This document shows positions 1-64,000 of a stretch of 64,000 nt of DNA, one piece after another (within the stretch, counting starts at the first letter, position 1; each line of letters starts with the position of its first letter). Origin of the DNA: an uncultured Caulobacter sp. (GTDB lineage: Bacteria > Pseudomonadota > Alphaproteobacteria > Caulobacterales > Caulobacteraceae). Both the position numbers and the translations under genes were made by a program. The notes under the pieces are model-generated. The model had not been told where the DNA came from, ran no database searches, and was given only the letters and a program-made list of their open reading frames with translations. The stretch is from positions 1 through 64,000 of the forward strand of contig CAJYMH010000030.1 of assembly GCA_913776195.1 (NCBI GenBank), written 5' to 3'.

Positions 1-276
1 GCCGGCGTTGTTGACCAGGATGTCGATCCGACCGAACCGGGAAACGATGTCGGCGAAGACCTGACGCACCTCGACTTCCCTTGAGACGTCCAGACGCCAG
101 GCGCAGGCTTCCGCTCCGCTCATCACCAGCTCGTCGGCGAGTTCGACGGCTTCGCGCAGCCGAACGTCGACAACCGCCACCGCCGCGCCTTCATCGGCCA
201 TGCGTTTCGCCGTGGCCCGGCCCAGGCCAAGCGCCGCGCCGGTGACCACGGCCACCTTGTTGTCCAATCGAGCCAT
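1..276 (-). CDS. SDR-family oxidoreductase (3' part outside window)
   Basis: N-terminal 92 residues of a short-chain dehydrogenase/reductase. The Rossmann start reads VAVVTGAALGLGRA, giving the TGxxxGxG dinucleotide-binding motif at about residues 12-19, an acidic residue (VVDVR) at the end of the second strand that usually favours NAD, and the NNAG motif at the window edge. The catalytic Tyr-Lys pair would lie beyond base 1. A GGAGG-type ribosome site sits just before the ATG. The substrate cannot be told. It follows fixJ on the same strand after 84 nt that contain a hairpin, so it is probably a separate unit. Confidence 0.9.
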   Translation of the reverse strand, partial: MARLDNKVAVVTGAALGLGRATAKRMADEGAAVAVVDVRLREAVELADELVMSGAEACAWRLDVSREVEVRQVFADIVSRFGRIDILVNNAG

Positions 277-302
277 CGGGAGGCCTCCTGACCGGAGACT
301 AC

Positions 303-321
303 GCGCCGCGCGTGGCGGCGC
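303..321 (-). terminator. hairpin after fixJ
   Basis: A perfect 7-bp GC stem (GCGCCGC / GCGGCGC) with a 5-nt loop lies 39 nt after the fixJ stop. There is no T-run on the fixJ strand, so a terminator role is inferred from position only. Confidence 0.4.
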
Positions 322-360
322 TTTGCGTGTTGTCAAAATCCACGCACGACCGTTACTGGC

Positions 361-969
361 TCAAAGTCCGGCGAGGACCGCGAGACGGATCAACTCCGGC
401 AGCCCCCGAGCACCAGTCTTGTTCATGACGTTGGCGCGATAAATCTCGACGGTGCGCGGACTGATCCCCAATTCCTGGGCGATCGTCTTGTTCATCCTGC
501 CAGCGACGACCCCCCGCAGCACATCGGCTTCGCGAGGCGACAGGCCCGACAGGGCCTGTTGGGCGCGTTCGCGTTCCAGACGCCCGGTGTTCGACGCCAC
601 GCCCACCGCCAGCGCGCGCTTCACCGCCTCGATCAAGACACCGTCGTCGAACGGCTTTTCGATGAAATCCACCACGCCGGCGCGCATGGCGTTGACCGCC
701 AACGGCACATCGCCGTGGCCCGTCATGACCACCACTGGCAAACGAATACCTCGCTCGCTCATGGCGCGCACGAGCTCCAGCCCGCTCATCTTGGGCATGC
801 GCACATCGGTGACCACGCAAGCCTGCGACAGGCCGTCGGCCACCTGCAGGAACTCACCTGCCGAAGCGTAGGTGCGCGCCGGCAGATCGTTCATCTCCAA
901 AAGGAAACTCAGAGATGCGCGGACGGCCTCGTCATCGTCGATGAGATGGACAATGGGTTCAGGGGGCAT
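361..969 (-). CDS. fixJ: Response regulator FixJ
   Basis: 202-residue two-component regulator. The receiver domain (about 1-120) has the acidic pair DDD at 11-13, phosphoacceptor Asp55 in VVTDVRMPK, and the conserved Lys in IEKPF near 105. The output domain (about 140-202) is a LuxR/NarL-type helix-turn-helix with [15 protein letters not shown] and the recognition stretch [14 protein letters not shown], typical of FixJ. It should be phosphorylated by the upstream FixL and activate transcription, classically of fixK. The chosen ATG overlaps the fixL stop by 11 nt and has AGAGGA before it; a longer open frame runs upstream inside fixL and is not used. Confidence 0.93.
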
Positions 970-2458
970 TTTCGGCGTCCTCTGTAAGGATCGACGGCAG
1001 GGTGAACCTGAAGCTCGCGCCCCCAAGCAGGCTCTTCTCGTGCCAGATGCGCCCGCCATGGGCCTCGACAATCGAACGGGTGATCGACAGCCCGATCCCC
1101 ATCCCCTCACCCTTCGTCGAGGAGAAGGGCTCGAACAGCCGTTGCGCGGCGACAGCACTCAGATCTGGCCCGCTGTCGTCTATCCAAAACTCCACGGCGC
1201 CGTCCGAGCGCGCGCGGGCGCCAACGTCCAGAACCTTTTGCGGGCTGTCATGCATCGCCTCGACAGCGTTGCGGATCAGGTTCAAGACGACCTGCTGAAT
1301 CTGCACCTTGTCCGCAAGCACATACCCCACGTCCGGATCGATCTTGAACCTCAGCCGTGCGTCATGGGCCTTGGCGCCGATAAGGGCCAGGGCGCCGGCC
1401 TCTTGCAGCAGGTTGGCGGCCGACTCGATCCGTCGCTCGATGTCGCGGCGATACGCCATGTCACGAAGCCGTCGGATGATGTCTCCGGCGCGCAAGGTCT
1501 GCTCGGCGCCCTGTCCGATCATCGCCTTCAGACGCGCCGCGTCCAGGGGCTTTCGGTCGATCAGGATCTGGCAGCCCTTCATGAAATTGGTGGCCGCCGT
1601 GAGGGGCTGGTTGAGCTCATGCGCCAAGGCCGAGGCCATCTCTCCAAGGGCGCTCAGGCGCGAGACATGGATCAACTCTCCCTGCAGGTCCCGCACGCGG
1701 CGTTCGGCCGCCTGACGCTCGGACAGATCGCGGACGAAGCCCGTGAAGAAGCGCTGCTCGCCTGAATGCATCTCGCCCACGGACAGCTCCATGGGGAAGG
1801 TCGACCCGTCCTTGCGCGCCCCGACCACCACACGGCCAAGTCCGATGATGCGCTTCTCACCGGTGGCGAGGTAACGATCAAGATAGCCATCGTGGTGGCT
1901 TGCGTAAGGCTCCGGCATCAGTCGCGAGACATTCTGGCCCAGCGCCTCGGACGCTAACCACCCGAACTGCTGCTCCGCGGCGCGCGAGAATGATTGGATG
2001 ATCCCCCGCTCGTCGATGACGATCATCGCGTCGGGGACGGCGTCGAGGATCGAGGCCAGATGCGCCTCACGGGCATGAACCGCCGTCACGTAGAGCTGAA
2101 TGTCCTTGGCGTTGCGGCGCATCTTGGTGCCCAAGGCGCCGACGCCAAGCGCTATGGTCAGGAAGATCGCTGTGTTGATCGCCGCATCGACCGAAGCGAA
2201 GCCTTCCGCGCCCACAATCATCAGGTTGATGGCTATCGAAAGGCCGGCGGCCAGCAAGGTTGGGCCGATGCCGCCCAGCGCGGCGGCCGCAAGCAGCGCG
2301 GGCACGAATACGATCAGGACGACCTGGTCGGGGAACAGCGGGCCAAGCCCCCACCGCAACCCCGCGCAGGCGGCCGTCGCCGTGAGGGCGATGAAATAGC
2401 CGGCGACCCACCCGAAATGCCGAGCCATGCCAGCATGAGGCGACCGCGCCGTGGACAT
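959..2458 (-). CDS. fixL: Oxygen-sensing histidine kinase FixL
   Basis: 499-residue membrane kinase. Hydrophobic segments between about residues 15 and 110 fit a four-helix membrane anchor; a PAS domain follows (about 130-250), then HisKA with phosphoacceptor His280 in [10 protein letters not shown], and HATPase ([11 protein letters not shown]-box, [15 protein letters not shown]-box). In the PAS, His189, Arg195 and Arg209 have the same spacing as the heme ligand His200, Arg206 and Arg220 of Bradyrhizobium FixL, so heme-based O2 sensing is well supported. Translationally coupled to fixJ. No FixK box is seen before it, so the kinase appears not to be under the island's own box. Confidence 0.94.
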
Positions 2459-2562
2459 GGGAGAAAAATTTACGCCTAACAACCGGGGCGAGCAAGGCGA
2501 AGCTTGGACGTCCACCCGCTCCGCCGGCATTCGCAGATCGCTGACGCTTATAAGCAAGGTCC

Positions 2563-3216
2563 TCACGCCGCCATGGCGGCCAGTGCGGGCCAGCGGCGAA
2601 CCTGGAAACGGCGCGTGGAGCCGAAATCCACGATGGCCTCGTCTTGCAGGCGCGTCAGCATGCGAGACACCGTCTCCATCGACAGGCCCAGATAGTCGGC
2701 CATGTCCTGGCGGCTCATGGGCAGTTCGGTCTCGGCGGAGGGGTCGTTCCTGGCGTGCGCCGCCAGGAAAGCGCCGACGCGCTCCTTGGCCGAGCGGCGG
2801 CACAGCAGCACCACATGTGCTTGCAGGCGCTCCATCTCCATCTGCGTGGCGCCGAGGATGGCTTCGTCGATCTTGTCGGTACCGGCGGCCAGGGCGATGG
2901 CGCCGCGGCGGGCGACACGCACCTCGCAGTCGGTGAGGGCCTCCGCCGCGAAGACATGACGGCTGCCGACCTCGAAGCCGAAAAGGTCGCCGGCGTAGTA
3001 GAACGATCCGATTTGCCGGCGGCCGTCGGCGGAGAAGCGACTGGTGCGGACCACGCCCGAAACGACGCGGTAGAGCCGGTCAGCGTCTTCCTCCTGCGCG
3101 TAGATCTCCTCGTCGCGTGAGAAGCGCATGGAGCCGCCGAGCCGCTCGACGGCGTCGATGAGAATGGCGGCGGGCCGACGATCGTCGGCGGCGAAGGGCG
3201 AATAGGGCTTGTCCAT
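2563..3216 (-). CDS. fixK: CRP/FNR-family regulator FixK
   Basis: 217 residues: cyclic-nucleotide-binding-like beta-roll (about 30-145) and a C-terminal winged helix. The recognition helix METVSRML carries the E-x-x-S-R pattern by which FNR/FixK proteins read TTGA half-sites, matching the boxes found next to the following genes. The N-terminus lacks the cysteine cluster of FNR, so it should not bind an oxygen-labile 4Fe-4S cluster itself; oxygen information would come through FixLJ, as is established for FixK proteins. It is transcribed toward fixL with a 104-nt gap and diverges from the gene at 3391, with a box between them. Confidence 0.9.
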
Positions 3217-3322
3217 GACACGGCTCCTTTGCAGCGTGGCGAGCGTGCGCCCGATCCCGCACCCGCCGAAAGTCGTGGCTGCCCCTTACGTATCAATACG
3301 GAGGCGGCCAGCGCCCATTCGA

Positions 3323-3336
3323 TTGACCATCGTCAA
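3323..3336. promoter_or_regulatory. FixK/FNR box 1
   Basis: TTGACCATCGTCAA, a perfect TTGAC-N4-GTCAA palindrome 54 nt before the ATG at 3391 and 106 nt before fixK on the other strand. Centring it at -41.5 would give a leader of about 20 nt for the plus-strand gene. Confidence 0.85.
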
Positions 3337-3390
3337 GGCGCGTTGAGCCGCAACAGTGACGCTGGCGGTGTGCAAATCACGGAGGACGAG

Positions 3391-3735
3391 ATGTCCCAGA
3401 ACATCACAAAGCAGGTTCGTCGCGAGATCGAGGACGTGCTCGACGAGGCGGTCAAGGCGCTCAAGCGCGCCGCTGGCGATCTTGGCGACGACGCCGAAAG
3501 CGCCGTCGCCGACGCCGCCAAAACCCTGCGCTCGACCGCCGACGCCTTGGCCGACAAGGTCGGCCCCAAGCTTCGTGAGATCATCGACGATGCGGCGCCC
3601 AAGGCGCGCAAGCTCGCCGCCGAAGCCAAGGCCGAAGCGCAGGAACATCCGATCGCCACGGCGGTGGCCGCCATCGGCGCCGCCGCAGCTGTCATCCAGC
3701 TGCTCGGCGCCGCGCGCAAGCGCAAGCCAGGCTGA
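3391..3735 (+). CDS. DUF883-like membrane-associated helical protein
   Basis: 114 residues. A long Lys/Ala/Glu-rich amphipathic helix (about 1-88, with repeated VxDAAKxL/ADxLADKV pattern) is followed by one hydrophobic segment PIATAVAAIGAAAAVIQLL and a basic tail RKRKPG. This is the architecture of DUF883/ElaB-type proteins, which anchor to the inner membrane by the C-terminus and associate with ribosomes in stationary phase in E. coli. GGAGG lies 6 nt before the ATG. FixK box 1 upstream suggests induction at low oxygen. Family placement is by architecture rather than clear motif. Confidence 0.75.
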   Translation: MSQNITKQVRREIEDVLDEAVKALKRAAGDLGDDAESAVADAAKTLRSTADALADKVGPKLREIIDDAAPKARKLAAEAKAEAQEHPIATAVAAIGAAAAVIQLLGAARKRKPG

Positions 3736-3842
3736 GCACGCCTTTCTGGGCAAGCGATGTGTTGGAAGGGCGGCGACGCGCGGCGACGCCGCCCTCGCCA
3801 CGTCTGGCCTTGCTGGAGCCGGCTTTGATCGATCCGGAGCGG

Positions 3843-3856
3843 TTGACGGTCGTCAA
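3843..3856. promoter_or_regulatory. FixK/FNR box 2
   Basis: TTGACGGTCGTCAA, perfect TTGAC-N4-GTCAA, 60 nt before the BON-protein ATG at 3917. Confidence 0.85.
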
Positions 3857-3916
3857 GGCCGCCGCATGAGCCAGGCGCATCCTCGGCTGGCGGCGCAGAG
3901 CCGCAGGAGAAAGCAG

Positions 3917-4564
3917 ATGGACAAGGACCAAGACATCAAGGAGCGGGTGGAGGAGGAGCTATCCTTCGATCCGCGGATCGACGCGGCGGGCATCGGCGTC
4001 GGCGTCAGCGACGGCGTCGTCACGTTGAGCGGCTACGTAAAGACCTACAGTCAGAAGATCGCCGCCGAGGCCGCGGTCAAACGCGTCAAGGGGGTCAACG
4101 CCGTGGCCGTCGACATCGAAGTGCGCCTGCCCACGGATGTACGCTGGGACGACACCAAGATCGCCGAGCGGGTGACCAGCATCCTGGCGTGGAGCGTCGA
4201 GGCGCCGAAGGAAGGCGTCAAGGTTCGGGTCGACAACGGCTGGGTCTACCTCGAAGGCTCGGTCGGTTGGGCCTATCAGCGCCAGGAGGCCGAACGACTG
4301 GTGCGCACCATCACCGGGGTGCGCGGCGTGGTGAACGGCGTCAAGGTGCGGCCCCATGTGGAGCCCAAGGACGTCAAGGATCAGCTGAAAAAGGCGTTCC
4401 ATCGCAACGCCGAGCTGGAAGCGGCCGGAATCACCGTCGGCGTGACCGGCGGCAAGGTGATCCTCACGGGTAAGGTTCGCACCTGGAGCGACCGTCAGGA
4501 GGCCGAGCGCGCCGCCTGGGCCGTCCCGGGGGTCAGCGAGGTGGTCGACCATCTCACCTTGTGA
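3917..4564 (+). CDS. Triple BON-domain protein
   Basis: 215 residues made of three consecutive BON domains (about 4-72, 77-146, 148-215). Each has the typical charged helix followed by a GV.V.DG.V.L.G.V strand pair (GVGVSDGVVTLSGYV, VRVDNGWVYLEGSV, VGVTGGKVILTGKV) and a closing VxGVxxVVxxL helix-strand. BON domains bind phospholipid or attach to membranes. There is no signal peptide, so it probably acts in the cytoplasm, unlike OsmY. The ATG follows a GGAGAAAG site. Under FixK box 2. Comparable multi-BON proteins are common in stress islands with universal stress proteins. Confidence 0.88.
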   Translation: MDKDQDIKERVEEELSFDPRIDAAGIGVGVSDGVVTLSGYVKTYSQKIAAEAAVKRVKGVNAVAVDIEVRLPTDVRWDDTKIAERVTSILAWSVEAPKEGVKVRVDNGWVYLEGSVGWAYQRQEAERLVRTITGVRGVVNGVKVRPHVEPKDVKDQLKKAFHRNAELEAAGITVGVTGGKVILTGKVRTWSDRQEAERAAWAVPGVSEVVDHLTL

Positions 4565-4672
4565 GCGGCTTCGCCGTCCAGAAGCGAACGCGTCTGGGCG
4601 GCGATCACCGACTGTTCGTCGGTGGGGCAGGTAAGAATCTCGATCGCGCCGCCGAGCGCTCCAGCAGCGCGG

Positions 4673-4903
4673 TCATCGGCGCTTGGCGGTCAACAGGAGG
4701 AAGAGGCCGAACAGCAACGCGACCTGCGCCAGCCCCGCGCCAAGCGTCGAAAGGGCAAGACCGATCTGGATGCGCCAGTGGTCGATCGCCGGCGTGTCGC
4801 CGTAGATCAAGACCAGTGAACCCAGGACTCCGGCGAGGCCCAGGGCGGTGAGGCACGCCCCGAGGATCAGGCGATCGGTTCTGAAAGCGGATGGTCGGAC
4901 CAT
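4673..4903 (-). CDS. Small two-helix inner-membrane protein
   Basis: 76 residues with two hydrophobic segments (LILGACLTALGLAGVLGSLV and LALSTLGAGLAQVALLFGLF) and a short basic C-terminus TAKRR. I do not recognise the family. The start at 4903 is chosen because GGGAG precedes it and because the longer open frame would run over FixK box 3, which lies 49 nt upstream. Its inclusion among box-bearing genes suggests a role in low-oxygen or stress physiology. Confidence 0.65.
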   Translation of the reverse strand: MVRPSAFRTDRLILGACLTALGLAGVLGSLVLIYGDTPAIDHWRIQIGLALSTLGAGLAQVALLFGLFLLLTAKRR

Positions 4904-4952
4904 GGAGTGCTCCCTTGACGCTCGATGATCGGCCAAGACGCGGCCGCCGCCC

Positions 4953-4966
4953 TTGACATCGCTCAA
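4953..4966. promoter_or_regulatory. FixK/FNR box 3
   Basis: TTGACATCGCTCAA keeps both TTGA and TCAA half-sites at the right spacing; 49 nt before the minus-strand start at 4903. Confidence 0.7.
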
Positions 4967-4986
4967 GCCCCCTCGCGCGTGGTGTC

Positions 4987-5433
4987 TCAGGACCGTGCGC
5001 GGCGGATCTGGGCCAAGGCCGCGCGGATCGCCGTCTCCTCGGCCTCGATGCGATCATGCGGGTCGTCCCCGACGAGCCTGCGCCGTATGGCGGCGGGCAG
5101 GGACTTGCGAAGGGCGCCGAGCACTTTCGGGGCGGCGATCAGGACGATGTGGTCGAACGGCTCCTCGTCAGCGTAGGAGGCCACGCGGTCGGCGACCTCG
5201 GCGAGGAACCGCCGCTCGCCCTTTTGCTTGGACGATAGGGTCTCGACGGTGTGACGGCCTTCTCGCATCGACGAAGACGTGGTCGGCCGAAGTCGCTGGG
5301 GCGCCGCCTCGAAGCGGGCGTCGGCTACGACTTCAGAGCGTTCGTGAAGAGGGCCGCCGCGCACCCTCTCCTCGAAGAGGCGGGCGCGGCGGCCGTCGGC
5401 CACCAGGATCAACGTGCGTTCATCGACGATCAT
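4987..5433 (-). CDS. Host-attachment-type protein (Rossmann-like, PF10116-like)
   Basis: 148 residues resembling the family named for a protein needed for attachment to host cells: strand start TLILVADGRRARLFEE, then an RxFLAEVADRV helix and FDHIVLIAAPKVLGALRKSL, which is the family's characteristic ending. Members look like eRF1/Rossmann-type folds and probably act in the cytoplasm; the biochemical role is unknown. The ATG at 5433 is preceded by a strong AGGAGGA, so the seven-residue longer form is not used. FixK box 4 is 47 nt upstream. Confidence 0.75.
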   Translation of the reverse strand: MIVDERTLILVADGRRARLFEERVRGGPLHERSEVVADARFEAAPQRLRPTTSSSMREGRHTVETLSSKQKGERRFLAEVADRVASYADEEPFDHIVLIAAPKVLGALRKSLPAAIRRRLVGDDPHDRIEAEETAIRAALAQIRRARS

Positions 5434-5480
5434 GGGCAGTTCCTCCTGATCCATGTTCGCCGAGGAGCGGGCGACCTGCC

Positions 5481-5494
5481 CTGACCGATATCAA
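5481..5494. promoter_or_regulatory. FixK/FNR box 4 (degenerate, divergent)
   Basis: CTGACCGATATCAA has one substitution in the left half-site. It sits 47 nt before the minus-strand gene at 5433 and 58 nt before the plus-strand gene at 5553, so it could serve both. Confidence 0.55.
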
Positions 5495-5552
5495 GGCCAA
5501 GCCCAAGGGTCGCGTGAATGGTGAACGAGGCAAACCCAGCGAGGCCCCTCCG

Positions 5553-6161
5553 ATGAAACACGCCGTGATACTGGCCCACCCCAAGACCGATAGCTTCAAC
5601 GCCGCCATCGCCCGAACCTGCGTCCACACCCTGGAGCGTCTCGGCGACACGGTGATCCTGCGCGATCTCTATGCGGCGGGCTTCGACCCACGCCTGCGCG
5701 CCGAGGAGTTGCCGACCGCCGAGCACTTCGCGCCGGCCGCCGACACCGCCGCCGAGCGGGTGATCCTGGCGGACGTCGATAGCTTCATCTTCGTCTATCC
5801 GTTCTGGTTCAACGCGCCTCCCGCCATCCTCAAGGGCTTCGTCGACAAGGTCTTCAGCATGGGGTTCGGCTATTCGCCGGGCTCAGGCGGGTTGGAGCCG
5901 CTGCTCCTGGGCAAGACCTTGCTCAGCATCTCCACATCCGGAGCGCCGGATCATTGGGTGAATCTGACCGGCGCGCTGGCGACCCTGCAGCAGGCGTTCG
6001 ACAATCATCTGGCGGGAGTGTGCGGCCTCAAGGTGCTCGAGCACGTCCACTTCGGCTCCATCGTGCCCAACATCACCGAAGAGGCGGTGCATGACATGCT
6101 AGAGGACGTCGGGCGCCGGCTTGGCGCGCGCTTCGGGGCGGCGAGGGCGGCCGCCGATTGA
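5553..6161 (+). CDS. NAD(P)H quinone oxidoreductase, flavodoxin fold (paralogue 1)
   Basis: 202 residues of the MdaB/WrbA/NQO1-like family. The start MKHAVILAHPKTDSFN is the phosphate loop that binds FMN/FAD; FVYPFWFNAPPAILKGFVDKVF is the isoalloxazine-contact loop of NQO-type enzymes. It should reduce quinones or related acceptors by two electrons with NAD(P)H in the cytosol. The gene at 8347 is a clear paralogue (same start, same PFWFN/PLWFN and HVHF motifs). FixK box 4 lies 58 nt upstream. Confidence 0.88.
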   Translation: MKHAVILAHPKTDSFNAAIARTCVHTLERLGDTVILRDLYAAGFDPRLRAEELPTAEHFAPAADTAAERVILADVDSFIFVYPFWFNAPPAILKGFVDKVFSMGFGYSPGSGGLEPLLLGKTLLSISTSGAPDHWVNLTGALATLQQAFDNHLAGVCGLKVLEHVHFGSIVPNITEEAVHDMLEDVGRRLGARFGAARAAAD

Positions 6162-6168
6162 CCAGTGG

Positions 6169-6200
6169 CTCTCTCCGGGCCGGGGGTGTCCCGGAGAGAG
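6169..6200. terminator. Bidirectional stem-loop between convergent genes
   Basis: Perfect 11-bp inverted repeat (CTCTCTCCGGG / CCCGGAGAGAG) with a 10-nt loop, placed between the quinone reductase stop and the hsp20 stop. It lacks a T-run but its position and stem strength fit a shared terminator. Confidence 0.7.
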
Positions 6201-6236
6201 CGGCGGGCCGCAGTTGGTCCGAGGTCCCGCCCGAGA

Positions 6237-6704
6237 CTAGGATTTCGCCTCGATCTTGATCGTGCGTTCGCTGGACGCGGCGGCCTTGGGAGCCGAGACG
6301 GTGAGCACGCCGTCCTTCAGGACCGCCGAGAACTTCTCGGCTTCCACGCCGCGCGGCAGCTTGACCGAGCGGCTGAAGGCGCCGAAGCCGCGCTCGACCA
6401 CGTGATAGTTGTGACGCTGGTCGTCGCGCTCGGATTTTTTCTCGCCGCTGATCGTCAGCACGTCGTCGTCGACGGTGATGGCGAGGTCCTTCTCGCTCAT
6501 CCCTGGAACGTCGATTTTGATTTCCACGGCGTCCTTGGTCTCGCGAAAGTCCATGCTCGGCGAGATGCCGGACATGTCGAACTGGGCGAGGCCGCGGTTG
6601 AAGTCGGCGAAGACGCGATCGATCTCGCGCTGAAGGGGCGCGAAGACCTGGCCCGCCTGCTGCGAGAGGGTGGGAAGGAACGATTTGTTGTCGTGAAGGC
6701 TCAT
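6237..6704 (-). CDS. Small heat shock protein Hsp20
   Basis: 155 residues. N-terminal arm to about 45, then an alpha-crystallin domain with DFRETKDAVEIKIDVPGM, LTISGEKKSE and the diagnostic RSVKLPRGVEAEKFSAVLKDGVLTVSAPK; a C-terminal IKI matches the I-x-I oligomer contact. It would hold unfolding proteins without ATP. FixK box 5, an uninterrupted 14-nt palindrome, is 60 nt before the start; no ROSE-like thermometer is evident. So oxygen limitation rather than heat is the probable trigger. Confidence 0.93.
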   Translation of the reverse strand: MSLHDNKSFLPTLSQQAGQVFAPLQREIDRVFADFNRGLAQFDMSGISPSMDFRETKDAVEIKIDVPGMSEKDLAITVDDDVLTISGEKKSERDDQRHNYHVVERGFGAFSRSVKLPRGVEAEKFSAVLKDGVLTVSAPKAAASSERTIKIEAKS

Positions 6705-6764
6705 GGCTGTCTCCTTTGACCGGCGTGGTCGAATGAAGGGTCCCCCCGGCCGGGGAGCGCCACA

Positions 6765-6778
6765 TTGACGATCGTCAA
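6765..6778. promoter_or_regulatory. FixK/FNR box 5
   Basis: TTGACGATCGTCAA is palindromic over all 14 nt and lies 60 nt before the hsp20 ATG; it is also just beyond the stop of the next gene at 6785. Confidence 0.88.
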
Positions 6779-6784
6779 CACCGG

Positions 6785-7624
6785 TCAGTGGGAGACGAGC
6801 ATGGGGATCGGCGGATCGCCCACGAGGTCGCGGCTGACGCCGCCGAACACCCGCTCGCTGGTCCGTGAGCGTCCATAGAGTCCCATCACCAGCAGGTCCG
6901 GCTTCAGCGACGCCACATGCCGACGGATGATCGCCGCGGCCGCGTCGTCGTCGCTGCGGTCGACGACGATGTCGGCCGTCAGGCCGTGATGTTCCAGATG
7001 CCGCTGCAAAAGTCCGTCGGGCCCTTCGTCGCCATTGGGGGAGACGATCAGGAAGCGAACGCTGTCGGCCTGGGTGATCAGGGGCCAGGCGTCGTGCAGG
7101 GCGCGCGCGGACTCCCGCGTTCCCTTCCAGGCCACCAGGATGTTGCGCCCCACCTCGCTTTGCGCCGAGGCCAGATCCGGAACGACCAGGACCGGGCCGC
7201 CAAGCTTGAGCGCCAGGTCGCCGGCCGTGATCTGCCGGTCACCGAGCGGCGCCTTCATGAGGCGAGGCGCCACGGTCAGATCGTGGCGGCGGGCGCAGCG
7301 CACGAGCTCGGCGTCGTCGTCGCCCTCCAGCACCCGCCAGTCGGAGCGCACGACGCTCTGAGCCGCGATCCGCTCGAAGGCCATCCGCGCGTCTTCGCAC
7401 CGGCGCTCCACTGTCTGATCGTGCTCCTTGATCAGGGAGTCGATGAGCGCTGGCGACAGGTAGGTGACCGCTTCGGCGGCGACGTAATTGAGCAGGAATG
7501 TGCTCTTGAGCGCGGCGCCGGTAATCTGCGCGTCGAGCATAGCCGCCAGGCCGGTCGCGATCGTCGCCCGCGCCATGCTGGCGGGGGTGTCGTCGACGAG
7601 CACGAGCATATCTTGGTAGGTCAT
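6785..7624 (-). CDS. Tandem universal stress protein (UspA family, copy 1)
   Basis: 279 residues with two Usp domains (about 1-145 and 150-279). The second domain carries a VMGLYGRSRTSERVFGGVS stretch resembling the G-x2-G-x9-G-S/T ATP-binding signature and ends PIPMLVSH; the first lacks it. It starts 12 nt after the cupin gene stop, with GGGGACC before the ATG, so the two form an operon that would be read from FixK box 6. Proteins of this kind are induced by FixK/Anr/DosR-type regulators in other bacteria. Partner and exact role unknown. Confidence 0.9.
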   Translation of the reverse strand: MTYQDMLVLVDDTPASMARATIATGLAAMLDAQITGAALKSTFLLNYVAAEAVTYLSPALIDSLIKEHDQTVERRCEDARMAFERIAAQSVVRSDWRVLEGDDDAELVRCARRHDLTVAPRLMKAPLGDRQITAGDLALKLGGPVLVVPDLASAQSEVGRNILVAWKGTRESARALHDAWPLITQADSVRFLIVSPNGDEGPDGLLQRHLEHHGLTADIVVDRSDDDAAAAIIRRHVASLKPDLLVMGLYGRSRTSERVFGGVSRDLVGDPPIPMLVSH

Positions 7625-7636
7625 GGCTGGTCCCCT

Positions 7637-8029
7637 TCAGGATGCGACGATCTGGGGCGGCAGCGGCCGCTCCGGTTCGACAAGGTCGGCCGGATGATGC
7701 GGTGGCGCGTAAAGCGTGTAGAGCCGCAGCGGCTTGTCGCCGGTGTTGAGGATGTCGTGCCGCACGCCGGCCGGCACGAGGACGGCGTCGTCATCGCCGA
7801 TCTTGCGCGTCTCGCCCTCGAGGACAGCGCGACCATGACCCTTCTCTACGCGGATGAACTGGTCGGTGTCGGGATGGATTTCCTCGCCGATGGCTTGGCC
7901 GGGCTTGAGGGTCATGGCGACGAGCTGCAGGTGCGGCCCGGTGAAGATGACGCGCCTGTAGGCCTGATTTTCCTTCACGGCGCTTTCGATGTCGCCCACG
8001 AAGCCGTGGATTGGGGCGAGTTTGCTCAT
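7637..8029 (-). CDS. Cupin-domain protein
   Basis: 130 residues, a single cupin_2 barrel. Motif 1 is visible as GEEIHPDTDQFIRVEKG (G-x5-H-x-x-x-x-E-like, with H, D and Q in metal-site positions) and motif 2 as VPAGVRHDILNTGD. The metal ligands look only partly canonical, so enzymatic activity is uncertain; small cupins of this type sit beside universal stress proteins in many proteobacteria. GAGGAGCC precedes the ATG. First gene of the cupin-usp pair under FixK box 6. Confidence 0.85.
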   Translation of the reverse strand: MSKLAPIHGFVGDIESAVKENQAYRRVIFTGPHLQLVAMTLKPGQAIGEEIHPDTDQFIRVEKGHGRAVLEGETRKIGDDDAVLVPAGVRHDILNTGDKPLRLYTLYAPPHHPADLVEPERPLPPQIVAS

Positions 8030-8093
8030 GATAAGGCTCCTCGTCGGCGGTGCGCCGACCCTTGCAGGGTCCAACCCTCCGGGCCGCTCGGCC

Positions 8094-8107
8094 ATGACCA
8101 ATGTCAA
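8094..8107. promoter_or_regulatory. FixK/FNR box 6 (one substitution)
   Basis: ATGACCAATGTCAA has A for the first T and an intact GTCAA right half; 64 nt before the cupin start. Confidence 0.65.
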
Positions 8108-8275
8108 TCGGCGCGAGCGCGCGTGTCGCGTCGCCGACTAGACGAAGCGCAGATTATCGATGACCCGCACCACGCCCGGGGGGCAGGCGGCGGTTTCGGC
8201 GGCCTTGCGGTCCGCCAGGATTGGATGGTCACGCGCCCGCGTCGACCTCGACCTCGACGCCCGCGGCTGACCGCC

Positions 8276-8289
8276 TTGACGGTTCTCAA
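8276..8289. promoter_or_regulatory. FixK/FNR box 7
   Basis: TTGACGGTTCTCAA has intact TTGA and TCAA half-sites; 57 nt before the GTG start at 8347. Confidence 0.72.
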
Positions 8290-8346
8290 GGCGGACGCGT
8301 CCTGGCGATGCGACGCTGGCGTCATTCCAGACGAGGAGCGCCGATC

Positions 8347-8943
8347 GTGAAACACGCCTTGATCATCGGTCATCCGGACACCGAGAGCTTCACGCACGCC
8401 GTGGCGGCGATCTATCGGCGCGGCGTCGAGGCCCTGGGCCATGAGGTCATCGTGCGCGATCTGTACGCCCATGACTTCGACCCCCGCCTGGGGCGGGCCG
8501 AACGCCCGGACCGACCCGCCTTCCAACCGGCGGACGACGTCATCGCCGAACGCGCACTGATCGGCGACGCCCAGGTCTTCGCGTTCTTCTATCCGCTTTG
8601 GTTCAACCTGCCGCCGGCGGTCATCAAGGGCTATGTGGATCGCGTGTTCTGCGCCGGCTTCGGCTATCGGCGCCTGGTGCACGGCGGCGCCGAGCCTCTA
8701 CTGTCGGGCCGACGGATGATTTCCTTCACTTCATCCGGATCCAGCAAGGCGTGGTTGGAGGAGCAGGGGTGCTGGATGGCGCTGCGCACGATCTTCGACG
8801 ATTACCTTGCTCGCCTATGCGGCATGACGGTCATCGACCACGTGCACTTTCCCATGGTGACCGCGGGAACGGACAAGCGCTGGATCGACGAGCATCTGCA
8901 GACAGCCGTCGCGCGCGTGAAGGCCGCGTTCGGCGGCTCATGA
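8347..8943 (+). CDS. NAD(P)H quinone oxidoreductase, flavodoxin fold (paralogue 2)
   Basis: 198 residues, paralogue of the gene at 5553 and with the same motifs: phosphate loop KHALIIGHPDTESFT, the FFYPLWFNLPPAVIKGYVDRVF loop and IDHVHF near the end. The start is taken as GTG at 8347, because GAGGAG lies at the right distance and the encoded protein then aligns end to end with the first paralogue; the longer upstream frame would cover FixK box 7. Predicted two-electron quinone reductase. Confidence 0.87.
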   Translation: MKHALIIGHPDTESFTHAVAAIYRRGVEALGHEVIVRDLYAHDFDPRLGRAERPDRPAFQPADDVIAERALIGDAQVFAFFYPLWFNLPPAVIKGYVDRVFCAGFGYRRLVHGGAEPLLSGRRMISFTSSGSSKAWLEEQGCWMALRTIFDDYLARLCGMTVIDHVHFPMVTAGTDKRWIDEHLQTAVARVKAAFGGS

Positions 8944-9039
8944 CCTGACAAGCCGGTCGGCTTGAGTTTCGCCAACGATCCAAGAGGCCGCTGGCGACGC
9001 CCTTGGCGTGAAGGGGATGCCCCGGCGAAGGCCCTTTGC

Positions 9040-9348
9040 TCAGTGTGTCGCTTGCCGCGTCACGCGCCCCTTCGATGAAGGCGCGTCTCTATTGAGCTGG
9101 TTCCAGGCGCAGGCGAGGAGGGCTCCAAGCGTGAAGCCGCTGATGGCGCTGACACCCAACAGGGATATGGCCAAGCGCGGATCCAGCCGGCCCACCCGTA
9201 GGATGGGGTCCAATGAATGCAGCCGCATCAGCCAGTCGAGCAACGATTGCGCCTGGCCCGTCGCCACGAGGCCGAGCCAGACGAGGTGGACAAGCACGTA
9301 GACAGCGCCGACCGTCAAGCCGGCCTTGAGGGGATCTATGGCGCGCAT
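9040..9348 (-). CDS. Small membrane protein (DUF5676-like)
   Basis: 102 residues with two hydrophobic stretches (about 9-30, AGLTVGAVYVLVHLVWLGLV, and about 58-84, AISLLGVSAISGFTLGALLA) joined by a cytoplasmic or periplasmic loop. It resembles short DUF5676-type membrane proteins, with only moderate certainty. AAGGAGGAAGAG before the ATG settles the start; a longer in-frame form is rejected because it runs through FixK box 8, which is 52 nt upstream. Confidence 0.65.
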   Translation of the reverse strand: MRAIDPLKAGLTVGAVYVLVHLVWLGLVATGQAQSLLDWLMRLHSLDPILRVGRLDPRLAISLLGVSAISGFTLGALLACAWNQLNRDAPSSKGRVTRQATH

Positions 9349-9400
9349 CTCTTCCTCCTTGCACGGGCGGCGAGTTTCACCGGCCCTGGAGCCGAGCGCC

Positions 9401-9414
9401 TTGACGCCCGTCAA
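9401..9414. promoter_or_regulatory. FixK/FNR box 8 (divergent)
   Basis: TTGACGCCCGTCAA, perfect TTGAC-N4-GTCAA, between two divergent genes: 52 nt before the start at 9348 (minus) and 82 nt before the start at 9497 (plus). Confidence 0.85.
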
Positions 9415-9496
9415 TCGACCGCGCGCCGTGGGAACTTGATCGAAGTCATCGCGCGCCCGCCGCCTGGCTCCAGTGTGCCCGGCAAAGGAGCGCGTC

Positions 9497-10339
9497 ATGA
9501 GCTATTTCGATGTGTTGATCGTCGTCGAGGCCTACCCCTTCGAGGCGCCCGACGGCGTGTGGCCGCGGGCCGCGGCGGTGGCGAAGGCGCTCGGAGGGCA
9601 GGCGGCCGCTCTGGCCTTCGATCTCAGGATCACGCCGCCGCGCAACCGGTTCGCGCGGATTCTCCTATCCCTGGATGCGGTCGCCGAGGAGGAGGAGGCG
9701 CGTAGCCGCGCGTCGGCGCGTCGGGCGCTTGGTCTGTTGGAAGCGGCCGCCAAGGCCGTAGATCTTCCCTTGGAGACACGCATCTTGCCGATCCACATCT
9801 ACGACGAGGCCCAGACCATGGCGCGACACGCTCGCACGCGTGATGTCTGCCTGCTGCCGGTCGGGCCGACCCTGGCGGGGGATTTGGAGGCAGCCGAGGC
9901 CCTGGCGTTCAATTCGGGCCGCCCCCTGGTCGTCTTTCCCGAGCTGGGATCTGCGATCACCGACTTTTCGAGGATCGCGGTGGCCTGGGATGGCTCCAGG
10001 ACTGCGGCTCGAGCCCTGGCCGACGCGGCGCCGTTGCTGCGCGCCGCCCAGGAGGTTCGTCTGGTCAGCGTGGCTCGCGAAAAGGAGCCGCCGCCGGAGC
10101 TCTCCTGCGCGGCTGTTCAACGACATCTGGCCAGACACGACATCGTCGCGGTGGTCGACACCCTGACCTCCAATGGCCAAAGCGACGCCGAACGGCTGCG
10201 AACCTATTACGTGGACAAGGAGCTGGACCTCATGGTCATGGGCGCCTTTGGCCATTCGCGGGCCAAGGAATTCATTCTCGGGGGCGTGACGGCCGCGATG
10301 ATGGCCGCGCCGCCGGGCCCCATCCTCATGGCGCACTAA
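9497..10339 (+). CDS. Tandem universal stress protein (copy 2)
   Basis: 280 residues in two Usp halves. The C-terminal half has VMGAFGHSRAKEFILGGVT followed by GPILMAH, the usual Usp ending and ATP-site region. Overall plan equals the protein at 6785 although they are not close copies. AAAGGAGC precedes the ATG. It shares FixK box 8 with the divergent membrane-protein gene. Confidence 0.88.
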   Translation: MSYFDVLIVVEAYPFEAPDGVWPRAAAVAKALGGQAAALAFDLRITPPRNRFARILLSLDAVAEEEEARSRASARRALGLLEAAAKAVDLPLETRILPIHIYDEAQTMARHARTRDVCLLPVGPTLAGDLEAAEALAFNSGRPLVVFPELGSAITDFSRIAVAWDGSRTAARALADAAPLLRAAQEVRLVSVAREKEPPPELSCAAVQRHLARHDIVAVVDTLTSNGQSDAERLRTYYVDKELDLMVMGAFGHSRAKEFILGGVTAAMMAAPPGPILMAH

Positions 10340-10343
10340 CGCC

Positions 10344-10538
10344 TCAGGCGTCCCGGGTCCACCGCCTCGAGCGTCCGCGGTCCACATGGACGAAGTCCGG
10401 CGCGTAGTCGCCGACGCCGCCGGCGATCATCAGGCGCGGGAGTGTCAGCGCGAGGGGCGGGCGCTTCAGAGGAGGAGGGGCGTTCGCCGGCGTTTCGCTT
10501 TGAAAAGCCACCTTCAAGGCGCGAGCGGCCAACCGCAT
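10344..10538 (-). CDS. Possible 64-residue protein of unknown function
   Basis: Short open frame rich in Arg, Pro and Leu, with a stretch LTLPRLMIAGGVGDYAPDF and a basic end. No family recognised. Its stop lies 4 nt beyond the convergent usp stop and FixK box 9 is 32 nt upstream, which is close for a class II promoter (a start site at -41.5 would fall inside the gene). The ribosome site (AGGG) is weak. It may be only a spacer between usp and the next gene. Confidence 0.3.
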   Translation of the reverse strand: MRLAARALKVAFQSETPANAPPPLKRPPLALTLPRLMIAGGVGDYAPDFVHVDRGRSRRWTRDA

Positions 10539-10570
10539 CGACCCTGTTCATGTGAGCTCACGCACGGATT

Positions 10571-10584
10571 TTGACCTTTGTCAG
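10571..10584. promoter_or_regulatory. FixK/FNR box 9 (one substitution)
   Basis: TTGACCTTTGTCAG has an intact TTGAC half and GTCAG for GTCAA; 75 nt before the beta-CASP gene at 10660. Confidence 0.65.
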
Positions 10585-10659
10585 CGCGGGGCGCGATGAG
10601 CCGCCGGAGAATCCTCCCGCAAGCCCGGTTCGACGGGCGGGTCACTCAGGGATCGCGGC

Positions 10660-12300
10660 ATGAGCGTCAATCTCACCTTCCATGGCGCGGCGGGCTGCGT
10701 CACGGGCTCTTGCGCCAGATTGGAGACGCCCAGGGCTGTGATCCTGATCGATTGCGGTCTCTTCCAAGGTTCAAAAAGCCTCAAAGCCCTGAATTATCGA
10801 CCCTTCCCATTCGACCCCGCCGAGATCGACGCCGTGCTGCTCACCCACGCGCACGTCGATCATTCCGGTCTGCTTCCCAAGCTGATCGGCGGGGGCTTCA
10901 CAGGACCCATCCTCGCGACCGCGGCGACCCGGGATCTTTGCACGGTGATGCTGGCCGACGCCGGAGGAATCCAGGAGTCGGAGGTCGAACATCTCAATCG
11001 GCGCAACGAGCGTCGAGGGCGTCCCCTCATAGAGCCCATCTACACTGAGGCTGATGGGCGGGCGGCGACGAAGCGGTTTCGCAAGGTGAAGCTTGGCGAG
11101 CCGGTGGCGGTGGCCGCGGGCGTGCGCGCGACATTCTCCGACGCCGGCCATATCCTAGGCGCAGCCTCTATCCTGGTTGAGATCGACGACGTCGACGGGC
11201 CGCTGCGCCTGCTGTTCTCCGGTGATATCGGAGGAGGGGGCAGCGTTTTCGTCGCGGACCCCGCCGCTCCGTCCGGCGTCGATCATCTCATCCTTGAATC
11301 CACCTATGGCGACCGCGAGCGCGCCGATGGCGACAGCGCCTCGCGTCGAGCGTTGCTGGCCGAGGAGGTTCGCCTCGCGCACGCGGCGGGCGGGCCGCTC
11401 TTGATCCCCGCCTTCGCCGTGGAACGCAGTCAGGAGCTGGTGGTGGATTTGCTGGAACTCATGGCCGCGGGCGACGCGCCGCCCGGCGATGTCTTCCTGG
11501 ATTCGCCACTGGCCATCGAGGCCAGCGACGTCTTCCAGGCGCGAGGTTGGAATGCCTCTCGGGGGGTGAATCCCTTCTCGTCGCTACGCCCGTCGGAGAG
11601 GCTTCATTTCGTCGCGTCGCCCGCCGACAGCGATGGGCTGGCGCGCCTTCGGGGTTGGCACGTGCTGCTCGCGGCGAGCGGCATGTGTGACGCCGGACGC
11701 ATACGAAAGCATCTGAAGCGATTGCTGTGGCGGCGCGAGACGACCTTGCTGCTCTGCGGCTTCCAGGCCGCTGGGACGTTGGGTCGGCTGCTGGCGGACG
11801 GCGCGGAGCGCGTGACGATTCAAGGTGAGGAGGTGAGGGTGCGCGCCAGGGTCAGGCGCCTTGACGTCTATTCGGCGCACGCGGACGCCAACGGGCTCGT
11901 CCAATGGGCGATGGCGCGCCAGCCCGTGGCGGTGAATGTATTCTTGGCTCACGGGGAGCCCAGCGCCCGGGACGGCCTCCGCGAGCGGCTCAAGAGCGCC
12001 GGCTTTGGGGCCGACGCCATGATCGCGCCCGAGCTCGACGAGACCTTCGTGCTTACCCGAAAGGGCGCGTCGCGGCTTGGCGCTCGTTCCGCGAGACTGC
12101 CCGCCGGAGCGGCCTCAGAGCCGGATTGGCACAACGCGCGCGCTGCTTTCCAGATCGCCCTTGGCCAGGCGCTGGAGCATGCCGCGACCGACCTCGAGCG
12201 CGAGGCCTTGCTCGCCGATCTCGGACGGCGCCTGAGCGCCGCCACGCAGCCGCCGGAGCGCATCGGCGCAGGCGCTCAGGCGGCGGATACGGTCGCCTAG
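10660..12300 (+). CDS. Beta-CASP metallo-beta-lactamase-fold RNA-processing protein
   Basis: 546 residues. The MBL core shows motif 2 HAHVDH at 63-68 and later metal ligands in SDAGHILGA and SGDIGG; a beta-CASP insert follows (LILESTYGDR, LIPAFAVERSQEL, DSPLA, AASGMCDAGRIRKHL) and the closing AHADANGL and LAHGEP histidine motifs are present, so all catalytic metal residues look intact. This is the CPSF73/YSH1-like exonuclease family, which cleaves RNA 3' ends. The last 70 residues are an extra Ala-rich helical tail. Under FixK box 9, it is the RNA-metabolism member of the island. An exact substrate is not known. Confidence 0.88.
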   Translation: MSVNLTFHGAAGCVTGSCARLETPRAVILIDCGLFQGSKSLKALNYRPFPFDPAEIDAVLLTHAHVDHSGLLPKLIGGGFTGPILATAATRDLCTVMLADAGGIQESEVEHLNRRNERRGRPLIEPIYTEADGRAATKRFRKVKLGEPVAVAAGVRATFSDAGHILGAASILVEIDDVDGPLRLLFSGDIGGGGSVFVADPAAPSGVDHLILESTYGDRERADGDSASRRALLAEEVRLAHAAGGPLLIPAFAVERSQELVVDLLELMAAGDAPPGDVFLDSPLAIEASDVFQARGWNASRGVNPFSSLRPSERLHFVASPADSDGLARLRGWHVLLAASGMCDAGRIRKHLKRLLWRRETTLLLCGFQAAGTLGRLLADGAERVTIQGEEVRVRARVRRLDVYSAHADANGLVQWAMARQPVAVNVFLAHGEPSARDGLRERLKSAGFGADAMIAPELDETFVLTRKGASRLGARSARLPAGAASEPDWHNARAAFQIALGQALEHAATDLEREALLADLGRRLSAATQPPERIGAGAQAADTVA

Positions 12301-12613
12301 GCCTCATGACAGCGGTGGCGTGCGCAAGGGGATGGTGGTCCTGACCAACAGGTTCGGCGCCGCAATATCGGTCAAGCTCGTGCACAAATTGCATAACGGG
12401 CGCCGCTCAATCGCGCAGCCGGCGGTCGATGACCTTCGTTACGCATCGGTGACAGTTGTGGCGGCCGCGCAAAGTCTCAGGTCTTAACAACTGCATTCAC
12501 TCGCGCGGCGGCCAGAGCCGCGATGCGTATACAATATAATATTTGTGAAATGCGGGCTTAGGGAGCCGGCGGGAAGGGTATTGCGCGAACGTATACATCG
12601 ATGAGGGGTATGT
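12301..12613. other. 313-nt gene-free region before a TonB receptor
   Basis: Separates the FixK island from the receptor gene. No coding potential seen. The second half is unusually AT-rich for this genome (about 12525-12550) and holds a TATAAT and two CGTATACA sites described separately. Confidence 0.6.
12526..12597 (+). promoter_or_regulatory. Putative promoter with paired CGTATACA sites
   Basis: CGTATACA occurs at 12526-12533 and again at 12590-12597, exactly 64 nt apart (about six helical turns). The first overlaps the region just upstream of a TATAAT at 12535-12540. No good -35 box is visible at 17 nt. The arrangement suggests a repressor or activator with two phased sites controlling the receptor gene. 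Confidence 0.4.
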
Positions 12614-15283
12614 ATGACTAAGTGCCATAAAAAAATTCTTCTCTCAGGGATTTCTAGTCTGTCTGTCGCCATGTCGTTCGCCACATTCGCGAGCGCTCGT
12701 GAAGCACAGTCCCAGGCGGTCGCCGCGGCGGCCGTGACCGAAGTTGAGTCCGTTTCGGTGATCGGGACGCGCAGGACCGACCGATCGGTGGCCGACTCGC
12801 CATCGCCGATCGACGTCTTCGGCGGCGAGGAGCTTAGCCGCCAGCCCGCCGCGGACATGTTGGACGTGGTCAAGAACCTCGTCCCGTCGTTCTACGTGCC
12901 GCAGAACACGATCTCCGACGCCTCCACCTTCGTCCGCGCGCCGTCCTTACGCGGTCTGGGCGCCGACCAGGTCCTCGTGATGATCAACGGCAAGCGCTAC
13001 AACCGCTCCGCCTTGGTCCAGGTGGTGACGGGCGGCGACACCGCCCTTTCGCTCGGCGCGCAGGCGGTCGATCTTTCGATGATCCCGTCGATCGCGGTCA
13101 AGAACCTGCAGATCCTGCGTGACGGCGCCACCGCTCAATATGGCTCGGACGCCATCGGCGGCGTCATCAACTACGGTCTGCGCGACAGCGCCGAGGGTCT
13201 CGAGGTCCAGGCGCGCTACGGCCAGACCTACAGCGGCGACGGCGACAGCTATCAGTTCGCCGCCAACGCCGGCTTCAATCTGTTCGACGCCGGCTATGTC
13301 AACATATCCGGCGAGTACTTCGACGACGGCCAGACCAGCCGGGGCGCCACCCGGCCGATCGCCGCCGTCTTCGCGGCCAACAACCCAAGCCTCGCCGGCC
13401 AGCTTCCGAACTATCCCGGGCCCGTGCAGATCTGGGGAACCTCGCCGACGGACGGTTACAAGCTATTCCTGAATTCAGCCTACGATGTCGGCGAGAACAC
13501 GACCCTCTACCTGACGGCCAACCTTGGCCACCGCGAAGCGGACCAGAGCTTCAATTACCGCTCGCCGATCTCGGCGCCGACGCCGCTTGCGATCAACAAC
13601 GGCACAGGTGCGCCGGCCACCGCTTCTCCCGGTCGCAACGGCGCGTTCGCCCCGATCTATCTGACCGCCTGTCCGACCGGCAACGCCACGTGCCCGGCGG
13701 GTGGCTTCGTCAAGAACACCAACACCTTCAGCTTCACGTCTGTCTATCCGGCGGGCTTCACCCCGCGCTTCCAGGGCGAGGTGGAGCAGCTTTACGGCAC
13801 CATGGGCGTCAGGGGTAAGGCGGACAACGGCTTCACCTACGACCTGTCCGGAACGGTCGCCAAGAACTCGCTCGATCTGGCCATGACCCAGTCGCTCAAC
13901 TCGTCGTTCGGTCCCAACAGCCAGACGTCGTTCCGGTTCGGCAAGCTGATCCAGCGCGAGACCAACCTAAACCTGGACGTGACCTATCCGGTCGAGGTCG
14001 GCTTCGCCAGTCCCGTCACCCTTTCGGGCGGCGCCGAATACCGGCACGAGGAGTATGAGGCGACCGCCGGCGACCTGCAGTCCTACGCCGCAGGGCCCTA
14101 CGCCGTGCAGCCGCTCTACGTGCAGGTCTCGCCTGGCGTCTTCACCCGATCGATCGTGAACGGAAACCCGGAGACGGCCTCCCAGTCGCCTGGGGCCAGC
14201 GGCTACGGCGGCACGAGCCCTGCCTCGGCCAAGACGTCCACGCAGAGCAACTATGGCCTCTACCTCGGCGCCGAGACCGACGTGACCGACGCTCTGACGG
14301 TGGGCGTGGCCGGGCGCTACGAGGACTATGACACCTTCGGCGACACCTTGGTCGGCAAGGTCAACGCGCTCTATCGCGTGTCCGAAATGCTGTCGGTGCG
14401 CGGCACGGTGGGAACGGGATTCCACGCTCCATCACCCGGACAGAGCAACACCGAAATCCTGACGACGGCTTTCGCCCCCGGGGGCGAGCAGGTTCAAACC
14501 GGCACCTATCCGGTCACCAGCGCCATCGCGCAGTACTTCGGCGCCAAGACACTGACGCCCGAGGAGTCCACCAACTATGGCGTCGGCTTCATCTTCAATC
14601 CCACGAACGCCTTCACCCTCACCGTCGATGGGTATCAGATCAAGGTGAAGGACCGCATCAGCATCACGAGTACGTTTGATGTCGACGCCGCCGACATCGC
14701 CGCCCAGCCCGCGCTGGCCGCGGTCGGCGTCGGCGGGGCCGTGGCGTACTTCACCAACGGCTTCGACACCGAGACCAAGGGGGTGGACGCTGTCGCCACC
14801 TATCGCACACAACTGGCTTCAAACCCCCTCAGCCTCACGCTCGCCTACAGCTATAACAAGAGCGAGGTCACCAGCGCCGATCCCGCTGCCATCGGCCCCG
14901 ACCGGATCTTCGATATCGAGAACATAACGCCCAAGCATCGCGCCAATCTCTCGGCGGGCTATGAGTTCGCCGGCTTCTCCATCAACGCCCGCGCCAATTA
15001 CTACAGCAGCTGGCGCACCGATCAGGACTATCCTGGCCAGAAGTTCGGATCGGAGATCACCGCCGACCTGGACGTCAGCTACACCATCGCCGACAGCTAC
15101 ACCCTGACGGTGGGGGCCAATAACCTGTTCGACCAGTATCCGGACAAGCTGGCGCCAACCACGGCCAACCCGATCTTCGCCATTACCGGCAGCACCGCCG
15201 ATGGCCAGATCTATCCGCGTTCCGGCGGGCCATTCGGCATGAATGGCGGCTTCTGGTACGCGCGTCTGAGGGTGAAGTACTAA
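12614..15283 (+). CDS. TonB-dependent receptor
   Basis: 889-residue outer-membrane transporter. Signal peptide about 1-28 (basic MTKCHKK, hydrophobic core, cut near FASA-RE). Plug domain about 45-170 with SVIGTRRTDRSVADSPSPID, RGLGADQVLVMINGKR, LQILRDGATAQYGSDAIGGV; the rest is the 22-strand barrel ending in an aromatic residue-containing strand, GFWYARLRVKY. Mid-barrel NNLFDQYPDK is the usual penultimate motif. Substrate unknown; no neighbouring catabolic gene identifies it. GAGGGG precedes the ATG. Confidence 0.93.
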   Translation: MTKCHKKILLSGISSLSVAMSFATFASAREAQSQAVAAAAVTEVESVSVIGTRRTDRSVADSPSPIDVFGGEELSRQPAADMLDVVKNLVPSFYVPQNTISDASTFVRAPSLRGLGADQVLVMINGKRYNRSALVQVVTGGDTALSLGAQAVDLSMIPSIAVKNLQILRDGATAQYGSDAIGGVINYGLRDSAEGLEVQARYGQTYSGDGDSYQFAANAGFNLFDAGYVNISGEYFDDGQTSRGATRPIAAVFAANNPSLAGQLPNYPGPVQIWGTSPTDGYKLFLNSAYDVGENTTLYLTANLGHREADQSFNYRSPISAPTPLAINNGTGAPATASPGRNGAFAPIYLTACPTGNATCPAGGFVKNTNTFSFTSVYPAGFTPRFQGEVEQLYGTMGVRGKADNGFTYDLSGTVAKNSLDLAMTQSLNSSFGPNSQTSFRFGKLIQRETNLNLDVTYPVEVGFASPVTLSGGAEYRHEEYEATAGDLQSYAAGPYAVQPLYVQVSPGVFTRSIVNGNPETASQSPGASGYGGTSPASAKTSTQSNYGLYLGAETDVTDALTVGVAGRYEDYDTFGDTLVGKVNALYRVSEMLSVRGTVGTGFHAPSPGQSNTEILTTAFAPGGEQVQTGTYPVTSAIAQYFGAKTLTPEESTNYGVGFIFNPTNAFTLTVDGYQIKVKDRISITSTFDVDAADIAAQPALAAVGVGGAVAYFTNGFDTETKGVDAVATYRTQLASNPLSLTLAYSYNKSEVTSADPAAIGPDRIFDIENITPKHRANLSAGYEFAGFSINARANYYSSWRTDQDYPGQKFGSEITADLDVSYTIADSYTLTVGANNLFDQYPDKLAPTTANPIFAITGSTADGQIYPRSGGPFGMNGGFWYARLRVKY

Positions 15284-15294
15284 AGCTGCGCACA

Positions 15295-15328
15295 GGGCCG
15301 GGGCGGGGGGACACGCACGCTCCGGCTC
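15295..15328 (+). terminator. Stem-loop after TonB receptor
   Basis: GCCGGGGCG pairs with CGCTCCGGC (one G-U pair) around a 12-nt loop, beginning 12 nt after the receptor stop. No clear T-run follows. Confidence 0.5.
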
Positions 15329-15443
15329 AAGCCGTTCAGATGTGGGCCACCTTCGAACATTGAAAGGGTGTGCTGAAGACGTGGCGCCGCGCGCCGGACC
15401 CCTTCGCAGGATCAGGTTCGTTCAGGGAAAATCCTGGAAGAAG

Positions 15444-15519
<76 letters not shown>

Positions 15520-15606
15520 ACACCCGTCTCCGAAGCGCTTGGCCCCGGCGGCGAGGCGCGGAACATACTCGAAAAGATCGGCTTGGCAAGCGTGGTTTCA
15601 ACGGCG

Positions 15607-15933
15607 ATGCAAGATATCTCCCAGGCGGTGAATTTTCCTTATCTGGAAGGCTTCGCGGCCGGCGATTTCGTGGTGATCGACGCTGTGCTGGGGCTCTTTT
15701 GCGAGCAGGCGCAAATCTGGATCGCGCTGCTGGAGACCGACGGGGACCAGTGGATCGACGCGGTCCACACCATCAAGGGCGCGGCGCGCGGGATCGGCGC
15801 TTTTCAACTCGGGGACGCCTGCGAGCGCGCCGAAGCCATCGGCCCCGCGGGGCTCGCAAATGTCAGGCGCGCCCTGGATGCGACGCTGGTCGAGGTCGAG
15901 GCCTATCGCCAGGAGCTGGCGGCGCGGTCCTGA
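15607..15933 (+). CDS. Single-domain histidine phosphotransfer (Hpt) protein
   Basis: 108 residues. The Hpt helix carries AVHTIKGAARGIGAFQLGDAC with phosphoacceptor His54, followed by the conserved Lys-Gly and the DACERAE helix. No other domain, so it would relay phosphate between a hybrid kinase and a response regulator encoded elsewhere. Start set at the ATG after the tRNA gene; the open frame itself continues upstream through the tRNA, and GTG 15592 is a possible alternative. Its stop directly abuts the stop of the convergent chorismate mutase gene. Confidence 0.8.
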   Translation: MQDISQAVNFPYLEGFAAGDFVVIDAVLGLFCEQAQIWIALLETDGDQWIDAVHTIKGAARGIGAFQLGDACERAEAIGPAGLANVRRALDATLVEVEAYRQELAARS

Positions 15934-16269
15934 TCAGCTTTCGCGGGTCTTGTCGAAGACCGTGAATTCGTAGGCGATGCAGCGGTCGATCAGCTGACGC
16001 CAGACCGGCTCGGCGATGGCTTGCGAAAGGCCAGCCTCCGCGGCCGCGGCCTTGACCTTGGTGACCACGTCCTCGATGCGCGCGCGGTCATGCACGGCGT
16101 TGCGGTTGGGCTTGATGCGCGCGGCGGCGTCCATGTAGCGCTGGCGTTCGGCCAGCATCAGCACCAAGGCGCGGTCCAGGGCGTCGACGCCTTGGCGCAC
16201 TTCGATCATGGTCGTGCAGTCGGCGGGCGCGGTCCGGGGATCGGTCGCGCCGAGAATGTCTTTGGGCAT
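15934..16269 (-). CDS. Chorismate mutase, AroQ/PchB-like
   Basis: 111 residues, all-helical AroQ fold. Visible pattern: DCTTMIEVRQGVDALDRALVLML with the catalytic Arg in helix 1, ERQRYMDAAARIK with Arg and Lys, then RxEDVV and a final IIDRCIAYE-type helix. The DC..M.E.R start resembles the isochorismate-pyruvate lyase PchB subgroup as much as the EcCM type, so either chorismate to prephenate or a related pericyclic step is possible; no siderophore genes are nearby, which favours chorismate mutase. It lies 7 nt after the LysR gene stop on the same strand. Confidence 0.82.
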   Translation of the reverse strand: MPKDILGATDPRTAPADCTTMIEVRQGVDALDRALVLMLAERQRYMDAAARIKPNRNAVHDRARIEDVVTKVKAAAAEAGLSQAIAEPVWRQLIDRCIAYEFTVFDKTRES

Positions 16270-16276
16270 GAAGTCT

Positions 16277-17233
16277 CTAGATGCCTGCGCCGTTGTCCTG
16301 GGTGCGAAGGGCCGCTTCGTGGGCCGCAGCCTCCGCGTTGAGCCAGCCGACGAAAGCCTTCACCTGAGGCAGCCGTCCTTTGGCCTTGGGATGGACGACG
16401 TAATAGGCGAAGTCCACGGCCGTGGCGATCTCGAAAGGCGTCACCAGTCGGCCCGAATCCAGATCGGCCTGGGCGAGGGTTCGCTTGGCCAGGGCGATGC
16501 CCCGGCCATTTGCGGCGGCCTCGATGACCAAGCTCGACTGATTGAACCGCGGCCCGCGCTGGCCGTCGACATTGCGGATGCCGCGGGCCGCCAGCCACAT
16601 GGCCCAATCGGGGCAGGAGGGATCGGCGTCCGGCGAGCCGTCGTGCAACAGGATGTGGCGCGCCAGATCCTCGGGCTTCTCCAGCGGGTTCTGTTCTAGG
16701 AGCTCGGGGCTGGCGACCGGGATCACCGTCTCGCTGAGCAGGCGGATGGTCTCCAGGCCCGGATAGCGGCCCGAGCCATAGCGGATCGCCAGGTCCACCT
16801 CGCCGGCGGCGAAGTCGACCACCTCCATGCCGGCCGACAGCCACACGTCCACCTGCGGATGGGCTTCCTCGAACTTGCCAAGCCGGGGCACCAGCCACTT
16901 GGCGGCGAAGGACGGGGCGGCGGTCAGGCTGAGGCGTCGGCCATCCACGGCGGCGGTGAGCAGGGAGGCGGCCTCGGCCAGGCGGTCGAAAGCCTCACGC
17001 AGCGCGGGCAGGGCCGTCTGGGCGGCGTCGGTGAGCAACAGGCCCTTGGGCGTGCGCTTGAACAGCGCCGCGCCGACATACTCCTCCAGGTTCTGAATCT
17101 GCTGGGAGACGGCGCCAGGCGTCACCGACAGCTCGTCGGCGGCGCGGCTGAAGTTGAGATGGCGGGCGGCGGCCTCGAACGCGCGCAGGGCGTTCAGGGG
17201 CGGCAGGCGCCGGCGCTCGGTGCTTTTTTCCAT
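16277..17233 (-). CDS. LysR-family regulator, GcvA-like
   Basis: 318 residues. N-terminal winged HTH starts PPLNALRAFEAAARHLNFSRAADEL and VTPGAVSQQIQNLE, the GcvA/AmpR subgroup signature, then the periplasmic-binding-like effector domain (about 95-300) with FAAKWLVPRLGKF and DLAIRYGSGRYPGL. Its start is 177 nt from the divergent cysteine-operon start, the usual layout for a LysR activator of the neighbouring genes, so control of sulfate reduction is inferred. It could instead act on the downstream chorismate mutase. Start at the ATG 17233; the ribosome site is weak. Confidence 0.87.
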   Translation of the reverse strand: MEKSTERRRLPPLNALRAFEAAARHLNFSRAADELSVTPGAVSQQIQNLEEYVGAALFKRTPKGLLLTDAAQTALPALREAFDRLAEAASLLTAAVDGRRLSLTAAPSFAAKWLVPRLGKFEEAHPQVDVWLSAGMEVVDFAAGEVDLAIRYGSGRYPGLETIRLLSETVIPVASPELLEQNPLEKPEDLARHILLHDGSPDADPSCPDWAMWLAARGIRNVDGQRGPRFNQSSLVIEAAANGRGIALAKRTLAQADLDSGRLVTPFEIATAVDFAYYVVHPKAKGRLPQVKAFVGWLNAEAAAHEAALRTQDNGAGI

Positions 17234-17410
17234 GAGTTTTACTGAACGCCCCGGCAGAAGACCTCGTTTGCGATCTGGACCCTCCCAGACCAATTTGCAA
17301 CCACCCGCTGGCGTATCGGCCCTTTTCGTCCGCGGGGGCTGCGGGGCGGATCTTCGGGTCTGCCCCGTAGGCGATTCAAGGGGCCGGCTTTTAGAGGACC
17401 TGCAAGGCCC

Positions 17411-18253
17411 ATGTCCCTCAAGGGCGCTTTTCCCACCAGGCCCGCCCGTCTCGTCGCCCTTCGCGGCGGGGCCTCGGTCGCGCGCGCGCAGGGTCGCGTC
17501 GTGCTGGTGGGCGCCGGTCCCGGCGATCCCGATCTTCTGACCATCAAGGCGCTCAAAGCCCTGCAGGCCGCGGACGTCATCGTCCATGACGGCCTGGTCT
17601 CCAGCGAAATCCTCGATCTGGCGCCCGCCGGCGCGCGCCGCATCGACGTGGCCAAGCGCAAGTCGCGCCACACCTTGCCGCAGGACGACATCAACGGCCT
17701 GCTGGTCGCTCTGGCCCAGCAAGGCCTGTCGGTGGTGCGGCTGAAGGGCGGCGATCCCTTCATCTTCGGCCGGGGCGGCGAGGAGCTCGAAGCCTGCCGC
17801 GCGGCGGGCGTCGCTTGCGCAGTCATTCCCGGCGTCACTGCGGCCCTGGCCGCCGGCGCGTCCTCGGGCGCGCCCCTGACCCATCGCGGCGCGGCCCAGG
17901 CGGTGACTTTCGTCACCGGCCATGCCGCTCACGCGGAGCCGGACCTGGACTGGCCCGCCCTGGCTCGGCCGAACCACACGGTGGTGATCTATATGGGCCT
18001 GTCGACGGCGGGCCTGATCGCCGGCCGCTTGGTCGAGGCCGGCCGCTCGCCGGCCACGCCGGCCCTGGTGGTCGTCAACGCCAGTCGCGCCGACGAGCAA
18101 CGCATCACCACGACGCTGGGCGGCCTGGCCGAAGTGGCCGCCGGCCTTACGGGCCCGGCCCTGCTGATGGTGGGCGAGGCCATGGCGCTGGCCCGGGCCG
18201 GCGGCGCCGACGTGATCGAATCCGTCCTGACCAACCGGAGCATCGGCGCATGA
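17411..18253 (+). CDS. cobA: Uroporphyrinogen-III C-methyltransferase (siroheme pathway)
   Basis: 280 residues. Tetrapyrrole methylase fold (about 30-270): VVLVGAGPGDPDLLTIKALKAL glycine loop, DVIVHDGLVS, VVRLKGGDPFIFGRGGEE and VIPGVTAALAAGA with THRG, all SUMT hallmarks. It makes precorrin-2 from uroporphyrinogen III with two SAM. It lacks the N-terminal Met8/CysG dehydrogenase-ferrochelatase part, which must be encoded elsewhere. First gene of the five-gene assimilatory sulfite operon; its stop overlaps the next ATG by four bases. Confidence 0.92.
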   Translation: MSLKGAFPTRPARLVALRGGASVARAQGRVVLVGAGPGDPDLLTIKALKALQAADVIVHDGLVSSEILDLAPAGARRIDVAKRKSRHTLPQDDINGLLVALAQQGLSVVRLKGGDPFIFGRGGEELEACRAAGVACAVIPGVTAALAAGASSGAPLTHRGAAQAVTFVTGHAAHAEPDLDWPALARPNHTVVIYMGLSTAGLIAGRLVEAGRSPATPALVVVNASRADEQRITTTLGGLAEVAAGLTGPALLMVGEAMALARAGGADVIESVLTNRSIGA

Positions 18254-18609
18254 AGGTCGTCACCGCAAACCGCCTGCTCGACGGCGAGGTCGTGTTCTGG
18301 AAGGCCGGCCAGTGGGTCGAGCGTTTCGCCGACGCCGAGCTCTTCGCCGACGCCGAGCCGGGCGAAGCGGCCGTAGCCGTCGGCAAGTCGCAGCCCACGG
18401 TGATCGTCGAGCCCTATCTGATCGACGTGACCGAGAGCGGTTCGGGGCTCGCCCCCGTCAGCTATCGTGAGCGCATTCGGGCGCTGGGGCCCACCAACGA
18501 GCCGACCCATGGCAAGCAGGCCGAGGGCGGCGAGGCCATCGAGGCCCTGCAACACGCCTCCGGCGCGGCGCGGTCTTCGGGCCGCCTTGATCTGATCCGC
18601 AGAAAGTAA
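18250..18609 (+). CDS. DUF2849 family protein
   Basis: 119 residues. Begins KVVTANRLLDGEVVFW and contains a WVERFADAELF segment followed by a negatively charged region and IDVTESGSGLAPVSYRERIRALGPTN, the pattern of DUF2849 proteins found between the siroheme methylase and sulfite reductase genes in alphaproteobacteria. Function unknown; constant location suggests a helper of sulfite reductase. Coupled to cobA by an ATGA overlap; 13 nt to the next gene. Confidence 0.82.
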   Translation: MKVVTANRLLDGEVVFWKAGQWVERFADAELFADAEPGEAAVAVGKSQPTVIVEPYLIDVTESGSGLAPVSYRERIRALGPTNEPTHGKQAEGGEAIEALQHASGAARSSGRLDLIRRK

Positions 18610-18622
18610 GGGGAGGGAGCCG

Positions 18623-20281
18623 ATGTATCTCTACGACGCCCTCGACAAGGAATTCCTGGCAGACCGCTCGGCTGAGTTTCGCGGGCAGGTGGCCCGCCGC
18701 CTCGCCGGCGAGCTTTCGGAGGACCAGTTCAAGCCGCTGCGGCTGATGAACGGGCTCTATCTGCAGCTTCACGCCTATATGCTTCGCGTGGCGATCCCGT
18801 ACGGCTCGCTGAACGTCGTCCAGGCCCGCCGCCTGGCCGACATCGCGCGCCGCTACGACAAGGGCTACGGCCACTTCACCACGCGCCAGAACATCCAGTT
18901 CAACTGGATCAAGCTGGCCGATGCGCCGGACATCCTGGATCAGCTGGCGGAAGTCGATCTGCACGCCATCCAGACCAGCGGCAACTGCATCCGCAACGTC
19001 ACCGCCGACCCTTACGCCGGGGCGACCGCCGAGGAGGTGGATGATCCTCGCGTGTGGTCCGAGGTGATCCGTCAGTGGTCGACCCTGCACCCTGAATTCT
19101 CGTTCCTGCCGCGCAAGTTCAAGATCGCCATCACCGCCGCGCCCAGGGATCGCACGGCGGCCCGGGTGCACGATATCGGCCTGGTGGCGCGGCGTGACCG
19201 CGACGGAACGCTCGGCTTTGAAGTGATCGTCGGCGGCGGCCAGGGGCGCACGCCCTATGTAGGCCCGACCATCAAGGAGCACCTTCCGGCGGGACGCCTG
19301 CTGAGCTACCTGCAGGCGGTCCTTCGCGTCTACAACCGCTACGGCCGGCGCGACAACATCTACAAGGCGCGGATCAAGATCTTGGTCGCCGCCCTGGGCG
19401 CCGAAGAGTTCGCCCGTCAGGTGGAGGAGGAGTGGGGCAAGATCGATGCGGCCCGCGCCGACCTGCCCGACACGGAGCTCGCCCGCATCCGCGGCGCCTT
19501 CGCCACGACCCCGTTCGAAACCCTGCCAGCGACCTCGGCGATCTTCGAGGCCAACAAGGCCGCCGATCCCGCCTTCGCCCGCTTCGTGCGTAACAACGTC
19601 AAGCCGCACAAGAAGAGCGGCTACGCCATCGTCGAGGTTTCGCTGAAGGCCATCGGCCACACCCCGGGCGACGCCACCGCCGACCAGCTGGAGGTCGCCG
19701 CTGATCTGGCCGAGCGCTACAGCCTGAACGACCTGCGCGTCACCCACGCCCAGAACCTGGTGCTGCCGCATGTGAAGCTGGACGACCTGCCGGTGGTCCA
19801 TGCGGCGCTGCAGAAGGCGGGTTTGGCCACGGCCAATATCGATCTTGCCTCCGATATCATCGCCTGCCCGGGCCTGGACTACTGCGCCCTGGCCAACGCC
19901 CGGGCGATCCCGGTGGCCCAACATATCGCGCAAAAGTTCGCCGACGCCGACCATGCTGAGAAGGTGGGCGAACTGAAGATCAAGATCAGCGGCTGCATCA
20001 ACGCCTGCGGCCACCACCACGTGGCCCACATCGGGGTGCTGGGCGTCGATAAGAAGGGCGAGGAGTTCTACCAGCTTTCGCTTGGCGGATCGGGCGCCGA
20101 GGACGCCTCCATCGCCCAGATCCTTGGCCCGGCCCTGCCGGCGGACAAGGTGGCCGAGGCGGTGGACACCCTGGTCGACAAGTACCTGTCGGTGCGCGAG
20201 GGGGACGAGCGCTTCCTCGACACCTTCCGCCGGGTGGGCATGGCCCCGTTCAAGGAGGCCGTCTATGCCGACGCTCATTAA
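18623..20281 (+). CDS. cysI: Sulfite reductase hemoprotein (nitrite/sulfite reductase family)
   Basis: 552 residues. Two ferredoxin-like/siroheme-reductase halves; the 4Fe-4S-siroheme ligands are C415 and C421 (ACPGLDYC) and C458 and C462 (GCINAC), followed by GHHHVAHIGVLG. KGYGHFTTRQNIQFNW is the siroheme-side Arg region. Family members reduce sulfite to sulfide or nitrite to ammonia by six electrons; the neighbours cobA, DUF934 and cysH favour sulfite. No flavoprotein subunit CysJ is present, so electrons probably come from ferredoxin or another reductase. GGGAGGGAG site before the ATG. Confidence 0.9.
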   Translation: MYLYDALDKEFLADRSAEFRGQVARRLAGELSEDQFKPLRLMNGLYLQLHAYMLRVAIPYGSLNVVQARRLADIARRYDKGYGHFTTRQNIQFNWIKLADAPDILDQLAEVDLHAIQTSGNCIRNVTADPYAGATAEEVDDPRVWSEVIRQWSTLHPEFSFLPRKFKIAITAAPRDRTAARVHDIGLVARRDRDGTLGFEVIVGGGQGRTPYVGPTIKEHLPAGRLLSYLQAVLRVYNRYGRRDNIYKARIKILVAALGAEEFARQVEEEWGKIDAARADLPDTELARIRGAFATTPFETLPATSAIFEANKAADPAFARFVRNNVKPHKKSGYAIVEVSLKAIGHTPGDATADQLEVAADLAERYSLNDLRVTHAQNLVLPHVKLDDLPVVHAALQKAGLATANIDLASDIIACPGLDYCALANARAIPVAQHIAQKFADADHAEKVGELKIKISGCINACGHHHVAHIGVLGVDKKGEEFYQLSLGGSGAEDASIAQILGPALPADKVAEAVDTLVDKYLSVREGDERFLDTFRRVGMAPFKEAVYADAH

Positions 20282-20765
20282 GCTGGCGGGCGGGGCCTTC
20301 GCCCAGGTCGAGGACGACTTCGTCCATGTGACCGATGAGGACGACGCGCCGAACGTGGACGCGGTGATCCTTTCCCTGGCCCGCTTCCAGGCCGAAGGCG
20401 AGGCGTTGCTGGCTGCCGGACGCAAGGTCGGCGTGCGGCTGGAAAGTGACCAGGCGGTCGAGGACCTGTCCTATGACCTGCCGCGCCTGTCGGTGGTGGC
20501 GGTAGCCTTCCCGAAATTCCGCGACGGCCGGGCCTTCACCAGCGCGACCCTGCTGCGCGAGCGGTTCGGCTACCGAGGCGAGGTGCGGGCCGTGGGGGAT
20601 GTGTTCCGCGAGCAGGCCGGGTTCATGGTCCGCTGCGGGTTTGACGCCTTCGAGCCGTCCGACGGCTCGACGGCGGATGAATGGGGGAAGGCCGCCAAGC
20701 GGTTCCGGCATGTATACCAGCGCGCCGCCGACGGCCGCGCGCCGGCCTTCGAGGAAAGGGCCTGA
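20265..20765 (+). CDS. DUF934 family protein
   Basis: 166 residues. Overlaps the end of cysI by 17 nt, with AGGAGG inside cysI placing the ATG. Typical DUF934 blocks: GxRLESDQAVEDLSYDLPRL-like, VVAVAFPKFRDGRAFTSATLLRERFGYRGEVRAVGDVFREQ and MVRCGFDAFEP. Consistently found next to cysI and cysH in proteobacteria, and thought to help sulfite reduction, but the activity is not established. Confidence 0.85.
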   Translation: MPTLIKLAGGAFAQVEDDFVHVTDEDDAPNVDAVILSLARFQAEGEALLAAGRKVGVRLESDQAVEDLSYDLPRLSVVAVAFPKFRDGRAFTSATLLRERFGYRGEVRAVGDVFREQAGFMVRCGFDAFEPSDGSTADEWGKAAKRFRHVYQRAADGRAPAFEERA

Positions 20766-20767
20766 AT

Positions 20768-21505
20768 ATGGCCTTCGACCGCGAGCATCCTCATTCCTTC
20801 GCGGCGCGACTGAACGCCGACCTGCGCGACGCCCACCCTGGACGTGTCTTGGAGGCGGCCTGGGCGGTCTATGGCGACAAGCTGGCCCTCGTCTCTTCCT
20901 TCGGGGCGGAGTCGGCTGTGCTGCTGCACCTGGCCTCGAAGGTGACCAAGAAGATCCCGGTGCTCTTCCTCGACACCGGCATGCTGTTTGGCCAGACCTT
21001 GGACTATCGCAAGCAGGTGGCCGAGCGCCTGGGCCTTACCGATGTGCGCGACCTGCGTCCGAAGTTCGCGGACCTCGCCCTGAAGGACCGCAAGTCCGAC
21101 CTGTGGAAGACCGACACCGACGCCTGCTGCGATATCCGCAAGGTGCGTCCCCTGGACGAGGCGCTTGGCGGGTTCGAGGCGTGGATCACCGGCCGCAAGC
21201 GCTTCCATGGCGGCGACCGCATGAACCTGCCTGTGGTTGAGGAGGCGGGCTCGCAGGTGAAGTTCAATCCCCTGGCCAATTGGTCGAAAGAAGAGCTCGA
21301 CGCCTACGTCGTAAGGCACGACCTGCCGGCCCATCCGCTGGTGGCCAACGGCTTTCCGTCCATCGGCTGCTGGCCCTGCACCAAGCCGGTGGAAGCCGGA
21401 GCCGACGTCCGCGCCGGCCGCTGGCAGGGTCAGGAAAAGACGGAGTGCGGCATCCATGTCGTCCGCGCGCCGGGGCGAGAGACGAGCATGGGCGAAGGGA
21501 TTTGA
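20768..21505 (+). CDS. cysH: Adenylylsulfate (APS) reductase
   Basis: 245 residues. PP-loop type ATP-pyrophosphatase fold with ALVSSFGAESAVLLHL and FLDTGMLFGQTLDYRKQ. It has the two cysteine pairs C120-C121 (DACCDIRK) and C201-C204 (GCWPCTKPV) that bind a 4Fe-4S cluster, and the catalytic ECGIH with C227. The cluster cysteines mark it as an APS, not PAPS, reductase. Makes sulfite from APS with thioredoxin. Last gene of the operon, 2 nt after the DUF934 stop. Confidence 0.93.
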   Translation: MAFDREHPHSFAARLNADLRDAHPGRVLEAAWAVYGDKLALVSSFGAESAVLLHLASKVTKKIPVLFLDTGMLFGQTLDYRKQVAERLGLTDVRDLRPKFADLALKDRKSDLWKTDTDACCDIRKVRPLDEALGGFEAWITGRKRFHGGDRMNLPVVEEAGSQVKFNPLANWSKEELDAYVVRHDLPAHPLVANGFPSIGCWPCTKPVEAGADVRAGRWQGQEKTECGIHVVRAPGRETSMGEGI

Positions 21506-21506
21506 C

Positions 21507-21872
21507 CTAAGGCCGCCGCCGCGCCGCCCAGGCGTCGATCAGGCTGGCCGGGTCAGATGCGACCCTGACCCACATTTCATCAGCCAGAGCAGAGCGATAG
21601 GCGGCGAGCGCGGCATAGGACGTGTAGCCGCCGATCATCCTTCGGAGCGTGTCCCGCAGCGGAAGCAGCGTCGCCAGGGATGGGTCGCGGTCGATCTCTC
21701 TATGAAGCTCTATGAGAGCCAGAGCTGACCGCAGGACGCTGGGTGCCATTTGGTAGGCGGGAACCACCAGATGCGCGGTCAGCGCCTCGCCGTCCACGGT
21801 TTGAAGATGGTGGAAGCCCACTGCCTCCGCTCCATGGCGAATATTGGCCCGCCAAAATTGCGTGACCGGCAT
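21507..21872 (-). CDS. Hypothetical protein
   Basis: 121 residues, no family recognised. It starts MPVTQFWRANIRHGAEAVGF and is mostly predicted helical with LRSALALIELHREIDRDP. An open frame continues upstream to 21968, directly behind katG, but that part is a 15-bp-stem hairpin (the likely katG terminator), so the later ATG with GGGTTGGAA is preferred. It ends 1 nt from the cysH stop on the other strand. May be an unrelated small gene after katG. Confidence 0.45.
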   Translation of the reverse strand: MPVTQFWRANIRHGAEAVGFHHLQTVDGEALTAHLVVPAYQMAPSVLRSALALIELHREIDRDPSLATLLPLRDTLRRMIGGYTSYAALAAYRSALADEMWVRVASDPASLIDAWAARRRP

Positions 21873-21930
21873 TTCCAACCCCGTGCGTTCGGCGACGCTG
21901 AACCGTCGCTTCTGAACCTTGGTGAGCGAT

Positions 21931-21965
21931 GGCGGCTCCCGCTCCAGACCGGAGCGAGAGCCGCC
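21931..21965 (-). terminator. Stem-loop after katG
   Basis: Two 15-nt arms (GGCGGCTCCCGCTCC and GGAGCGAGAGCCGCC) pair with one mismatch around a 5-nt loop, starting 5 nt past the katG stop. No T-run, but strong and well placed. Confidence 0.65.
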
Positions 21966-21969
21966 CATG

Positions 21970-24264
<2,295 letters not shown>

Positions 24265-24409
24265 CTATGATCAGGCATGAGCCGCTCTATAGGGCGCATG
24301 AACTGGGTAACAGGCAGCGGGGGTGGGGCGGCCTTGGGTAGAGCCCAGGCGGCGAATCTGGGCATTTTCTCAACCGAGTCCTGTCGAAGTCCGAACAAGG
24401 GAGGGAAAA

Positions 24410-27400
24410 GTGGTCTCGCCGATCATCAAGTATTCCCTCGACCAGTTTCGGATGCTTTCGGCGACCGAGGCGCAGACCCTGACCGCCGCGGACATCAAGC
24501 TGCTGTCGGCCTCGCAGCTTGGCGCCATGAGCGCCACTGCGATCGGCGAACTGTCCCAAACCCAGGTCAGCGCCTTGTCGGCCGTCCAGGTCAAGGGCCT
24601 GAAAGCCGCCCAGATTCCGCTCATCGACGACGCGGTCTCGTTCTCGGCCGCCCAGATGAAGGTGTTCGCCGCCGAGCAGATGAGCGGCTTCTCGGTGACC
24701 CAGATCGCCGGGTTCGACACCGTCGAGCTTGGCGCGCTCTCGGGCCAGCAATTGTCTGGTCTGACGGATGCGGCGCTGAACGCCCTGGTGGAGACCCAGC
24801 TGGACGCCCTGGCCGCCCGTCAGCTGGCGGGGCTGACCGCGCAGGCTCTTTCGCGCCTCGACGCCACCCGCGTGGGCTTCCTGGACGTCAGCCAGATCCG
24901 CGGCCTCAGCGTCGCCCAGGTGCGCGGCCTGAGCGCCGCCGATTTTTCCGAGTTCAGCACCACCCAGGTCGCGGGCATGACCGCCGCCCAGCTGGGCGCC
25001 TTGTCGGCGACAAATCTGCAGAGCCTGTCGATCACCCAGATGCGCGGCCTTGACGCGACGCAGGTGAGGGGACTTTCGGCCGCGCAGATCAAGGCCCTGG
25101 GCGCCGCCGATTTCGCCGAACTGGGCGAGACCCAGATCGCGGCCCTCGGCGCAGCTCAACTGGCTGCCGTCAGCGGCGCGCAGCTGGCCGCCCTCGACCA
25201 GACCCAGGTGCGCGCCCTGGCCTCGACCCAGATGCGCAGCCTTTCGCCGGCGCAGCTGAAAGACCTGACGACGCCGCAAGTTCTCAGGTTCGGGGCCGAG
25301 CAGATCGGCGGTCTGTCGGCCAGCCAACTGGCGGTGCTCGCTCCGGCGACCTTGAGCGCCATGGACGCCACCCAGATCCGGGCGCTTCCCGCCAGCCAGA
25401 TGCAGGGGCTGACGCCAGCGGCCTTCGCCGGCCTGAGCCAGACCCAGATCGCCTTGCTGGACGTCTCCCAAATCCGCGGACTATCGGCCAATCAGATCCG
25501 CGCGCTCGACGCGGGCGCTTTTTCGCAGCTCAGCGCCACCCAGGTGTCGGCGCTCACGGGCGCACAGATCGGCGCGCTTTCGACCACCAACTTCCTTGGG
25601 CTCGACGCCACCCAGATCAGCGCCCTCGACGCCGCCCAGGTGCGCGGCATCGCCGCCAGCCAGCTTTCAGCCCTCACCGCCGGCGACGTGGCCGAGTTCG
25701 GCGCCGCGCAGATCGCCGCCCTGGCCAGCACGCAGGTCGGATCGCTCAGCGCCGCCAACCTTTCGGCGCTGGATCAGACCCAGGTCCGGGCGCTCGGCGC
25801 CGCGCAGGTGCGCGGCATCGGCGCTGCGCAGATGGCGGGTCTGAGCACGACCGACCTTAGCGAGTTTCAGGCGACCCAGATCCAGGCGCTGTCGGCGGCC
25901 CAACTGGCCGCGCTCGGCGGTGGGGCGGCGTCGGCGCTCGATCAGACCTGGGTCGGCGCCCTGTCGTCCCGGCAGGTGGCCGCCCTTTCGACGACGCTCC
26001 TGGATCAGTTCAGCGTCACCCAGTTCGGCCAGCTGAGCGTCGAGCAGGTCAAGGGCCTGACGGCGGCGCAGATCCGGTCGCTCGACGTGACCGCCTTCAG
26101 CGCCCTGGGCGATCCGCAGATCGCCGCCTTGTCCGCCCTCCAGTTCGGCTCGGTCTCGGCGACCAACCTCAACAGCCTCGACGCCGCGCAGATGCAGGCG
26201 TTCGATCCGACGCGGCTGAAGGCGCTGACCGCCGCGCAGCTTGCCGGCCTTTCGGCGACGCGTATCGCCGATCTGGATCCGGCGCAGGTCGCGATGCTCG
26301 CGCCCTCGCAGATCAAAAGCCTTTCGCCCACGGGGTTCGCCGCTCTGGACGCCGCCCAGGTGGCGGTCCTGAGCGCGGCCCAGCTCAAGTCCGTAACCCC
26401 AGCGCAGCTGTCGGCCCTCAACGCCACCGGTGTCGGCCAGTTCAGCGCCGCCCAACTGCGCCTGCTGACCGGCGCGCAGTTGGGCGGGCTCTCCTCCCTG
26501 GCCCTGCTGGGGGAGGTCGCGCTGGATAGTCTTACGGCGGCGCAGCTTGGAGGACTGAAGCCCGCCCAGTTCAGCTCCCTGACCGCGACGCAGGTTGCGT
26601 CCCTCGAAGCCAGCCAGATTCGAGGTCTGACCGTTCAGCAGATCAGGGCGCTCAGCGCCGCCGACCTTTCGGAGTTCGCTTCGACCCAACTGGCGGCGCT
26701 CAACGCCGTCCAGATCGCCGCCCTGGGCGCCGACCAGCTGAAGGGTCTGGCCGACACCCAGCTTTCGGCTCTGACCTCAACCCAGGTGCGCGCGCTGAGC
26801 GTGAATGAGCTGAAGGCCCTGACCGCCGCTGATCTGGCGCGGTTCGGGCCGGAGCAGCTTGGCGGTCTGACAACGGCTCAAATGGCGGCGCTGGCGGCCG
26901 ATCGGCTCTCGAACCTGAGCCAGACGCAAATGGCGGGGCTCAGTGGCGGCCAACTGGCGGGTCTGAGCGTTCAGGCCCTGGCCGGGTTGAGCGGCGCCCA
27001 GATCAGCGGCCTCTCCACCACCCAGGTTCGCGGCCTGAGCGCCGCGCAACTGCGCGCTCTTGGACCTGCTGACTTCGCCGAGTTCACCCCCGCCCAGGTC
27101 GCGGCCTTCAGCGGCTCCCAGATCGGCGCCTTGTCCACGACCAATTTCGCCAGCCTGAGCGCCGCCCAGATCGCCGCGCTCGACGCGGCCCAGGCCCGGG
27201 GGCTCGCCGCCAGCCAGCTGGCCCAGCTGGCGCCCGATCGCCTCGCGGCCCTCGCCGAGACCCAGCTGCGCGCGCTCACCCAAAGCCAGCTGCGGGGGCT
27301 GGCCGACGGCGCCCTTGGCCTGCTGGCCGCAACCCAGATCGCCTTGCTGGAGACGACGCAGGTCCAGGGCTTCAGCGTCTCGCAGATGCGCGCCCTGGCG

Positions 27401-27670
27401 GTCACCGACCTTGGCCGTTTTTCGTCCACCCAGGTGGCGGCCTTGACCCGGTTCCAGATCGGCGCCCTTTCGGCCGGGCTGCTCGACGCTCTGGCGACGA
27501 CACAGATGTCGTTGTTCGAGCCTGGCCAGATCGCCGGCTTCTCGCCGGCGCAGCTGGCGCGCTTGACCGCTGCTCACATCGCCGCTCTCAGCGACGAACA
27601 GGTGGCGGCCATGAGCGCCATACAGATCCGGTCGCTGACCGATGCGCAGCGCCAGGCGCTGGTCCAATAG
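24410..27670 (+). CDS. Giant octapeptide-repeat protein of unknown function
   Basis: 1086 residues made almost entirely of about 130 tandem octapeptides after a short start (VVSPIIKYSLDQFRML). Consensus is (S/T/D/G)-(A)-(T/A)-Q-(I/V/L)-x-(A/G/S)-L, for example SATQVSAL, TAAQLGAL, DAAQVRGL. Only two 14-residue interruptions are visible (near 73-86, IPLIDD, and near 700, LLGEVALD). Every seventh octad in several stretches is replaced by an acidic variant (SAADFSEF, GAADFAEL, TAGDVAEF, STTDLSEF, TAADLARF) and the third after it often by SATNLQSL/STTNFASL, giving a 56-residue super-period. I see one Trp and no Cys, no signal peptide and no C-terminal anchor. Start GTG chosen for GGGAGGG at the right distance. 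Similar octapeptide stretches occur in some large bacterial surface proteins; the role here is unknown. Confidence 0.8.
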   Translation: MVSPIIKYSLDQFRMLSATEAQTLTAADIKLLSASQLGAMSATAIGELSQTQVSALSAVQVKGLKAAQIPLIDDAVSFSAAQMKVFAAEQMSGFSVTQIAGFDTVELGALSGQQLSGLTDAALNALVETQLDALAARQLAGLTAQALSRLDATRVGFLDVSQIRGLSVAQVRGLSAADFSEFSTTQVAGMTAAQLGALSATNLQSLSITQMRGLDATQVRGLSAAQIKALGAADFAELGETQIAALGAAQLAAVSGAQLAALDQTQVRALASTQMRSLSPAQLKDLTTPQVLRFGAEQIGGLSASQLAVLAPATLSAMDATQIRALPASQMQGLTPAAFAGLSQTQIALLDVSQIRGLSANQIRALDAGAFSQLSATQVSALTGAQIGALSTTNFLGLDATQISALDAAQVRGIAASQLSALTAGDVAEFGAAQIAALASTQVGSLSAANLSALDQTQVRALGAAQVRGIGAAQMAGLSTTDLSEFQATQIQALSAAQLAALGGGAASALDQTWVGALSSRQVAALSTTLLDQFSVTQFGQLSVEQVKGLTAAQIRSLDVTAFSALGDPQIAALSALQFGSVSATNLNSLDAAQMQAFDPTRLKALTAAQLAGLSATRIADLDPAQVAMLAPSQIKSLSPTGFAALDAAQVAVLSAAQLKSVTPAQLSALNATGVGQFSAAQLRLLTGAQLGGLSSLALLGEVALDSLTAAQLGGLKPAQFSSLTATQVASLEASQIRGLTVQQIRALSAADLSEFASTQLAALNAVQIAALGADQLKGLADTQLSALTSTQVRALSVNELKALTAADLARFGPEQLGGLTTAQMAALAADRLSNLSQTQMAGLSGGQLAGLSVQALAGLSGAQISGLSTTQVRGLSAAQLRALGPADFAEFTPAQVAAFSGSQIGALSTTNFASLSAAQIAALDAAQARGLAASQLAQLAPDRLAALAETQLRALTQSQLRGLADGALGLLAATQIALLETTQVQGFSVSQMRALAVTDLGRFSSTQVAALTRFQIGALSAGLLDALATTQMSLFEPGQIAGFSPAQLARLTAAHIAALSDEQVAAMSAIQIRSLTDAQRQALVQ

Positions 27671-27696
27671 AGCTCTTGATCCTGTTTAAAAAAGAA

Positions 27697-27724
27697 GGGG
27701 CGGACGGCGAAGGCCGACCGCCCC
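27697..27724 (-). terminator. Intrinsic terminator of the TonB receptor gene
   Basis: GGGGCGG/CCGCCCC stem, an A-A mismatch, then a further 4 bp and a 4-nt loop. On the minus strand it is followed by TTCTTTTTT, a classical T-tract, 10 nt after the receptor stop. It may also stop the plus-strand repeat gene. Confidence 0.85.
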
Positions 27725-27734
27725 GAGGGAGGAT

Positions 27735-30700
27735 CTAGAAGGACTTGCGCACGGCCACCTCGATCGTGCGGCCCAGCGGATTGCCGGTCCACGGATCGTA
27801 GCCGAACTCCTCCTGGGCCGGCGGCGGGTCACGGTCGAACATGTTGGCCACCGTCGCCATCAGCACGGTGCTGTCGTTCAGCTGGAGGCGATAGGTGAGG
27901 TCGGCGGTGATCCAGTCCTCGCCTTCCTCGCCGTACTGCACGCCGGGCCGCTCGTCGCGCACCGCCGAGACGAGGTTGACGCCCAGGCGCAGGTTATGAC
28001 GGTCGACCGCGTAGTTGACGCCAAGATTGGCGCGCCACTTGGGGGCCGCCTGGGCGAAGGTCGCGAAGTTCAGCGTGCCAAGCCGGTCGTCCCCCGTCGA
28101 CACCACCACGCCGTCCAGGGTCGTCGAGCCGGTTCGAAGCTCGGTGACGCGGGTGGCGTTCAGGCTGATGTCCAGGTCGCCGCCGGCCAGGGGCAGCCCA
28201 TAGCTGGCCTGAATGTCGAAGCCCTTGGTCGTCTGGCCGGGGCCGTTTCCGTAGCGGGTTGAAACCGCCGAGAAAGTCCCGACGCCGTTCATGCCCACCA
28301 CGCAGCCATTGTTGAAGGTTATGCGCGCCAGGAGCGGTTGGGCGGCGGTGTCGCAGGTCGTGATCACGCCGCCGGGGCCGTTGAAGACGAGGCTTGCGAT
28401 CTGGTTCGGATCGGCGACCTGACCGATCTGATCCTTGGTGCGGATGTCGAAATAATCGACGATCAGGCGCAAGCTATGATCTTCCGCCAGGCCCCGGCTT
28501 TGCCAGATGGCGCCCAGGTTCGAGGTCTTGGCTGTCTCCGGCTTCAGGTCGGTGTCGGTGATGAACTGGGCCGCCAGCCAGTTGCTGGCCGCGGCCGTGA
28601 AGGTGCGCGCCGCCACGGTGATGGCCCCCGGCGTCACGCCCAGAGGCGGGGTCTGGTAGTTGGTGCCGTACGAGCCGCGCAAGGTGAGGGGGCCCCAGAC
28701 GTTCCACTTGCCGGACACCTTGTAGACGGTGGCGCCCAGGTCGTTGGAGAAGCGCTCGCGGCGGGCGGCCAGCTGGATGTCGACATTGGACAGCAGCGGC
28801 ACCTGCAGTTCGCCGAATATGGAGTACTGGCTTTGCTCGGCCTGGGTCGGCAGCTGCGGCGCGAACAGTACGAATGGTCCGGGCGCGTCGGGCGTGCAGC
28901 CGCGGAAGTTGGGGCTGGTGGTGGGAAGCGGGTTGGCCTCCAGGTTCGGCGAGCCGGGGCCGTTGGCGCTCGTCGTGCCGTCGGGCCACTCGCACCGCAC
29001 CGTGCCGTTATAGTGCGCGCCTTGCGGGTTCACCCGGTTTTCGAACTCGCGATACTGCGCCCCCACGGCCCAGCCGACCTCGCCGCCCGGCAGCCGAAGG
29101 CCCGAGCGGCCGTCGAACACCAGGTCGGCGGTGAAGTTGCTGCTCAAGGTCTCCGTGGCGCGCGGGTCGAACATCCACAAGGTCAGGTCGCGCGGGTTCT
29201 CGCGGCCCGCCACATAGTTTGGATTGGCCAGCCCCAGAGCCGGCTGGCCCTGGAAGGCGGTGGAGAACGGGTTCCACCACTGGCAGCCGTTGCGGCCGGC
29301 GGCCGCCGGATTTTGCGTCCCAAAGCGGGTCGGATCGAGGTCGACCGCCTGGCAGTTGGGACCGCCAAAGCCGTTGAGGGCCTCCTGGACCCGGTAGCCG
29401 ATGGTGTCGGGGTGGGTGTTGAAGTTGTAGGCGTCGTTATAGGTCAGGGCCAGATCGTAGCCCACGGCGCGGGCGAAGGGCGCAAGATCGCCCAGGTCGC
29501 CGCGAACGCCGCCGGAGATGCGCCACACCTTGTTGTCGATACGGTCGGCCACGCCAAAGCCGTCGCCGCCGGAGTAGTACGGGTTCCCGCCGTGGCCGAG
29601 GAGCCGGTAGGTGGTGGGCGTGAAGCCCTGGACGCCGGCGAGGCCGTTGGCGGCCGCGAAGGCGGCGGCGTGAGGGTTGGCGATCGGCACGTAGAACTGG
29701 TTCACCGACCCAGTCGCCATCGCCGGACCGCGCACGACCGGTTGCGCCGGCGAGCCCATCACCTGAGGCAAGGTCACGCGCCCGTAAGACGCGTCGGCGT
29801 GGAACTGCATGCGCTCGCCAAGGTCGGCCTTGATCTGGCCGTAGAGGCGATAGGTGTCCTGCTCCTCCACCAGCCGGTAGTAGGAGATGTAGTTGTAGGC
29901 GCAGGTGAAGGCGTTGTCGTAACGACCGCCCACCGCCGCGCAGCTTGCGGGGGTGAAGTCCGAGACGAGGCCGCCCACGGGGGCGCCGAACTCGGCGTCG
30001 GCGGAGATGCCGGGGATCGCCGGAAGCGCCCCTCGCGGCTGCCAGCCCGTCAGGTTGGTCAAGGTCGACCACGGCGCCGGATTGTAGCCCGCCTTCGGCG
30101 TCAGCGAGTCTCTTGTGAAGCCGCGCTCCAGGGTGTTGAGGCGCGAGCGATGCTCGTACTCGGCCGAGACCAGCAGATTGACCCGCTCCTCGCCGAAGCC
30201 GGCCATGACGCCCACCGAATAGTCGCCCTTGGAGCCGTCGATGTACTTGTATTGGCCTTGCGCCTCGACGCCGGTGAAGCGCTCGCGGGTGATGAAGTTG
30301 ACCACCCCGCCGATGGCGTCGGCGCCGTAGATCACCGCCGCGCCGTCTTTAAGGATTTCGGTGCGGGCCAGGGCGATCGACGGGACGTTGGCGGTGTTCT
30401 GGTTCATCCGCCGGCCGTTCAGCAGGACCAGCGTCTTGTCCGAACCCAGGCCGCGAAGATTGTAGTTCACCGACCCCACCAGGGTCGGCCCGCCAAAATA
30501 ATAGGACTCGCCGGTCGTCGGTCCGGAGATGGTCAGGCTCTTGGCGAACTCCAGCGCCGTGGGTGCGCCCTGCCTCTCCAGCTGCTCCTGTGAATAGACC
30601 TCCACCGGTAGCGCCGCGTCGAGCGCGGAGCCTCGGATGTTGGAGCCGGTGACGACGATTTCCTCTACCTGCGTGCCGGCGTCCGGCGCCTGGCGCGCCC

Positions 30701-30773
30701 AGACCTGAGCCGGCAGGCCGGCGATCCCAAGCAGCAGCGCGACGCCCGAGGCGCCCATTAGCCCAATCCTCAT
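27735..30773 (-). CDS. TonB-dependent receptor
   Basis: 1012-residue outer-membrane receptor. Signal peptide ends near QVWA-RQ; TonB-box-like EEIVVTGSNIRG; plug motifs VNYNLRGLGSDKTLVLLNGRRM and EILKDGAAVIYGADAIGGVVNF; barrel to the C-terminal Phe in IEVAVRKSF. Cys-containing extracellular loops are seen (for example GCQWWNPFSTAFQG), typical of the Caulobacter-type receptors with NPFS motif. GGGGAGG precedes the ATG. Divergent from a TetR gene with an inverted-repeat operator in between, so probable regulation by that TetR. Substrate likely that of the adjoining esterase/beta-oxidation genes. Confidence 0.94.
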   Translation of the reverse strand: MRIGLMGASGVALLLGIAGLPAQVWARQAPDAGTQVEEIVVTGSNIRGSALDAALPVEVYSQEQLERQGAPTALEFAKSLTISGPTTGESYYFGGPTLVGSVNYNLRGLGSDKTLVLLNGRRMNQNTANVPSIALARTEILKDGAAVIYGADAIGGVVNFITRERFTGVEAQGQYKYIDGSKGDYSVGVMAGFGEERVNLLVSAEYEHRSRLNTLERGFTRDSLTPKAGYNPAPWSTLTNLTGWQPRGALPAIPGISADAEFGAPVGGLVSDFTPASCAAVGGRYDNAFTCAYNYISYYRLVEEQDTYRLYGQIKADLGERMQFHADASYGRVTLPQVMGSPAQPVVRGPAMATGSVNQFYVPIANPHAAAFAAANGLAGVQGFTPTTYRLLGHGGNPYYSGGDGFGVADRIDNKVWRISGGVRGDLGDLAPFARAVGYDLALTYNDAYNFNTHPDTIGYRVQEALNGFGGPNCQAVDLDPTRFGTQNPAAAGRNGCQWWNPFSTAFQGQPALGLANPNYVAGRENPRDLTLWMFDPRATETLSSNFTADLVFDGRSGLRLPGGEVGWAVGAQYREFENRVNPQGAHYNGTVRCEWPDGTTSANGPGSPNLEANPLPTTSPNFRGCTPDAPGPFVLFAPQLPTQAEQSQYSIFGELQVPLLSNVDIQLAARRERFSNDLGATVYKVSGKWNVWGPLTLRGSYGTNYQTPPLGVTPGAITVAARTFTAAASNWLAAQFITDTDLKPETAKTSNLGAIWQSRGLAEDHSLRLIVDYFDIRTKDQIGQVADPNQIASLVFNGPGGVITTCDTAAQPLLARITFNNGCVVGMNGVGTFSAVSTRYGNGPGQTTKGFDIQASYGLPLAGGDLDISLNATRVTELRTGSTTLDGVVVSTGDDRLGTLNFATFAQAAPKWRANLGVNYAVDRHNLRLGVNLVSAVRDERPGVQYGEEGEDWITADLTYRLQLNDSTVLMATVANMFDRDPPPAQEEFGYDPWTGNPLGRTIEVAVRKSF

Positions 30774-30800
30774 GATGTCCTCCCCGTTGAACGAGTCTCA

Positions 30801-30828
30801 AACGCTCATTCTCACAAGAGTGAATGTT
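30801..30828. promoter_or_regulatory. Operator copy 1 (TCAYTCT-N4-AGAGTGA type)
   Basis: 28-nt imperfect palindrome: left arm AACGCTCATTCT, spacer CACA, right arm AGAGTGAATGTT, 9 of 12 arm positions matching. Lies between the TonB receptor (start 30773) and the TetR gene (start 30945). The same right arm recurs at 33078 and 39451. Confidence 0.75.
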
Positions 30829-30829
30829 G

Positions 30830-30860
30830 AACGCTCGCCGCCTCACCGTCAATGAGCGTT
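30830..30860. promoter_or_regulatory. Second inverted repeat in the same promoter region
   Basis: AACGCTC at 30830-30836 and GAGCGTT at 30854-30860; the latter belongs to AATGAGCGTT, the exact reverse complement of AACGCTCATT at 30801-30810. It may be a second regulator site. Confidence 0.45.
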
Positions 30861-30944
30861 GTTCTTACCGGGGCTCCCGCATGCTCGGATGGTTGACAGG
30901 AGCGCCCAGCGATCCGACTAGGCACGGACTTGCGACGCGGGAGG

Positions 30945-31643
30945 ATGGTTTTGGCGGGAGCGACGGCGAAGCGGACCCAGACGAGGGCCGGCAAGGCGCG
31001 TGGGCCCACCAAGGCCGAACAGCGCGCCCAGAGCCTCGAGCAGATTTTGGACGCGGCCGAATACCTGTTCTCGCAGAACGGCCTCTACGGCGTGACCCTG
31101 CGCGATGTGGCCAAGCGGGTCGGCATCCACACGACGCTGCTGAACTACTACTTCAAGGACAAGGTCAACCTGTTCGAGGCGGTCTTCGCCAGACGAGCGG
31201 GGGTGACGTCGGGGCGGCGCATGGTGGCGCTGGAGGAGTATGAGAAGGCGGCGGGCGACAAGCCGACTGTGGAGGGGGCGCTGCACGCCTTTCTCGACAC
31301 CGACCTGGACCTCTACCACGAGGGCGGCGAGCACTGGATGAACTACGCCGCCTTTTGCGCCCGCGTGAGCAACACCCCCGAAGGCGCCGCTCTGATGGAC
31401 GAGCACTTCGATCCCGTGGTGCTGAAACTCGTCAGCATCCTCAAGCGCGCCTTGCCGCACTACGCCGACGAAGAGATCTTCTGGGGCTACCACTTCGTCA
31501 GCGGCGCGCTGATGAACACCTTGGCCCGGACCGGCCGCATCGACCGTCTCTCGGGCGGCATCTGCCACTCCGACGACTTCCCCGCCGTGAAGAAACGCAT
31601 CGCCAGGTTCATGGCCGCAGGCTTCATCGCCCTGAAGGGATGA
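30945..31643 (+). CDS. TetR-family regulator (paralogue 1)
   Basis: 232 residues. HTH about 15-65 with RAQSLEQILDAAEYLFSQNG, VTLRDVAKRVGIHTTLLNYYFKDK; the C-terminal ligand domain contains FLDTDLDLYHEGGEHWMNYAAF and IFWGYHFVSGALMNTLARTGRID. Very similar to the TetR gene at 38724. The start is unclear: GGGAGG touches ATG 30945, so TTG 30951 at normal spacing is an alternative. It would repress the divergent receptor and probably its own gene through the operator at 30801. Confidence 0.88.
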   Translation: MVLAGATAKRTQTRAGKARGPTKAEQRAQSLEQILDAAEYLFSQNGLYGVTLRDVAKRVGIHTTLLNYYFKDKVNLFEAVFARRAGVTSGRRMVALEEYEKAAGDKPTVEGALHAFLDTDLDLYHEGGEHWMNYAAFCARVSNTPEGAALMDEHFDPVVLKLVSILKRALPHYADEEIFWGYHFVSGALMNTLARTGRIDRLSGGICHSDDFPAVKKRIARFMAAGFIALKG

Positions 31644-31659
31644 AGCCTGCGGCGCCGCC

Positions 31660-32973
31660 TCAGGCGGCGCGCTCCGCCCGCGCGAAAATCCGGGCCAGCC
31701 AAAGAAACAGCGCGATCGCCAGAACGTAGAACGGCACGAGGGTGTAGAGCGCCATCTGCAGCGAATTGTGCGGATGCGTGGCGCGGAAGAAGTCGCTGGC
31801 GGCGCCCACATAGGTGGGGCCAAGTCCCAGGCCGATGAAGTTCATGATCAGCAACAGCAACGCCCCGGACATGACGCGCTGCTCGGGCCGCACCTGCTCC
31901 TGGACCAGCGCCACCGAGGACGACAGGTAAAAGTAGTTGAGGAAGGTCGGCCCGGCCAGCAGCACCAGGGCCAGCGGCCAGGTCGGCGCCCAGACGAACC
32001 CGATATAGAACGGGATCGCCAAAAGCAGCGAGATCGCCGGCACCAGCGCGTAAGGGACCTTGGAGCGGCGCGTGTAGCGGTCGATCACCCGTCCGGAGGC
32101 GAAGATGCCGGCGCTCATGCCGATCCCCACCACCAGGGCGTACCAGACGGCCACCTGGCCCAGCGTCATGCCCTTCTCGCGCATGAGGAAAAGGGTGGTG
32201 AAGTTGCCAAGGCCATAGGTCACGAACTGGGTGGCCCCGCTGCCCAGCGCCGCCAGCACCAGCGGCGGACGCGAAAAGAACATCCCAAGCGTGGCCCAAA
32301 AGCCGGCTTTCGCCGGCGCGGCCCCCGCCTCCTGGCCGTCCAGCGCCCCCCGGCGCGGTTCGGGCACGATGAAGGGGAGAACCACGGCCGCCGCCACGCC
32401 GACCACGCCCAGGACGATGAAGGCGTAGCGCCAGTTGAAGGCCGCGGCGATCGCGGCCCCAAAGGCGATGCCCAGGGCCGCGCCCACCGGCGGACCAAGG
32501 TTGTAGAGACCCAAGGCCGTGCCCCGGCGCCCTGGCGGGAAATAGTCGGAGATGATGGCGTAGGAGGGGGGCACGCCGCCCGCTTCGCCAAAGCCCACCG
32601 TCATGCGCGCGACGGCGAACTGGGCGTAGGTGCGCGACAAGCCGCAGGCCACCGTCGCCGCGCTCCAGATGCCGCAGGCCAGGGCCAGCACCGCGACGCG
32701 ATTGGTCCGGTCGGCGAGCCATCCCACCGGGATGGCGATGAAGCAGTAAAAGAGGGCGAAGTAGAATCCGCCGATCAGGCCAAGCTGGCTGTCGCTGACG
32801 TGCAAGGTGTCCTGGATGGGCTTGGCCAGGATGGACATCAGCTGCCGGTCCAGGAAGTTCAGCACGTAGACGAACCAGAGCATCGCCAGGACGACCCAGG
32901 CGCGACGGCCCACGGGCCCCGGCGCGACGTTCGCCGGTTGGAGCGGAGCGACGGAGGGTGGGGCGGCGGTCAT
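31660..32973 (-). CDS. MFS transporter, spinster-like
   Basis: 437 residues, 12 predicted membrane helices. The first helix region VLNFLDRQLMSILAKPIQDTL and the loop WLADRTNRV with later GxRxGxAxGLYN match the spinster (Spns) group of MFS, which in Caulobacterales lies beside TonB receptors and carries lipid-like or aromatic organic solutes. Start at 32973 is a choice: the open frame extends to 33054, but that would overlap the operator region more closely. Divergent from the receptor at 33185 with the second operator between them. Confidence 0.88.
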   Translation of the reverse strand: MTAAPPSVAPLQPANVAPGPVGRRAWVVLAMLWFVYVLNFLDRQLMSILAKPIQDTLHVSDSQLGLIGGFYFALFYCFIAIPVGWLADRTNRVAVLALACGIWSAATVACGLSRTYAQFAVARMTVGFGEAGGVPPSYAIISDYFPPGRRGTALGLYNLGPPVGAALGIAFGAAIAAAFNWRYAFIVLGVVGVAAAVVLPFIVPEPRRGALDGQEAGAAPAKAGFWATLGMFFSRPPLVLAALGSGATQFVTYGLGNFTTLFLMREKGMTLGQVAVWYALVVGIGMSAGIFASGRVIDRYTRRSKVPYALVPAISLLLAIPFYIGFVWAPTWPLALVLLAGPTFLNYFYLSSSVALVQEQVRPEQRVMSGALLLLIMNFIGLGLGPTYVGAASDFFRATHPHNSLQMALYTLVPFYVLAIALFLWLARIFARAERAA

Positions 32974-33077
32974 CGATCGACCGTCCCCGCCGGTGGTGTG
33001 GTGTTCAAGGCGCTTCTCCCAAATGCCGTTCTTGACCCGGCTTTGGGCGAGCATGCGCCGATCCTCGCCCCGCCGTC

Positions 33078-33105
33078 AACATTCACACGCGCGAGAGTGA
33101 GTGTT
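33078..33105. promoter_or_regulatory. Operator copy 2
   Basis: 28-nt palindrome with arms AACATTCACACG and AGAGTGAGTGTT around CGCG; allowing the centre, 22 of 28 positions pair. Lies 79 nt before the receptor start at 33185 and 105 nt before the MFS start at 32973. Confidence 0.78.
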
Positions 33106-33184
33106 GACAGGCCGGGTCCTCGCCGTCACGCTTTGGGCATGCCGTCGACGACGAACGATCGACGCGTCCGGGGAGGACAACACC

Positions 33185-35452
33185 ATGAAGGCTGGTCTTT
33201 TCGCGTCGGCGTGCGTCGCCGCCGTCGTCGTTTCATCGCCGGTCCTGGCCCAGTCGGGCTCGGCGGCCGGGCAAGAGGACGCGCGTCGCGACGCCGCGTC
33301 GGTTGGAGAAGTCGTGGTCACCGCCACCCGTCGTCCCGAACGCCTGCAGGACGTCCCTTTGAGCATCACGGCTTTCTCGCAGGAGGACCTGACCGCCAAG
33401 GGGATCGTCGGCTACGAAGGCCTGGCCAGGGAGACGCCGGGGGTGGTGCTGAACAAGCCGACCGCCAACTTCAACAATTTCACCGCGCGCGGCGTGGCCA
33501 CCAACGGCTACGGAGCCAACCTGCAAAGCACGGTGGCCATCTATATCGACGAGCTGCCGATCTCCACCATCGGCAACACCACCGTCATCGACCCCAACCT
33601 CTTCGACGTCGAGCGCGTGGAGTTCCTGCGCGGCCCGCAAGGCACGCTCTTCGGTTCCGGTTCGCTCTCGGGGGCCTTGCGGATCCTGACCAAGAGCCCG
33701 GATCTGTCCAAATACGACGCCTCGGCGCTGGTCGACCTTGGCCTGACGGGCTCGGATTCGGTGCGGCAGCGGTACAACGGCATGATCAACCTGCCGCTGG
33801 TCGACGACAAGCTGGCCTTGCGCGTGGTCGGCTTCTATCGGCACGAGGAAGGCTATGTCGACAACCTCGGCACCGGCGTCCACAACGCCAACACCCTGGT
33901 CGACTGGGGCGGCCGCGCCATACTGCTGTGGGAGCCCAACGACCGGCTGTCGGTGAAGCTGCTCGCCTCCTACGAGGACAGCAATCCCAAGGACTCATCG
34001 CTGATCGATCCACGCCTTGGCCGCGAGCGCAGGCGCTCGGACCGGCCCGACCTCTTCGTGGGCAAGCTTGAGACCTACAACGCAACCATCGAGCACCAGT
34101 TCGACGGCGCGCGACTGACCAGCTCCACCACCTATTCGCGCTTCGACCAGAAGTTCTTCGTCGACCTGGCCGGCACCTTTGGCGGCGCCATCGCCTTTGG
34201 CCTGGACGCCTGGGCCTACCAGAACACCTTCGTCGAGGAGGCCAGGCTCGCCTCGGACCCCGGGGGGCGCTTCGACTGGGTGGTCGGCGGCTTCTATCTC
34301 GATCGACGGCTGGACGTGGATTACTTCTATCGCTCCTCGCCGGCCTTCCTCGCCGCCCGGCGCATCACCGGGCTTCCCGACGAGTATTACCAGCGCCAGT
34401 TCAACTACACCGACTCCCACGAACTGGCCGGCTTCGGCGAGGTGACCTGGCGGCTGGACGAGCGCTTCTGGCTGACGGGGGGCATGCGCTACGGGCGGGT
34501 CGACGCCCAGGGCTTCGTGCAGGGCGGCTATAACAGCAATTACCTGACCGCGGCCCTGACCCCTGGGTTCTCGGGGCCGCTGACCATCACTCAGCTTTCG
34601 CCGGTCGCGGGCCTCAAGGCGCAAGGCAGCAAGCCCTCCTTCAAGATCAGCGCCTCGTTCAGGCCCCGGCCGTCGGTGACCACCTACGCCACCGTGTCGA
34701 CCGGGTTTCGCACGCCGATCATCAACGCCTTCGGCGGCCGTCCCAGCCTTGTTAATCCCAACGACCTCGTCATTCCGGCGGGCGCCGACTCCGACGACCT
34801 GACGAACTACGAGATCGGCCTGAAAGGTCGCTGGTTCGACGGCAGGTTGGCGGCCAACCTGGCGGCCTACTGGATCGACTGGAGCAACATTCAGGTCCAG
34901 GCCAACCGCGTCTCCGACTCGGTGCAGTTCGCCACCAATATCGGCGCGGCGCGCAGCCGCGGGCTGGAGTTCGAGATCCTGGCCTTTCCCAGGAGCGGCC
35001 TGACCGTCGGCTTCAACGGTTCGTTCAACAACGCCAAGGTCACCGAACTATCGCCCGCCGAGGCGGCGATCTCGGGGGCCGTGCCTGGGGCGCGTCTGGC
35101 CGCGCCGCGCTTCCAGGGCTCGGCCTATGTGGATTACGGCTTTGACCTGTCGCCCCGGGCGAGGGCGAACCTGTCGCTGGTTCTGCAGCATGTCGGCTCC
35201 TATCCGGGGATGTTCCCGCGCGTGCCGGGGCAGCCCAATGTGGTGGCGCCGACCTACGGGTTCACCGACGCCTACGAGAACGTCAACGCCACCTTCGCGG
35301 TGAACTTCGACAAGTTCACCGTGGGCGCCTATGTCGAAAATCTCTTCGACGACCACTCCTTGACCTACGTCCATCCCGAAGCCTTCCTCGCCAACCGCTT
35401 TGGCACCATGCGACCGCGCACCGCCGGGGTGCGCGTCGGCTACGAGTTCTAG
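33185..35452 (+). CDS. TonB-dependent receptor
   Basis: 755-residue outer-membrane receptor. Signal peptide cut near VLAQ-SG; VVVTATRRPERLQDVPLSITAF is the FecA/pesticin-like plug start common in sphingomonad and caulobacter receptors; plug motifs GLARETPGVV and RVEFLRGPQGTLFGSGSLSGAL; barrel ends RVGYEF. Followed after 3 nt by the secreted esterase gene, with the acyl-CoA ligase next, so the three are one transcript. This receptor probably brings in the substrate or a product of esterase action. Confidence 0.93.
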   Translation: MKAGLFASACVAAVVVSSPVLAQSGSAAGQEDARRDAASVGEVVVTATRRPERLQDVPLSITAFSQEDLTAKGIVGYEGLARETPGVVLNKPTANFNNFTARGVATNGYGANLQSTVAIYIDELPISTIGNTTVIDPNLFDVERVEFLRGPQGTLFGSGSLSGALRILTKSPDLSKYDASALVDLGLTGSDSVRQRYNGMINLPLVDDKLALRVVGFYRHEEGYVDNLGTGVHNANTLVDWGGRAILLWEPNDRLSVKLLASYEDSNPKDSSLIDPRLGRERRRSDRPDLFVGKLETYNATIEHQFDGARLTSSTTYSRFDQKFFVDLAGTFGGAIAFGLDAWAYQNTFVEEARLASDPGGRFDWVVGGFYLDRRLDVDYFYRSSPAFLAARRITGLPDEYYQRQFNYTDSHELAGFGEVTWRLDERFWLTGGMRYGRVDAQGFVQGGYNSNYLTAALTPGFSGPLTITQLSPVAGLKAQGSKPSFKISASFRPRPSVTTYATVSTGFRTPIINAFGGRPSLVNPNDLVIPAGADSDDLTNYEIGLKGRWFDGRLAANLAAYWIDWSNIQVQANRVSDSVQFATNIGAARSRGLEFEILAFPRSGLTVGFNGSFNNAKVTELSPAEAAISGAVPGARLAAPRFQGSAYVDYGFDLSPRARANLSLVLQHVGSYPGMFPRVPGQPNVVAPTYGFTDAYENVNATFAVNFDKFTVGAYVENLFDDHSLTYVHPEAFLANRFGTMRPRTAGVRVGYEF

Positions 35453-35455
35453 GCG

Positions 35456-37120
35456 ATGCGGGCCGTGCTCAACGCTCTTGGCGTCGGACTTGCGGCGACC
35501 GCCTGCGCCTTGGCCGCCGTCACCGCGGCGGTGGCCAAGGCTCCGGTCGTCGCGGCTCCCGTCGTCCAGGCGCCGGCCGGGACCATGCGCGGGGTCCAGC
35601 AGGAGGGCTTGCGGGTCTTCAAAGGGGTGCCTTACGCAGCCGCGCCGGTCGGCCCCCTGCGCTGGAGGCCGCCCGTCGCAGCGCCCGCCTGGAGCGGCGT
35701 GCTCGAGGCCTCCGACTTTGGCCCCGCCTGCGTCCAGCCCAAGGCGAACGCGGCGAGCATCTACGCCTCGCCGTTGAAGGCGATGAGCGAGGACTGCCTG
35801 TCGCTGAACATCTGGAGCCCAAAGGAAGCCAAGGGCGCGCCCGTGCTCGTCTGGATCCATGGCGGGTCCCTGGTCGCCGGCTCCAGCAGCGAGACGATGT
35901 ACGATGGGGCGGCGCTTGCGCGCCGGGGCCTCGTGGTCGTCTCGATCAACTATCGCCTTGGCGTGCTTGGCTATCTGGCTCATCCGCAGCTGAGCGCCGA
36001 ATCTGCCGAGCACGTCTCAGGCAACTACGGCCTGCTCGACCAGATCGCCGCCCTGCGCTGGGTGCGCGACAACATCGCCGCCTTCGGAGGCGACCCTGCC
36101 AGGGTGACGATCGCCGGCGAATCGGCCGGCGGCCTCAGCGTCATCTATCTGATGGCCTCGCCAAGGGCCCGGGGCCTGTTCGACAAGGCGATCGCCCAAA
36201 GCGCCTACATGATCTCCACGCCAACCCTGCGCGAGGCCCGCCATGGCCACGTCGCGGCCGAGGCGATGGGCGCGACGACCGCCGCCAGCCTCGGGGCCGC
36301 CGACGTGGCGGCCTTGCGCGCCATGGATGCGCAGGCCTTGACCGCCCAGGCGCTGGCGGCGGGCTTCCAGAGCTTCGGCGCCGTGGACGGCAAGATCCTT
36401 CCGCAGCAGATGGTCGATACATTCGACCGGGGCGAACAGGCCCGCGTGCCGCTGCTGGCGGGTTTCAACAGCGGCGAAATCCGCTCCTTGCGTATGCTCG
36501 CCCCGCCGCCGCCCGCCGACGCCGCCGCCTACGAGTCTCAGATCCGTCCGCGCTATGGCGATCTGGCCGACGCGTTCTTGCGCCTCTATCCGTCCAGCGA
36601 CCTGGCCGAGAGCGTGCTGGCCGCCCCCCGCGACGCCCTCTACGGCTGGACCGCCCAGCGGATGGTCGAAAAGCAAACCGCCCTGGGAGCGGCCGGCTAT
36701 CTCTATCTCTTTGACCATGGCTACCCCGCGGCCGAGGACGCGGGCCTTCGCGCCTTCCATGCCGCCGAGATTCCTTACGTCTTCGGCACCGCGTCCCTGA
36801 CGCCGCCCGCCTGGCCAAAGCGCCCAGACACGCCGCAGGAGGCCGCGCTCACCGCGGCCATGGGCGATTACTGGGCCGCCTTCGCCAAGGACGGCGCGCC
36901 GTCGGCGCCAGGCCAGCCCGCCTGGCCCGCCTATGGCGAGGCGCGGGCCTACATGGCCTTCGCCGAGACGCCCCGCGCCCAGGCCAAGCTTTGGCCGGGC
37001 ATGTACGAACTGAACGAGGCTGTGATGTGCCGACGCCGCGCCCAGGGCGACCTTGCCTGGAACTGGAACGTCGGGGTCGTCTCGCCGCCGCTTCCCCCTG
37101 CAGTTAGTGAGTGCCGATGA
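35456..37120 (+). CDS. Secreted carboxylesterase, type B
   Basis: 554 residues. N-terminal hydrophobic signal (about 1-27), then the alpha/beta-hydrolase type-B fold: FKGVPYAAAPVGPLRWRPP, disulfide pair C92 and C114 (SEDCLSLNIW), oxyanion HGGS 135-138, nucleophile S223 in GESAGG and catalytic His in RAFHAAEIPYVFG. Hydrolyses carboxylic esters in the periplasm. Overlaps the next gene by ATGA, so acid release and CoA activation are coupled. Confidence 0.92.
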   Translation: MRAVLNALGVGLAATACALAAVTAAVAKAPVVAAPVVQAPAGTMRGVQQEGLRVFKGVPYAAAPVGPLRWRPPVAAPAWSGVLEASDFGPACVQPKANAASIYASPLKAMSEDCLSLNIWSPKEAKGAPVLVWIHGGSLVAGSSSETMYDGAALARRGLVVVSINYRLGVLGYLAHPQLSAESAEHVSGNYGLLDQIAALRWVRDNIAAFGGDPARVTIAGESAGGLSVIYLMASPRARGLFDKAIAQSAYMISTPTLREARHGHVAAEAMGATTAASLGAADVAALRAMDAQALTAQALAAGFQSFGAVDGKILPQQMVDTFDRGEQARVPLLAGFNSGEIRSLRMLAPPPPADAAAYESQIRPRYGDLADAFLRLYPSSDLAESVLAAPRDALYGWTAQRMVEKQTALGAAGYLYLFDHGYPAAEDAGLRAFHAAEIPYVFGTASLTPPAWPKRPDTPQEAALTAAMGDYWAAFAKDGAPSAPGQPAWPAYGEARAYMAFAETPRAQAKLWPGMYELNEAVMCRRRAQGDLAWNWNVGVVSPPLPPAVSECR

Positions 37121-38676
37121 TCGACGGCGATATGCAGGCTTTCGGCCTGACGCTCGACAAGTTCCTGGAGCATGCCGCCAAATGGCGCCCACGCGCCCAG
37201 GTCGTCACCGCGCGCGACGGAACGCCTGACCGCATAGGCTACGCCGACCTGAAAATCCGCGCTGGGCGCGTGTCGGTCGTGCTGGCGGGTCTTGGCGTGA
37301 GGCCCGCGGACCGGGTGGCCACCCTGGCCTGGAACAGCCAGGACCACGTGGCCGTCTGGTACGCGGTCATGGGCATGGGGGCTGTCTGCCACACGCTCAA
37401 CCCGCGCCTGACCGCCTCGCAGCTGACGGACATGATCGTCCAGTCGCAAGCGCGCGTCCTCGTCGCCTCGGCCGATCTGGCGCCGCTCGCCCGCCAGGTG
37501 CTCGACGGCGTCGGCGCCGCAGGCCGGCTGCTGGTCATCGACGGAGAGGCCAAGGAGGGCGAGGCGCTGGAGCCGATGATCGCCGCCGCACGGGGCGATG
37601 CGCCCTGGGGCGCCTTCGATGAGACCGCGCCATGCGGCCTTTGCTTCACGTCGGGCACTACCGGAGCGCCCAAGGGCGTCACCTACACCCATCGCTCCAG
37701 CTACCTGCACACCTTGCGGATCCTCCAGGCGGACGTCATGGCCTTCACCGGCGCCGACGCCATCCTGGCCGTCGTGCCCATGTTCCACGCCAATGCCTGG
37801 GGGCTGCCCTTCGCCGCTCCCGCGGTGGGCGCCAAGCTGGTTCTGCCGGGCCGCCACACCGACGGCGCCAGCTTGGCGCGCCTCATCGCCGCCGAAGGCG
37901 TGACGGTCGCCGTGGGCGTACCGACGGTCTGGTTGGGTCTTGTGGAGCATGTGGAGGCCACCGGCGAGCGCCTGCCGAGCTTGCGGCGGATCATCGTCGG
38001 GGGGGCGCCCATGGCGCCGGCGCTGATGGAGCGTATCCAAGATGGGCTCGGGGTTCGGGTCCAGACCAGCTGGGGCATGACCGAACTTTCGCCCTCCGGG
38101 GTGGTGGCGCCCCTTTGCGACCCGGCCGACGCGGCCCTGGCCGGGCGGCCGGCGGTCGGCGTGGACCTTCTGCTGACCGACGCCGACGGCGCCGCCCTGC
38201 CGCAGCAGCGCGAGGTCGAGGGCCATCTGCGCGTACGCGGCGCCGCGGTGATCGAGCGTTATTTCGGCCAGGAGGCGCCCGCCGTCGACGAGGATGGCTG
38301 GTTTCCTACGGGGGATCTTGCGCGCATAGACGCCGATGGCGCCTTGATGATCACCGGACGCGCCAAGGACCTGATCAAGTCAGGCGGCGAATGGATCAAC
38401 CCCGCCGAGATCGAGGCCGTGGTCGGCGCCCTGCCGCAGGTGTCGCTGGCCGCGGTGATCGGCCGGATCGATCCCAAGTGGGGCGAACGTCCCATCCTGC
38501 TGGTGGAGGTGAAGGACGGGGTCGATGTCAGCGACGAGGCTCTGCTGGCGCCCTTGCGGGGAAAGGTGGCCTCCTGGTGGATACCCGACGCCGTCCTTCG
38601 CCTGCCGCGCATGCCCCTGGCGGCGACCGGCAAGATCGACAAGATTCAGCTGAGATCGCAATTCGGCGGCGGCTAG
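37117..38676 (+). CDS. Acyl-CoA synthetase (AMP-forming), AlkK-like
   Basis: 519 residues. ATP/AMP motif TSGTTGAPKGV near 185, YxSWGMTELSP equivalent SWGMTELSPSG, GWFPTGDLARID and the C-terminal catalytic Lys in ATGKIDK. Sequence start MQAFGLTLDKFLEHAAKW and the overall length place it with medium/long-chain fatty-acyl-CoA synthetases of the AlkK type. Activates the acid freed by the esterase. ATG 37117 overlaps the esterase TGA; GTG 37111 is another possible start. Confidence 0.9.
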   Translation: MIDGDMQAFGLTLDKFLEHAAKWRPRAQVVTARDGTPDRIGYADLKIRAGRVSVVLAGLGVRPADRVATLAWNSQDHVAVWYAVMGMGAVCHTLNPRLTASQLTDMIVQSQARVLVASADLAPLARQVLDGVGAAGRLLVIDGEAKEGEALEPMIAAARGDAPWGAFDETAPCGLCFTSGTTGAPKGVTYTHRSSYLHTLRILQADVMAFTGADAILAVVPMFHANAWGLPFAAPAVGAKLVLPGRHTDGASLARLIAAEGVTVAVGVPTVWLGLVEHVEATGERLPSLRRIIVGGAPMAPALMERIQDGLGVRVQTSWGMTELSPSGVVAPLCDPADAALAGRPAVGVDLLLTDADGAALPQQREVEGHLRVRGAAVIERYFGQEAPAVDEDGWFPTGDLARIDADGALMITGRAKDLIKSGGEWINPAEIEAVVGALPQVSLAAVIGRIDPKWGERPILLVEVKDGVDVSDEALLAPLRGKVASWWIPDAVLRLPRMPLAATGKIDKIQLRSQFGGG

Positions 38677-38723
38677 CAAGCCCGCGCCGCCGACCAAAGC
38701 CACCGCAACGGACACCCGCCGCA

Positions 38724-39416
38724 ATGCCAAAGGACGCCGAACCCCGCCGACGCTCGACCAAGGCCGAGCAGCGCGCCGAGATGATGGAGCAGATTCTCGA
38801 CGCGGCCGAGTACCTGTTCTCCAAGCATGGCCTCTATGGCGTGACCCTTAAGGACGTGGCCACGCGGGTGGGCGTGCACCACACCCTTCTCAACTACTAT
38901 TTCGATGACAAGAAGACGCTCTTCGACGCCGTCTTCGCCCGTCGCGCGGTCGTAACCAGCGAGCGGCGCATGCGGGCGCTCGACGATTACGATCGGGCGA
39001 GCGGCGGCAAGCCCACCGTCGAGGGCGCCCTGCGCGCCTTCCTCGATACCGATCTAGACCTCTATATCGAGGGCGGGGAGGGGTGGAAAAACTACGCCGC
39101 CCTGGGCGCCCAGGTCGCCAACGTGCCCGAATGGGGCGCCGCGCTCATGGACGAGCACTTCGATCCGGTTGTCCTGCGGCTGATCGGCCTGCTGCGCAAA
39201 GCCCTGCCCGATTGCGACGAAGCCGACATCTTCTGGGGCTACCACTTCGTCACCGGGGCCCTGATGCTGACCCTCGCGCGCACCGGCCGCATAGACAAGC
39301 TTTCGGGCGGGGTCTGCAGGTCCGACGACTTCGTGGCGGTCAAGGAACGCATGGCCAGCTTCATGGCGGCCGGCTTCCTGTCGGTCTGCGACAGACGCTC
39401 CTGCGGCCAGGCCTAG
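38724..39416 (+). CDS. TetR-family regulator (paralogue 2)
   Basis: 230 residues, close paralogue of the gene at 30945: both have KAEQRA..EQILDAAEYLFS, TLLNYYF.DK, KPTVEGAL.AFLDTDLDLY and the GYHFV.GAL..TLARTGRID blocks. HTH about 18-60. It follows the ligase gene by 47 nt and probably belongs to that operon. A near relation in recognition helix suggests both regulators read the same operator, so they may respond to different ligands or form a heterodimer. Confidence 0.9.
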   Translation: MPKDAEPRRRSTKAEQRAEMMEQILDAAEYLFSKHGLYGVTLKDVATRVGVHHTLLNYYFDDKKTLFDAVFARRAVVTSERRMRALDDYDRASGGKPTVEGALRAFLDTDLDLYIEGGEGWKNYAALGAQVANVPEWGAALMDEHFDPVVLRLIGLLRKALPDCDEADIFWGYHFVTGALMLTLARTGRIDKLSGGVCRSDDFVAVKERMASFMAAGFLSVCDRRSCGQA

Positions 39417-39450
39417 GAGACGAGCGCGCACGGCGAAGAACGACGGTCAA

Positions 39451-39478
39451 GATCTTCACTAACGCAAGAGTGATTATT
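39451..39478. promoter_or_regulatory. Operator copy 3 (weakest)
   Basis: Arms GATCTTCACTAA and AGAGTGATTATT around CGCA; 7 of 12 arm positions pair, with the TCACT/AGTGA core kept at the spacing seen in copies 1 and 2. 50 nt before the SDR start at 39529. Confidence 0.6.
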
Positions 39479-39528
39479 ATGCCCGTGCGCGCGATTGCCC
39501 GCGCCGGGACACAAAGGAGAAGGCGCTG

Positions 39529-40419
39529 ATGATGCTGGATGGACGGGTAGCGATCGTGACCGGCGCGGGCGGGGGCCTGGGCCGCGCCCATGCCCTCTAC
39601 CTCGCCGGTCAGGGGGCGAAGGTGGTGGTGAACGACCTTGGCGCGGAGGCCGCCGAGCGCGTGGCCGCCGAGATCGTGGCGACCGGCGGCCAGGCCGTCG
39701 GCATGGGCGCCTCGGTCACGGACGAGGCGGCCGTGAACGCGATGGTCGACCGTGTCATGGAACGCTGGGGCCGGGTCGATATCCTCGTCAGCAACGCGGG
39801 GATCTTGCGCGACAAGAGCTTCGCCAAGATGAGCCTGGACGACTTTCGTCTAGTGGTCGATGTCCACCTGATGGGCGCGGCGATCTGCGCCAAGGCGGTC
39901 TGGCCCATCATGCGCGAGCAGGGTTATGGCCGCATCGTCATGACCACCTCGTCCTCCGGGCTCTATGGCAATTTCGGGCAGGCCAATTACGGCGCCGCCA
40001 AGATGGCCCTCGTCGGTCTCATGCAGACCCTGGCGCTGGAAGGCGAAAGGTATGGGGTGCGGGTCAATTGCCTGGCCCCGACGGCGGCGACCGGCATGAC
40101 CGAGGGCGTGCTCTCGCAAGAAAGCCTGGAGCGCCTCAAGCCCGCCCTGGTCAGCCCCGGCCTCCTGGCCCTGGTGAGCGACGAGGCGCCGACGCGGACG
40201 GTGCTTTGCGCCGGCGCCGGCCACTTCGCGGTCGCCAACGTCACCCTGACGCAGGGGCGCTATGTCGGCGACGGGCCTGACGCGGGCGAAGAGATCATCC
40301 GTCGCTGGGACGCCGTGGCCGACCGCTCCGGCGAGATCGTTCCCGCCTACGGCTTCACCCAGGCCGAGCGCGAGCTGGCCAGCGCCGGGCTTGTCGCGCC
40401 GGTCGTGGCGAGGTCGTGA
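39529..40419 (+). CDS. 3-hydroxyacyl-CoA dehydrogenase, MFE-2-like SDR
   Basis: 296 residues. NAD site [13 protein letters not shown] (11-23), VVVNDLG at the end of strand 2, NAG at 89-91, catalytic Y154 and K158 in NYGAAK. The sequence resembles the dehydrogenase half of peroxisomal multifunctional enzyme type 2 (HSD17B4) more than FabG. Predicted to oxidise a 3-hydroxyacyl-CoA in the cytosol, upstream of the thiolase. About 60 extra C-terminal residues without the hydratase domain of MFE-2. Preceded by AAGGAGAAGG; the stop overlaps the thiolase ATG. Confidence 0.88.
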
Positions 40420-41591
40420 TGCGCGACGCCGTCATCGTCTCCACCGCCCGCACGCCGATCGGCCGCGCCTATCGCGGAGCCTTCAACGACACCCCGTCGC
40501 CGACCCTGGCCGCCCACGCCCTGGCCGCCGCCGTCGAACGGGCCGGGCTGGAGCCCGACGCGATCGACGATTGCCTCCTGGGCTGCTCGCTGCCCCAGGG
40601 CCATCAGCACACCATAGGACGCATGGCCGCCCTTCGGGCGGGATTTGCGGTCACCGTGCCGGGCATGACCCTCGACCGTCAGTGCTCGTCCGGCCTGATG
40701 ACCATCGCCACCGCCGCCAAGCAGATCATCGTCGATCGCATGGACGTCATCGTGGCGGGCGGCGTGGAATCCATCTCCATGGTCCAGACGCCGCAGCTGC
40801 GGGCGGACCAGGACCCCGGCCTGGTCGCCATGCACTCCGACGCCTACATGCCGATGCTCGACACGGCCGAGACCGTGGCGGCCCGCTACGGGATCAGCCG
40901 CGAGGCCTGCGACCTCTACGCCCTGGCCTCGCAGTCGCGCGCCCATGCCGCCCAGCAGGCGGGCCGCTTCGACGGCGAGATCGTGCCGGTCGCCGCGGTC
41001 ATGAAGACGACCGACAAGGAAACCGGCGCCGTCTCGCACCGGGAGGTGCTGCTGGAGCGCGACGAAGGCGTGCGCCCCGAAACCACGCTGGAAGGCCTGA
41101 GCGCCCTGAAAGCTGTCCGTCCAGGCGGCGTGGTCACCGCCGGCAACGCCAGCCAGCTGTCGGACGGCGCCTGCGCCTGCGTGGTCATGGAAGCCAGGCA
41201 GGCGCAAAAGCGCGGCCTTGCGCCGCTTGGCCGCTATGTGGGCATGGCTGTCGCGGGCACGCGGCCCGACGAGATGGGCATCGGGCCTGTCTTCGCCATT
41301 CCGCGCCTTCTGGAGCGGTTCGGCCTGAAGACGGACGACATCGGGCTTTGGGAGCTGAACGAGGCGTTCGCCTGTCAGGTTCTCTACTGCCGCGACCGGC
41401 TCGGCATTCCCGACGAGCGGCTGAACGTGAACGGCGGCGCCATCGCCATGGGCCATCCCTACGGCATGTCCGGCGCGCGCCTGGTGGGGCACGCCCTGCT
41501 GGAAGGCAAACGGCGCGGCGCGCGCCACGTGGTCGTGACCATGTGCGTCGGCGGCGGCATGGGGGCCGCGGGACTGTTCGAGGTGCTTTGA
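40419..41591 (+). CDS. Acetyl-CoA acyltransferase (thiolase)
   Basis: 390 residues, thiolase I/II fold. Nucleophile C89 in DRQCSSGLM, His in [19 protein letters not shown] and the second catalytic Cys in [12 protein letters not shown]. Degradative thiolases of this form cleave 3-ketoacyl-CoA to acetyl-CoA and a shortened acyl-CoA. Overlaps the SDR stop (TGATG), so dehydrogenation and thiolysis are translated together. No acyl-CoA dehydrogenase or enoyl-CoA hydratase is present here. Confidence 0.93.
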
Positions 41592-41612
41592 CAGGGCCGA
41601 CGGGAGGTGAAG

Positions 41613-42806
41613 ATGAAACGGCTTTCGACCCTGATTGCGCTGGCGGCGCTGACCTTGCTTTGCGGCGTCGCCGTCGGCCAGACCCCGGCGCCGTTGGTCG
41701 CGCACGCCGACTACGCTGCGCCAGACCTGTGGCTTTGCCGGCCCGATATCGAAAACGATCGCTGCGATGTCGACCTGGACGCCACCGTCATCGCGCCCAG
41801 CGGGCGTATGACGAAGGAGCCTCACCAGGCCCTAAAGGACCCGGCGGTCGACTGCTTCTACGTCTATCCCACCGTCTCCAACGATCCCGGCTGGATTTCC
41901 GATTTTAAGCCCGGCGCCGACGAGTGGGACGTCGTCCGCTTGCAGTTCGCGCGGTTCAGCTCGGTCTGCCGTCCCTTCGCTCCGCTCTATCGGCAAGGGA
42001 CGCTGCGTCGGCTGCGCCATCCAGGCGGCGGTCCCAGACCCGAAGGCGAGCAGCCGCCTGCGGACCTCGGCGGCTTCACCGACGTGCTCGACGCATGGCG
42101 ATGGTATCTGCAGCATGCGAACAAGGGCCGGGGCGTCGTGCTGATCGGCCATAGCCAAGGCGGGGCGATGATCGCGCGCCTGATCGCCCAGGAGATCGAC
42201 GGTAAACCAATCCAAAAGCGCCTTGTCTCGGCCCTCATCCTCGGCGCGCCCGTGCTGGTCCCGTCCGACCGCGACGTGGGGGGCTCCTTCCAGACAATCC
42301 CCCTTTGCCGCGCGCCGGGACAGACCGGCTGCGTGGTCAGCTACGCGACTTTCCGTGACCGGCTGCCGCCGGGGGCTGACGCCCGCTTCGGACGCGAGCG
42401 TGACGGCCTTCGCGTCGCGTGCGTCAACCCGGCGAACCTGGCGGGCGGGGAGGGGAGCCCCAGGTCGTATTTCCTGACCCGCGGCTATCTGAACGGCTCG
42501 GGAGGAGGCGTCTGGACCCAATGGGTGCGGCCGCCCCGGCCGATCACCACCGACTTCGTCTCGACCCCAGGCCTGATCTCCACGACATGCGTGCGTGACG
42601 GCGCCTTCGACTATCTGTCCTTGCACGTGAACGCCGATCCTGGCGACCCGCGCACGGACGAACTGGGCGGTCAGATCATTCGCTCCACTGGCGTCGACCT
42701 GTCCTGGGGCCTGCATCTGCTGGACGTGGATCACGCCCTGGGCAGCCTCATCGACGTCGTGCGAGAGCAGGCCGCGGCTTATCAGCCGTCGCAGGCGCCG
42801 TCTTAG
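41613..42806 (+). CDS. DUF3089 alpha/beta-hydrolase-type secreted protein
   Basis: 397 residues with a signal peptide (hydrophobic LIALAALTLLCGVAVG, cut near GQT). The DUF3089 pattern starts with WLCRPD and CFYVYPTVS; GHSQGG is the nucleophile elbow of a lipase-like serine hydrolase; an aspartate and a terminal LLDVDH could complete the triad. Family members are thought to hydrolyse esters outside the cytoplasm. 21 nt after the thiolase and preceded by GGGAGGTGA, so part of that operon. Confidence 0.85.
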   Translation: MKRLSTLIALAALTLLCGVAVGQTPAPLVAHADYAAPDLWLCRPDIENDRCDVDLDATVIAPSGRMTKEPHQALKDPAVDCFYVYPTVSNDPGWISDFKPGADEWDVVRLQFARFSSVCRPFAPLYRQGTLRRLRHPGGGPRPEGEQPPADLGGFTDVLDAWRWYLQHANKGRGVVLIGHSQGGAMIARLIAQEIDGKPIQKRLVSALILGAPVLVPSDRDVGGSFQTIPLCRAPGQTGCVVSYATFRDRLPPGADARFGRERDGLRVACVNPANLAGGEGSPRSYFLTRGYLNGSGGGVWTQWVRPPRPITTDFVSTPGLISTTCVRDGAFDYLSLHVNADPGDPRTDELGGQIIRSTGVDLSWGLHLLDVDHALGSLIDVVREQAAAYQPSQAPS

Positions 42807-42839
42807 CCTAGGACCGGCCAGCCCTCGTCGACCCGGGCA

Positions 42840-43868
42840 TCAGCGCGCGAGATGTCTGCCGCGGCACCAGGGCGTGGCGGTCGTGCAGGGCGCCGTTGGC
42901 ATGGGGTAGGCCGCCCCATGCTGAAGTATGCGCTCGCGCAAGGTCGCCCACGCAGCCAGCGTCTCGGCCTCGCCGGTCGGCCGCCAGGAAGCGGCCAACG
43001 CCTCGGCGCCGGCTCTGGCGCTTGCGGTGGCTTGCGCCCACAGCCTGTCGCTTTGCAACGCGTCGTCGCCCTTGCGTCTCAAGCCGGCCTGTCGGGCGTA
43101 GAAAAGACGCGTGGCCCCCTCGGTTCGCCACGGGTAGGTGGGATAAAGGCCCAGTTCCGCCTGGCAGTCGGCGTGTCCGGCGCGGGCGCAAACCTCGAGC
43201 ATCTCCCCGGCGAGGGCCGGGTTGGCGGGATACTGGTGGACGTTACCGGCGATGTAGATCGCGATCCGCGACCAGCGGCCCGACCGCTCGGCATGGTCCA
43301 GGGCCAGGGCGCGGTTTTTCTGCAGATCTTCGAGCGAGCCGTCACCGATCTGATGCCAGTACCAGCGCGCCAGCTCGTCGTTGGCGAACGGGTCGCCGGC
43401 GTCGGCGGCGCACTGGGTGAGGCGAAACCACGCCCGCACCCCATCCGCGTCGTCGCGGTCGCGATAGGCGTGCGCCAGCTTCTTCAACGCGCCGAAATCA
43501 CCTTCGGCGGCCAGGGGCGCCAGGATCACCCGTTGGTCATGAAAGTAGTCCGCCATGGCCGCGTCCAGGGCGGCGTCGCGATCATCGGAAGCGCTCGTCC
43601 CAGCGTCGATGGCGTCGAGCCGGGCGGTATGGCGCGCCTCCACGGCCCGCTCGGCGCGCTTGGCGAGAGCGCGAACGGATGCTTGCTTTTGGGCCGACCT
43701 GTGGTCGCAGCCCAGCGGCATGGTCAGCGGATCTGGGGCGGTCGTCGCCTGGGCGCGGCCCGTCGTCGGGTCAGAGGCGCAGCCGCAAAGCGTTGCGGCG
43801 ATCAGGGCGGTCAGGGCGAGACGCGATCGTCGGGAGGGCGCGACACGGGCAGGTGAGCGGCCTTCCAT
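42840..43868 (-). CDS. Putative lipoprotein with helical repeats
   Basis: 342 residues. Lipobox ALIAATLCGC at about 21-30 marks lipoprotein signal processing. The body is helical with Sel1/TPR-like steps (KKLAHAYRDRDDADGVRAWFRLTQ, NDELARWYWHQIGDGSLEDLQ, RALALDHAERSG) and several Cys residues. No enzyme motif recognised. Start at 43868; only 12 nt from the following gene's stop, so the two may be cotranscribed. Confidence 0.7.
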   Translation of the reverse strand: MEGRSPARVAPSRRSRLALTALIAATLCGCASDPTTGRAQATTAPDPLTMPLGCDHRSAQKQASVRALAKRAERAVEARHTARLDAIDAGTSASDDRDAALDAAMADYFHDQRVILAPLAAEGDFGALKKLAHAYRDRDDADGVRAWFRLTQCAADAGDPFANDELARWYWHQIGDGSLEDLQKNRALALDHAERSGRWSRIAIYIAGNVHQYPANPALAGEMLEVCARAGHADCQAELGLYPTYPWRTEGATRLFYARQAGLRRKGDDALQSDRLWAQATASARAGAEALAASWRPTGEAETLAAWATLRERILQHGAAYPMPTAPCTTATPWCRGRHLAR

Positions 43869-43880
43869 GCGTCGCCGGCC

Positions 43881-44378
43881 TTATTTCGGGGGGCAGCCCT
43901 TGAACTGGCCGGCCTTGCTGACCGTCAGACGGGACAGGTTCAGCGGCATCATCGAGTTCATCGAGCCGCGCCCGTTGCCGGTGAAAAGGTCGATGCGCTC
44001 GCCCTTGATGGAGCCGCCCACGTCCGAGGCGTACCAGTAACCGTCGTGCACGCCGCCGTCGGGCATCGGCAGACCAACGGTCTCCTTGATGAACAGGACC
44101 GTGCGGCGGGGGATCAACTTGCTGTCGATGGCCGCGGTGCGCATGGCCACGACCTTGCAGCCGAGGCTGTCCAGCGCGCCGACCCCGCGGGCTCCCGCGT
44201 GATAAAGCGTGGCTTTGAGCTTCATGTCGACGATACCAGGCGTGATCGCCGACAGCGCGCCGATGATCAGCTCGCCCATGGGATCGGATCCCGTGGTCTG
44301 GGCGTTGTCTGCGTGAGCGGCCGTGGAAAATCCGGCCGCGACGGTGATGGCGGCCACAAGGCCAACAAGGCGACGCAT
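43881..44378 (-). CDS. Secreted 3D-domain protein
   Basis: 165 residues with a signal peptide (cut near AHA-DN). The C-terminal half has the 3D double-psi barrel pattern of MltA/YocH: AAIDSKLIPRRTVLFIKE, then YWYASDVGGSIKGERIDLF, with aspartates in the family positions. Such domains cleave or bind peptidoglycan. Starts 90 nt from the divergent GST gene. Confidence 0.82.
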   Translation of the reverse strand: MRRLVGLVAAITVAAGFSTAAHADNAQTTGSDPMGELIIGALSAITPGIVDMKLKATLYHAGARGVGALDSLGCKVVAMRTAAIDSKLIPRRTVLFIKETVGLPMPDGGVHDGYWYASDVGGSIKGERIDLFTGNGRGSMNSMMPLNLSRLTVSKAGQFKGCPPK

Positions 44379-44468
44379 GGGAGGTGTTCCTCTTCGGCGG
44401 CGTATCTGGTTGTGCGGGCCATTGCTTAGGCTATCAAGACGGCTCCGGCAACCTCCTTGGAGTCGCAC

Positions 44469-45056
44469 ATGGCCTTGCGCATCTTCGGCGACAGCATCTC
44501 GGGCAATTGTCTCAAGGTTAAATGGGTCGCCGATTTCCTAAGGATTCCATACGTCTGGACCGAGACCAGCGTGGTGAACGCGCAGACTCGCACCCCCCAG
44601 TTCCTGACCTTGAATCCGGCCGGTCAGGTGCCGCTGATTATTCTGGAGGACGGCCGTCCGCTGGCCCAGTCGAACGCCATCATGCTGCATCTGGCCGACG
44701 GATCGGCCCTGATTCCCGCCGACGCGTACGAGCGCGCCCGGATGCTGGAGTGGCTTTTTTGGGAGCAGTACAGCCACGAGCCCTATGTGGCCGTCGCCCG
44801 CTTTCAGATGCGCTACATGGGCAAGACCCGCCAGGAGATCGGCGAGCGCATCTATGAGCGCGGCGCCGCGGCGCTGAAGCGCATGGACGACGCCCTCGCC
44901 GGCGGCGGGTTCCTGGTCGGCGATGCGGCTAGTCTCGCCGATGTCGCCCTGGTCGCCTATACCCGCGTCGCCCACGAAGGCGGGTTCGACCTTTCCGCAT
45001 ATCCCGCCGTCAAGGCGTGGGTGGCGCGTGTCGAAACCGCTCTTGGCATCGTCTGA
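44469..45056 (+). CDS. Glutathione S-transferase
   Basis: 195 residues. Thioredoxin-like N-domain with NPAGQVPLIILEDGRPLAQSNAI (cis-Pro and the SNAI glutathione-binding motif) and an all-helical C-domain with FLVGDAASLADVALVAYT. Cytosolic detoxification or a specific thioether step. ATG chosen over an upstream TTG because GGAG is 8 nt before it. Confidence 0.9.
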   Translation: MALRIFGDSISGNCLKVKWVADFLRIPYVWTETSVVNAQTRTPQFLTLNPAGQVPLIILEDGRPLAQSNAIMLHLADGSALIPADAYERARMLEWLFWEQYSHEPYVAVARFQMRYMGKTRQEIGERIYERGAAALKRMDDALAGGGFLVGDAASLADVALVAYTRVAHEGGFDLSAYPAVKAWVARVETALGIV

Positions 45057-45073
45057 ATTCATCGGAGACCCGC

Positions 45074-46090
45074 ATGCGCCGCGTCGCACTCGCCCTTGTT
45101 CTCAGCCTCTGCGCAGCCGCGCCGGCCGCGCCGGCGCTCGCCTGGGGCGCCTACGGCCACCGCCTGGTGGGCCAGTTGGCGACCCAGGCCCTGCCGGCCG
45201 AGGTTCCGGCCTTCTTGCGAACGCCGCGCGCCGTTGACGACATCGGCGAGTTCGCCCGCGAGCTCGACCGCTCCAAGGGTTCGGGGCGCATCCACGATCA
45301 TGACCGCGACGCCGGCCATTTCGTCGACCTCGACGAGGACGGCAAGGTTCTGGGCGGGCCTAAGTTCACGCCGCTGTCGGCCACCAAGGCCGACTACGAA
45401 ACCGCGCTTCGGGCCCACAACCTCGACATGTGGAAGGCCGGCTACCTGCAGTACTCGCTGATCGACGGCTATCAGCAGCTGGTGAAGGACTTCACCTACT
45501 GGCGCATCCTGAGCATCGTCGAGAAACGCGAGAAGAACGCCGCGCGACTAAAATATTACCGCGCCGACCGTGTCCGCCGCGAAGCGCTCCTCATGCGCGA
45601 CCTGGGCGTCTGGGCGCATTACGTGGGCGACGCGTCTCAGCCGCTTCATGCCTCCATCCACTACAACGGCTGGGGCGACTACCCCAACCCAAAGGGCTAC
45701 AGCCAGGAGCGTAGCGTCCACGGCGTGTTCGAAGGCGAGGCGGTGAACGCCAATGTCACCCTGGCCGCCGCCAGGGCGCGGATGACGCCCTTCGACGACT
45801 GCAACTGCCCGGTCGACCAGCGGGTGACCAACTTCCTGACGCAGTCGGCCAGCCACGTGGAGCCGCTCTACGTCCTTTGGGGCGAGAAGGCGTTCAGCAC
45901 GGAACCCAACACCCGCGGCGCCGCTTTCCTCAACGACCGCATCGCGGCCGGCGCGTCGGAGCTTCGGGACCTGGTGGTCCTGGCCTGGCGTGAGAGCGCC
46001 AACGGCGTCATCGGCTATCGTCCCACCCTCTCGGTAAAGCAGGTGGCTGAGGGCGGCGATCCCTGGAAGGATCTCTACGGAAAGGACTGA
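45074..46090 (+). CDS. S1/P1-type nuclease
   Basis: 338 residues. Signal peptide about 1-23 ending ALA-WG; the mature start WGAYGHR provides the first Trp zinc ligand and a His, and DHDRDAGHFVDLDED, WAHYVGDASQPLHAS and HYNGWGDYPN carry the remaining zinc and active-site residues of the S1/P1 family. Secreted, single-strand-specific nuclease that would free phosphate or nucleotides. 17 nt after the GST gene. Confidence 0.92.
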   Translation: MRRVALALVLSLCAAAPAAPALAWGAYGHRLVGQLATQALPAEVPAFLRTPRAVDDIGEFARELDRSKGSGRIHDHDRDAGHFVDLDEDGKVLGGPKFTPLSATKADYETALRAHNLDMWKAGYLQYSLIDGYQQLVKDFTYWRILSIVEKREKNAARLKYYRADRVRREALLMRDLGVWAHYVGDASQPLHASIHYNGWGDYPNPKGYSQERSVHGVFEGEAVNANVTLAAARARMTPFDDCNCPVDQRVTNFLTQSASHVEPLYVLWGEKAFSTEPNTRGAAFLNDRIAAGASELRDLVVLAWRESANGVIGYRPTLSVKQVAEGGDPWKDLYGKD

Positions 46091-46093
46091 TCC

Positions 46094-46543
46094 ATGCTGC
46101 AGTTCGGCGATCCCAAGCCCGGCTTGACCTATGTGGACAGGCCGGCGGCCTTCGGGATCGCGGAGCGGGACGGCAAGGTCGCCCTGGTGGAGGTCGCCCG
46201 CGACGGCGACAGCCATTGGGACCTGCCCGGCGGCGCGGTCGATCCTGGCGAGGACGAGGCGAAGGCCCTTATCCGCGAGTTCGGCGAGGAGACCGGCTTG
46301 CGCGTCCGGCTTGGCAAGCGGGTCGTCAACGTGGCCCAGCGCTTTTTGAAAGACCCGCAGTCGCCGGTGAACAATCGCGGCGGGATTTACGGGGTCACGG
46401 TCGAGGGCGAGGAGCCCGGCCTGAAGGTCGAGGACGATCACACCTTGATCTGGGTCGAGCCCGGCGAGGCCGTGGTGCGCCTGCGCCACGAGGCCCATGC
46501 GGTGGCGGTGCTCTTCTGGATGCGGTTGCGCAACGCGGCCTGA
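46094..46543 (+). CDS. Nudix hydrolase
   Basis: 149 residues. Nudix box begins GGAVDPGEDEAKALIREF and continues GEETGL, matching G-x5-E-x7-R-E-x-x-E-E-x-G. Substrate not predictable. Starts 3 nt after the nuclease stop. Confidence 0.93.
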   Translation: MLQFGDPKPGLTYVDRPAAFGIAERDGKVALVEVARDGDSHWDLPGGAVDPGEDEAKALIREFGEETGLRVRLGKRVVNVAQRFLKDPQSPVNNRGGIYGVTVEGEEPGLKVEDDHTLIWVEPGEAVVRLRHEAHAVAVLFWMRLRNAA

Positions 46544-46582
46544 GCGACTAGGGCGTGGCGCGACACCTCCCGGAGATCGGCC

Positions 46583-47476
46583 ATGGCTGAAGCGACCATC
46601 ATCGACGGCAAGGCCTTCGCGGCCGATCTGCGCGGACGCATCGCCAAGGAGGTCGCCACTCTCAAGGCCGACCACGGGATCACTCCGGGCCTGGCCGTGG
46701 TGCTGGTGGGCGAGGACCCGGCCAGCCAGATCTATGTGCGCAACAAGGGCGAGCAGACCGAGGCCGCCGGCATGCATTCGGTCACGCACCGCCTGCCCGC
46801 CGATGTCAGCGAGCCCGACCTGATGCGCCTGGTGGCGGAGTTGAACGACGATCCGGCGATCCACGGCATCCTGGTGCAGTTCCCGGTGCCGGCCCATCTG
46901 AGCCAGGATCGCATTGTCGCGGCCATCAGCCCGGACAAGGACGTGGACGGCCTGAACGTCATCAACGCCGGACGCCTGGCCAGCGGCCTGCCGGCCCTGA
47001 CGCCGTGCACGCCGCTGGGCTGCATGATGCTGCTGAAGGACAAGCTGGGGGACCTGAAGGGCAAGCGCGCCGTGGTCATCGGCCGCTCCAACCTGATGGG
47101 CAAGCCCATGGCTCAGATGCTGCTGGCCGCCGACTGCACCGTCACCATCGCCCATTCGCGCACCGCCGACCTGCCGGCCGTCTGCCGCGAGGCCGATATC
47201 GTGGTCGCCGCCGTGGGGCGGGCCGAGATGGTCAAGGCGGACTGGCTAAAGCCCGGGGCCGCCGTCATCGACGTGGGCATCAATCGCGTCCCGGCCCGCG
47301 ATCCGGAAGCCGCCGCCGCGGGCAAGACCCGCGTGGTCGGCGACGTGGCCTTTGAAGAGGCCAAGGCCGTCGCCGGCTACATCACGCCGGTTCCCGGCGG
47401 GGTGGGACCGATGACCATCGCCTGCCTGCTGCAAAACACCGTGACCGCCGCGCGCCGGCTGAACGGTCTGGGCTAG
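46583..47476 (+). CDS. folD: Bifunctional methylene-THF dehydrogenase/cyclohydrolase
   Basis: 297 residues with the family motifs [16 protein letters not shown] (catalytic Tyr and Lys), [18 protein letters not shown] and [14 protein letters not shown] (NADP loop), [11 protein letters not shown] near the end. Interconverts 5,10-methylene-THF and 10-formyl-THF in the cytosol. CGGAGA before the ATG. Confidence 0.97.
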
Positions 47477-47528
47477 TCCTTCGCCGGCCGGCTGCTAACC
47501 TGCCGCTCCGAGCGGCGGAGATCGAGCC

Positions 47529-47861
47529 ATGACGGTGACGGCGGAACGGGCGCGCAAACTGGCCCTGGCTCTGGACGGCGCCAGCGAGGCGCCGCACTTC
47601 CATCGCGTGGCCTTCAAGACGCCCCGCAAGACCTTCGCCACGCTGGATGCGGCCGCCCCCGACATCAATCTGATGTTCGACCCCGACCACCGCGACTTCT
47701 GGTGCGAGCAGGCGCCCGACGCCTTTGCGCCGGTTCCCGGCGGCTGGGGCCGGATGGGCGCCACGCGTTGCGATCTTCAGGTGGTGGATGAGCCGACCTT
47801 GATCGCCGCCCTGAAGGCCGCCCATCTTTTGGCCCAACCCAGGTCCAGGAAGAGCAGATGA
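47529..47861 (+). CDS. MmcQ/YjbR family protein
   Basis: 110 residues of the CyaY-like MmcQ/YjbR fold: ALDGASEAPHFHRVAFKTPRKTFATL, and WGRMGATRCDLQVVDEPTL with the final LKAAHLLA helix. Possible DNA-binding fold, function unknown. ATGA overlap with the following gene. Confidence 0.88.
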   Translation: MTVTAERARKLALALDGASEAPHFHRVAFKTPRKTFATLDAAAPDINLMFDPDHRDFWCEQAPDAFAPVPGGWGRMGATRCDLQVVDEPTLIAALKAAHLLAQPRSRKSR

Positions 47862-48235
47862 TCGCTCTGTTGCTGACCCTGGCCCTTGGGGCCGCCGAGA
47901 TCGACGCGAAGGCGCAGTATTCGCCCGCCCTGGACGCCTGCCTGAAGAGCGGCGACGCGGCCAACGGCGTCAGCGTGGCCATGGCCACGTGCTTCAACCA
48001 CGAGTTGGCCCGGCAGGACGCCCGCCTGAACGCAGCCTACAAGATCGCCATGAGCAAGCGGTCCGCCGCCGCCCAAAAGACCCTGCGATCCGCCCAGCGC
48101 GCCTGGATCAGGCGACGCGACACCGAATGCCAGGAAAACCTCACCGGCGGCACGATCGACATGGTCGAACGCTCCAGCTGCCACCTGGAGCTGACCACGA
48201 TCCGCGCCGTGGAGCTGGAGCGGATGGGGCGCTGA
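47858..48235 (+). CDS. LprI-like (DUF1311) secreted protein
   Basis: 125 residues with a short hydrophobic signal. Typical DUF1311 signature: CFNHELARQDARLNAAYK followed by LRSAQRAWIRRRDTEC with paired cysteines. Related proteins inhibit lysozyme. Overlaps the upstream gene by four bases. Confidence 0.87.
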   Translation: MIALLLTLALGAAEIDAKAQYSPALDACLKSGDAANGVSVAMATCFNHELARQDARLNAAYKIAMSKRSAAAQKTLRSAQRAWIRRRDTECQENLTGGTIDMVERSSCHLELTTIRAVELERMGR

Positions 48236-48238
48236 GCC

Positions 48239-48982
48239 ATGCCGCGCGTCCGCGTGATCGACCTGGAGACCGCAGGAACGGGCCCGCAGGACGTCTGCGA
48301 GATCGGCTGGCAGGACGTGATCCTCGGCGCCGACGGGGTCTGGCGACTGGACGCCGAACGCGGCGCCCGCTTCGTCAATCCGGGCCGGCCGATCTCGCCT
48401 GAGACCATGGCGGTGCATCACATCCTCGACGCCGAGGTGGCCGACGCGCCGTTCTGGAAGGACGCCGCGCCGCCGGTGCTGCGGCCGGACGGCGACGTCG
48501 CGGCCCTGGCCGCGCACCGGGCGGCGTTCGAGCAGCGCTATTGCACGCCGCGCCTCACCGGCGGGGCGCGCTGGATCTGCACCTGGAAATGCGCCCTGCG
48601 CCTTTGGCCGCATCTTTCCAGCTTCTCCAACCAGATGCTGCGCTATCAGCGGATGCCAAAGGGGCTGGATCACCAGAGCGGCCTGCCGGCCCACCGGGCG
48701 ATGCCCGACGCCTATGTCACCGCTCATCACCTGCGCGATCAGCTGAACGCAGCGTCGCTTGAGCAACTGCTGGCCTGGAGCGCCGAGCCAGGCTTGCTGC
48801 CGCGCGTGCCCAGCGGAGCGCGGCGGGGGTCGGCGTGGAGCGAACTGGAGGAGCCGCAGCTCAAGGCGTTCGCCCGTGACCGCGACATCAATCTGCGGTT
48901 CAGCGCCGAGACCGAATTGCGCCGGCGAGGGGAGATCGCGCCGGACGTCAGGGGCGAGCCTCGGCAACGCACGCTGCTCTAG
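48239..48982 (+). CDS. DnaQ-like 3'-5' exonuclease
   Basis: 247 residues. DEDD fold with motif I IDLETAGTG and ExoIII HRAMPDAYVTA (His and Asp, DEDDh type). The C-terminal 60 residues (SAWSELEEPQLKAFARDRDI) are an extra helical part. Probably acts on DNA or RNA ends. 3 nt after the LprI-like gene. Confidence 0.88.
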   Translation: MPRVRVIDLETAGTGPQDVCEIGWQDVILGADGVWRLDAERGARFVNPGRPISPETMAVHHILDAEVADAPFWKDAAPPVLRPDGDVAALAAHRAAFEQRYCTPRLTGGARWICTWKCALRLWPHLSSFSNQMLRYQRMPKGLDHQSGLPAHRAMPDAYVTAHHLRDQLNAASLEQLLAWSAEPGLLPRVPSGARRGSAWSELEEPQLKAFARDRDINLRFSAETELRRRGEIAPDVRGEPRQRTLL

Positions 48983-49157
48983 CGTCCGCCTTTCGATCCG
49001 GCCGCCCCGCTCGTCGTTTGACAAACTCCTCACCCCCGCCCACCTTCAGGTCATGTGCGCACGACCGGCATTTCGGCGGTTCTTCCATCACGGCGGGAGC
49101 CTTCAGGCAGGCTCCTAGCCCCGGGTGCGCGCGCGTATGCGGCATGCCGGGGTTCGT

Positions 49158-49183
49158 CAAAAAATCCGCCGGCCGCGCCGGCG
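49158..49183 (-). terminator. Minus-strand intrinsic terminator-like hairpin ahead of rnk
   Basis: CGCCGGC at 49167-49173 and GCCGGCG at 49177-49183 form a perfect 7-bp stem with a 3-nt loop. Read on the minus strand it is followed after one base pair of G-A by six T (bases 49159-49164 are A on plus). No minus-strand gene ends here. It also forms in the rnk leader on the plus strand. Confidence 0.55.
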
Positions 49184-49207
49184 CCGTCCTGAAATAACGA
49201 GCACATC

Positions 49208-49621
49208 ATGCAAAGCCCTGAGGCCGCCCACGCGCGGCCGCCCATCGTCCTCGCCGAGAGCGAGGCCGACCGCCTGTCCCTGCTGGCCCAGCAGAGCCTT
49301 CCCGCCAGCGGCGCCCAGCTCCTTTTGCAGGAGATCGAGCGCGCCGACGTGGTGCCTGACGAACAACTGCCGTGCGACGTGGTGCGCATGCACGCCGTCG
49401 TCGAGTTCGTGGACGAGGGCCGCGACCAGCGCCGCACGGTGGTCCTGGTCTATCCGCGCGAGGCCGACATCGCCGCCGGCAAGGTGTCGATCACCTCGCC
49501 CGTCGGGGCGGGCCTGATCGGCCTGTCGGCCGGCCAGGAAATCTCCTGGCCCGACCGCGATGGCCGCGAGCGGCCCTTGCGCATTCTTCGGGTGCGGGCG
49601 CCTGAACGCCTGGCGTTCTGA
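49208..49621 (+). CDS. rnk: Regulator of nucleoside diphosphate kinase (Rnk/GreAB-like)
   Basis: 137 residues. Coiled N-terminus with SEADRLSLLAQQ and the FKBP-like GreA/B C-domain: VVRMHAVVEFVDEGRDQRRTVVLVYP, KVSITSPVGAGLIGLSAGQEISW. Rnk binds RNA polymerase in E. coli; a true GreA catalytic acidic pair at the coiled-coil tip is not apparent. No clear Shine-Dalgarno (leader GAAATAACGAGCACATC), with the hairpin above 25 nt upstream. Confidence 0.87.
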   Translation: MQSPEAAHARPPIVLAESEADRLSLLAQQSLPASGAQLLLQEIERADVVPDEQLPCDVVRMHAVVEFVDEGRDQRRTVVLVYPREADIAAGKVSITSPVGAGLIGLSAGQEISWPDRDGRERPLRILRVRAPERLAF

Positions 49622-49659
49622 CCTGCGCCCTTGTTCAGAGGTCTCCGACGCTGCCCAGG

Positions 49660-49687
49660 CGGCCCTGTTCCGAAAGGAGCAGGGCCG
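49660..49687. terminator. Stem-loop between convergent rnk and LysR genes
   Basis: CGGCCCTG/CAGGGCCG 8-bp stem, one mismatch, then TCC/GGA and GAAA loop. Works for both strands; T-tract is short. Confidence 0.7.
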
Positions 49688-49692
49688 TTGGT

Positions 49693-50583
49693 CTAGCCGT
49701 CGAGCTCCGATGAATAGCTGCGGGCCAGGGCGTCGCGCAGGGCCTCGACCCGACGATTGCCGGCGTCCGCGCCCCGGCAGACGAAGGAGATCTGCCGGCT
49801 GGGCGCGTTGCGCCCCAACGCGATCTGACGGACGGGGTGCGGATTGGTCAGGCGTCGGGTGAGCTGCGGGACGACCGAGACGCCCAGGCCCGACGACACC
49901 ATGGCCAGAACCGCCTCGATGGATTCCAGTTCGAAGCGGGGGCGGGTGGTCGGCGACAGCCGGTGCAGGTAGCTGGCCGCCACGCGGCCGCTGGTCAGGG
50001 ACGTGTCGAACTGCAGCCAGTCATACTGTTTCAGCAGATCGGCGGGCGCGCCCTGCGCGTCGGGCGGGGCCACGAAGACGAAGGGCTGACGTTCCAGGTC
50101 GCGCCATTCAAGGCGGCTCGATCCGCCGGAAGCCGGACGAATGACGACCGCCCCATCCAGTTCGCCGGCCTTCAGCTGATTGAGCAACTCGGTGGAGTCG
50201 CCCTGGATCACCCGCACGTTGAGGGCGGGGTGCCGCTCGGCGATCTGGCGCAGGACGATGGGGACCATGGTCGACTGGATGGACCGGATCGTGCCCAGCA
50301 CCGCGCGGCCGCTGACCGACACGGTCTGGCGTGATCGGGCCGTCTCGACCGCGGCAAGGGCGCTTCTGACATTTTCGCACAGCTCGCGGGCAAGGGGCGT
50401 CGGCTTGGCGGTCCGGCCGGACCGATCGAAGAGGGGGCGACCCAGATACTCCTCCAGCCGCTTGACCTGAAGGCTGACGGCGCTGGCCGTCAGGCCGACT
50501 TCCTCGGCGGCGGCGGCGAAGCTGCCCTGGCGAAGAATGGCGTCGAGGGTGACGAGGAATTCAAACTTCAAAGCAAACCTCAT
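49693..50583 (-). CDS. LysR-family regulator
   Basis: 296 residues. HTH: FLVTLDAILRQGSFAAAAEEV and LTASAVSLQVKRLEEYLGRPLFDR; effector domain about 88-290 with GTIRSIQSTMVPIVLRQIAERHP and LVMVSSGLGVSVVPQL. The TTG before the ATG is less likely to start it. It diverges from the aldehyde dehydrogenase gene, so it probably controls the following catabolic operon. Confidence 0.9.
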   Translation of the reverse strand: MRFALKFEFLVTLDAILRQGSFAAAAEEVGLTASAVSLQVKRLEEYLGRPLFDRSGRTAKPTPLARELCENVRSALAAVETARSRQTVSVSGRAVLGTIRSIQSTMVPIVLRQIAERHPALNVRVIQGDSTELLNQLKAGELDGAVVIRPASGGSSRLEWRDLERQPFVFVAPPDAQGAPADLLKQYDWLQFDTSLTSGRVAASYLHRLSPTTRPRFELESIEAVLAMVSSGLGVSVVPQLTRRLTNPHPVRQIALGRNAPSRQISFVCRGADAGNRRVEALRDALARSYSSELDG

Positions 50584-50892
50584 CAATTGGTGAGCAATGC
50601 ATGATCGAAGCTCATCATTTTATCGGTGAGCGTCGATACGCCAATGCCCTCGTTTCAGAGGTCCGGTCAAGTCCGCGGCTTCGGTCGAGGGCGTCTCTCC
50701 AACTCATAAGGAATCCTCATGCGATGATGAACTAAACATCGCTGGAGCTGATGAGCGAGCGTCCTTACCAATGATGACGGTTCGACGGTCCGCGACCATT
50801 CGCCCAGCTTAAGAGCGGTGCGGCTGGAGCCCAGGAAAAGGCCGGGGAACCCCCAGACGCCCGAAAGAGGCGACGGGAAAATAGGTGAGGAC
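50584..50892. promoter_or_regulatory. Divergent regulatory region with LysR-type site
   Basis: 309 nt between the divergent LysR and aldehyde dehydrogenase genes, no gene seen. TGAGC and GCTCA (50591-50614) flank 14 nt just before the LysR start; the arms suggest a LysR binding site. More GAGC/GATGAG words recur near 50723-50760. A clear promoter could not be picked. Confidence 0.45.
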
Positions 50893-52323
50893 ATGTCAAG
50901 CGTTCGAAACGCCAAGCTTCTGATCGATGGCCAGTGGGCGGACGGCGACGCCGAGCCCATCGCGGTGATCGACAAGTATTCCGGCCACGGGATCGGAACC
51001 CTGCGCGCGGCGTCGCCGGCCCAGGTGGACGCCGCCGTCGCGGCGGCCCGGCGCAGCTTCGAGGCGACGGTCCTCGAGCCCACCGAGCGGTACCGGTTGC
51101 TGACGAAGGTCGCCGACCTGATCCTCGCCGACGCCGACAACCTGACCCGCACCATCGTCGCCGAGTCCGGCGTGCCGTGGAAGGATTCCAGCAACGAGGT
51201 GGCGCGCGCCGCCGAGACCTTCCGCGTCTCGGCCGAGGAGGCCAAGCGCCTGGTGGGCGAGATGGTCCCGGTGCAAGGCGCCGCCGGCCAGGCGCGCCGC
51301 ATGGCCCTGACCCTGCGTGTGCCGCGCGGCGTGGTGGGCGGGGTCACCGCCTTCAACTCGCCCCTCAACATGGTGGCTCACAAGGTCGCTCCGGCCCTGG
51401 CCAGCGGCAACACGGTGGCCTTCAAGCCGCCGGAGGCGACGCCGTTCTCGGCCACGCGCCTGTTCGAGCTGATGCTGGAGGCGGGCGTGCCGGCCGGCCA
51501 CATCAACCTGCTGCACGGCCCAGGATCCACCGTAGGCCAGCGCATGGTCGAGCATGCGGGCATCGACTTCTTCACCTTCACGGGCTCGACCCCGGTGGGC
51601 AAGCGCATCCGCGCCGCCCGGGGCCTTCGGCCGGTCGCCCTGGAGCTGGGCAGCATCGCCGCCACCATCGTCTGCGCCGACGCCGACCTGAGCCGCGCGG
51701 CCGTGCGATGCGCCCAGTCCGGTTTCCGCCGTCAGGGGCAGGCGTGCACCTCGACCCAGCGCCTGTTCGTGGAACGCTCGGCCCTGGACGCCTTCTTGCC
51801 GCTGCTGCTGGAGCAGACCCGCGAGCTGAAGGTGGGCGATCCCCACGATCCGCAGACCGACGTCGGTCCGATGATCAGCGAGGCCGAAGCGGTCCGCGCC
51901 GAGACGTGGGTCCGCGAGGCGGTGTCGCAAGGCGCCCGCATCCTGCAGGGCGGAACGCGGCGAGGCGCGGTGCTTGAGCCGACCATTCTGGCTGAGGTGC
52001 GTCCCGACATGCGCGTGCTGTGCGAGGAGATCTTCGCGCCCGTCCTGTCGGTGATCCCCTTTGATGACTTCGATGAGGCGGTCCGGGCCGTGAACAGCAC
52101 GCAGTTCGGCCTCGCAGCCGGGCTCTTCACCGCCGACCTGCAGCGCGCCTTCGACGGCGCCCGCAAGATCCACGTCGGGGTGGTCCATGTGAACGACGCC
52201 TCAAGCAGCCGCATCGACCTGATGCCGTTCGCCGGGGTGAAGGACAGCGGCGTCGGGGCCGAAGGGCCCAAATACGCCATGCGCGAGATGACCGAGGAGC
52301 GTCTCGTGACGATCAATCTGTGA
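50893..52323 (+). CDS. Aldehyde dehydrogenase (NAD(P)+)
   Basis: 476 residues. ALDH fold: VTAFNSPLN with N155, GSTPVG loop, general base E251 (LELGS), nucleophile C285 in RRQGQACTSTQR and LGxFTADLQ-type end AAGLFTADLQRAFDGARKIHVGVVHVNDA. Oxidises an aldehyde to an acid in the cytosol; the enlarged catalytic loop and LGxxx lack of a CoA site argue against acylating type. First gene of a four-gene overlapping operon. AGGTGAGG is the probable ribosome site. Confidence 0.92.
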   Translation: MSSVRNAKLLIDGQWADGDAEPIAVIDKYSGHGIGTLRAASPAQVDAAVAAARRSFEATVLEPTERYRLLTKVADLILADADNLTRTIVAESGVPWKDSSNEVARAAETFRVSAEEAKRLVGEMVPVQGAAGQARRMALTLRVPRGVVGGVTAFNSPLNMVAHKVAPALASGNTVAFKPPEATPFSATRLFELMLEAGVPAGHINLLHGPGSTVGQRMVEHAGIDFFTFTGSTPVGKRIRAARGLRPVALELGSIAATIVCADADLSRAAVRCAQSGFRRQGQACTSTQRLFVERSALDAFLPLLLEQTRELKVGDPHDPQTDVGPMISEAEAVRAETWVREAVSQGARILQGGTRRGAVLEPTILAEVRPDMRVLCEEIFAPVLSVIPFDDFDEAVRAVNSTQFGLAAGLFTADLQRAFDGARKIHVGVVHVNDASSSRIDLMPFAGVKDSGVGAEGPKYAMREMTEERLVTINL

Positions 52324-54083
52324 TGGAAACCAGTATGTCCGAAGAGAGCGTCACCGGCGCCATGTATATCGCCCAATGCCTGAAGGCGGAGGGCGTCGAG
52401 AAGGTGTTCGGCCAGTGCGGCCACACCAACTACGCGCTGATCGACGCGTGCGAGCGCCATGGGATCGAGTACGTCTCCTTCCGGCACGAGCAGCAGGCCG
52501 CCCACGCGGCTGACGCCTATTATCGCCTGTCCAAGAAGCTGGCGGTGCTCAACGTCCACCTGTCGCCTGGCCTGACCAACGCCCTGACCGGGGTCGTCTC
52601 CGCCGCCGCCGACGGCACGCCCATGCTGGTGATCGCCGGCAACACCCCCGCCTATCACAACCCGCGCGAGGCCCATCAGCAGATCCGCCTGCATGCGGAC
52701 GCCTCGCAGGGGGACATCTTCCGTCCGATCTGCAAGCGCGTCTGGCGCATTGATCATGTGGAGCATCTGCGCGACGTGATGCACCGGGCGCTGAACATCG
52801 CCCAGACCGGCCGCCCGGGCGCCGTCCTGCTCGACGTGCCGATGGACATGTTCTCCTACAAGCTGTCGGCTGCGGCCGACACGGTTCGCCGCCGGCCCAA
52901 CTTCCCCCGCAGCGTCGGCGACGCCGAGGGGCTCGGCGAGGCCGCGCGCCTGCTGAAGGCGGCCAGGCGTCCGGTGATCTACGCCGGCAACGGCGTGGCG
53001 CTGTCGGGCGCCACCGCGGAGCTGTCGACGCTGGCGGACGTCCTCGAGGCGCCGGTGGCCACCACCCTGGTCGGCAAGGGCGTCTATGACGAGACCAGGC
53101 CGCTGGCCCTGGGCACGACGGGAATCTGGGGCGCGCGCTGCGCCAACGAAACCACCAAGGACGCCGACGTCATCATCGCCATCGGCACGGCCTTTGGCGA
53201 GGCCGACTGCAGCTCGTGGAATGCGGACTACACGTTCGACTTCTCCAAGACGAAGCTGATCCAGATCGACATCGATCCGCAGGAGCTCGGCAAGAGCTAT
53301 CCGGTGGACATCGGCATTGTCGGCGACGCCAAGGCCACGATCGCGGCCCTGATCGGCGAACTGGGCGACGCCAGGCGTCCCGCCGAAACGGTCAAGGCGC
53401 ACGCCGACGCCATCGCCAAGCGCAAGGCCGCCTGGCGCGGGGAGCTGGTCGCCACCCAGGGCGACGGCGGCAAGCCGATCCACCCGGCGCGGCTGCTCAA
53501 GGAGCTGTCGGACGCCGCGCCCGACGACGTGGTTTTCGTCACCGACGTGGGGTGGAACAAGAACGGCGCCGGCCAGCAGCTGGAGGTGAAGCGCCCCGGC
53601 GCCTTCGTCACCAGCGGCGGCATGGCCACCATGGGCTATTCGCCGGCCGCCGCCATCGGCGCGAAGATGGGCGCTCCCGACCGCACGGTCGTCTGCCTGA
53701 TCGGCGACGGCGGCCTGATGTCGGTGCTGGGCGCCATGACGACGGCGGTGGAGCTCAACATCCCCGTGGTCTGGGTGCTGTTCAACAACTTCTGCTACTC
53801 GACCATCCGCATCGTCGGCTCGACCTATTTCGGCAACCAGACCGGGACGATGTTCGAGACGCCTGACGGCGATCCGTACAACCCCGACTTCATGCTGCTG
53901 GCCCAGTCCTTCGGGATCGAAAGCGCGCTGGTCAAGGAGCCGGAAGATATCGCCGACGCGTTCAAGGCGGCGATCGCCAGCAACGTTCCCTACCTGCTCG
54001 AGGTGCGCACGCGCGGCGACCTGCCCATGCCGCGCACCGGCTACTGGGACATCGCCGACTTCCTGCAGGGCGGCAATGACTGA
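52323..54083 (+). CDS. ThDP-dependent enzyme, acetolactate-synthase-like large subunit
   Basis: 586 residues. Pyr domain with catalytic E56 (FRHEQQAAHAAD), central domain (about 200-340) with YAGNGVALSGA and IQIDIDPQELGKSYPVDIGIVGD, PP domain with the ThDP motif GDGGLMSVLGAMT ... NNFCYSTI. No IlvH-type regulatory subunit is nearby, so a biosynthetic AHAS is unlikely. The family also holds benzoylformate decarboxylase, 2-hydroxyacyl-CoA lyase and sulfoacetaldehyde acetyltransferase; with CoA-transferase and lyase neighbours, C-C cleavage yielding an aldehyde is inferred. TGATG overlap with aldH; ATG 52335 is a possible alternative start. Confidence 0.85.
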   Translation: METSMSEESVTGAMYIAQCLKAEGVEKVFGQCGHTNYALIDACERHGIEYVSFRHEQQAAHAADAYYRLSKKLAVLNVHLSPGLTNALTGVVSAAADGTPMLVIAGNTPAYHNPREAHQQIRLHADASQGDIFRPICKRVWRIDHVEHLRDVMHRALNIAQTGRPGAVLLDVPMDMFSYKLSAAADTVRRRPNFPRSVGDAEGLGEAARLLKAARRPVIYAGNGVALSGATAELSTLADVLEAPVATTLVGKGVYDETRPLALGTTGIWGARCANETTKDADVIIAIGTAFGEADCSSWNADYTFDFSKTKLIQIDIDPQELGKSYPVDIGIVGDAKATIAALIGELGDARRPAETVKAHADAIAKRKAAWRGELVATQGDGGKPIHPARLLKELSDAAPDDVVFVTDVGWNKNGAGQQLEVKRPGAFVTSGGMATMGYSPAAAIGAKMGAPDRTVVCLIGDGGLMSVLGAMTTAVELNIPVVWVLFNNFCYSTIRIVGSTYFGNQTGTMFETPDGDPYNPDFMLLAQSFGIESALVKEPEDIADAFKAAIASNVPYLLEVRTRGDLPMPRTGYWDIADFLQGGND

Positions 54084-55350
54084 ACCCCATTCCTCCCCAG
54101 GATCCGCAACCGCCCCGTTGCGGCGGCGGGCCTATGACGCCTCGGCGTCGGGCCCGCTGGAGGGGGTGCGGGTCCTCGACCTGTCACGCCTGTTCGCCGG
54201 CAATGTGCTGACCCAGATGCTGGCCGACTTCGGCGCCGAGGTGGTGAAGGTCGAGCCGCCGGCGGGCGACACCCTGCGCGGCTGGAAGACCAAGGGCGTC
54301 TCCACGCACTGGAAGGTGTACGCCCGCAACAAGAAGAGCCTCTGCCTGGACCTGCGCAATGAGCGCGCCCGGGCGCTGCTGCTGGACCTGGTTCCGTCCG
54401 CATCCATCCTGATCGAGAGTTTCCGCCCCGGCGTGCTGGAGCGGATGGGCCTGAGCCCCGACGTCCTGCTGGCGCGCAATCCCAGGCTTGTCGTCGTCCG
54501 CATCTCCGGCTGGGGCCAGGACGGGCCGTACCATCAGCGTCCGGGCTTCGGCACGGTGATCGAAGGCATGTCCGGCTTCGCGGCGATCAACGGCTTCGAG
54601 GACCGCGAGCCGGTCCTGCCGCCCATGTACCTGGCCGACGGCGTGGCCGGGGTCTATGGCGCCTCGGCGGCCATGATGGCCCTGCGCGAGGCGGAGCGGG
54701 ACGGCGGCGCGGGACAGGTGATCGACCTGCCGCTCTATGATCCGCTGTTCGCCCTGCTCGGACCGCAGGCGGCCAACTACCGGCTGACGGGACAGCCGCG
54801 CCGCGCCACCGGCAGTCGGTCCAGCAATTCGGCGCCCCGCAACGCCTATCGTTGCCGGGACGGCAAGTATGTCAGCCTGTCGGGCTCGACCCAGTCCATG
54901 GCCGAGCGGGTCTTCAAGGCCATCGGCCGGCCGGAGCTGATCGAGGATCCGCGCTTCCGCACCAACGCCGACCGGCTGAAGAACGTCGAGGCGCTCGACG
55001 CGCTGATCGGCGACTTCATCGGCGGGATGGATCAGGCCGAACTCGTCGCCCTGATGGAGGCGGCCGAGGTCACCGTCGGCCCCATCTACGACATCGCCCA
55101 GATCATGACCGACCCGCATGTCGTCGAGCGCGAGATCATCGCCGACTATCCCGACGAGGAGATCGGCCACCTGCCGATGCACCACGTGGTGCCGCGCCTG
55201 GCGCGGACGCCGGGCTCGATCCGCACGCCGGCCCCCGGCCTGGGGCAGCACAACCGTGATCTGCTGGCCGAGGTCGGCGTCGATGAGGCGGCTTATGCCG
55301 ATCTGCTGTCGGCCGGCGTCGCCATCGAGGACGGGGAGGGCGCGCGATGA
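54076..55350 (+). CDS. Class III (CaiB/Frc) CoA-transferase
   Basis: 424 residues. GVRVLDLSRLFAGNVLTQMLADFGAEVVKVEPP N-terminal motif, WGQDGPYHQRPGFG and catalytic Asp188 in PMYLADGVAG. Moves CoA between carboxylic acids without ATP. The N-terminal 25 residues before GVRVLDL are a non-conserved extension. Overlaps the ThDP gene by 8 nt and the next by four. Confidence 0.92.
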   Translation: MTEPHSSPGSATAPLRRRAYDASASGPLEGVRVLDLSRLFAGNVLTQMLADFGAEVVKVEPPAGDTLRGWKTKGVSTHWKVYARNKKSLCLDLRNERARALLLDLVPSASILIESFRPGVLERMGLSPDVLLARNPRLVVVRISGWGQDGPYHQRPGFGTVIEGMSGFAAINGFEDREPVLPPMYLADGVAGVYGASAAMMALREAERDGGAGQVIDLPLYDPLFALLGPQAANYRLTGQPRRATGSRSSNSAPRNAYRCRDGKYVSLSGSTQSMAERVFKAIGRPELIEDPRFRTNADRLKNVEALDALIGDFIGGMDQAELVALMEAAEVTVGPIYDIAQIMTDPHVVEREIIADYPDEEIGHLPMHHVVPRLARTPGSIRTPAPGLGQHNRDLLAEVGVDEAAYADLLSAGVAIEDGEGAR

Positions 55351-56246
55351 CACCCGTCTGGCGCTCGCTGCAATATGTCCCGACCCACGTCGAAAAGTTC
55401 GTCGCCACAGCCCATACGCGCGGCGCCGACGCGGTGATCCTTGATCTGGAGGACAGCGTGCCGGGCGACGAGAAGGCCCGCGCGCGGGACCTCGTGGCGT
55501 CGGCGGCGCAGACGGTGGGACAGGCGGGCGCCGACGTGCTGGTGCGCATCAACAGCGAGGCGGCGCTGGCCGACCTGGACATCCCGGCCGCTGTCGCCGC
55601 CGGCGTGTCCGCCCTGGTGCTTTCCAAGGTCGAAAGCGTCGATGACGTGCGCTCGGTGGAGAAGTCGGTTTCGGAGGCCGAGGCGGACAACGGGATCGCC
55701 CACGGCGCCACCCGCCTGATCGTCCTCATCGAGACGGCGCGGGGCCTGCTGGACATGCCGGCCATCGCCAGGGCCAGCGCCCGGATCGTGGCGCTGAACA
55801 TGGGCAATGAGGACCTGGCCCTGGACCTGGGCATGGAGCCGGACGACGAGACGCTGCTGATGCCGCGGCAACAGCTGGTCATCGCCGCCGCCGCGGCCAA
55901 TGTCATGCCCCTGGGGCTGATGGGCATGGCCACCCAGTTCGCCGATCTGGACGCTTATCGCGCCCTGGCCCTGCGGTCGCGGCGGTTCGGTTTCCAGGGC
56001 TCCAGCTGCATCCATCCATCGCAGATCGCCATCCTCAACGAAGCCTTTTCGCCCACGGCCGAAGAGGTCGCCCGGGCGAACCGGATCGTCGAGGGCGCCC
56101 GCGCCGCCGAGGCCGCCGGCAAAGGCGCCTTCGCCATTGACGGCAAGATGATCGACCCACCGATCACCGCCCGGGCCGAGCGCCTTCTGGCCCGTCACCA
56201 AGCCATCGAAGCGCGGGAGGCCGCGCTCGTCCGATGGCGCAACTGA
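55347..56246 (+). CDS. CitE-like HpcH/HpaI-family lyase
   Basis: 299 residues, TIM barrel. ADAVILDLEDSVPGDEKARARD has the substrate/metal Asp and Glu, then VLVRINS, the IVLIETARGLLDM Glu and ALNMGNEDLALDLG with metal Glu-Asp. Members cleave citramalyl-CoA, malyl-CoA or 3-hydroxy-acyl-CoA thioesters to acetyl-CoA plus a keto acid or aldehyde. Its place after a CoA-transferase fits a thioester substrate. Last gene in the overlapping set, 74 nt before the receptor. Confidence 0.88.
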   Translation: MTPVWRSLQYVPTHVEKFVATAHTRGADAVILDLEDSVPGDEKARARDLVASAAQTVGQAGADVLVRINSEAALADLDIPAAVAAGVSALVLSKVESVDDVRSVEKSVSEAEADNGIAHGATRLIVLIETARGLLDMPAIARASARIVALNMGNEDLALDLGMEPDDETLLMPRQQLVIAAAAANVMPLGLMGMATQFADLDAYRALALRSRRFGFQGSSCIHPSQIAILNEAFSPTAEEVARANRIVEGARAAEAAGKGAFAIDGKMIDPPITARAERLLARHQAIEAREAALVRWRN

Positions 56247-56320
56247 ACGACCGCTGACAATCGGCCCAGGCCGTCGTCAGCCCATCCAGACCCAATCAAA
56301 AACAAAAGCGGGGAGTTGAA

Positions 56321-59143
56321 ATGTCTAAGTCGGGAGTGCGCACCAGCGCCAAGATCTTCAATCCGAGGGCCATTCTTCTGGCCTCTGTCGCCGGCGTCGT
56401 CCTTTGCGGCGCTTCGGCCGCCATCGCCCAGACCAACCCCTCCGAGGGAGCCGAGCTGGAGGAAGTCATCGTCACCGGCACCGCCATCCGCGGCGTCGCG
56501 CCCGTTGGCTCGGCCACGGTGGGGGTAACGCGTGAGGAACTGATCGAGGCGCCGCAACGTGACGCCTCCACCCTGATCACTCAACTGCCGCAGGCCTCGG
56601 GTCTTGGGACGACCCTGGCCAACAACGCCGGCCGCAACGCGGGCGTGAACCTGCGCGGCCTGGGCAACAACGCCACGCTGCTGCTGTTCGACGGTCACCG
56701 CACCGTGGCCCAGGGCGTGACCAACCAGATCGCCGACCCCAACATCATCCCGTTCGCGGCCATCGACCGGGTCGAGGTGGTCACCGACGGCGCCTCGGCC
56801 ATCTACGGCTCTGACGCCGTGGCCGGGGTGGTCAACTTCCTGCTGCGCCGTCCGTTCGACGGGGCGGAGGTCACCGCCCGCTACACCAACAACCTCTATG
56901 ACCAGTACACGGTCGAGGGCGTGATCGGTCGTCGCTGGGACGGCGGCGGCGTCATCGTCGGCCTGAGCTGGGAGAAGAACGACCACGTCCGGCGCGGCGA
57001 CAGCAAGTTCCTGGCTCAGGACCTGCGTCCCTTCGGCGGCAACGACAACCGCCTGCTGGGCACCACGGTGACCCCCGACGCGTCCGGCGCGCTGATCATG
57101 GGCAACACAGTTTATGGCCTGCCGGCCAATCTCAACGGCCGGGTTCCGACGGCGGCCGAGGTGGCCGCCCTGCGCAACAACCCGTCGCTGGTGGACACGG
57201 CTCAGTACCTGGACTTCTACACTCAGCGCGAACGCATCGGCGGCATCGTGCGCGCCAACCACGACTTCGGCCGGGCGGGTGATCTGACGGCGACGCTGCT
57301 GTTCAACAATCGCAAGAACAACGCGCCGGGCACCGGCGACGGCGCCTTCACCAATGTCGGCATCGTCGTGACCCCCACCAGCCCCTATTACATCCCGGGC
57401 CTGGGAACGGGTAACCAGACCGTCGTCTACAACTTCCGCGCCAACAACCCGGGACGGGCGCTCGACCAGAACAACAAGGAAAACACCGTCAACCTGCTGG
57501 TCGACTACAAGGTCGATCTGGTCGGCGACTTCCAGTTCACCGCCAGCGGAGGCTACGGCAACAACTTTGGCTGCGCGGTCTGTCAGCCCCAGGCCAACAC
57601 CCTGCTGGCGGGCGTCATCACCCAGGCCAGCTACGGCGGAGCCTTCAACCCCTACAAGCAGGGGCCGCAGCCGACCGCGGAAGGCCTCTTCGGCGGCTTC
57701 ATCCAGAAGGCCAAGAACGAGCTGGCCAACGTGGTCGGCAAGGTGGACGGCTCGCTGTTCGAACTGCCGGCCGGCAATGTCCGCATCGCCGCGGGCCTGG
57801 AGTACCAGAAGCTCGACTTCCAGATGCGGGCCCTGAACACCCTCAACCTGGCCACCGCCTACCAGACCTCGCGCTACGCCAAGAGCCACCGGATCATCGA
57901 GTCCGCCTTCGGCGAAATCTTCGTGCCGGTCTTCGGCTCTGGGAACGCCCGTCCGGGTCTGCAGCGCCTCGACATCTCCGCCGCCGTCCGCTGGGACCGC
58001 TATTCGGACGTGGGCGAGACCACCAACCCCAAGATCGGCATCTCGTGGGATCCGATCGAGGACCTGCGGCTGCGCGCGTCTTGGGGCACCTCGTTCCGCG
58101 CCCCGACCCTTGGCGAATCCGATCCGCGCACCATCGGCCAGACCAACCGCACCTTCGTGGCCAACGGCCTCAATAATCCGATGATCCCGGTGACCAACGT
58201 GGCCACCGGCCAGTCGCTGGTGCTGAACCGCGGCGGCAACACCGCCGGCCTGCGGCCGGAATCGGCGACGATCTACTCCTTCGGCGGCGACTGGCGTCCG
58301 TCGTTCATCCCGGACCTGCAGCTGGGCGTGACCTACTACAACGTCGACTACAAGGACCGGATCGAGAACCTGCCCAACGCGACGCTGATCCTCTCCAACC
58401 CGGCGACGTATGAGCTGTACAAGGACTTCTTCATCCCGGCGCCGCAGCCCGCCAGCTGCGTCAACGGCAACCCGCCAGGCCTGCCCGGCACGCCGGCCTA
58501 CGCCACCTACAACCCGGCCTACGCCAGCTGGCTGAACGATCCCTACGCGGTCTATTCGCCCTCGACCGCCAATGACTGCCAGATGGTCGGCATCATCGCC
58601 GGCGGCCTGCGCAACCTGGGTCGTGTGAAGCAGAGCGGCCTGGACTTCACCGGCAACTACGCCGTCGACACGCCGGCCGGCCGCCTGAGCTTCAACGGCG
58701 GGTTCAGCTGGATCCTGGACCTGAAGCGCAGCTTGCTGCCCACCTCGCCGCTGTTCGAAGCGCTGGACACCTACGGCAACCAGGTCAGCAAGCGCGGCCG
58801 CTTCGGCGCCACCCTGCGCAACGGCGACTGGACGGCCAATGTCGCGGCCAATTACGTCGGCTCCTACCTGAACAACGCCACGATCACCGTGAACGGGGTA
58901 AAGTATCCCGACACCAAGGTGCCGTCGTGGACCACGTTCGACGCCGGCCTGGCCTATTCGGTGCCGACCAGCGCGCCGTCGGTCCTGCAGGGCCTGCGCG
59001 TGGCGGTGAATGTCCAGAACGTCACCGACAAGGATCCGCCCATCGTGCTGACCACGGTCGGCAACGCCGCCAACGCGGTGGACCTGAATGTCCACAACAT
59101 CTTCGGCCGGATCTGGAGTTTCGAGCTGACCAAGAAGTTCTAG
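56321..59143 (+). CDS. TonB-dependent receptor
   Basis: 940-residue receptor. Signal peptide to about AAIAQ; EEVIVTGTAIRGVAPVGS TonB box region; plug with NAGVNLRGLGNNATLLLFDGHR and RVEVVTDGASAIYGSDAVAGVVNF; C-terminal FGRIWSFELTKKF. Likely outer-membrane entry of the pathway's substrate. Confidence 0.94.
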   Translation: MSKSGVRTSAKIFNPRAILLASVAGVVLCGASAAIAQTNPSEGAELEEVIVTGTAIRGVAPVGSATVGVTREELIEAPQRDASTLITQLPQASGLGTTLANNAGRNAGVNLRGLGNNATLLLFDGHRTVAQGVTNQIADPNIIPFAAIDRVEVVTDGASAIYGSDAVAGVVNFLLRRPFDGAEVTARYTNNLYDQYTVEGVIGRRWDGGGVIVGLSWEKNDHVRRGDSKFLAQDLRPFGGNDNRLLGTTVTPDASGALIMGNTVYGLPANLNGRVPTAAEVAALRNNPSLVDTAQYLDFYTQRERIGGIVRANHDFGRAGDLTATLLFNNRKNNAPGTGDGAFTNVGIVVTPTSPYYIPGLGTGNQTVVYNFRANNPGRALDQNNKENTVNLLVDYKVDLVGDFQFTASGGYGNNFGCAVCQPQANTLLAGVITQASYGGAFNPYKQGPQPTAEGLFGGFIQKAKNELANVVGKVDGSLFELPAGNVRIAAGLEYQKLDFQMRALNTLNLATAYQTSRYAKSHRIIESAFGEIFVPVFGSGNARPGLQRLDISAAVRWDRYSDVGETTNPKIGISWDPIEDLRLRASWGTSFRAPTLGESDPRTIGQTNRTFVANGLNNPMIPVTNVATGQSLVLNRGGNTAGLRPESATIYSFGGDWRPSFIPDLQLGVTYYNVDYKDRIENLPNATLILSNPATYELYKDFFIPAPQPASCVNGNPPGLPGTPAYATYNPAYASWLNDPYAVYSPSTANDCQMVGIIAGGLRNLGRVKQSGLDFTGNYAVDTPAGRLSFNGGFSWILDLKRSLLPTSPLFEALDTYGNQVSKRGRFGATLRNGDWTANVAANYVGSYLNNATITVNGVKYPDTKVPSWTTFDAGLAYSVPTSAPSVLQGLRVAVNVQNVTDKDPPIVLTTVGNAANAVDLNVHNIFGRIWSFELTKKF

Positions 59144-59149
59144 CGTCCC

Positions 59150-59179
59150 CGCGGGCTGCGGCCTTCGCCGCGGCCCGCG
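59150..59179 (+). terminator. Stem-loop with T-run after the receptor
   Basis: CGCGGGC/GCCCGCG outer stem, a T-G bulge, GCGGC/GCCGC inner stem and a CTTC loop, followed by TCTTTTC. A canonical intrinsic terminator or attenuator that would lower readthrough into the ThuA gene. Confidence 0.8.
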
Positions 59180-59206
59180 TCTTTTCCCTCAGGCGAGGAC
59201 TGAGAC

Positions 59207-60094
59207 ATGAAGTTTGCAAAAGTCGTTTCGGGCGTCGCTCTCGCCCTCGTCCTGACCGTTTCGGGCACGGCCGTCGCGCAGCCGCCGGCTCCGGCCGCCG
59301 GCGCGCCGGCCATGCGCCAGATGCCGGACCCCTACGCCGGCAAGAAGAAGCTTCTGGTGATCGCCGACGTGCAGAGCGGCTTCCACCACGACTCCATCAA
59401 TCACGCGATGGCCGTGATCGAGCGCCTGGGCCGCGAGAGCGGGGCCTATGTGGCCTTCCTGCGCACCGACAGCCAGATGGTCACCAAGACGCCCATCGTC
59501 GGTCAGGGCAAGCGCTACTCCGGGCGGCCGGTCAACGCGCGCAATCTGGACTACTTCGACGCCGTCTTCTTCCTCGGCAGCGGGGAGGGGACCATGAGTC
59601 CCGAGCAGAAAGCCGATCTGCTGGCCTTCGTGCACAAGGACGGCAAGGGCTTTATCGGCGGTCACGCGGCGACCATCGGCTTCTATGACTGGCCCGAATA
59701 CGGCGAGATGATCGGCGGCTTCATGGCCGGCGAATGGCAGGTCGAGCCCACCGGCCTGATCGTCCAGGACCCGAAGTTCCCCGGCGCGGCCGACTTTCCA
59801 ACCACGCTCACCGACCAGTTCCCCTATCTCGGCTCCCCCTACGCCAAGGGCAAGGTCCACACCATCATCCGTCTCGATCCGGCGAAGCTGAAGCCGGAGC
59901 AGCTGGCCAAGAAGCCCGACGGCGACCTGCCGGTGGTGTGGGCCAAGACCTACGGCAAGGGGCGGGTCTTCTCGTCCTCGCTGGGGCACCGCGAGGAGAT
60001 CTGGGACGACCCGGCGGTGCAGAAGCTGCACCTGGAGGGCATCAAGTGGGCGCTGGGCCTGACCCAGGCCGACGTGGCGCCGGACAAGCCGTGA
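59207..60094 (+). CDS. ThuA-like domain protein, secreted
   Basis: 295 residues. Signal peptide cut near AVAQ-PP. ThuA fold (class I glutamine-amidotransferase-like Rossmann): KLLVIADVQSGFHHDSINHAM, FLGSGEGTMSPEQKADLLAFV, GFIGGHAATIGFYDWPEYGEMIGG and HREEIWDD. No catalytic Cys at the amidotransferase site was seen. Often beside sugar- or polyol-type PQQ dehydrogenases; the function is not known. GAGGA before the ATG. Confidence 0.85.
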   Translation: MKFAKVVSGVALALVLTVSGTAVAQPPAPAAGAPAMRQMPDPYAGKKKLLVIADVQSGFHHDSINHAMAVIERLGRESGAYVAFLRTDSQMVTKTPIVGQGKRYSGRPVNARNLDYFDAVFFLGSGEGTMSPEQKADLLAFVHKDGKGFIGGHAATIGFYDWPEYGEMIGGFMAGEWQVEPTGLIVQDPKFPGAADFPTTLTDQFPYLGSPYAKGKVHTIIRLDPAKLKPEQLAKKPDGDLPVVWAKTYGKGRVFSSSLGHREEIWDDPAVQKLHLEGIKWALGLTQADVAPDKP

Positions 60095-60107
60095 TCGTGA
60101 CCCTTCG

Positions 60108-61442
60108 ATGAGCCCTTCTTCCAACGCCTCCGCCCAAGCCGGGACAAAGCCCATGAACACCGCCGCCTCGGCGACGCACCGGACCAACGTGCGTTACGGC
60201 GTCCTCGCCCTGATCGCGGTCGGGACGATGATCAATTACCTGGACCGCACGCTGCTTAGCGTCGCGGCGCCGACCATGACCAAGGACCTGGGTATCGACG
60301 CGGTGACCATGGGGCTGGTCTTCTCGGCCTTCTCCTGGACCTACGCCCTGGCGCAGATCCCGGGCGGGGTGTTCCTCGATCGCTTCGGCGTGCGCCTGAC
60401 CTATTTCCTGTCGGTGGCCTTCTGGTCGCTGTTCACGATTCTGCAGGGCTTCGCCACGGGACTTGGCACGCTGCTGGGCTTCCGGCTGGGTCTCGGCGCG
60501 GCGGAGGCGCCGTGCTTCCCGGCCAACAGCCGCGTGTTGGTCTCCTGGTTTCCCCAGAGCGAGCGGGCGCGGGCCAACAGCGTCTATACGGTGGGCATGT
60601 ACTTCGGGATCGCGTTCCTGAGCCCGCTGCTGTTTTGGATCACCGCCGAGTTCGGATGGCGGGTCCTGTTCATGCTGATCGGCGGCGTCGGCCTGGTGTT
60701 CGCGGCGATCTGGTACAACCTCTATCGCGACCCCGACCACAGCCCGAAGGTGAACCAGGCCGAGCTGGATCACATCAGCGCCGGCGGCGGCGTCGGGGCG
60801 GTGGAGAAGACCCCCTTCTCCTGGCGCGACGTCGGCTATCTGATGAAGCAACGCCAGATCATCGGGGCGTCTTTCGGTCAGTTCGCCACCAACGCCACCC
60901 TGGTGTTCTTCCTGACCTGGTTCCCGACCTACCTGTCCACCGAGCGCAACATGCCGTGGCTGAAGGTCGGGTTCTACGCCGTGCTGCCGTTCATCGCCGC
61001 CTCGATCGGCGCGGTGGTCGGCGGGCAGATTTCGGACGCGCTGGTTCGCCGCAGCGGCTCAGCCAATCTGGGCCGCAAGCTGCCGATCGTGGGCGGCCTA
61101 CTGATGTCCTCGACCATCGCCCTGGCCGCTTTCATCCAGAGCGACGCGGTGGTGATCGCGGTGATGTCTCTGGCCTTCTTCGGTCAGGGGATGTCGAACC
61201 TGGGCTGGACCCTGATCTCGGATGTCGCGCCGAAGAAGCTGGTCGGCCTGACCGCCGGCCTCTTCAACTTCTGCACCAACCTGGCGGGCATCGTCACGCC
61301 GGTGGTCATCGGCTTCGTGGTGGCCAAGACAGGCTCGTTCTTCGGCGGGCTGGCCTTCATCGGGGTGATGGCCCTGCTGGGCGCGCTTTCCTACACCTTC
61401 GTCGTCGGCGACGTGCGGCGGCTGCCGGACCCCGCGCGATGA
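60108..61442 (+). CDS. MFS transporter, anion:cation symporter (ACS) family
   Basis: 444 residues, 12 predicted helices. MINYLDRTLLSVAAPTMTKDLGI and RFGVRLTYFLSV with the inter-domain RxxxNSVYTVGMYFG are the ACS-family marks (hexuronate, galactarate, allantoate, phthalate carriers). Probably imports an organic acid, possibly the product of the PQQ dehydrogenase. 13 nt after ThuA. ATG 60153 is an alternative start. Confidence 0.9.
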   Translation: MSPSSNASAQAGTKPMNTAASATHRTNVRYGVLALIAVGTMINYLDRTLLSVAAPTMTKDLGIDAVTMGLVFSAFSWTYALAQIPGGVFLDRFGVRLTYFLSVAFWSLFTILQGFATGLGTLLGFRLGLGAAEAPCFPANSRVLVSWFPQSERARANSVYTVGMYFGIAFLSPLLFWITAEFGWRVLFMLIGGVGLVFAAIWYNLYRDPDHSPKVNQAELDHISAGGGVGAVEKTPFSWRDVGYLMKQRQIIGASFGQFATNATLVFFLTWFPTYLSTERNMPWLKVGFYAVLPFIAASIGAVVGGQISDALVRRSGSANLGRKLPIVGGLLMSSTIALAAFIQSDAVVIAVMSLAFFGQGMSNLGWTLISDVAPKKLVGLTAGLFNFCTNLAGIVTPVVIGFVVAKTGSFFGGLAFIGVMALLGALSYTFVVGDVRRLPDPAR

Positions 61443-61503
61443 ACGCTTCGCGCCCAACCCATTCCATCAAAACAGAAAACGTCTCCCGGGGGAGAAACGC
61501 CCA

Positions 61504-63816
61504 ATGACCGATCATCAAGCCAAACCCGCTCGCAACCCCCGTCATGGCGTCCTGAAGCTGGGGGTCGTGCTGACGGCGGCCGGCGTGGCCGCGGCCGGTT
61601 CGGCGACCCTTCTTTCGGCCCAGGTCGCGCCCCCGACGCCGGTGTCCGAGGATCAGCTTCCGGCCGGGCCCTCACGCGATCTTTTCGTCTCCACCTGCAC
61701 CAGCTGCCACGCCGTCGGCCTGGCTATCGGCAAGCGCCGCACGCCCGATGAGTGGCGCGACACCATGCAAAAGATGGTGCAGCTCGGCGCCCAGATGTCG
61801 GATCAGGACTTCGGCGCCATCCACACCTATCTGGCCTCCAACTTCGCGCCGATCCCGGTGGCCGGCACGGTCGCCGCCGCGGCCCCAAAGCCGACCGCGC
61901 CGAGCGCGGCTCCCGCCGCCAGCTATCCGCGTCCCGAAGGGCCCAACCAGTGGCCGGCCTATGGGGGCGGGGACGCCAACACCAACTTCTCCACCCTGAC
62001 GCAGATCACGCCGAAGAACGTGTCGAAGCTGAAGGCCGCCTGGGTCTATCACTACGGCGCCGGACAGTCGGACAACGGCGACGAGGGCCTGGACTTCCGG
62101 TTCGAGGTCACGCCCCTGTTGGTCGGCGGGGTGATGTACATCTCCACCCCCGCGTCGGCGCGCAATCCGAACCTCAAGGCCTCGATCACCGCCCTGCGGC
62201 CGGAGACGGGCGAGGTGATCTGGAAGTACGAGTCCCCCCTGAACATCCACGGTCGAGGCATCGCCTACTGGCCGGGGGACGACAAGACCGCGCCGCGGAT
62301 CTTCTTCGGCACCGACCAGGGCTTCATCCGCGCGGTGGACGTGACCACGGGCCAGCTGGCGCCAGAGTTCGGCCGCGACGGCCAGATCGACGCCTATGTG
62401 GGCGTGGCCTCGGAGATGGTCGGAGAGTCGCGGCGCGCGACCTTCACGATCCCCAACCCGGTGACGATCTACAAGAACCTGATCATCACCGGCGCCCGAC
62501 CGGGGGAGGCGGGTCCGCCCGCGCCGCGCGGCGACGTCCGCGCCTGGGACGCCCGCACCGGCCGTCTGGTCTGGACCTTCCACACGGTCCCGCAGCCTGG
62601 CGAGCCCAATAACGAGACTTACAACGCCGACGACTGGCGTGACGTCAGCGGCGCCAATGTCTGGTCGACCATGACCCTCGATGCGGAGAACGGGATCGTC
62701 TACGCCCCGGTCGGCGACCACAACACCAACGTCGCCGGCTCGCACCTCTACGCCAGCTCGCTGCTGGCCCTCGACGCGGCCACCGGAAAGCTGAAGTGGT
62801 ACCGCCAGATCGTCCATCGCGACTTCTGGGACTTCGACGCCCCGACGCCGGCGGTCCTCTACGACCACGTGGACGCCGACGGGAAGAAGGTCCCGGCCGT
62901 GCTGTTCACCGGCAAGCAGGGCCTGGTGTTCCTGTTCAATCGTCTGACCGGCGAGCCGATCAACGGCTTCGAGGAGCGTCCCGTGCCGCAGCCGGAGCCG
63001 GATCTGGGCGCCGTCTCCTGGCCGACCCAGCCGTTCCCCCGCGCCCCGGGTCCCATCGCCCGGGTCCAGATGACCCGGGACGAAATCCCCGATCTGGCCC
63101 CTGGGATGAAGGCGGCCTGCACGAAATACTGGGACGACAACAACATCGTCAGCGTGCCGCTCTACGCCCCCCGTCAGAGCAGCAAGCATGGCACGGTCAG
63201 CTATCCCAGCCCCACAGGCGGTCCCAACTGGGGCGGCGGGGCCTACAACCCCGAGCTTGGCCTCTACTTCATCAACCTGCAGAACCGTGCGGTCTTCCGA
63301 CCGCAGGCCAAGCCCGGCGGGGGCGTCGGGGCGTTCGACCGCTCCGTCCGTCCTGGCGGCGGCCCGCCGCGTCCGGCCCCGGGCGCACGTCCGGCTCCGC
63401 CATTCAGCTTCCAGGTCAAGCCCGGCCTCAACCTGTCCTGCGGTGCGACGCCCTGGGGCGAGCTGGTGGCGGTGGATGTGAAGAACCAGCGCATCGCCTG
63501 GCGCAGCCCGCTGGGCATCACCGAGGCCCTTGGCGAAAAGGGTCTGAATACGGGCGCGCCAAACCTGGGCGGCAGCATCGCCACCAAGTCGGGGCTGGTG
63601 TTCATCGGGGCCTCCAACGACCGCCGCTTCCGCGCCTTCGACGCCAAGACCGGCAAGAAGCTGTGGGAGACGGAGCTGGAGGCCAGCGCGCACTCCACGC
63701 CGGTCACCTTCATGGGGGCTGACGGCAAGCAGTACGTGGTCGTGGCGGCGGCTGGCGGCACGTCCGCCGGAGGGCCGCGGATGTCCGATACGGTGGTGGC
63801 GTACCGCTTGCCCTAG
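61504..63816 (+). CDS. PQQ-dependent dehydrogenase with N-terminal cytochrome c domain
   Basis: 770 residues. Membrane anchor or signal about 15-40, then a cytochrome c domain with heme motif C65-x2-C68-H69 (FVSTCTSCHAVG), a Pro/Ala linker to about 145, then the eight-bladed PQQ propeller starting WPAYGGGDANTNFSTL, with VSGANVWSTMTLD, IVHRDFWDFDAPTPAVLYD and NWGGGAYNPELGLYF. The pattern is closest to glucose/quinate-type quinoprotein dehydrogenases. Oxidises a hydroxyl or polyol in the periplasm and passes electrons to its own heme. No pqq biosynthesis genes are in the window. Confidence 0.9.
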   Translation: MTDHQAKPARNPRHGVLKLGVVLTAAGVAAAGSATLLSAQVAPPTPVSEDQLPAGPSRDLFVSTCTSCHAVGLAIGKRRTPDEWRDTMQKMVQLGAQMSDQDFGAIHTYLASNFAPIPVAGTVAAAAPKPTAPSAAPAASYPRPEGPNQWPAYGGGDANTNFSTLTQITPKNVSKLKAAWVYHYGAGQSDNGDEGLDFRFEVTPLLVGGVMYISTPASARNPNLKASITALRPETGEVIWKYESPLNIHGRGIAYWPGDDKTAPRIFFGTDQGFIRAVDVTTGQLAPEFGRDGQIDAYVGVASEMVGESRRATFTIPNPVTIYKNLIITGARPGEAGPPAPRGDVRAWDARTGRLVWTFHTVPQPGEPNNETYNADDWRDVSGANVWSTMTLDAENGIVYAPVGDHNTNVAGSHLYASSLLALDAATGKLKWYRQIVHRDFWDFDAPTPAVLYDHVDADGKKVPAVLFTGKQGLVFLFNRLTGEPINGFEERPVPQPEPDLGAVSWPTQPFPRAPGPIARVQMTRDEIPDLAPGMKAACTKYWDDNNIVSVPLYAPRQSSKHGTVSYPSPTGGPNWGGGAYNPELGLYFINLQNRAVFRPQAKPGGGVGAFDRSVRPGGGPPRPAPGARPAPPFSFQVKPGLNLSCGATPWGELVAVDVKNQRIAWRSPLGITEALGEKGLNTGAPNLGGSIATKSGLVFIGASNDRRFRAFDAKTGKKLWETELEASAHSTPVTFMGADGKQYVVVAAAGGTSAGGPRMSDTVVAYRLP

Positions 63817-63887
63817 CGGTCGCCATCCCGTCAAAAGGTCGAGGCGCGTTCATGCACGCTTCAGGATGAAAGTTGGAGATTGGCTGC

Positions 63888-64000
63888 ATGAAGCTCATGC
63901 ACCTTGGCGCCGCGATCGTATTGCTTGTCTCGACGGGTTCCGCCGCCGTCGCCCAGACGAATGGCGAGACGCTGTTCAAGCAGCGCTGCGGCGTCTGCCA
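63888..64000 (+). CDS. Cytochrome c (cut by window end)
   Basis: First 37 codons: signal peptide MKLMHLGAAIVLLVSTGSAA with cleavage near AVAQ, then TNGETLFKQRCGVC, the first part of a CxxCH heme motif that the window end breaks at the histidine codon. GGAG lies before the ATG. Probably the electron acceptor of the PQQ dehydrogenase just upstream. Confidence 0.8.
   Translation, partial: MKLMHLGAAIVLLVSTGSAAVAQTNGETLFKQRCGVC

Follow-up and report, generated by a model that had tools for sequence, protein, structure and literature searches.

Solenoids built of short α-helices and large exported proteins modified by GT41-type enzymes have each been described. Mesothelin is reported to be a right-handed solenoid of short helices in which 24 helices form nine layers, about 2.7 per layer, and two disulfides are present (PMC10035497). 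The HMW1 adhesin is reported to leave the cell by two-partner secretion and to carry N-linked sugar added by an HMW1C-type GT41 enzyme (PMC3012730). Here we analyse a window of 64,000 nucleotides from an uncultured Caulobacter sp. (assembly GCA_913776195.1, contig CAJYMH010000030.1), in which the open frame at positions 24410-27670 of the forward strand translates into a 1086-residue octad-repeat protein. This protein matches the Pfam family PF20080 (ALTTAQ) at an E of 2e-90, scoring 296.6 bits where the cut-off is 26.4, with 36 stretches matched at E up to 1. The repeat is therefore already catalogued, and the first-pass annotation was wrong to propose it as part of an undescribed system; the PF20080 model itself spans 38 positions, which is a whole number neither of octads nor of the turns proposed below. 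In the searches made, we saw no function or super-period attached to PF20080. For the ALTTAQ family we describe a register of 27.3 residues and a link to GT41, neither of which turned up in the searchable literature.

The coding sequence starts with a GTG at 24410, preceded by a likely ribosome-binding site, ggaggg, at 24400-24405, and the start is matched in three orthologues, which carry ATG where this protein has its GTG. We call the protein type A, the labels A, B and C having been assigned to paralogues from length and neighbours after those were seen. It contains 119 Gln, one Trp and, as originally claimed, no Cys, and no long hydrophobic stretch was seen when its N-terminus was inspected for one. 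A register search counts 132 octads, close to the first estimate of about 130, with the consensus (S/T)-A-T-Q-(I/V/L)-x-(A/G)-L and two slips. A 6-residue insert (residues 73-78; positions 24626-24643) follows the first eight parsed octads and marks a shared N-terminal cap: a slip of 5 or 6 residues at residues 70-114 is found in 19 of 22 parsed frames, the other three being two without an N-terminus and one (L058) with a 7-residue slip at 111. Further on, a 14-residue linker (residues 695-708; positions 26492-26533) separates two octad arrays. The protein and its three orthologues keep a length of 1085-1086 residues down to 56% identity, with dN/dS of about 0.19-0.40; for this comparison the start of L043, whose longest frame has 1127 residues, was chosen to match the GTG. 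A scan of genome contigs, which detects close relatives only, returned a single locus, in Rhodoblastus, at 33% identity. Phage origin was rejected, a search of 50,697 phage records having produced no match; 12 stretches of viral contigs matched a pattern, none of them confirmed, and a viral fold library gave four matches at E <0.001, with TM-scores of 0.24 or less. Some database records name relatives 'heme utilization protein', 'large exoprotein involved in heme utilization or adhesion' or 'ICE nucleation protein', and these names are no more than labels.

Structure prediction, advised at first reading, points to one short helix per octad. For residues 151-414, prediction with an alignment to which three further stretches of this protein had been added gave a confident model (pLDDT 92.7, pTM 0.81), whose 33 octads contain 33 helices, each 4-6 residues long, although two of the three added rows overlap each other and the alignment is thus shallower than it looks. 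The single-sequence model of the whole protein is poor (pLDDT 52.2, pTM 0.30), and some helices are long where its confidence is low. Between the two shapes initially envisaged, the prediction agrees with a regular solenoid and lends no support to a long amphipathic fibre. Foldseek placed mesothelin (7ued, 8cx3) at the top of the matches to the fragment model (E 3.1e-5, probability 1.0), though at a low TM-score of ~0.3, with weak matches also to designed armadillo, Puf and importin solenoids. The possible likeness to mesothelin and to its relatives stereocilin and otoancorin would be that of a superhelix of short helices, which on the ALTTAQ side is predicted; the described mesothelin layer of about 2.7 helices and the two disulfides contrast with about 3.4 helices per predicted turn and the lack of Cys here. 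The mesothelin family is absent from the seven Pfam matches of the 1086-residue protein, as are mesothelin chains from the 45 PDB sequences matched at E up to 1. Octads of like type do occur in PDB entry 9zem, 'HeliScrew4' (120 residues; phmmer E 5.9e-13), which its name and idealised sequence suggest is a designed protein, but this entry is absent among the fold matches listed for the fragment model. Nothing on HeliScrew or on the ALTTAQ repeat was found in the searchable literature.

Octads with Asp at position 4 (D4 octads) mark a regular phase along the protein. They start at residues 25, 175, 231, 423, 479, 749, 805, 885 and 997. Beyond the cap these are SAADFSEF (residue 175; positions 24932-24955; phase 0.40 turn), GAADFAEL (231; 25100-25123; 0.44), TAGDVAEF (423; 25676-25699; 0.46), STTDLSEF (479; 25844-25867; 0.51), SAADLSEF (749; 26654-26677; 0.38), TAADLARF (805; 26822-26845; 0.42), GPADFAEF (885; 27062-27085; 0.35) and AVTDLGRF (997; 27398-27421; 0.44). 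All eight fall within one sixth of a 27.3-residue turn (P ~1e-5), and a free scan gives 27.32 residues as the best period for the D4 octads of this protein. Beyond the cap, successive D4 octads of the first stretch lie 7, 24 and 7 octads apart, and those of the second 7, 10 and 14. The description of an acidic variant at every seventh octad is therefore only partly right: intervals of 7 recur, but 24, 10 and 14 also occur. Similarly, all five octads with Asn at position 4 stand third after a special octad, as had been described, but such an octad follows only three of the eight D4 octads located beyond the cap.

The same period emerges from octad autocorrelation. At a lag of 7 octads, residues 7-694 score z 5.75, a value reached by 0 of 2000 octad shuffles, and the 47 octads past residue 708 score z 2.76, reached by 9 of 2000; in DNA autocorrelation the top lag is 168, with lag 576 (192 residues) ranking seventh. 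The peak at 56 residues and 168 nt that the first-pass annotation expected of a self-comparison is present and its super-period is significant, but lag spectra and D4 phase led us to drop 56 residues as the true period in favour of about 27.3 residues (3.42 octads), of which it approximates two turns. Mean z by lag peaks at 7, 10, 14, 17 and 24 in type A (n=3) and type B (n=12), and at 7, 10 and 14 in type C (n=5), where lag 17 reaches only 1.0. The position-4 spectrum peaks at 3.30-3.50 octads in 20/20 group proteins, many of them mutually orthologous; two of the 22 group frames, with <100 octads each, were excluded from both the by-type and the position-4 spectra. A combined lag spectrum of 13 chosen proteins (seven drawn from the 20 group proteins and six from nine others, omitting the Spiroplasma protein, the second P. 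asturiensis frame and the second Shinella protein) peaks at 3.40 octads, at 0.488 versus 0.166 for the highest of 150 shuffled sets, and the six other genera alone peak at 3.40 as well (0.481 versus 0.328); the best single period lies away from 3.4 in four of the 13 (7.76, 3.62, 8.55 and 5.47). Homologues from these six genera have differing block lengths that fit this 3.4-octad period. With one lag taken per group and ties kept, the strongest lags of nine groups fit a single period of 3.42 octads (P 0.0004), as do those of the six other genera taken by themselves (P 0.012). In this test the 1086-residue protein, L053/L048 and L044 represented types A, B and C; L043, L058 and L052 would instead give lags 7, 10 and 7. 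A 3.4-octad period was sought in conservation between orthologues and was absent (P 0.47), and helix lengths in the confident fragment model give P 0.60 over all periods and P 0.033 at 3.40 only.

Genomic context links the family to GT41. The divergent gene at 21970-24195 on the reverse strand encodes a Pfam peroxidase, which we take to be of the KatG type; a peroxidase gene adjoins the orthologue in two of three other genomes and is missing beside it in G083, so katG was rejected as an obligate partner. A secretion partner was to be looked for according to the first-pass annotation; no secretion gene is found among the ten window neighbours scanned, and type I secretion genes are annotated near a Cereibacter relative and a Pseudomonas asturiensis one. 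Type B loci encode large paralogues, and in 12 of 12 a GT41 gene lies 14-209 bases downstream on the same strand, a count that is partly built in because type B was defined after lengths and neighbours were seen. Across the genus, GT41 occurs in all 31 ALTTAQ-positive genomes versus 15 of the 44 genomes that lack the repeat (Fisher P 6.5e-10). Both families are present in Caulobacter vibrioides, one of the control genomes and a species amenable to laboratory work, and the sole GT41 found in the source assembly (84% complete) adjoins its type B gene. No GT41 gene lies beside the 24410-27670 gene or anywhere in the window, and none is annotated in the two Shinella ALTTAQ neighbourhoods read. Ser and Thr together number 2.27 per octad in type B, 1.85 in type C and 1.45 in type A. 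Type B paralogues are probably O-glycosylated surface or secreted rods, and would thereby resemble HMW1 as large exported proteins modified by a GT41-type enzyme. By contrast with the two-partner exporter described for HMW1, no exporter was identified for ALTTAQ proteins, and the 24410-27670 gene has no adjacent GT41.

The super-period might instead be a mere trace of a copied ancestral octad block, without structural meaning, which we consider unlikely. Pronounced blocks do exist in some relatives, with z 38.3 at lag 24 in Niveispirillum and z 30.0 at lag 17 in Rhizobium, and two of nine proteins show a somewhat higher codon identity at lag 24 (L044, 0.573 versus 0.525, sd 0.024; L047, 0.724 versus 0.694, sd 0.015). 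Yet block lengths vary by genus while the strongest lags still fit 3.42 octads (P 0.0004), the periodic phase of the 1086-residue protein continues across its 14-residue linker, and this protein shows no elevated codon identity at lag 7 (0.538 versus a mean of 0.503, sd 0.027). Because of this last result and the constant length of the orthologues, growth by two-step duplication, as first proposed, is unsupported as a recent event.

Fold and location also admit other readings. Coiled-coil, leucine-rich-repeat and β-solenoid readings were rejected on the lack of strands and the 4-6-residue helices of the confident model. A leucine-rich repeat has a β-strand in every repeat, and neither the whole-protein nor the fragment model contains one; the best 50 fold matches listed, led by mesothelins, include no leucine-rich-repeat entry. 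A leucine-rich-repeat or β-solenoid protein is thus extremely improbable, despite weak Pfam matches to LRR_EndoS (4.6e-14) and LRR_8 (0.0018) and leucine-rich-repeat chains among the PDB sequence matches. More serious, if still doubtful, is the reading that the protein stays in the cytoplasm as a scaffold or binding platform, in the manner of the ARM, HEAT and Puf solenoids, and is no exported rod. The armadillo, Puf and importin fold matches would suit such a role, no signal peptide was noticed and the ten scanned neighbours hold no secretion gene; GT41 enzymes, moreover, act on cytoplasmic proteins as well. Against it stand the type I secretion genes near the Cereibacter and Pseudomonas asturiensis relatives and the exoprotein, adhesion, heme and ICE nucleation names of some relatives, although these are labels only.

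We therefore favour, with moderate confidence, a fixed-length ALTTAQ member with one helix per octad, wound into a superhelical rod of 3.42 octads per turn; export and glycosylation are putative. In the model each octad is a single-turn helix followed by a short turn, and the Leu and I/V/L positions would form a continuous core. If the period seen in the sequence is equated with twist, successive octads would rotate by about 105 degrees, giving 3.42 octads (27.3 residues) per superhelical turn, and octads with D, N or A in place of Gln would recur on one face of the screw. K/R often occurs in the two octads preceding an acidic octad, and salt bridges may thus join neighbours or turns. With layers stacked at 9-10 A, some 38 turns would make a stiff rod of roughly 35-40 nm. 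The large, Ser/Thr-rich type B paralogues beside GT41 would be sugar-modified rods, and the 1086-residue paralogue a shorter form without its own transferase.

More tentatively, ALTTAQ proteins may be widespread fixed-length screws with their pitch written in the sequence, many of them sugar-coated by a dedicated GT41 enzyme before export, and so a new bacterial surface rod or stalk. A pitch so encoded would favour blocks of nearly whole turns (7, 10, 14, 17, 24, 27, 31 and 34 octads). A period that is not a whole number, yet can be read from the sequence alone, predicts a twist that can be measured, and through its GT41 link the family is open to a biochemical test. If this reading is true, protein designers could make use of short-helix screws whose register is encoded in the sequence, and the register would account for the kinds of duplication that these repeat proteins can tolerate.

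The gene at 24410-27670 on the forward strand encodes a 1086-residue protein with a GTG start codon, preceded by ggaggg and matched in position by ATG in three orthologues. A dynamic-programming parse resolves the protein into 132 octads (eight-residue repeat units), with a 6-residue insert at residues 73-78 and a 14-residue linker at residues 695-708. The protein contains no Cys, as the first-pass annotation had reported together with its estimate of about 130 tandem octads. Its description of the array as undescribed does not hold, as the repeat is already in Pfam as the ALTTAQ repeat (PF20080, E 2e-90). Among seven Pfam families listed, PF20080 is the only one with individually passing stretches (36, at an E limit of 1), and in our judgement weak LRR and other matches stem from Leu-rich periodic composition. 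The octad repeat is already known, and the window protein is a shorter, well-conserved member.

Comparison of octads n units apart (lag n), with octads shuffled within the protein, gave a lag-7 z of 5.75 for residues 7-694 (0 of 2000 shuffles) and 2.76 past residue 708. Lags 3, 4, 10 and 13 are likewise raised in residues 7-694 (z 2.3-3.5), with a slight rise at lags 1 and 6 (z 2.2 and 2.1), a sequence pattern close to that of a non-integer period of ~3.4 octads. D4 octads, which carry Asp at position 4 in place of the usual Gln, share a single phase: from residue 175 to 997, all eight fall between 0.35 and 0.51 of a turn of 27.36 residues (R 0.956, reached by about 1 in 100,000 random octad choices), a test that omits a ninth D4 octad (residue 25) located in the N-terminal cap. 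This phase carries over the 14-residue linker, and when the period is scanned freely between 18 and 60 residues, D4 octads fit best at 27.32 residues; the 35 non-Gln octads together give R 0.686. Because D4 octads share the phase of a ~27.3-residue turn, 56 residues correspond to about two turns and 192 to about seven. The 56-residue super-period first proposed is therefore real as a significant lag-7 peak, but represents about two turns (54.7) and not the basic period.

The period was also followed in 20 same-genus proteins parsed into octads, a set that includes many orthologues and is not independent. We classed these by length and neighbours into type A, to which the window protein belongs, type B (11 loci with repeat frames >1,900 residues, one of them, L057, counted by taking two consecutive frames together, plus L045, whose frame is cut by a contig end) and type C. 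Types A (n=3) and B (n=12) both have maxima of mean z at lags 7, 10, 14, 17 and 24; type C (n=5) has them at lags 7, 10 and 14, with just 1.0 at lag 17. Three proteins are off-pattern: L061 exceeds z 2 at lag 23 alone, L052 at lags 4, 7 and 25 alone, and L058 lacks lag 7 and has 4, 10, 14, 20, 24 and 28. A 'position 4 not Gln' indicator has its strongest spectral peak at 3.30-3.50 octads in all 20 proteins, in each above its own 95% shuffle level, the L043 peak (9.7) lying below its highest shuffle (11.0). When types A, B and C are anchored on D4, K/R is frequent at position 6 in the two preceding octads, and in the acidic octad position 7 is E and position 8 is often F. Three octads past D4, position 4 is frequently N or A in types B and C, and Q (38%) or N (24%) in type A.

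In six other genera, homologues vary in block length, with strongest lags of 17 in Rhizobium, Pseudomonas asturiensis and Rhodovastum, 34 in Cereibacter, 10 in Shinella and 24 in Niveispirillum. The lag spectrum of all six combined is highest at 3.40 (0.481; top of 150 shuffled sets 0.328), and addition of seven same-genus proteins gives 0.488 versus 0.166 shuffled; the best single period is 3.36-3.44 in 9 of these 13 proteins and 7.76, 3.62, 8.55 and 5.47 in the remainder. Random duplication of blocks is not captured by shuffling octads, so we also tested the strongest lags of nine groups for one common period against random lags of 5-41. The best common period was 3.42 (P 0.0004, ties kept), and the six other genera alone gave 3.40 (P 0.012). 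Position-4 spectra of the distant proteins have no top peak at 3.4; Niveispirillum has a second peak there (17.4) and Cereibacter a weak one (6.4), below its shuffle level.

Predicted with no alignment, the full protein yielded a poor model (pLDDT 52.2), in which five helical and three loop residues alternate over long stretches. A model of residues 151-414, for which three further stretches of the protein served as alignment rows, reached pLDDT 92.7 and pTM 0.81; it has 33 helices of 4-6 residues each and zero strands. Foldseek ranks mesothelins highest among PDB structures (top E 3.1e-5, probability 1.0, TM-score about 0.3). Mesothelin forms a right-handed solenoid whose 24 short helices are arranged in nine layers (PMC10035497). 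By sequence, the best PDB match is 9zem, 'HeliScrew4' (E 5.9e-13). Helix lengths in the fragment model are weakly periodic at 3.4 octads (P 0.033), and helix-length periodicity over all periods is not significant (P 0.60). The superhelical twist of the window protein is a prediction.

Of 75 genomes of the genus, four carry a type A orthologue, the window's included; the other three are 78, 67 and 56% identical to the window protein, with lengths of 1086, 1086 and 1085 residues and dN/dS of about 0.19, 0.27 and 0.40, respectively. Lag-7 codon identity (0.538) lies within about 1.3 sd of the all-lag mean (0.503, sd 0.027). Because orthologue lengths are kept and lag-7 codon identity is near the mean, these sequences indicate that the octad array is mostly old and stable in length; at lag 24, codon identity is about 2 sd higher than the mean in L044 and L047, out of nine proteins compared. 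ALTTAQ matches are present in 31 of the 75 genomes. With the window protein as query, matches were found in 13 of 37 same-genus genomes, its own included, and in none of 24 genomes from elsewhere in the order. Among 14 control genomes, Caulobacter vibrioides alone gave a match, which suggests that the genus is Caulobacter or one close to it. A 1150-residue octad protein is also encoded on Spiroplasma plasmid psAtri5, from an endosymbiont of Drosophila atripex (L067:4707-8159); it is 25% identical to the window protein, with a non-repeat N-terminus followed by octads such as TPKQIQAL.

A gene encoding a 3D domain adjoins the repeat gene in genomes G009 and G013 and lies about 3 kb from it in G083. 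In the window the two are separated by about 16 kb (27735-43880) containing two TonB-dependent receptors, a TetR regulator, an MFS transporter, a carboxylesterase and an AMP-binding enzyme, among others. Of five type C loci fetched, three carry a DUF2239 gene after the repeat gene (L044:7037-7600, L049:4150-4716 and L060:4874-5443), an arrangement also present in L073.

In 12 of 20 neighbourhoods, those of type B, the repeat gene has a TPR/GT41 glycosyltransferase gene downstream, on its own strand and 14-209 bases away, identified by PF13844 (E about 1e-81) in two scanned loci and by phmmer in the other ten. GT41 is absent from seven neighbourhoods with frames of about 1,086-1,404 residues (types A and C), and the L046 neighbourhood stops inside the repeat gene. 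In 10 of 12 type B loci GT41 is in turn followed by a conserved second gene (L047:496-2349 and homologues); at E 0.001 the L047 copy matches no Pfam family, and the L045 copy has only TPR and weak other matches. The type B frame of genome G030 is broken into two consecutive frames (L057:5026-11855), followed by GT41 as usual. The type B gene of the window's genome is apparently divided between the ends of contigs C29 and C11 (L046:8934-10320 and L045:1-3785, paired by their neighbours), and the sole GT41 found in that assembly adjoins it. Across the genus, GT41 is present in 31 of 31 ALTTAQ-positive genomes versus 15 of the 44 that lack ALTTAQ matches (Fisher P 6.5e-10, kinship ignored). On plasmids, a GT41 place lies no more than 10 kb away in at least 26 of 59 ALTTAQ records, which make up 26 of the 27 records common to the ALTTAQ and GT41 listings; the latter covers 60 of 100 records, and many records are near-identical Cereibacter plasmids. 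Two Shinella neighbourhoods have other glycosyltransferases annotated and no GT41 annotation. Relatives in Cereibacter and P. asturiensis have secretion genes nearby. The window protein may be exported and glycosylated. Within the literature searched, the sequence-encoded register and the association with GT41 look new.
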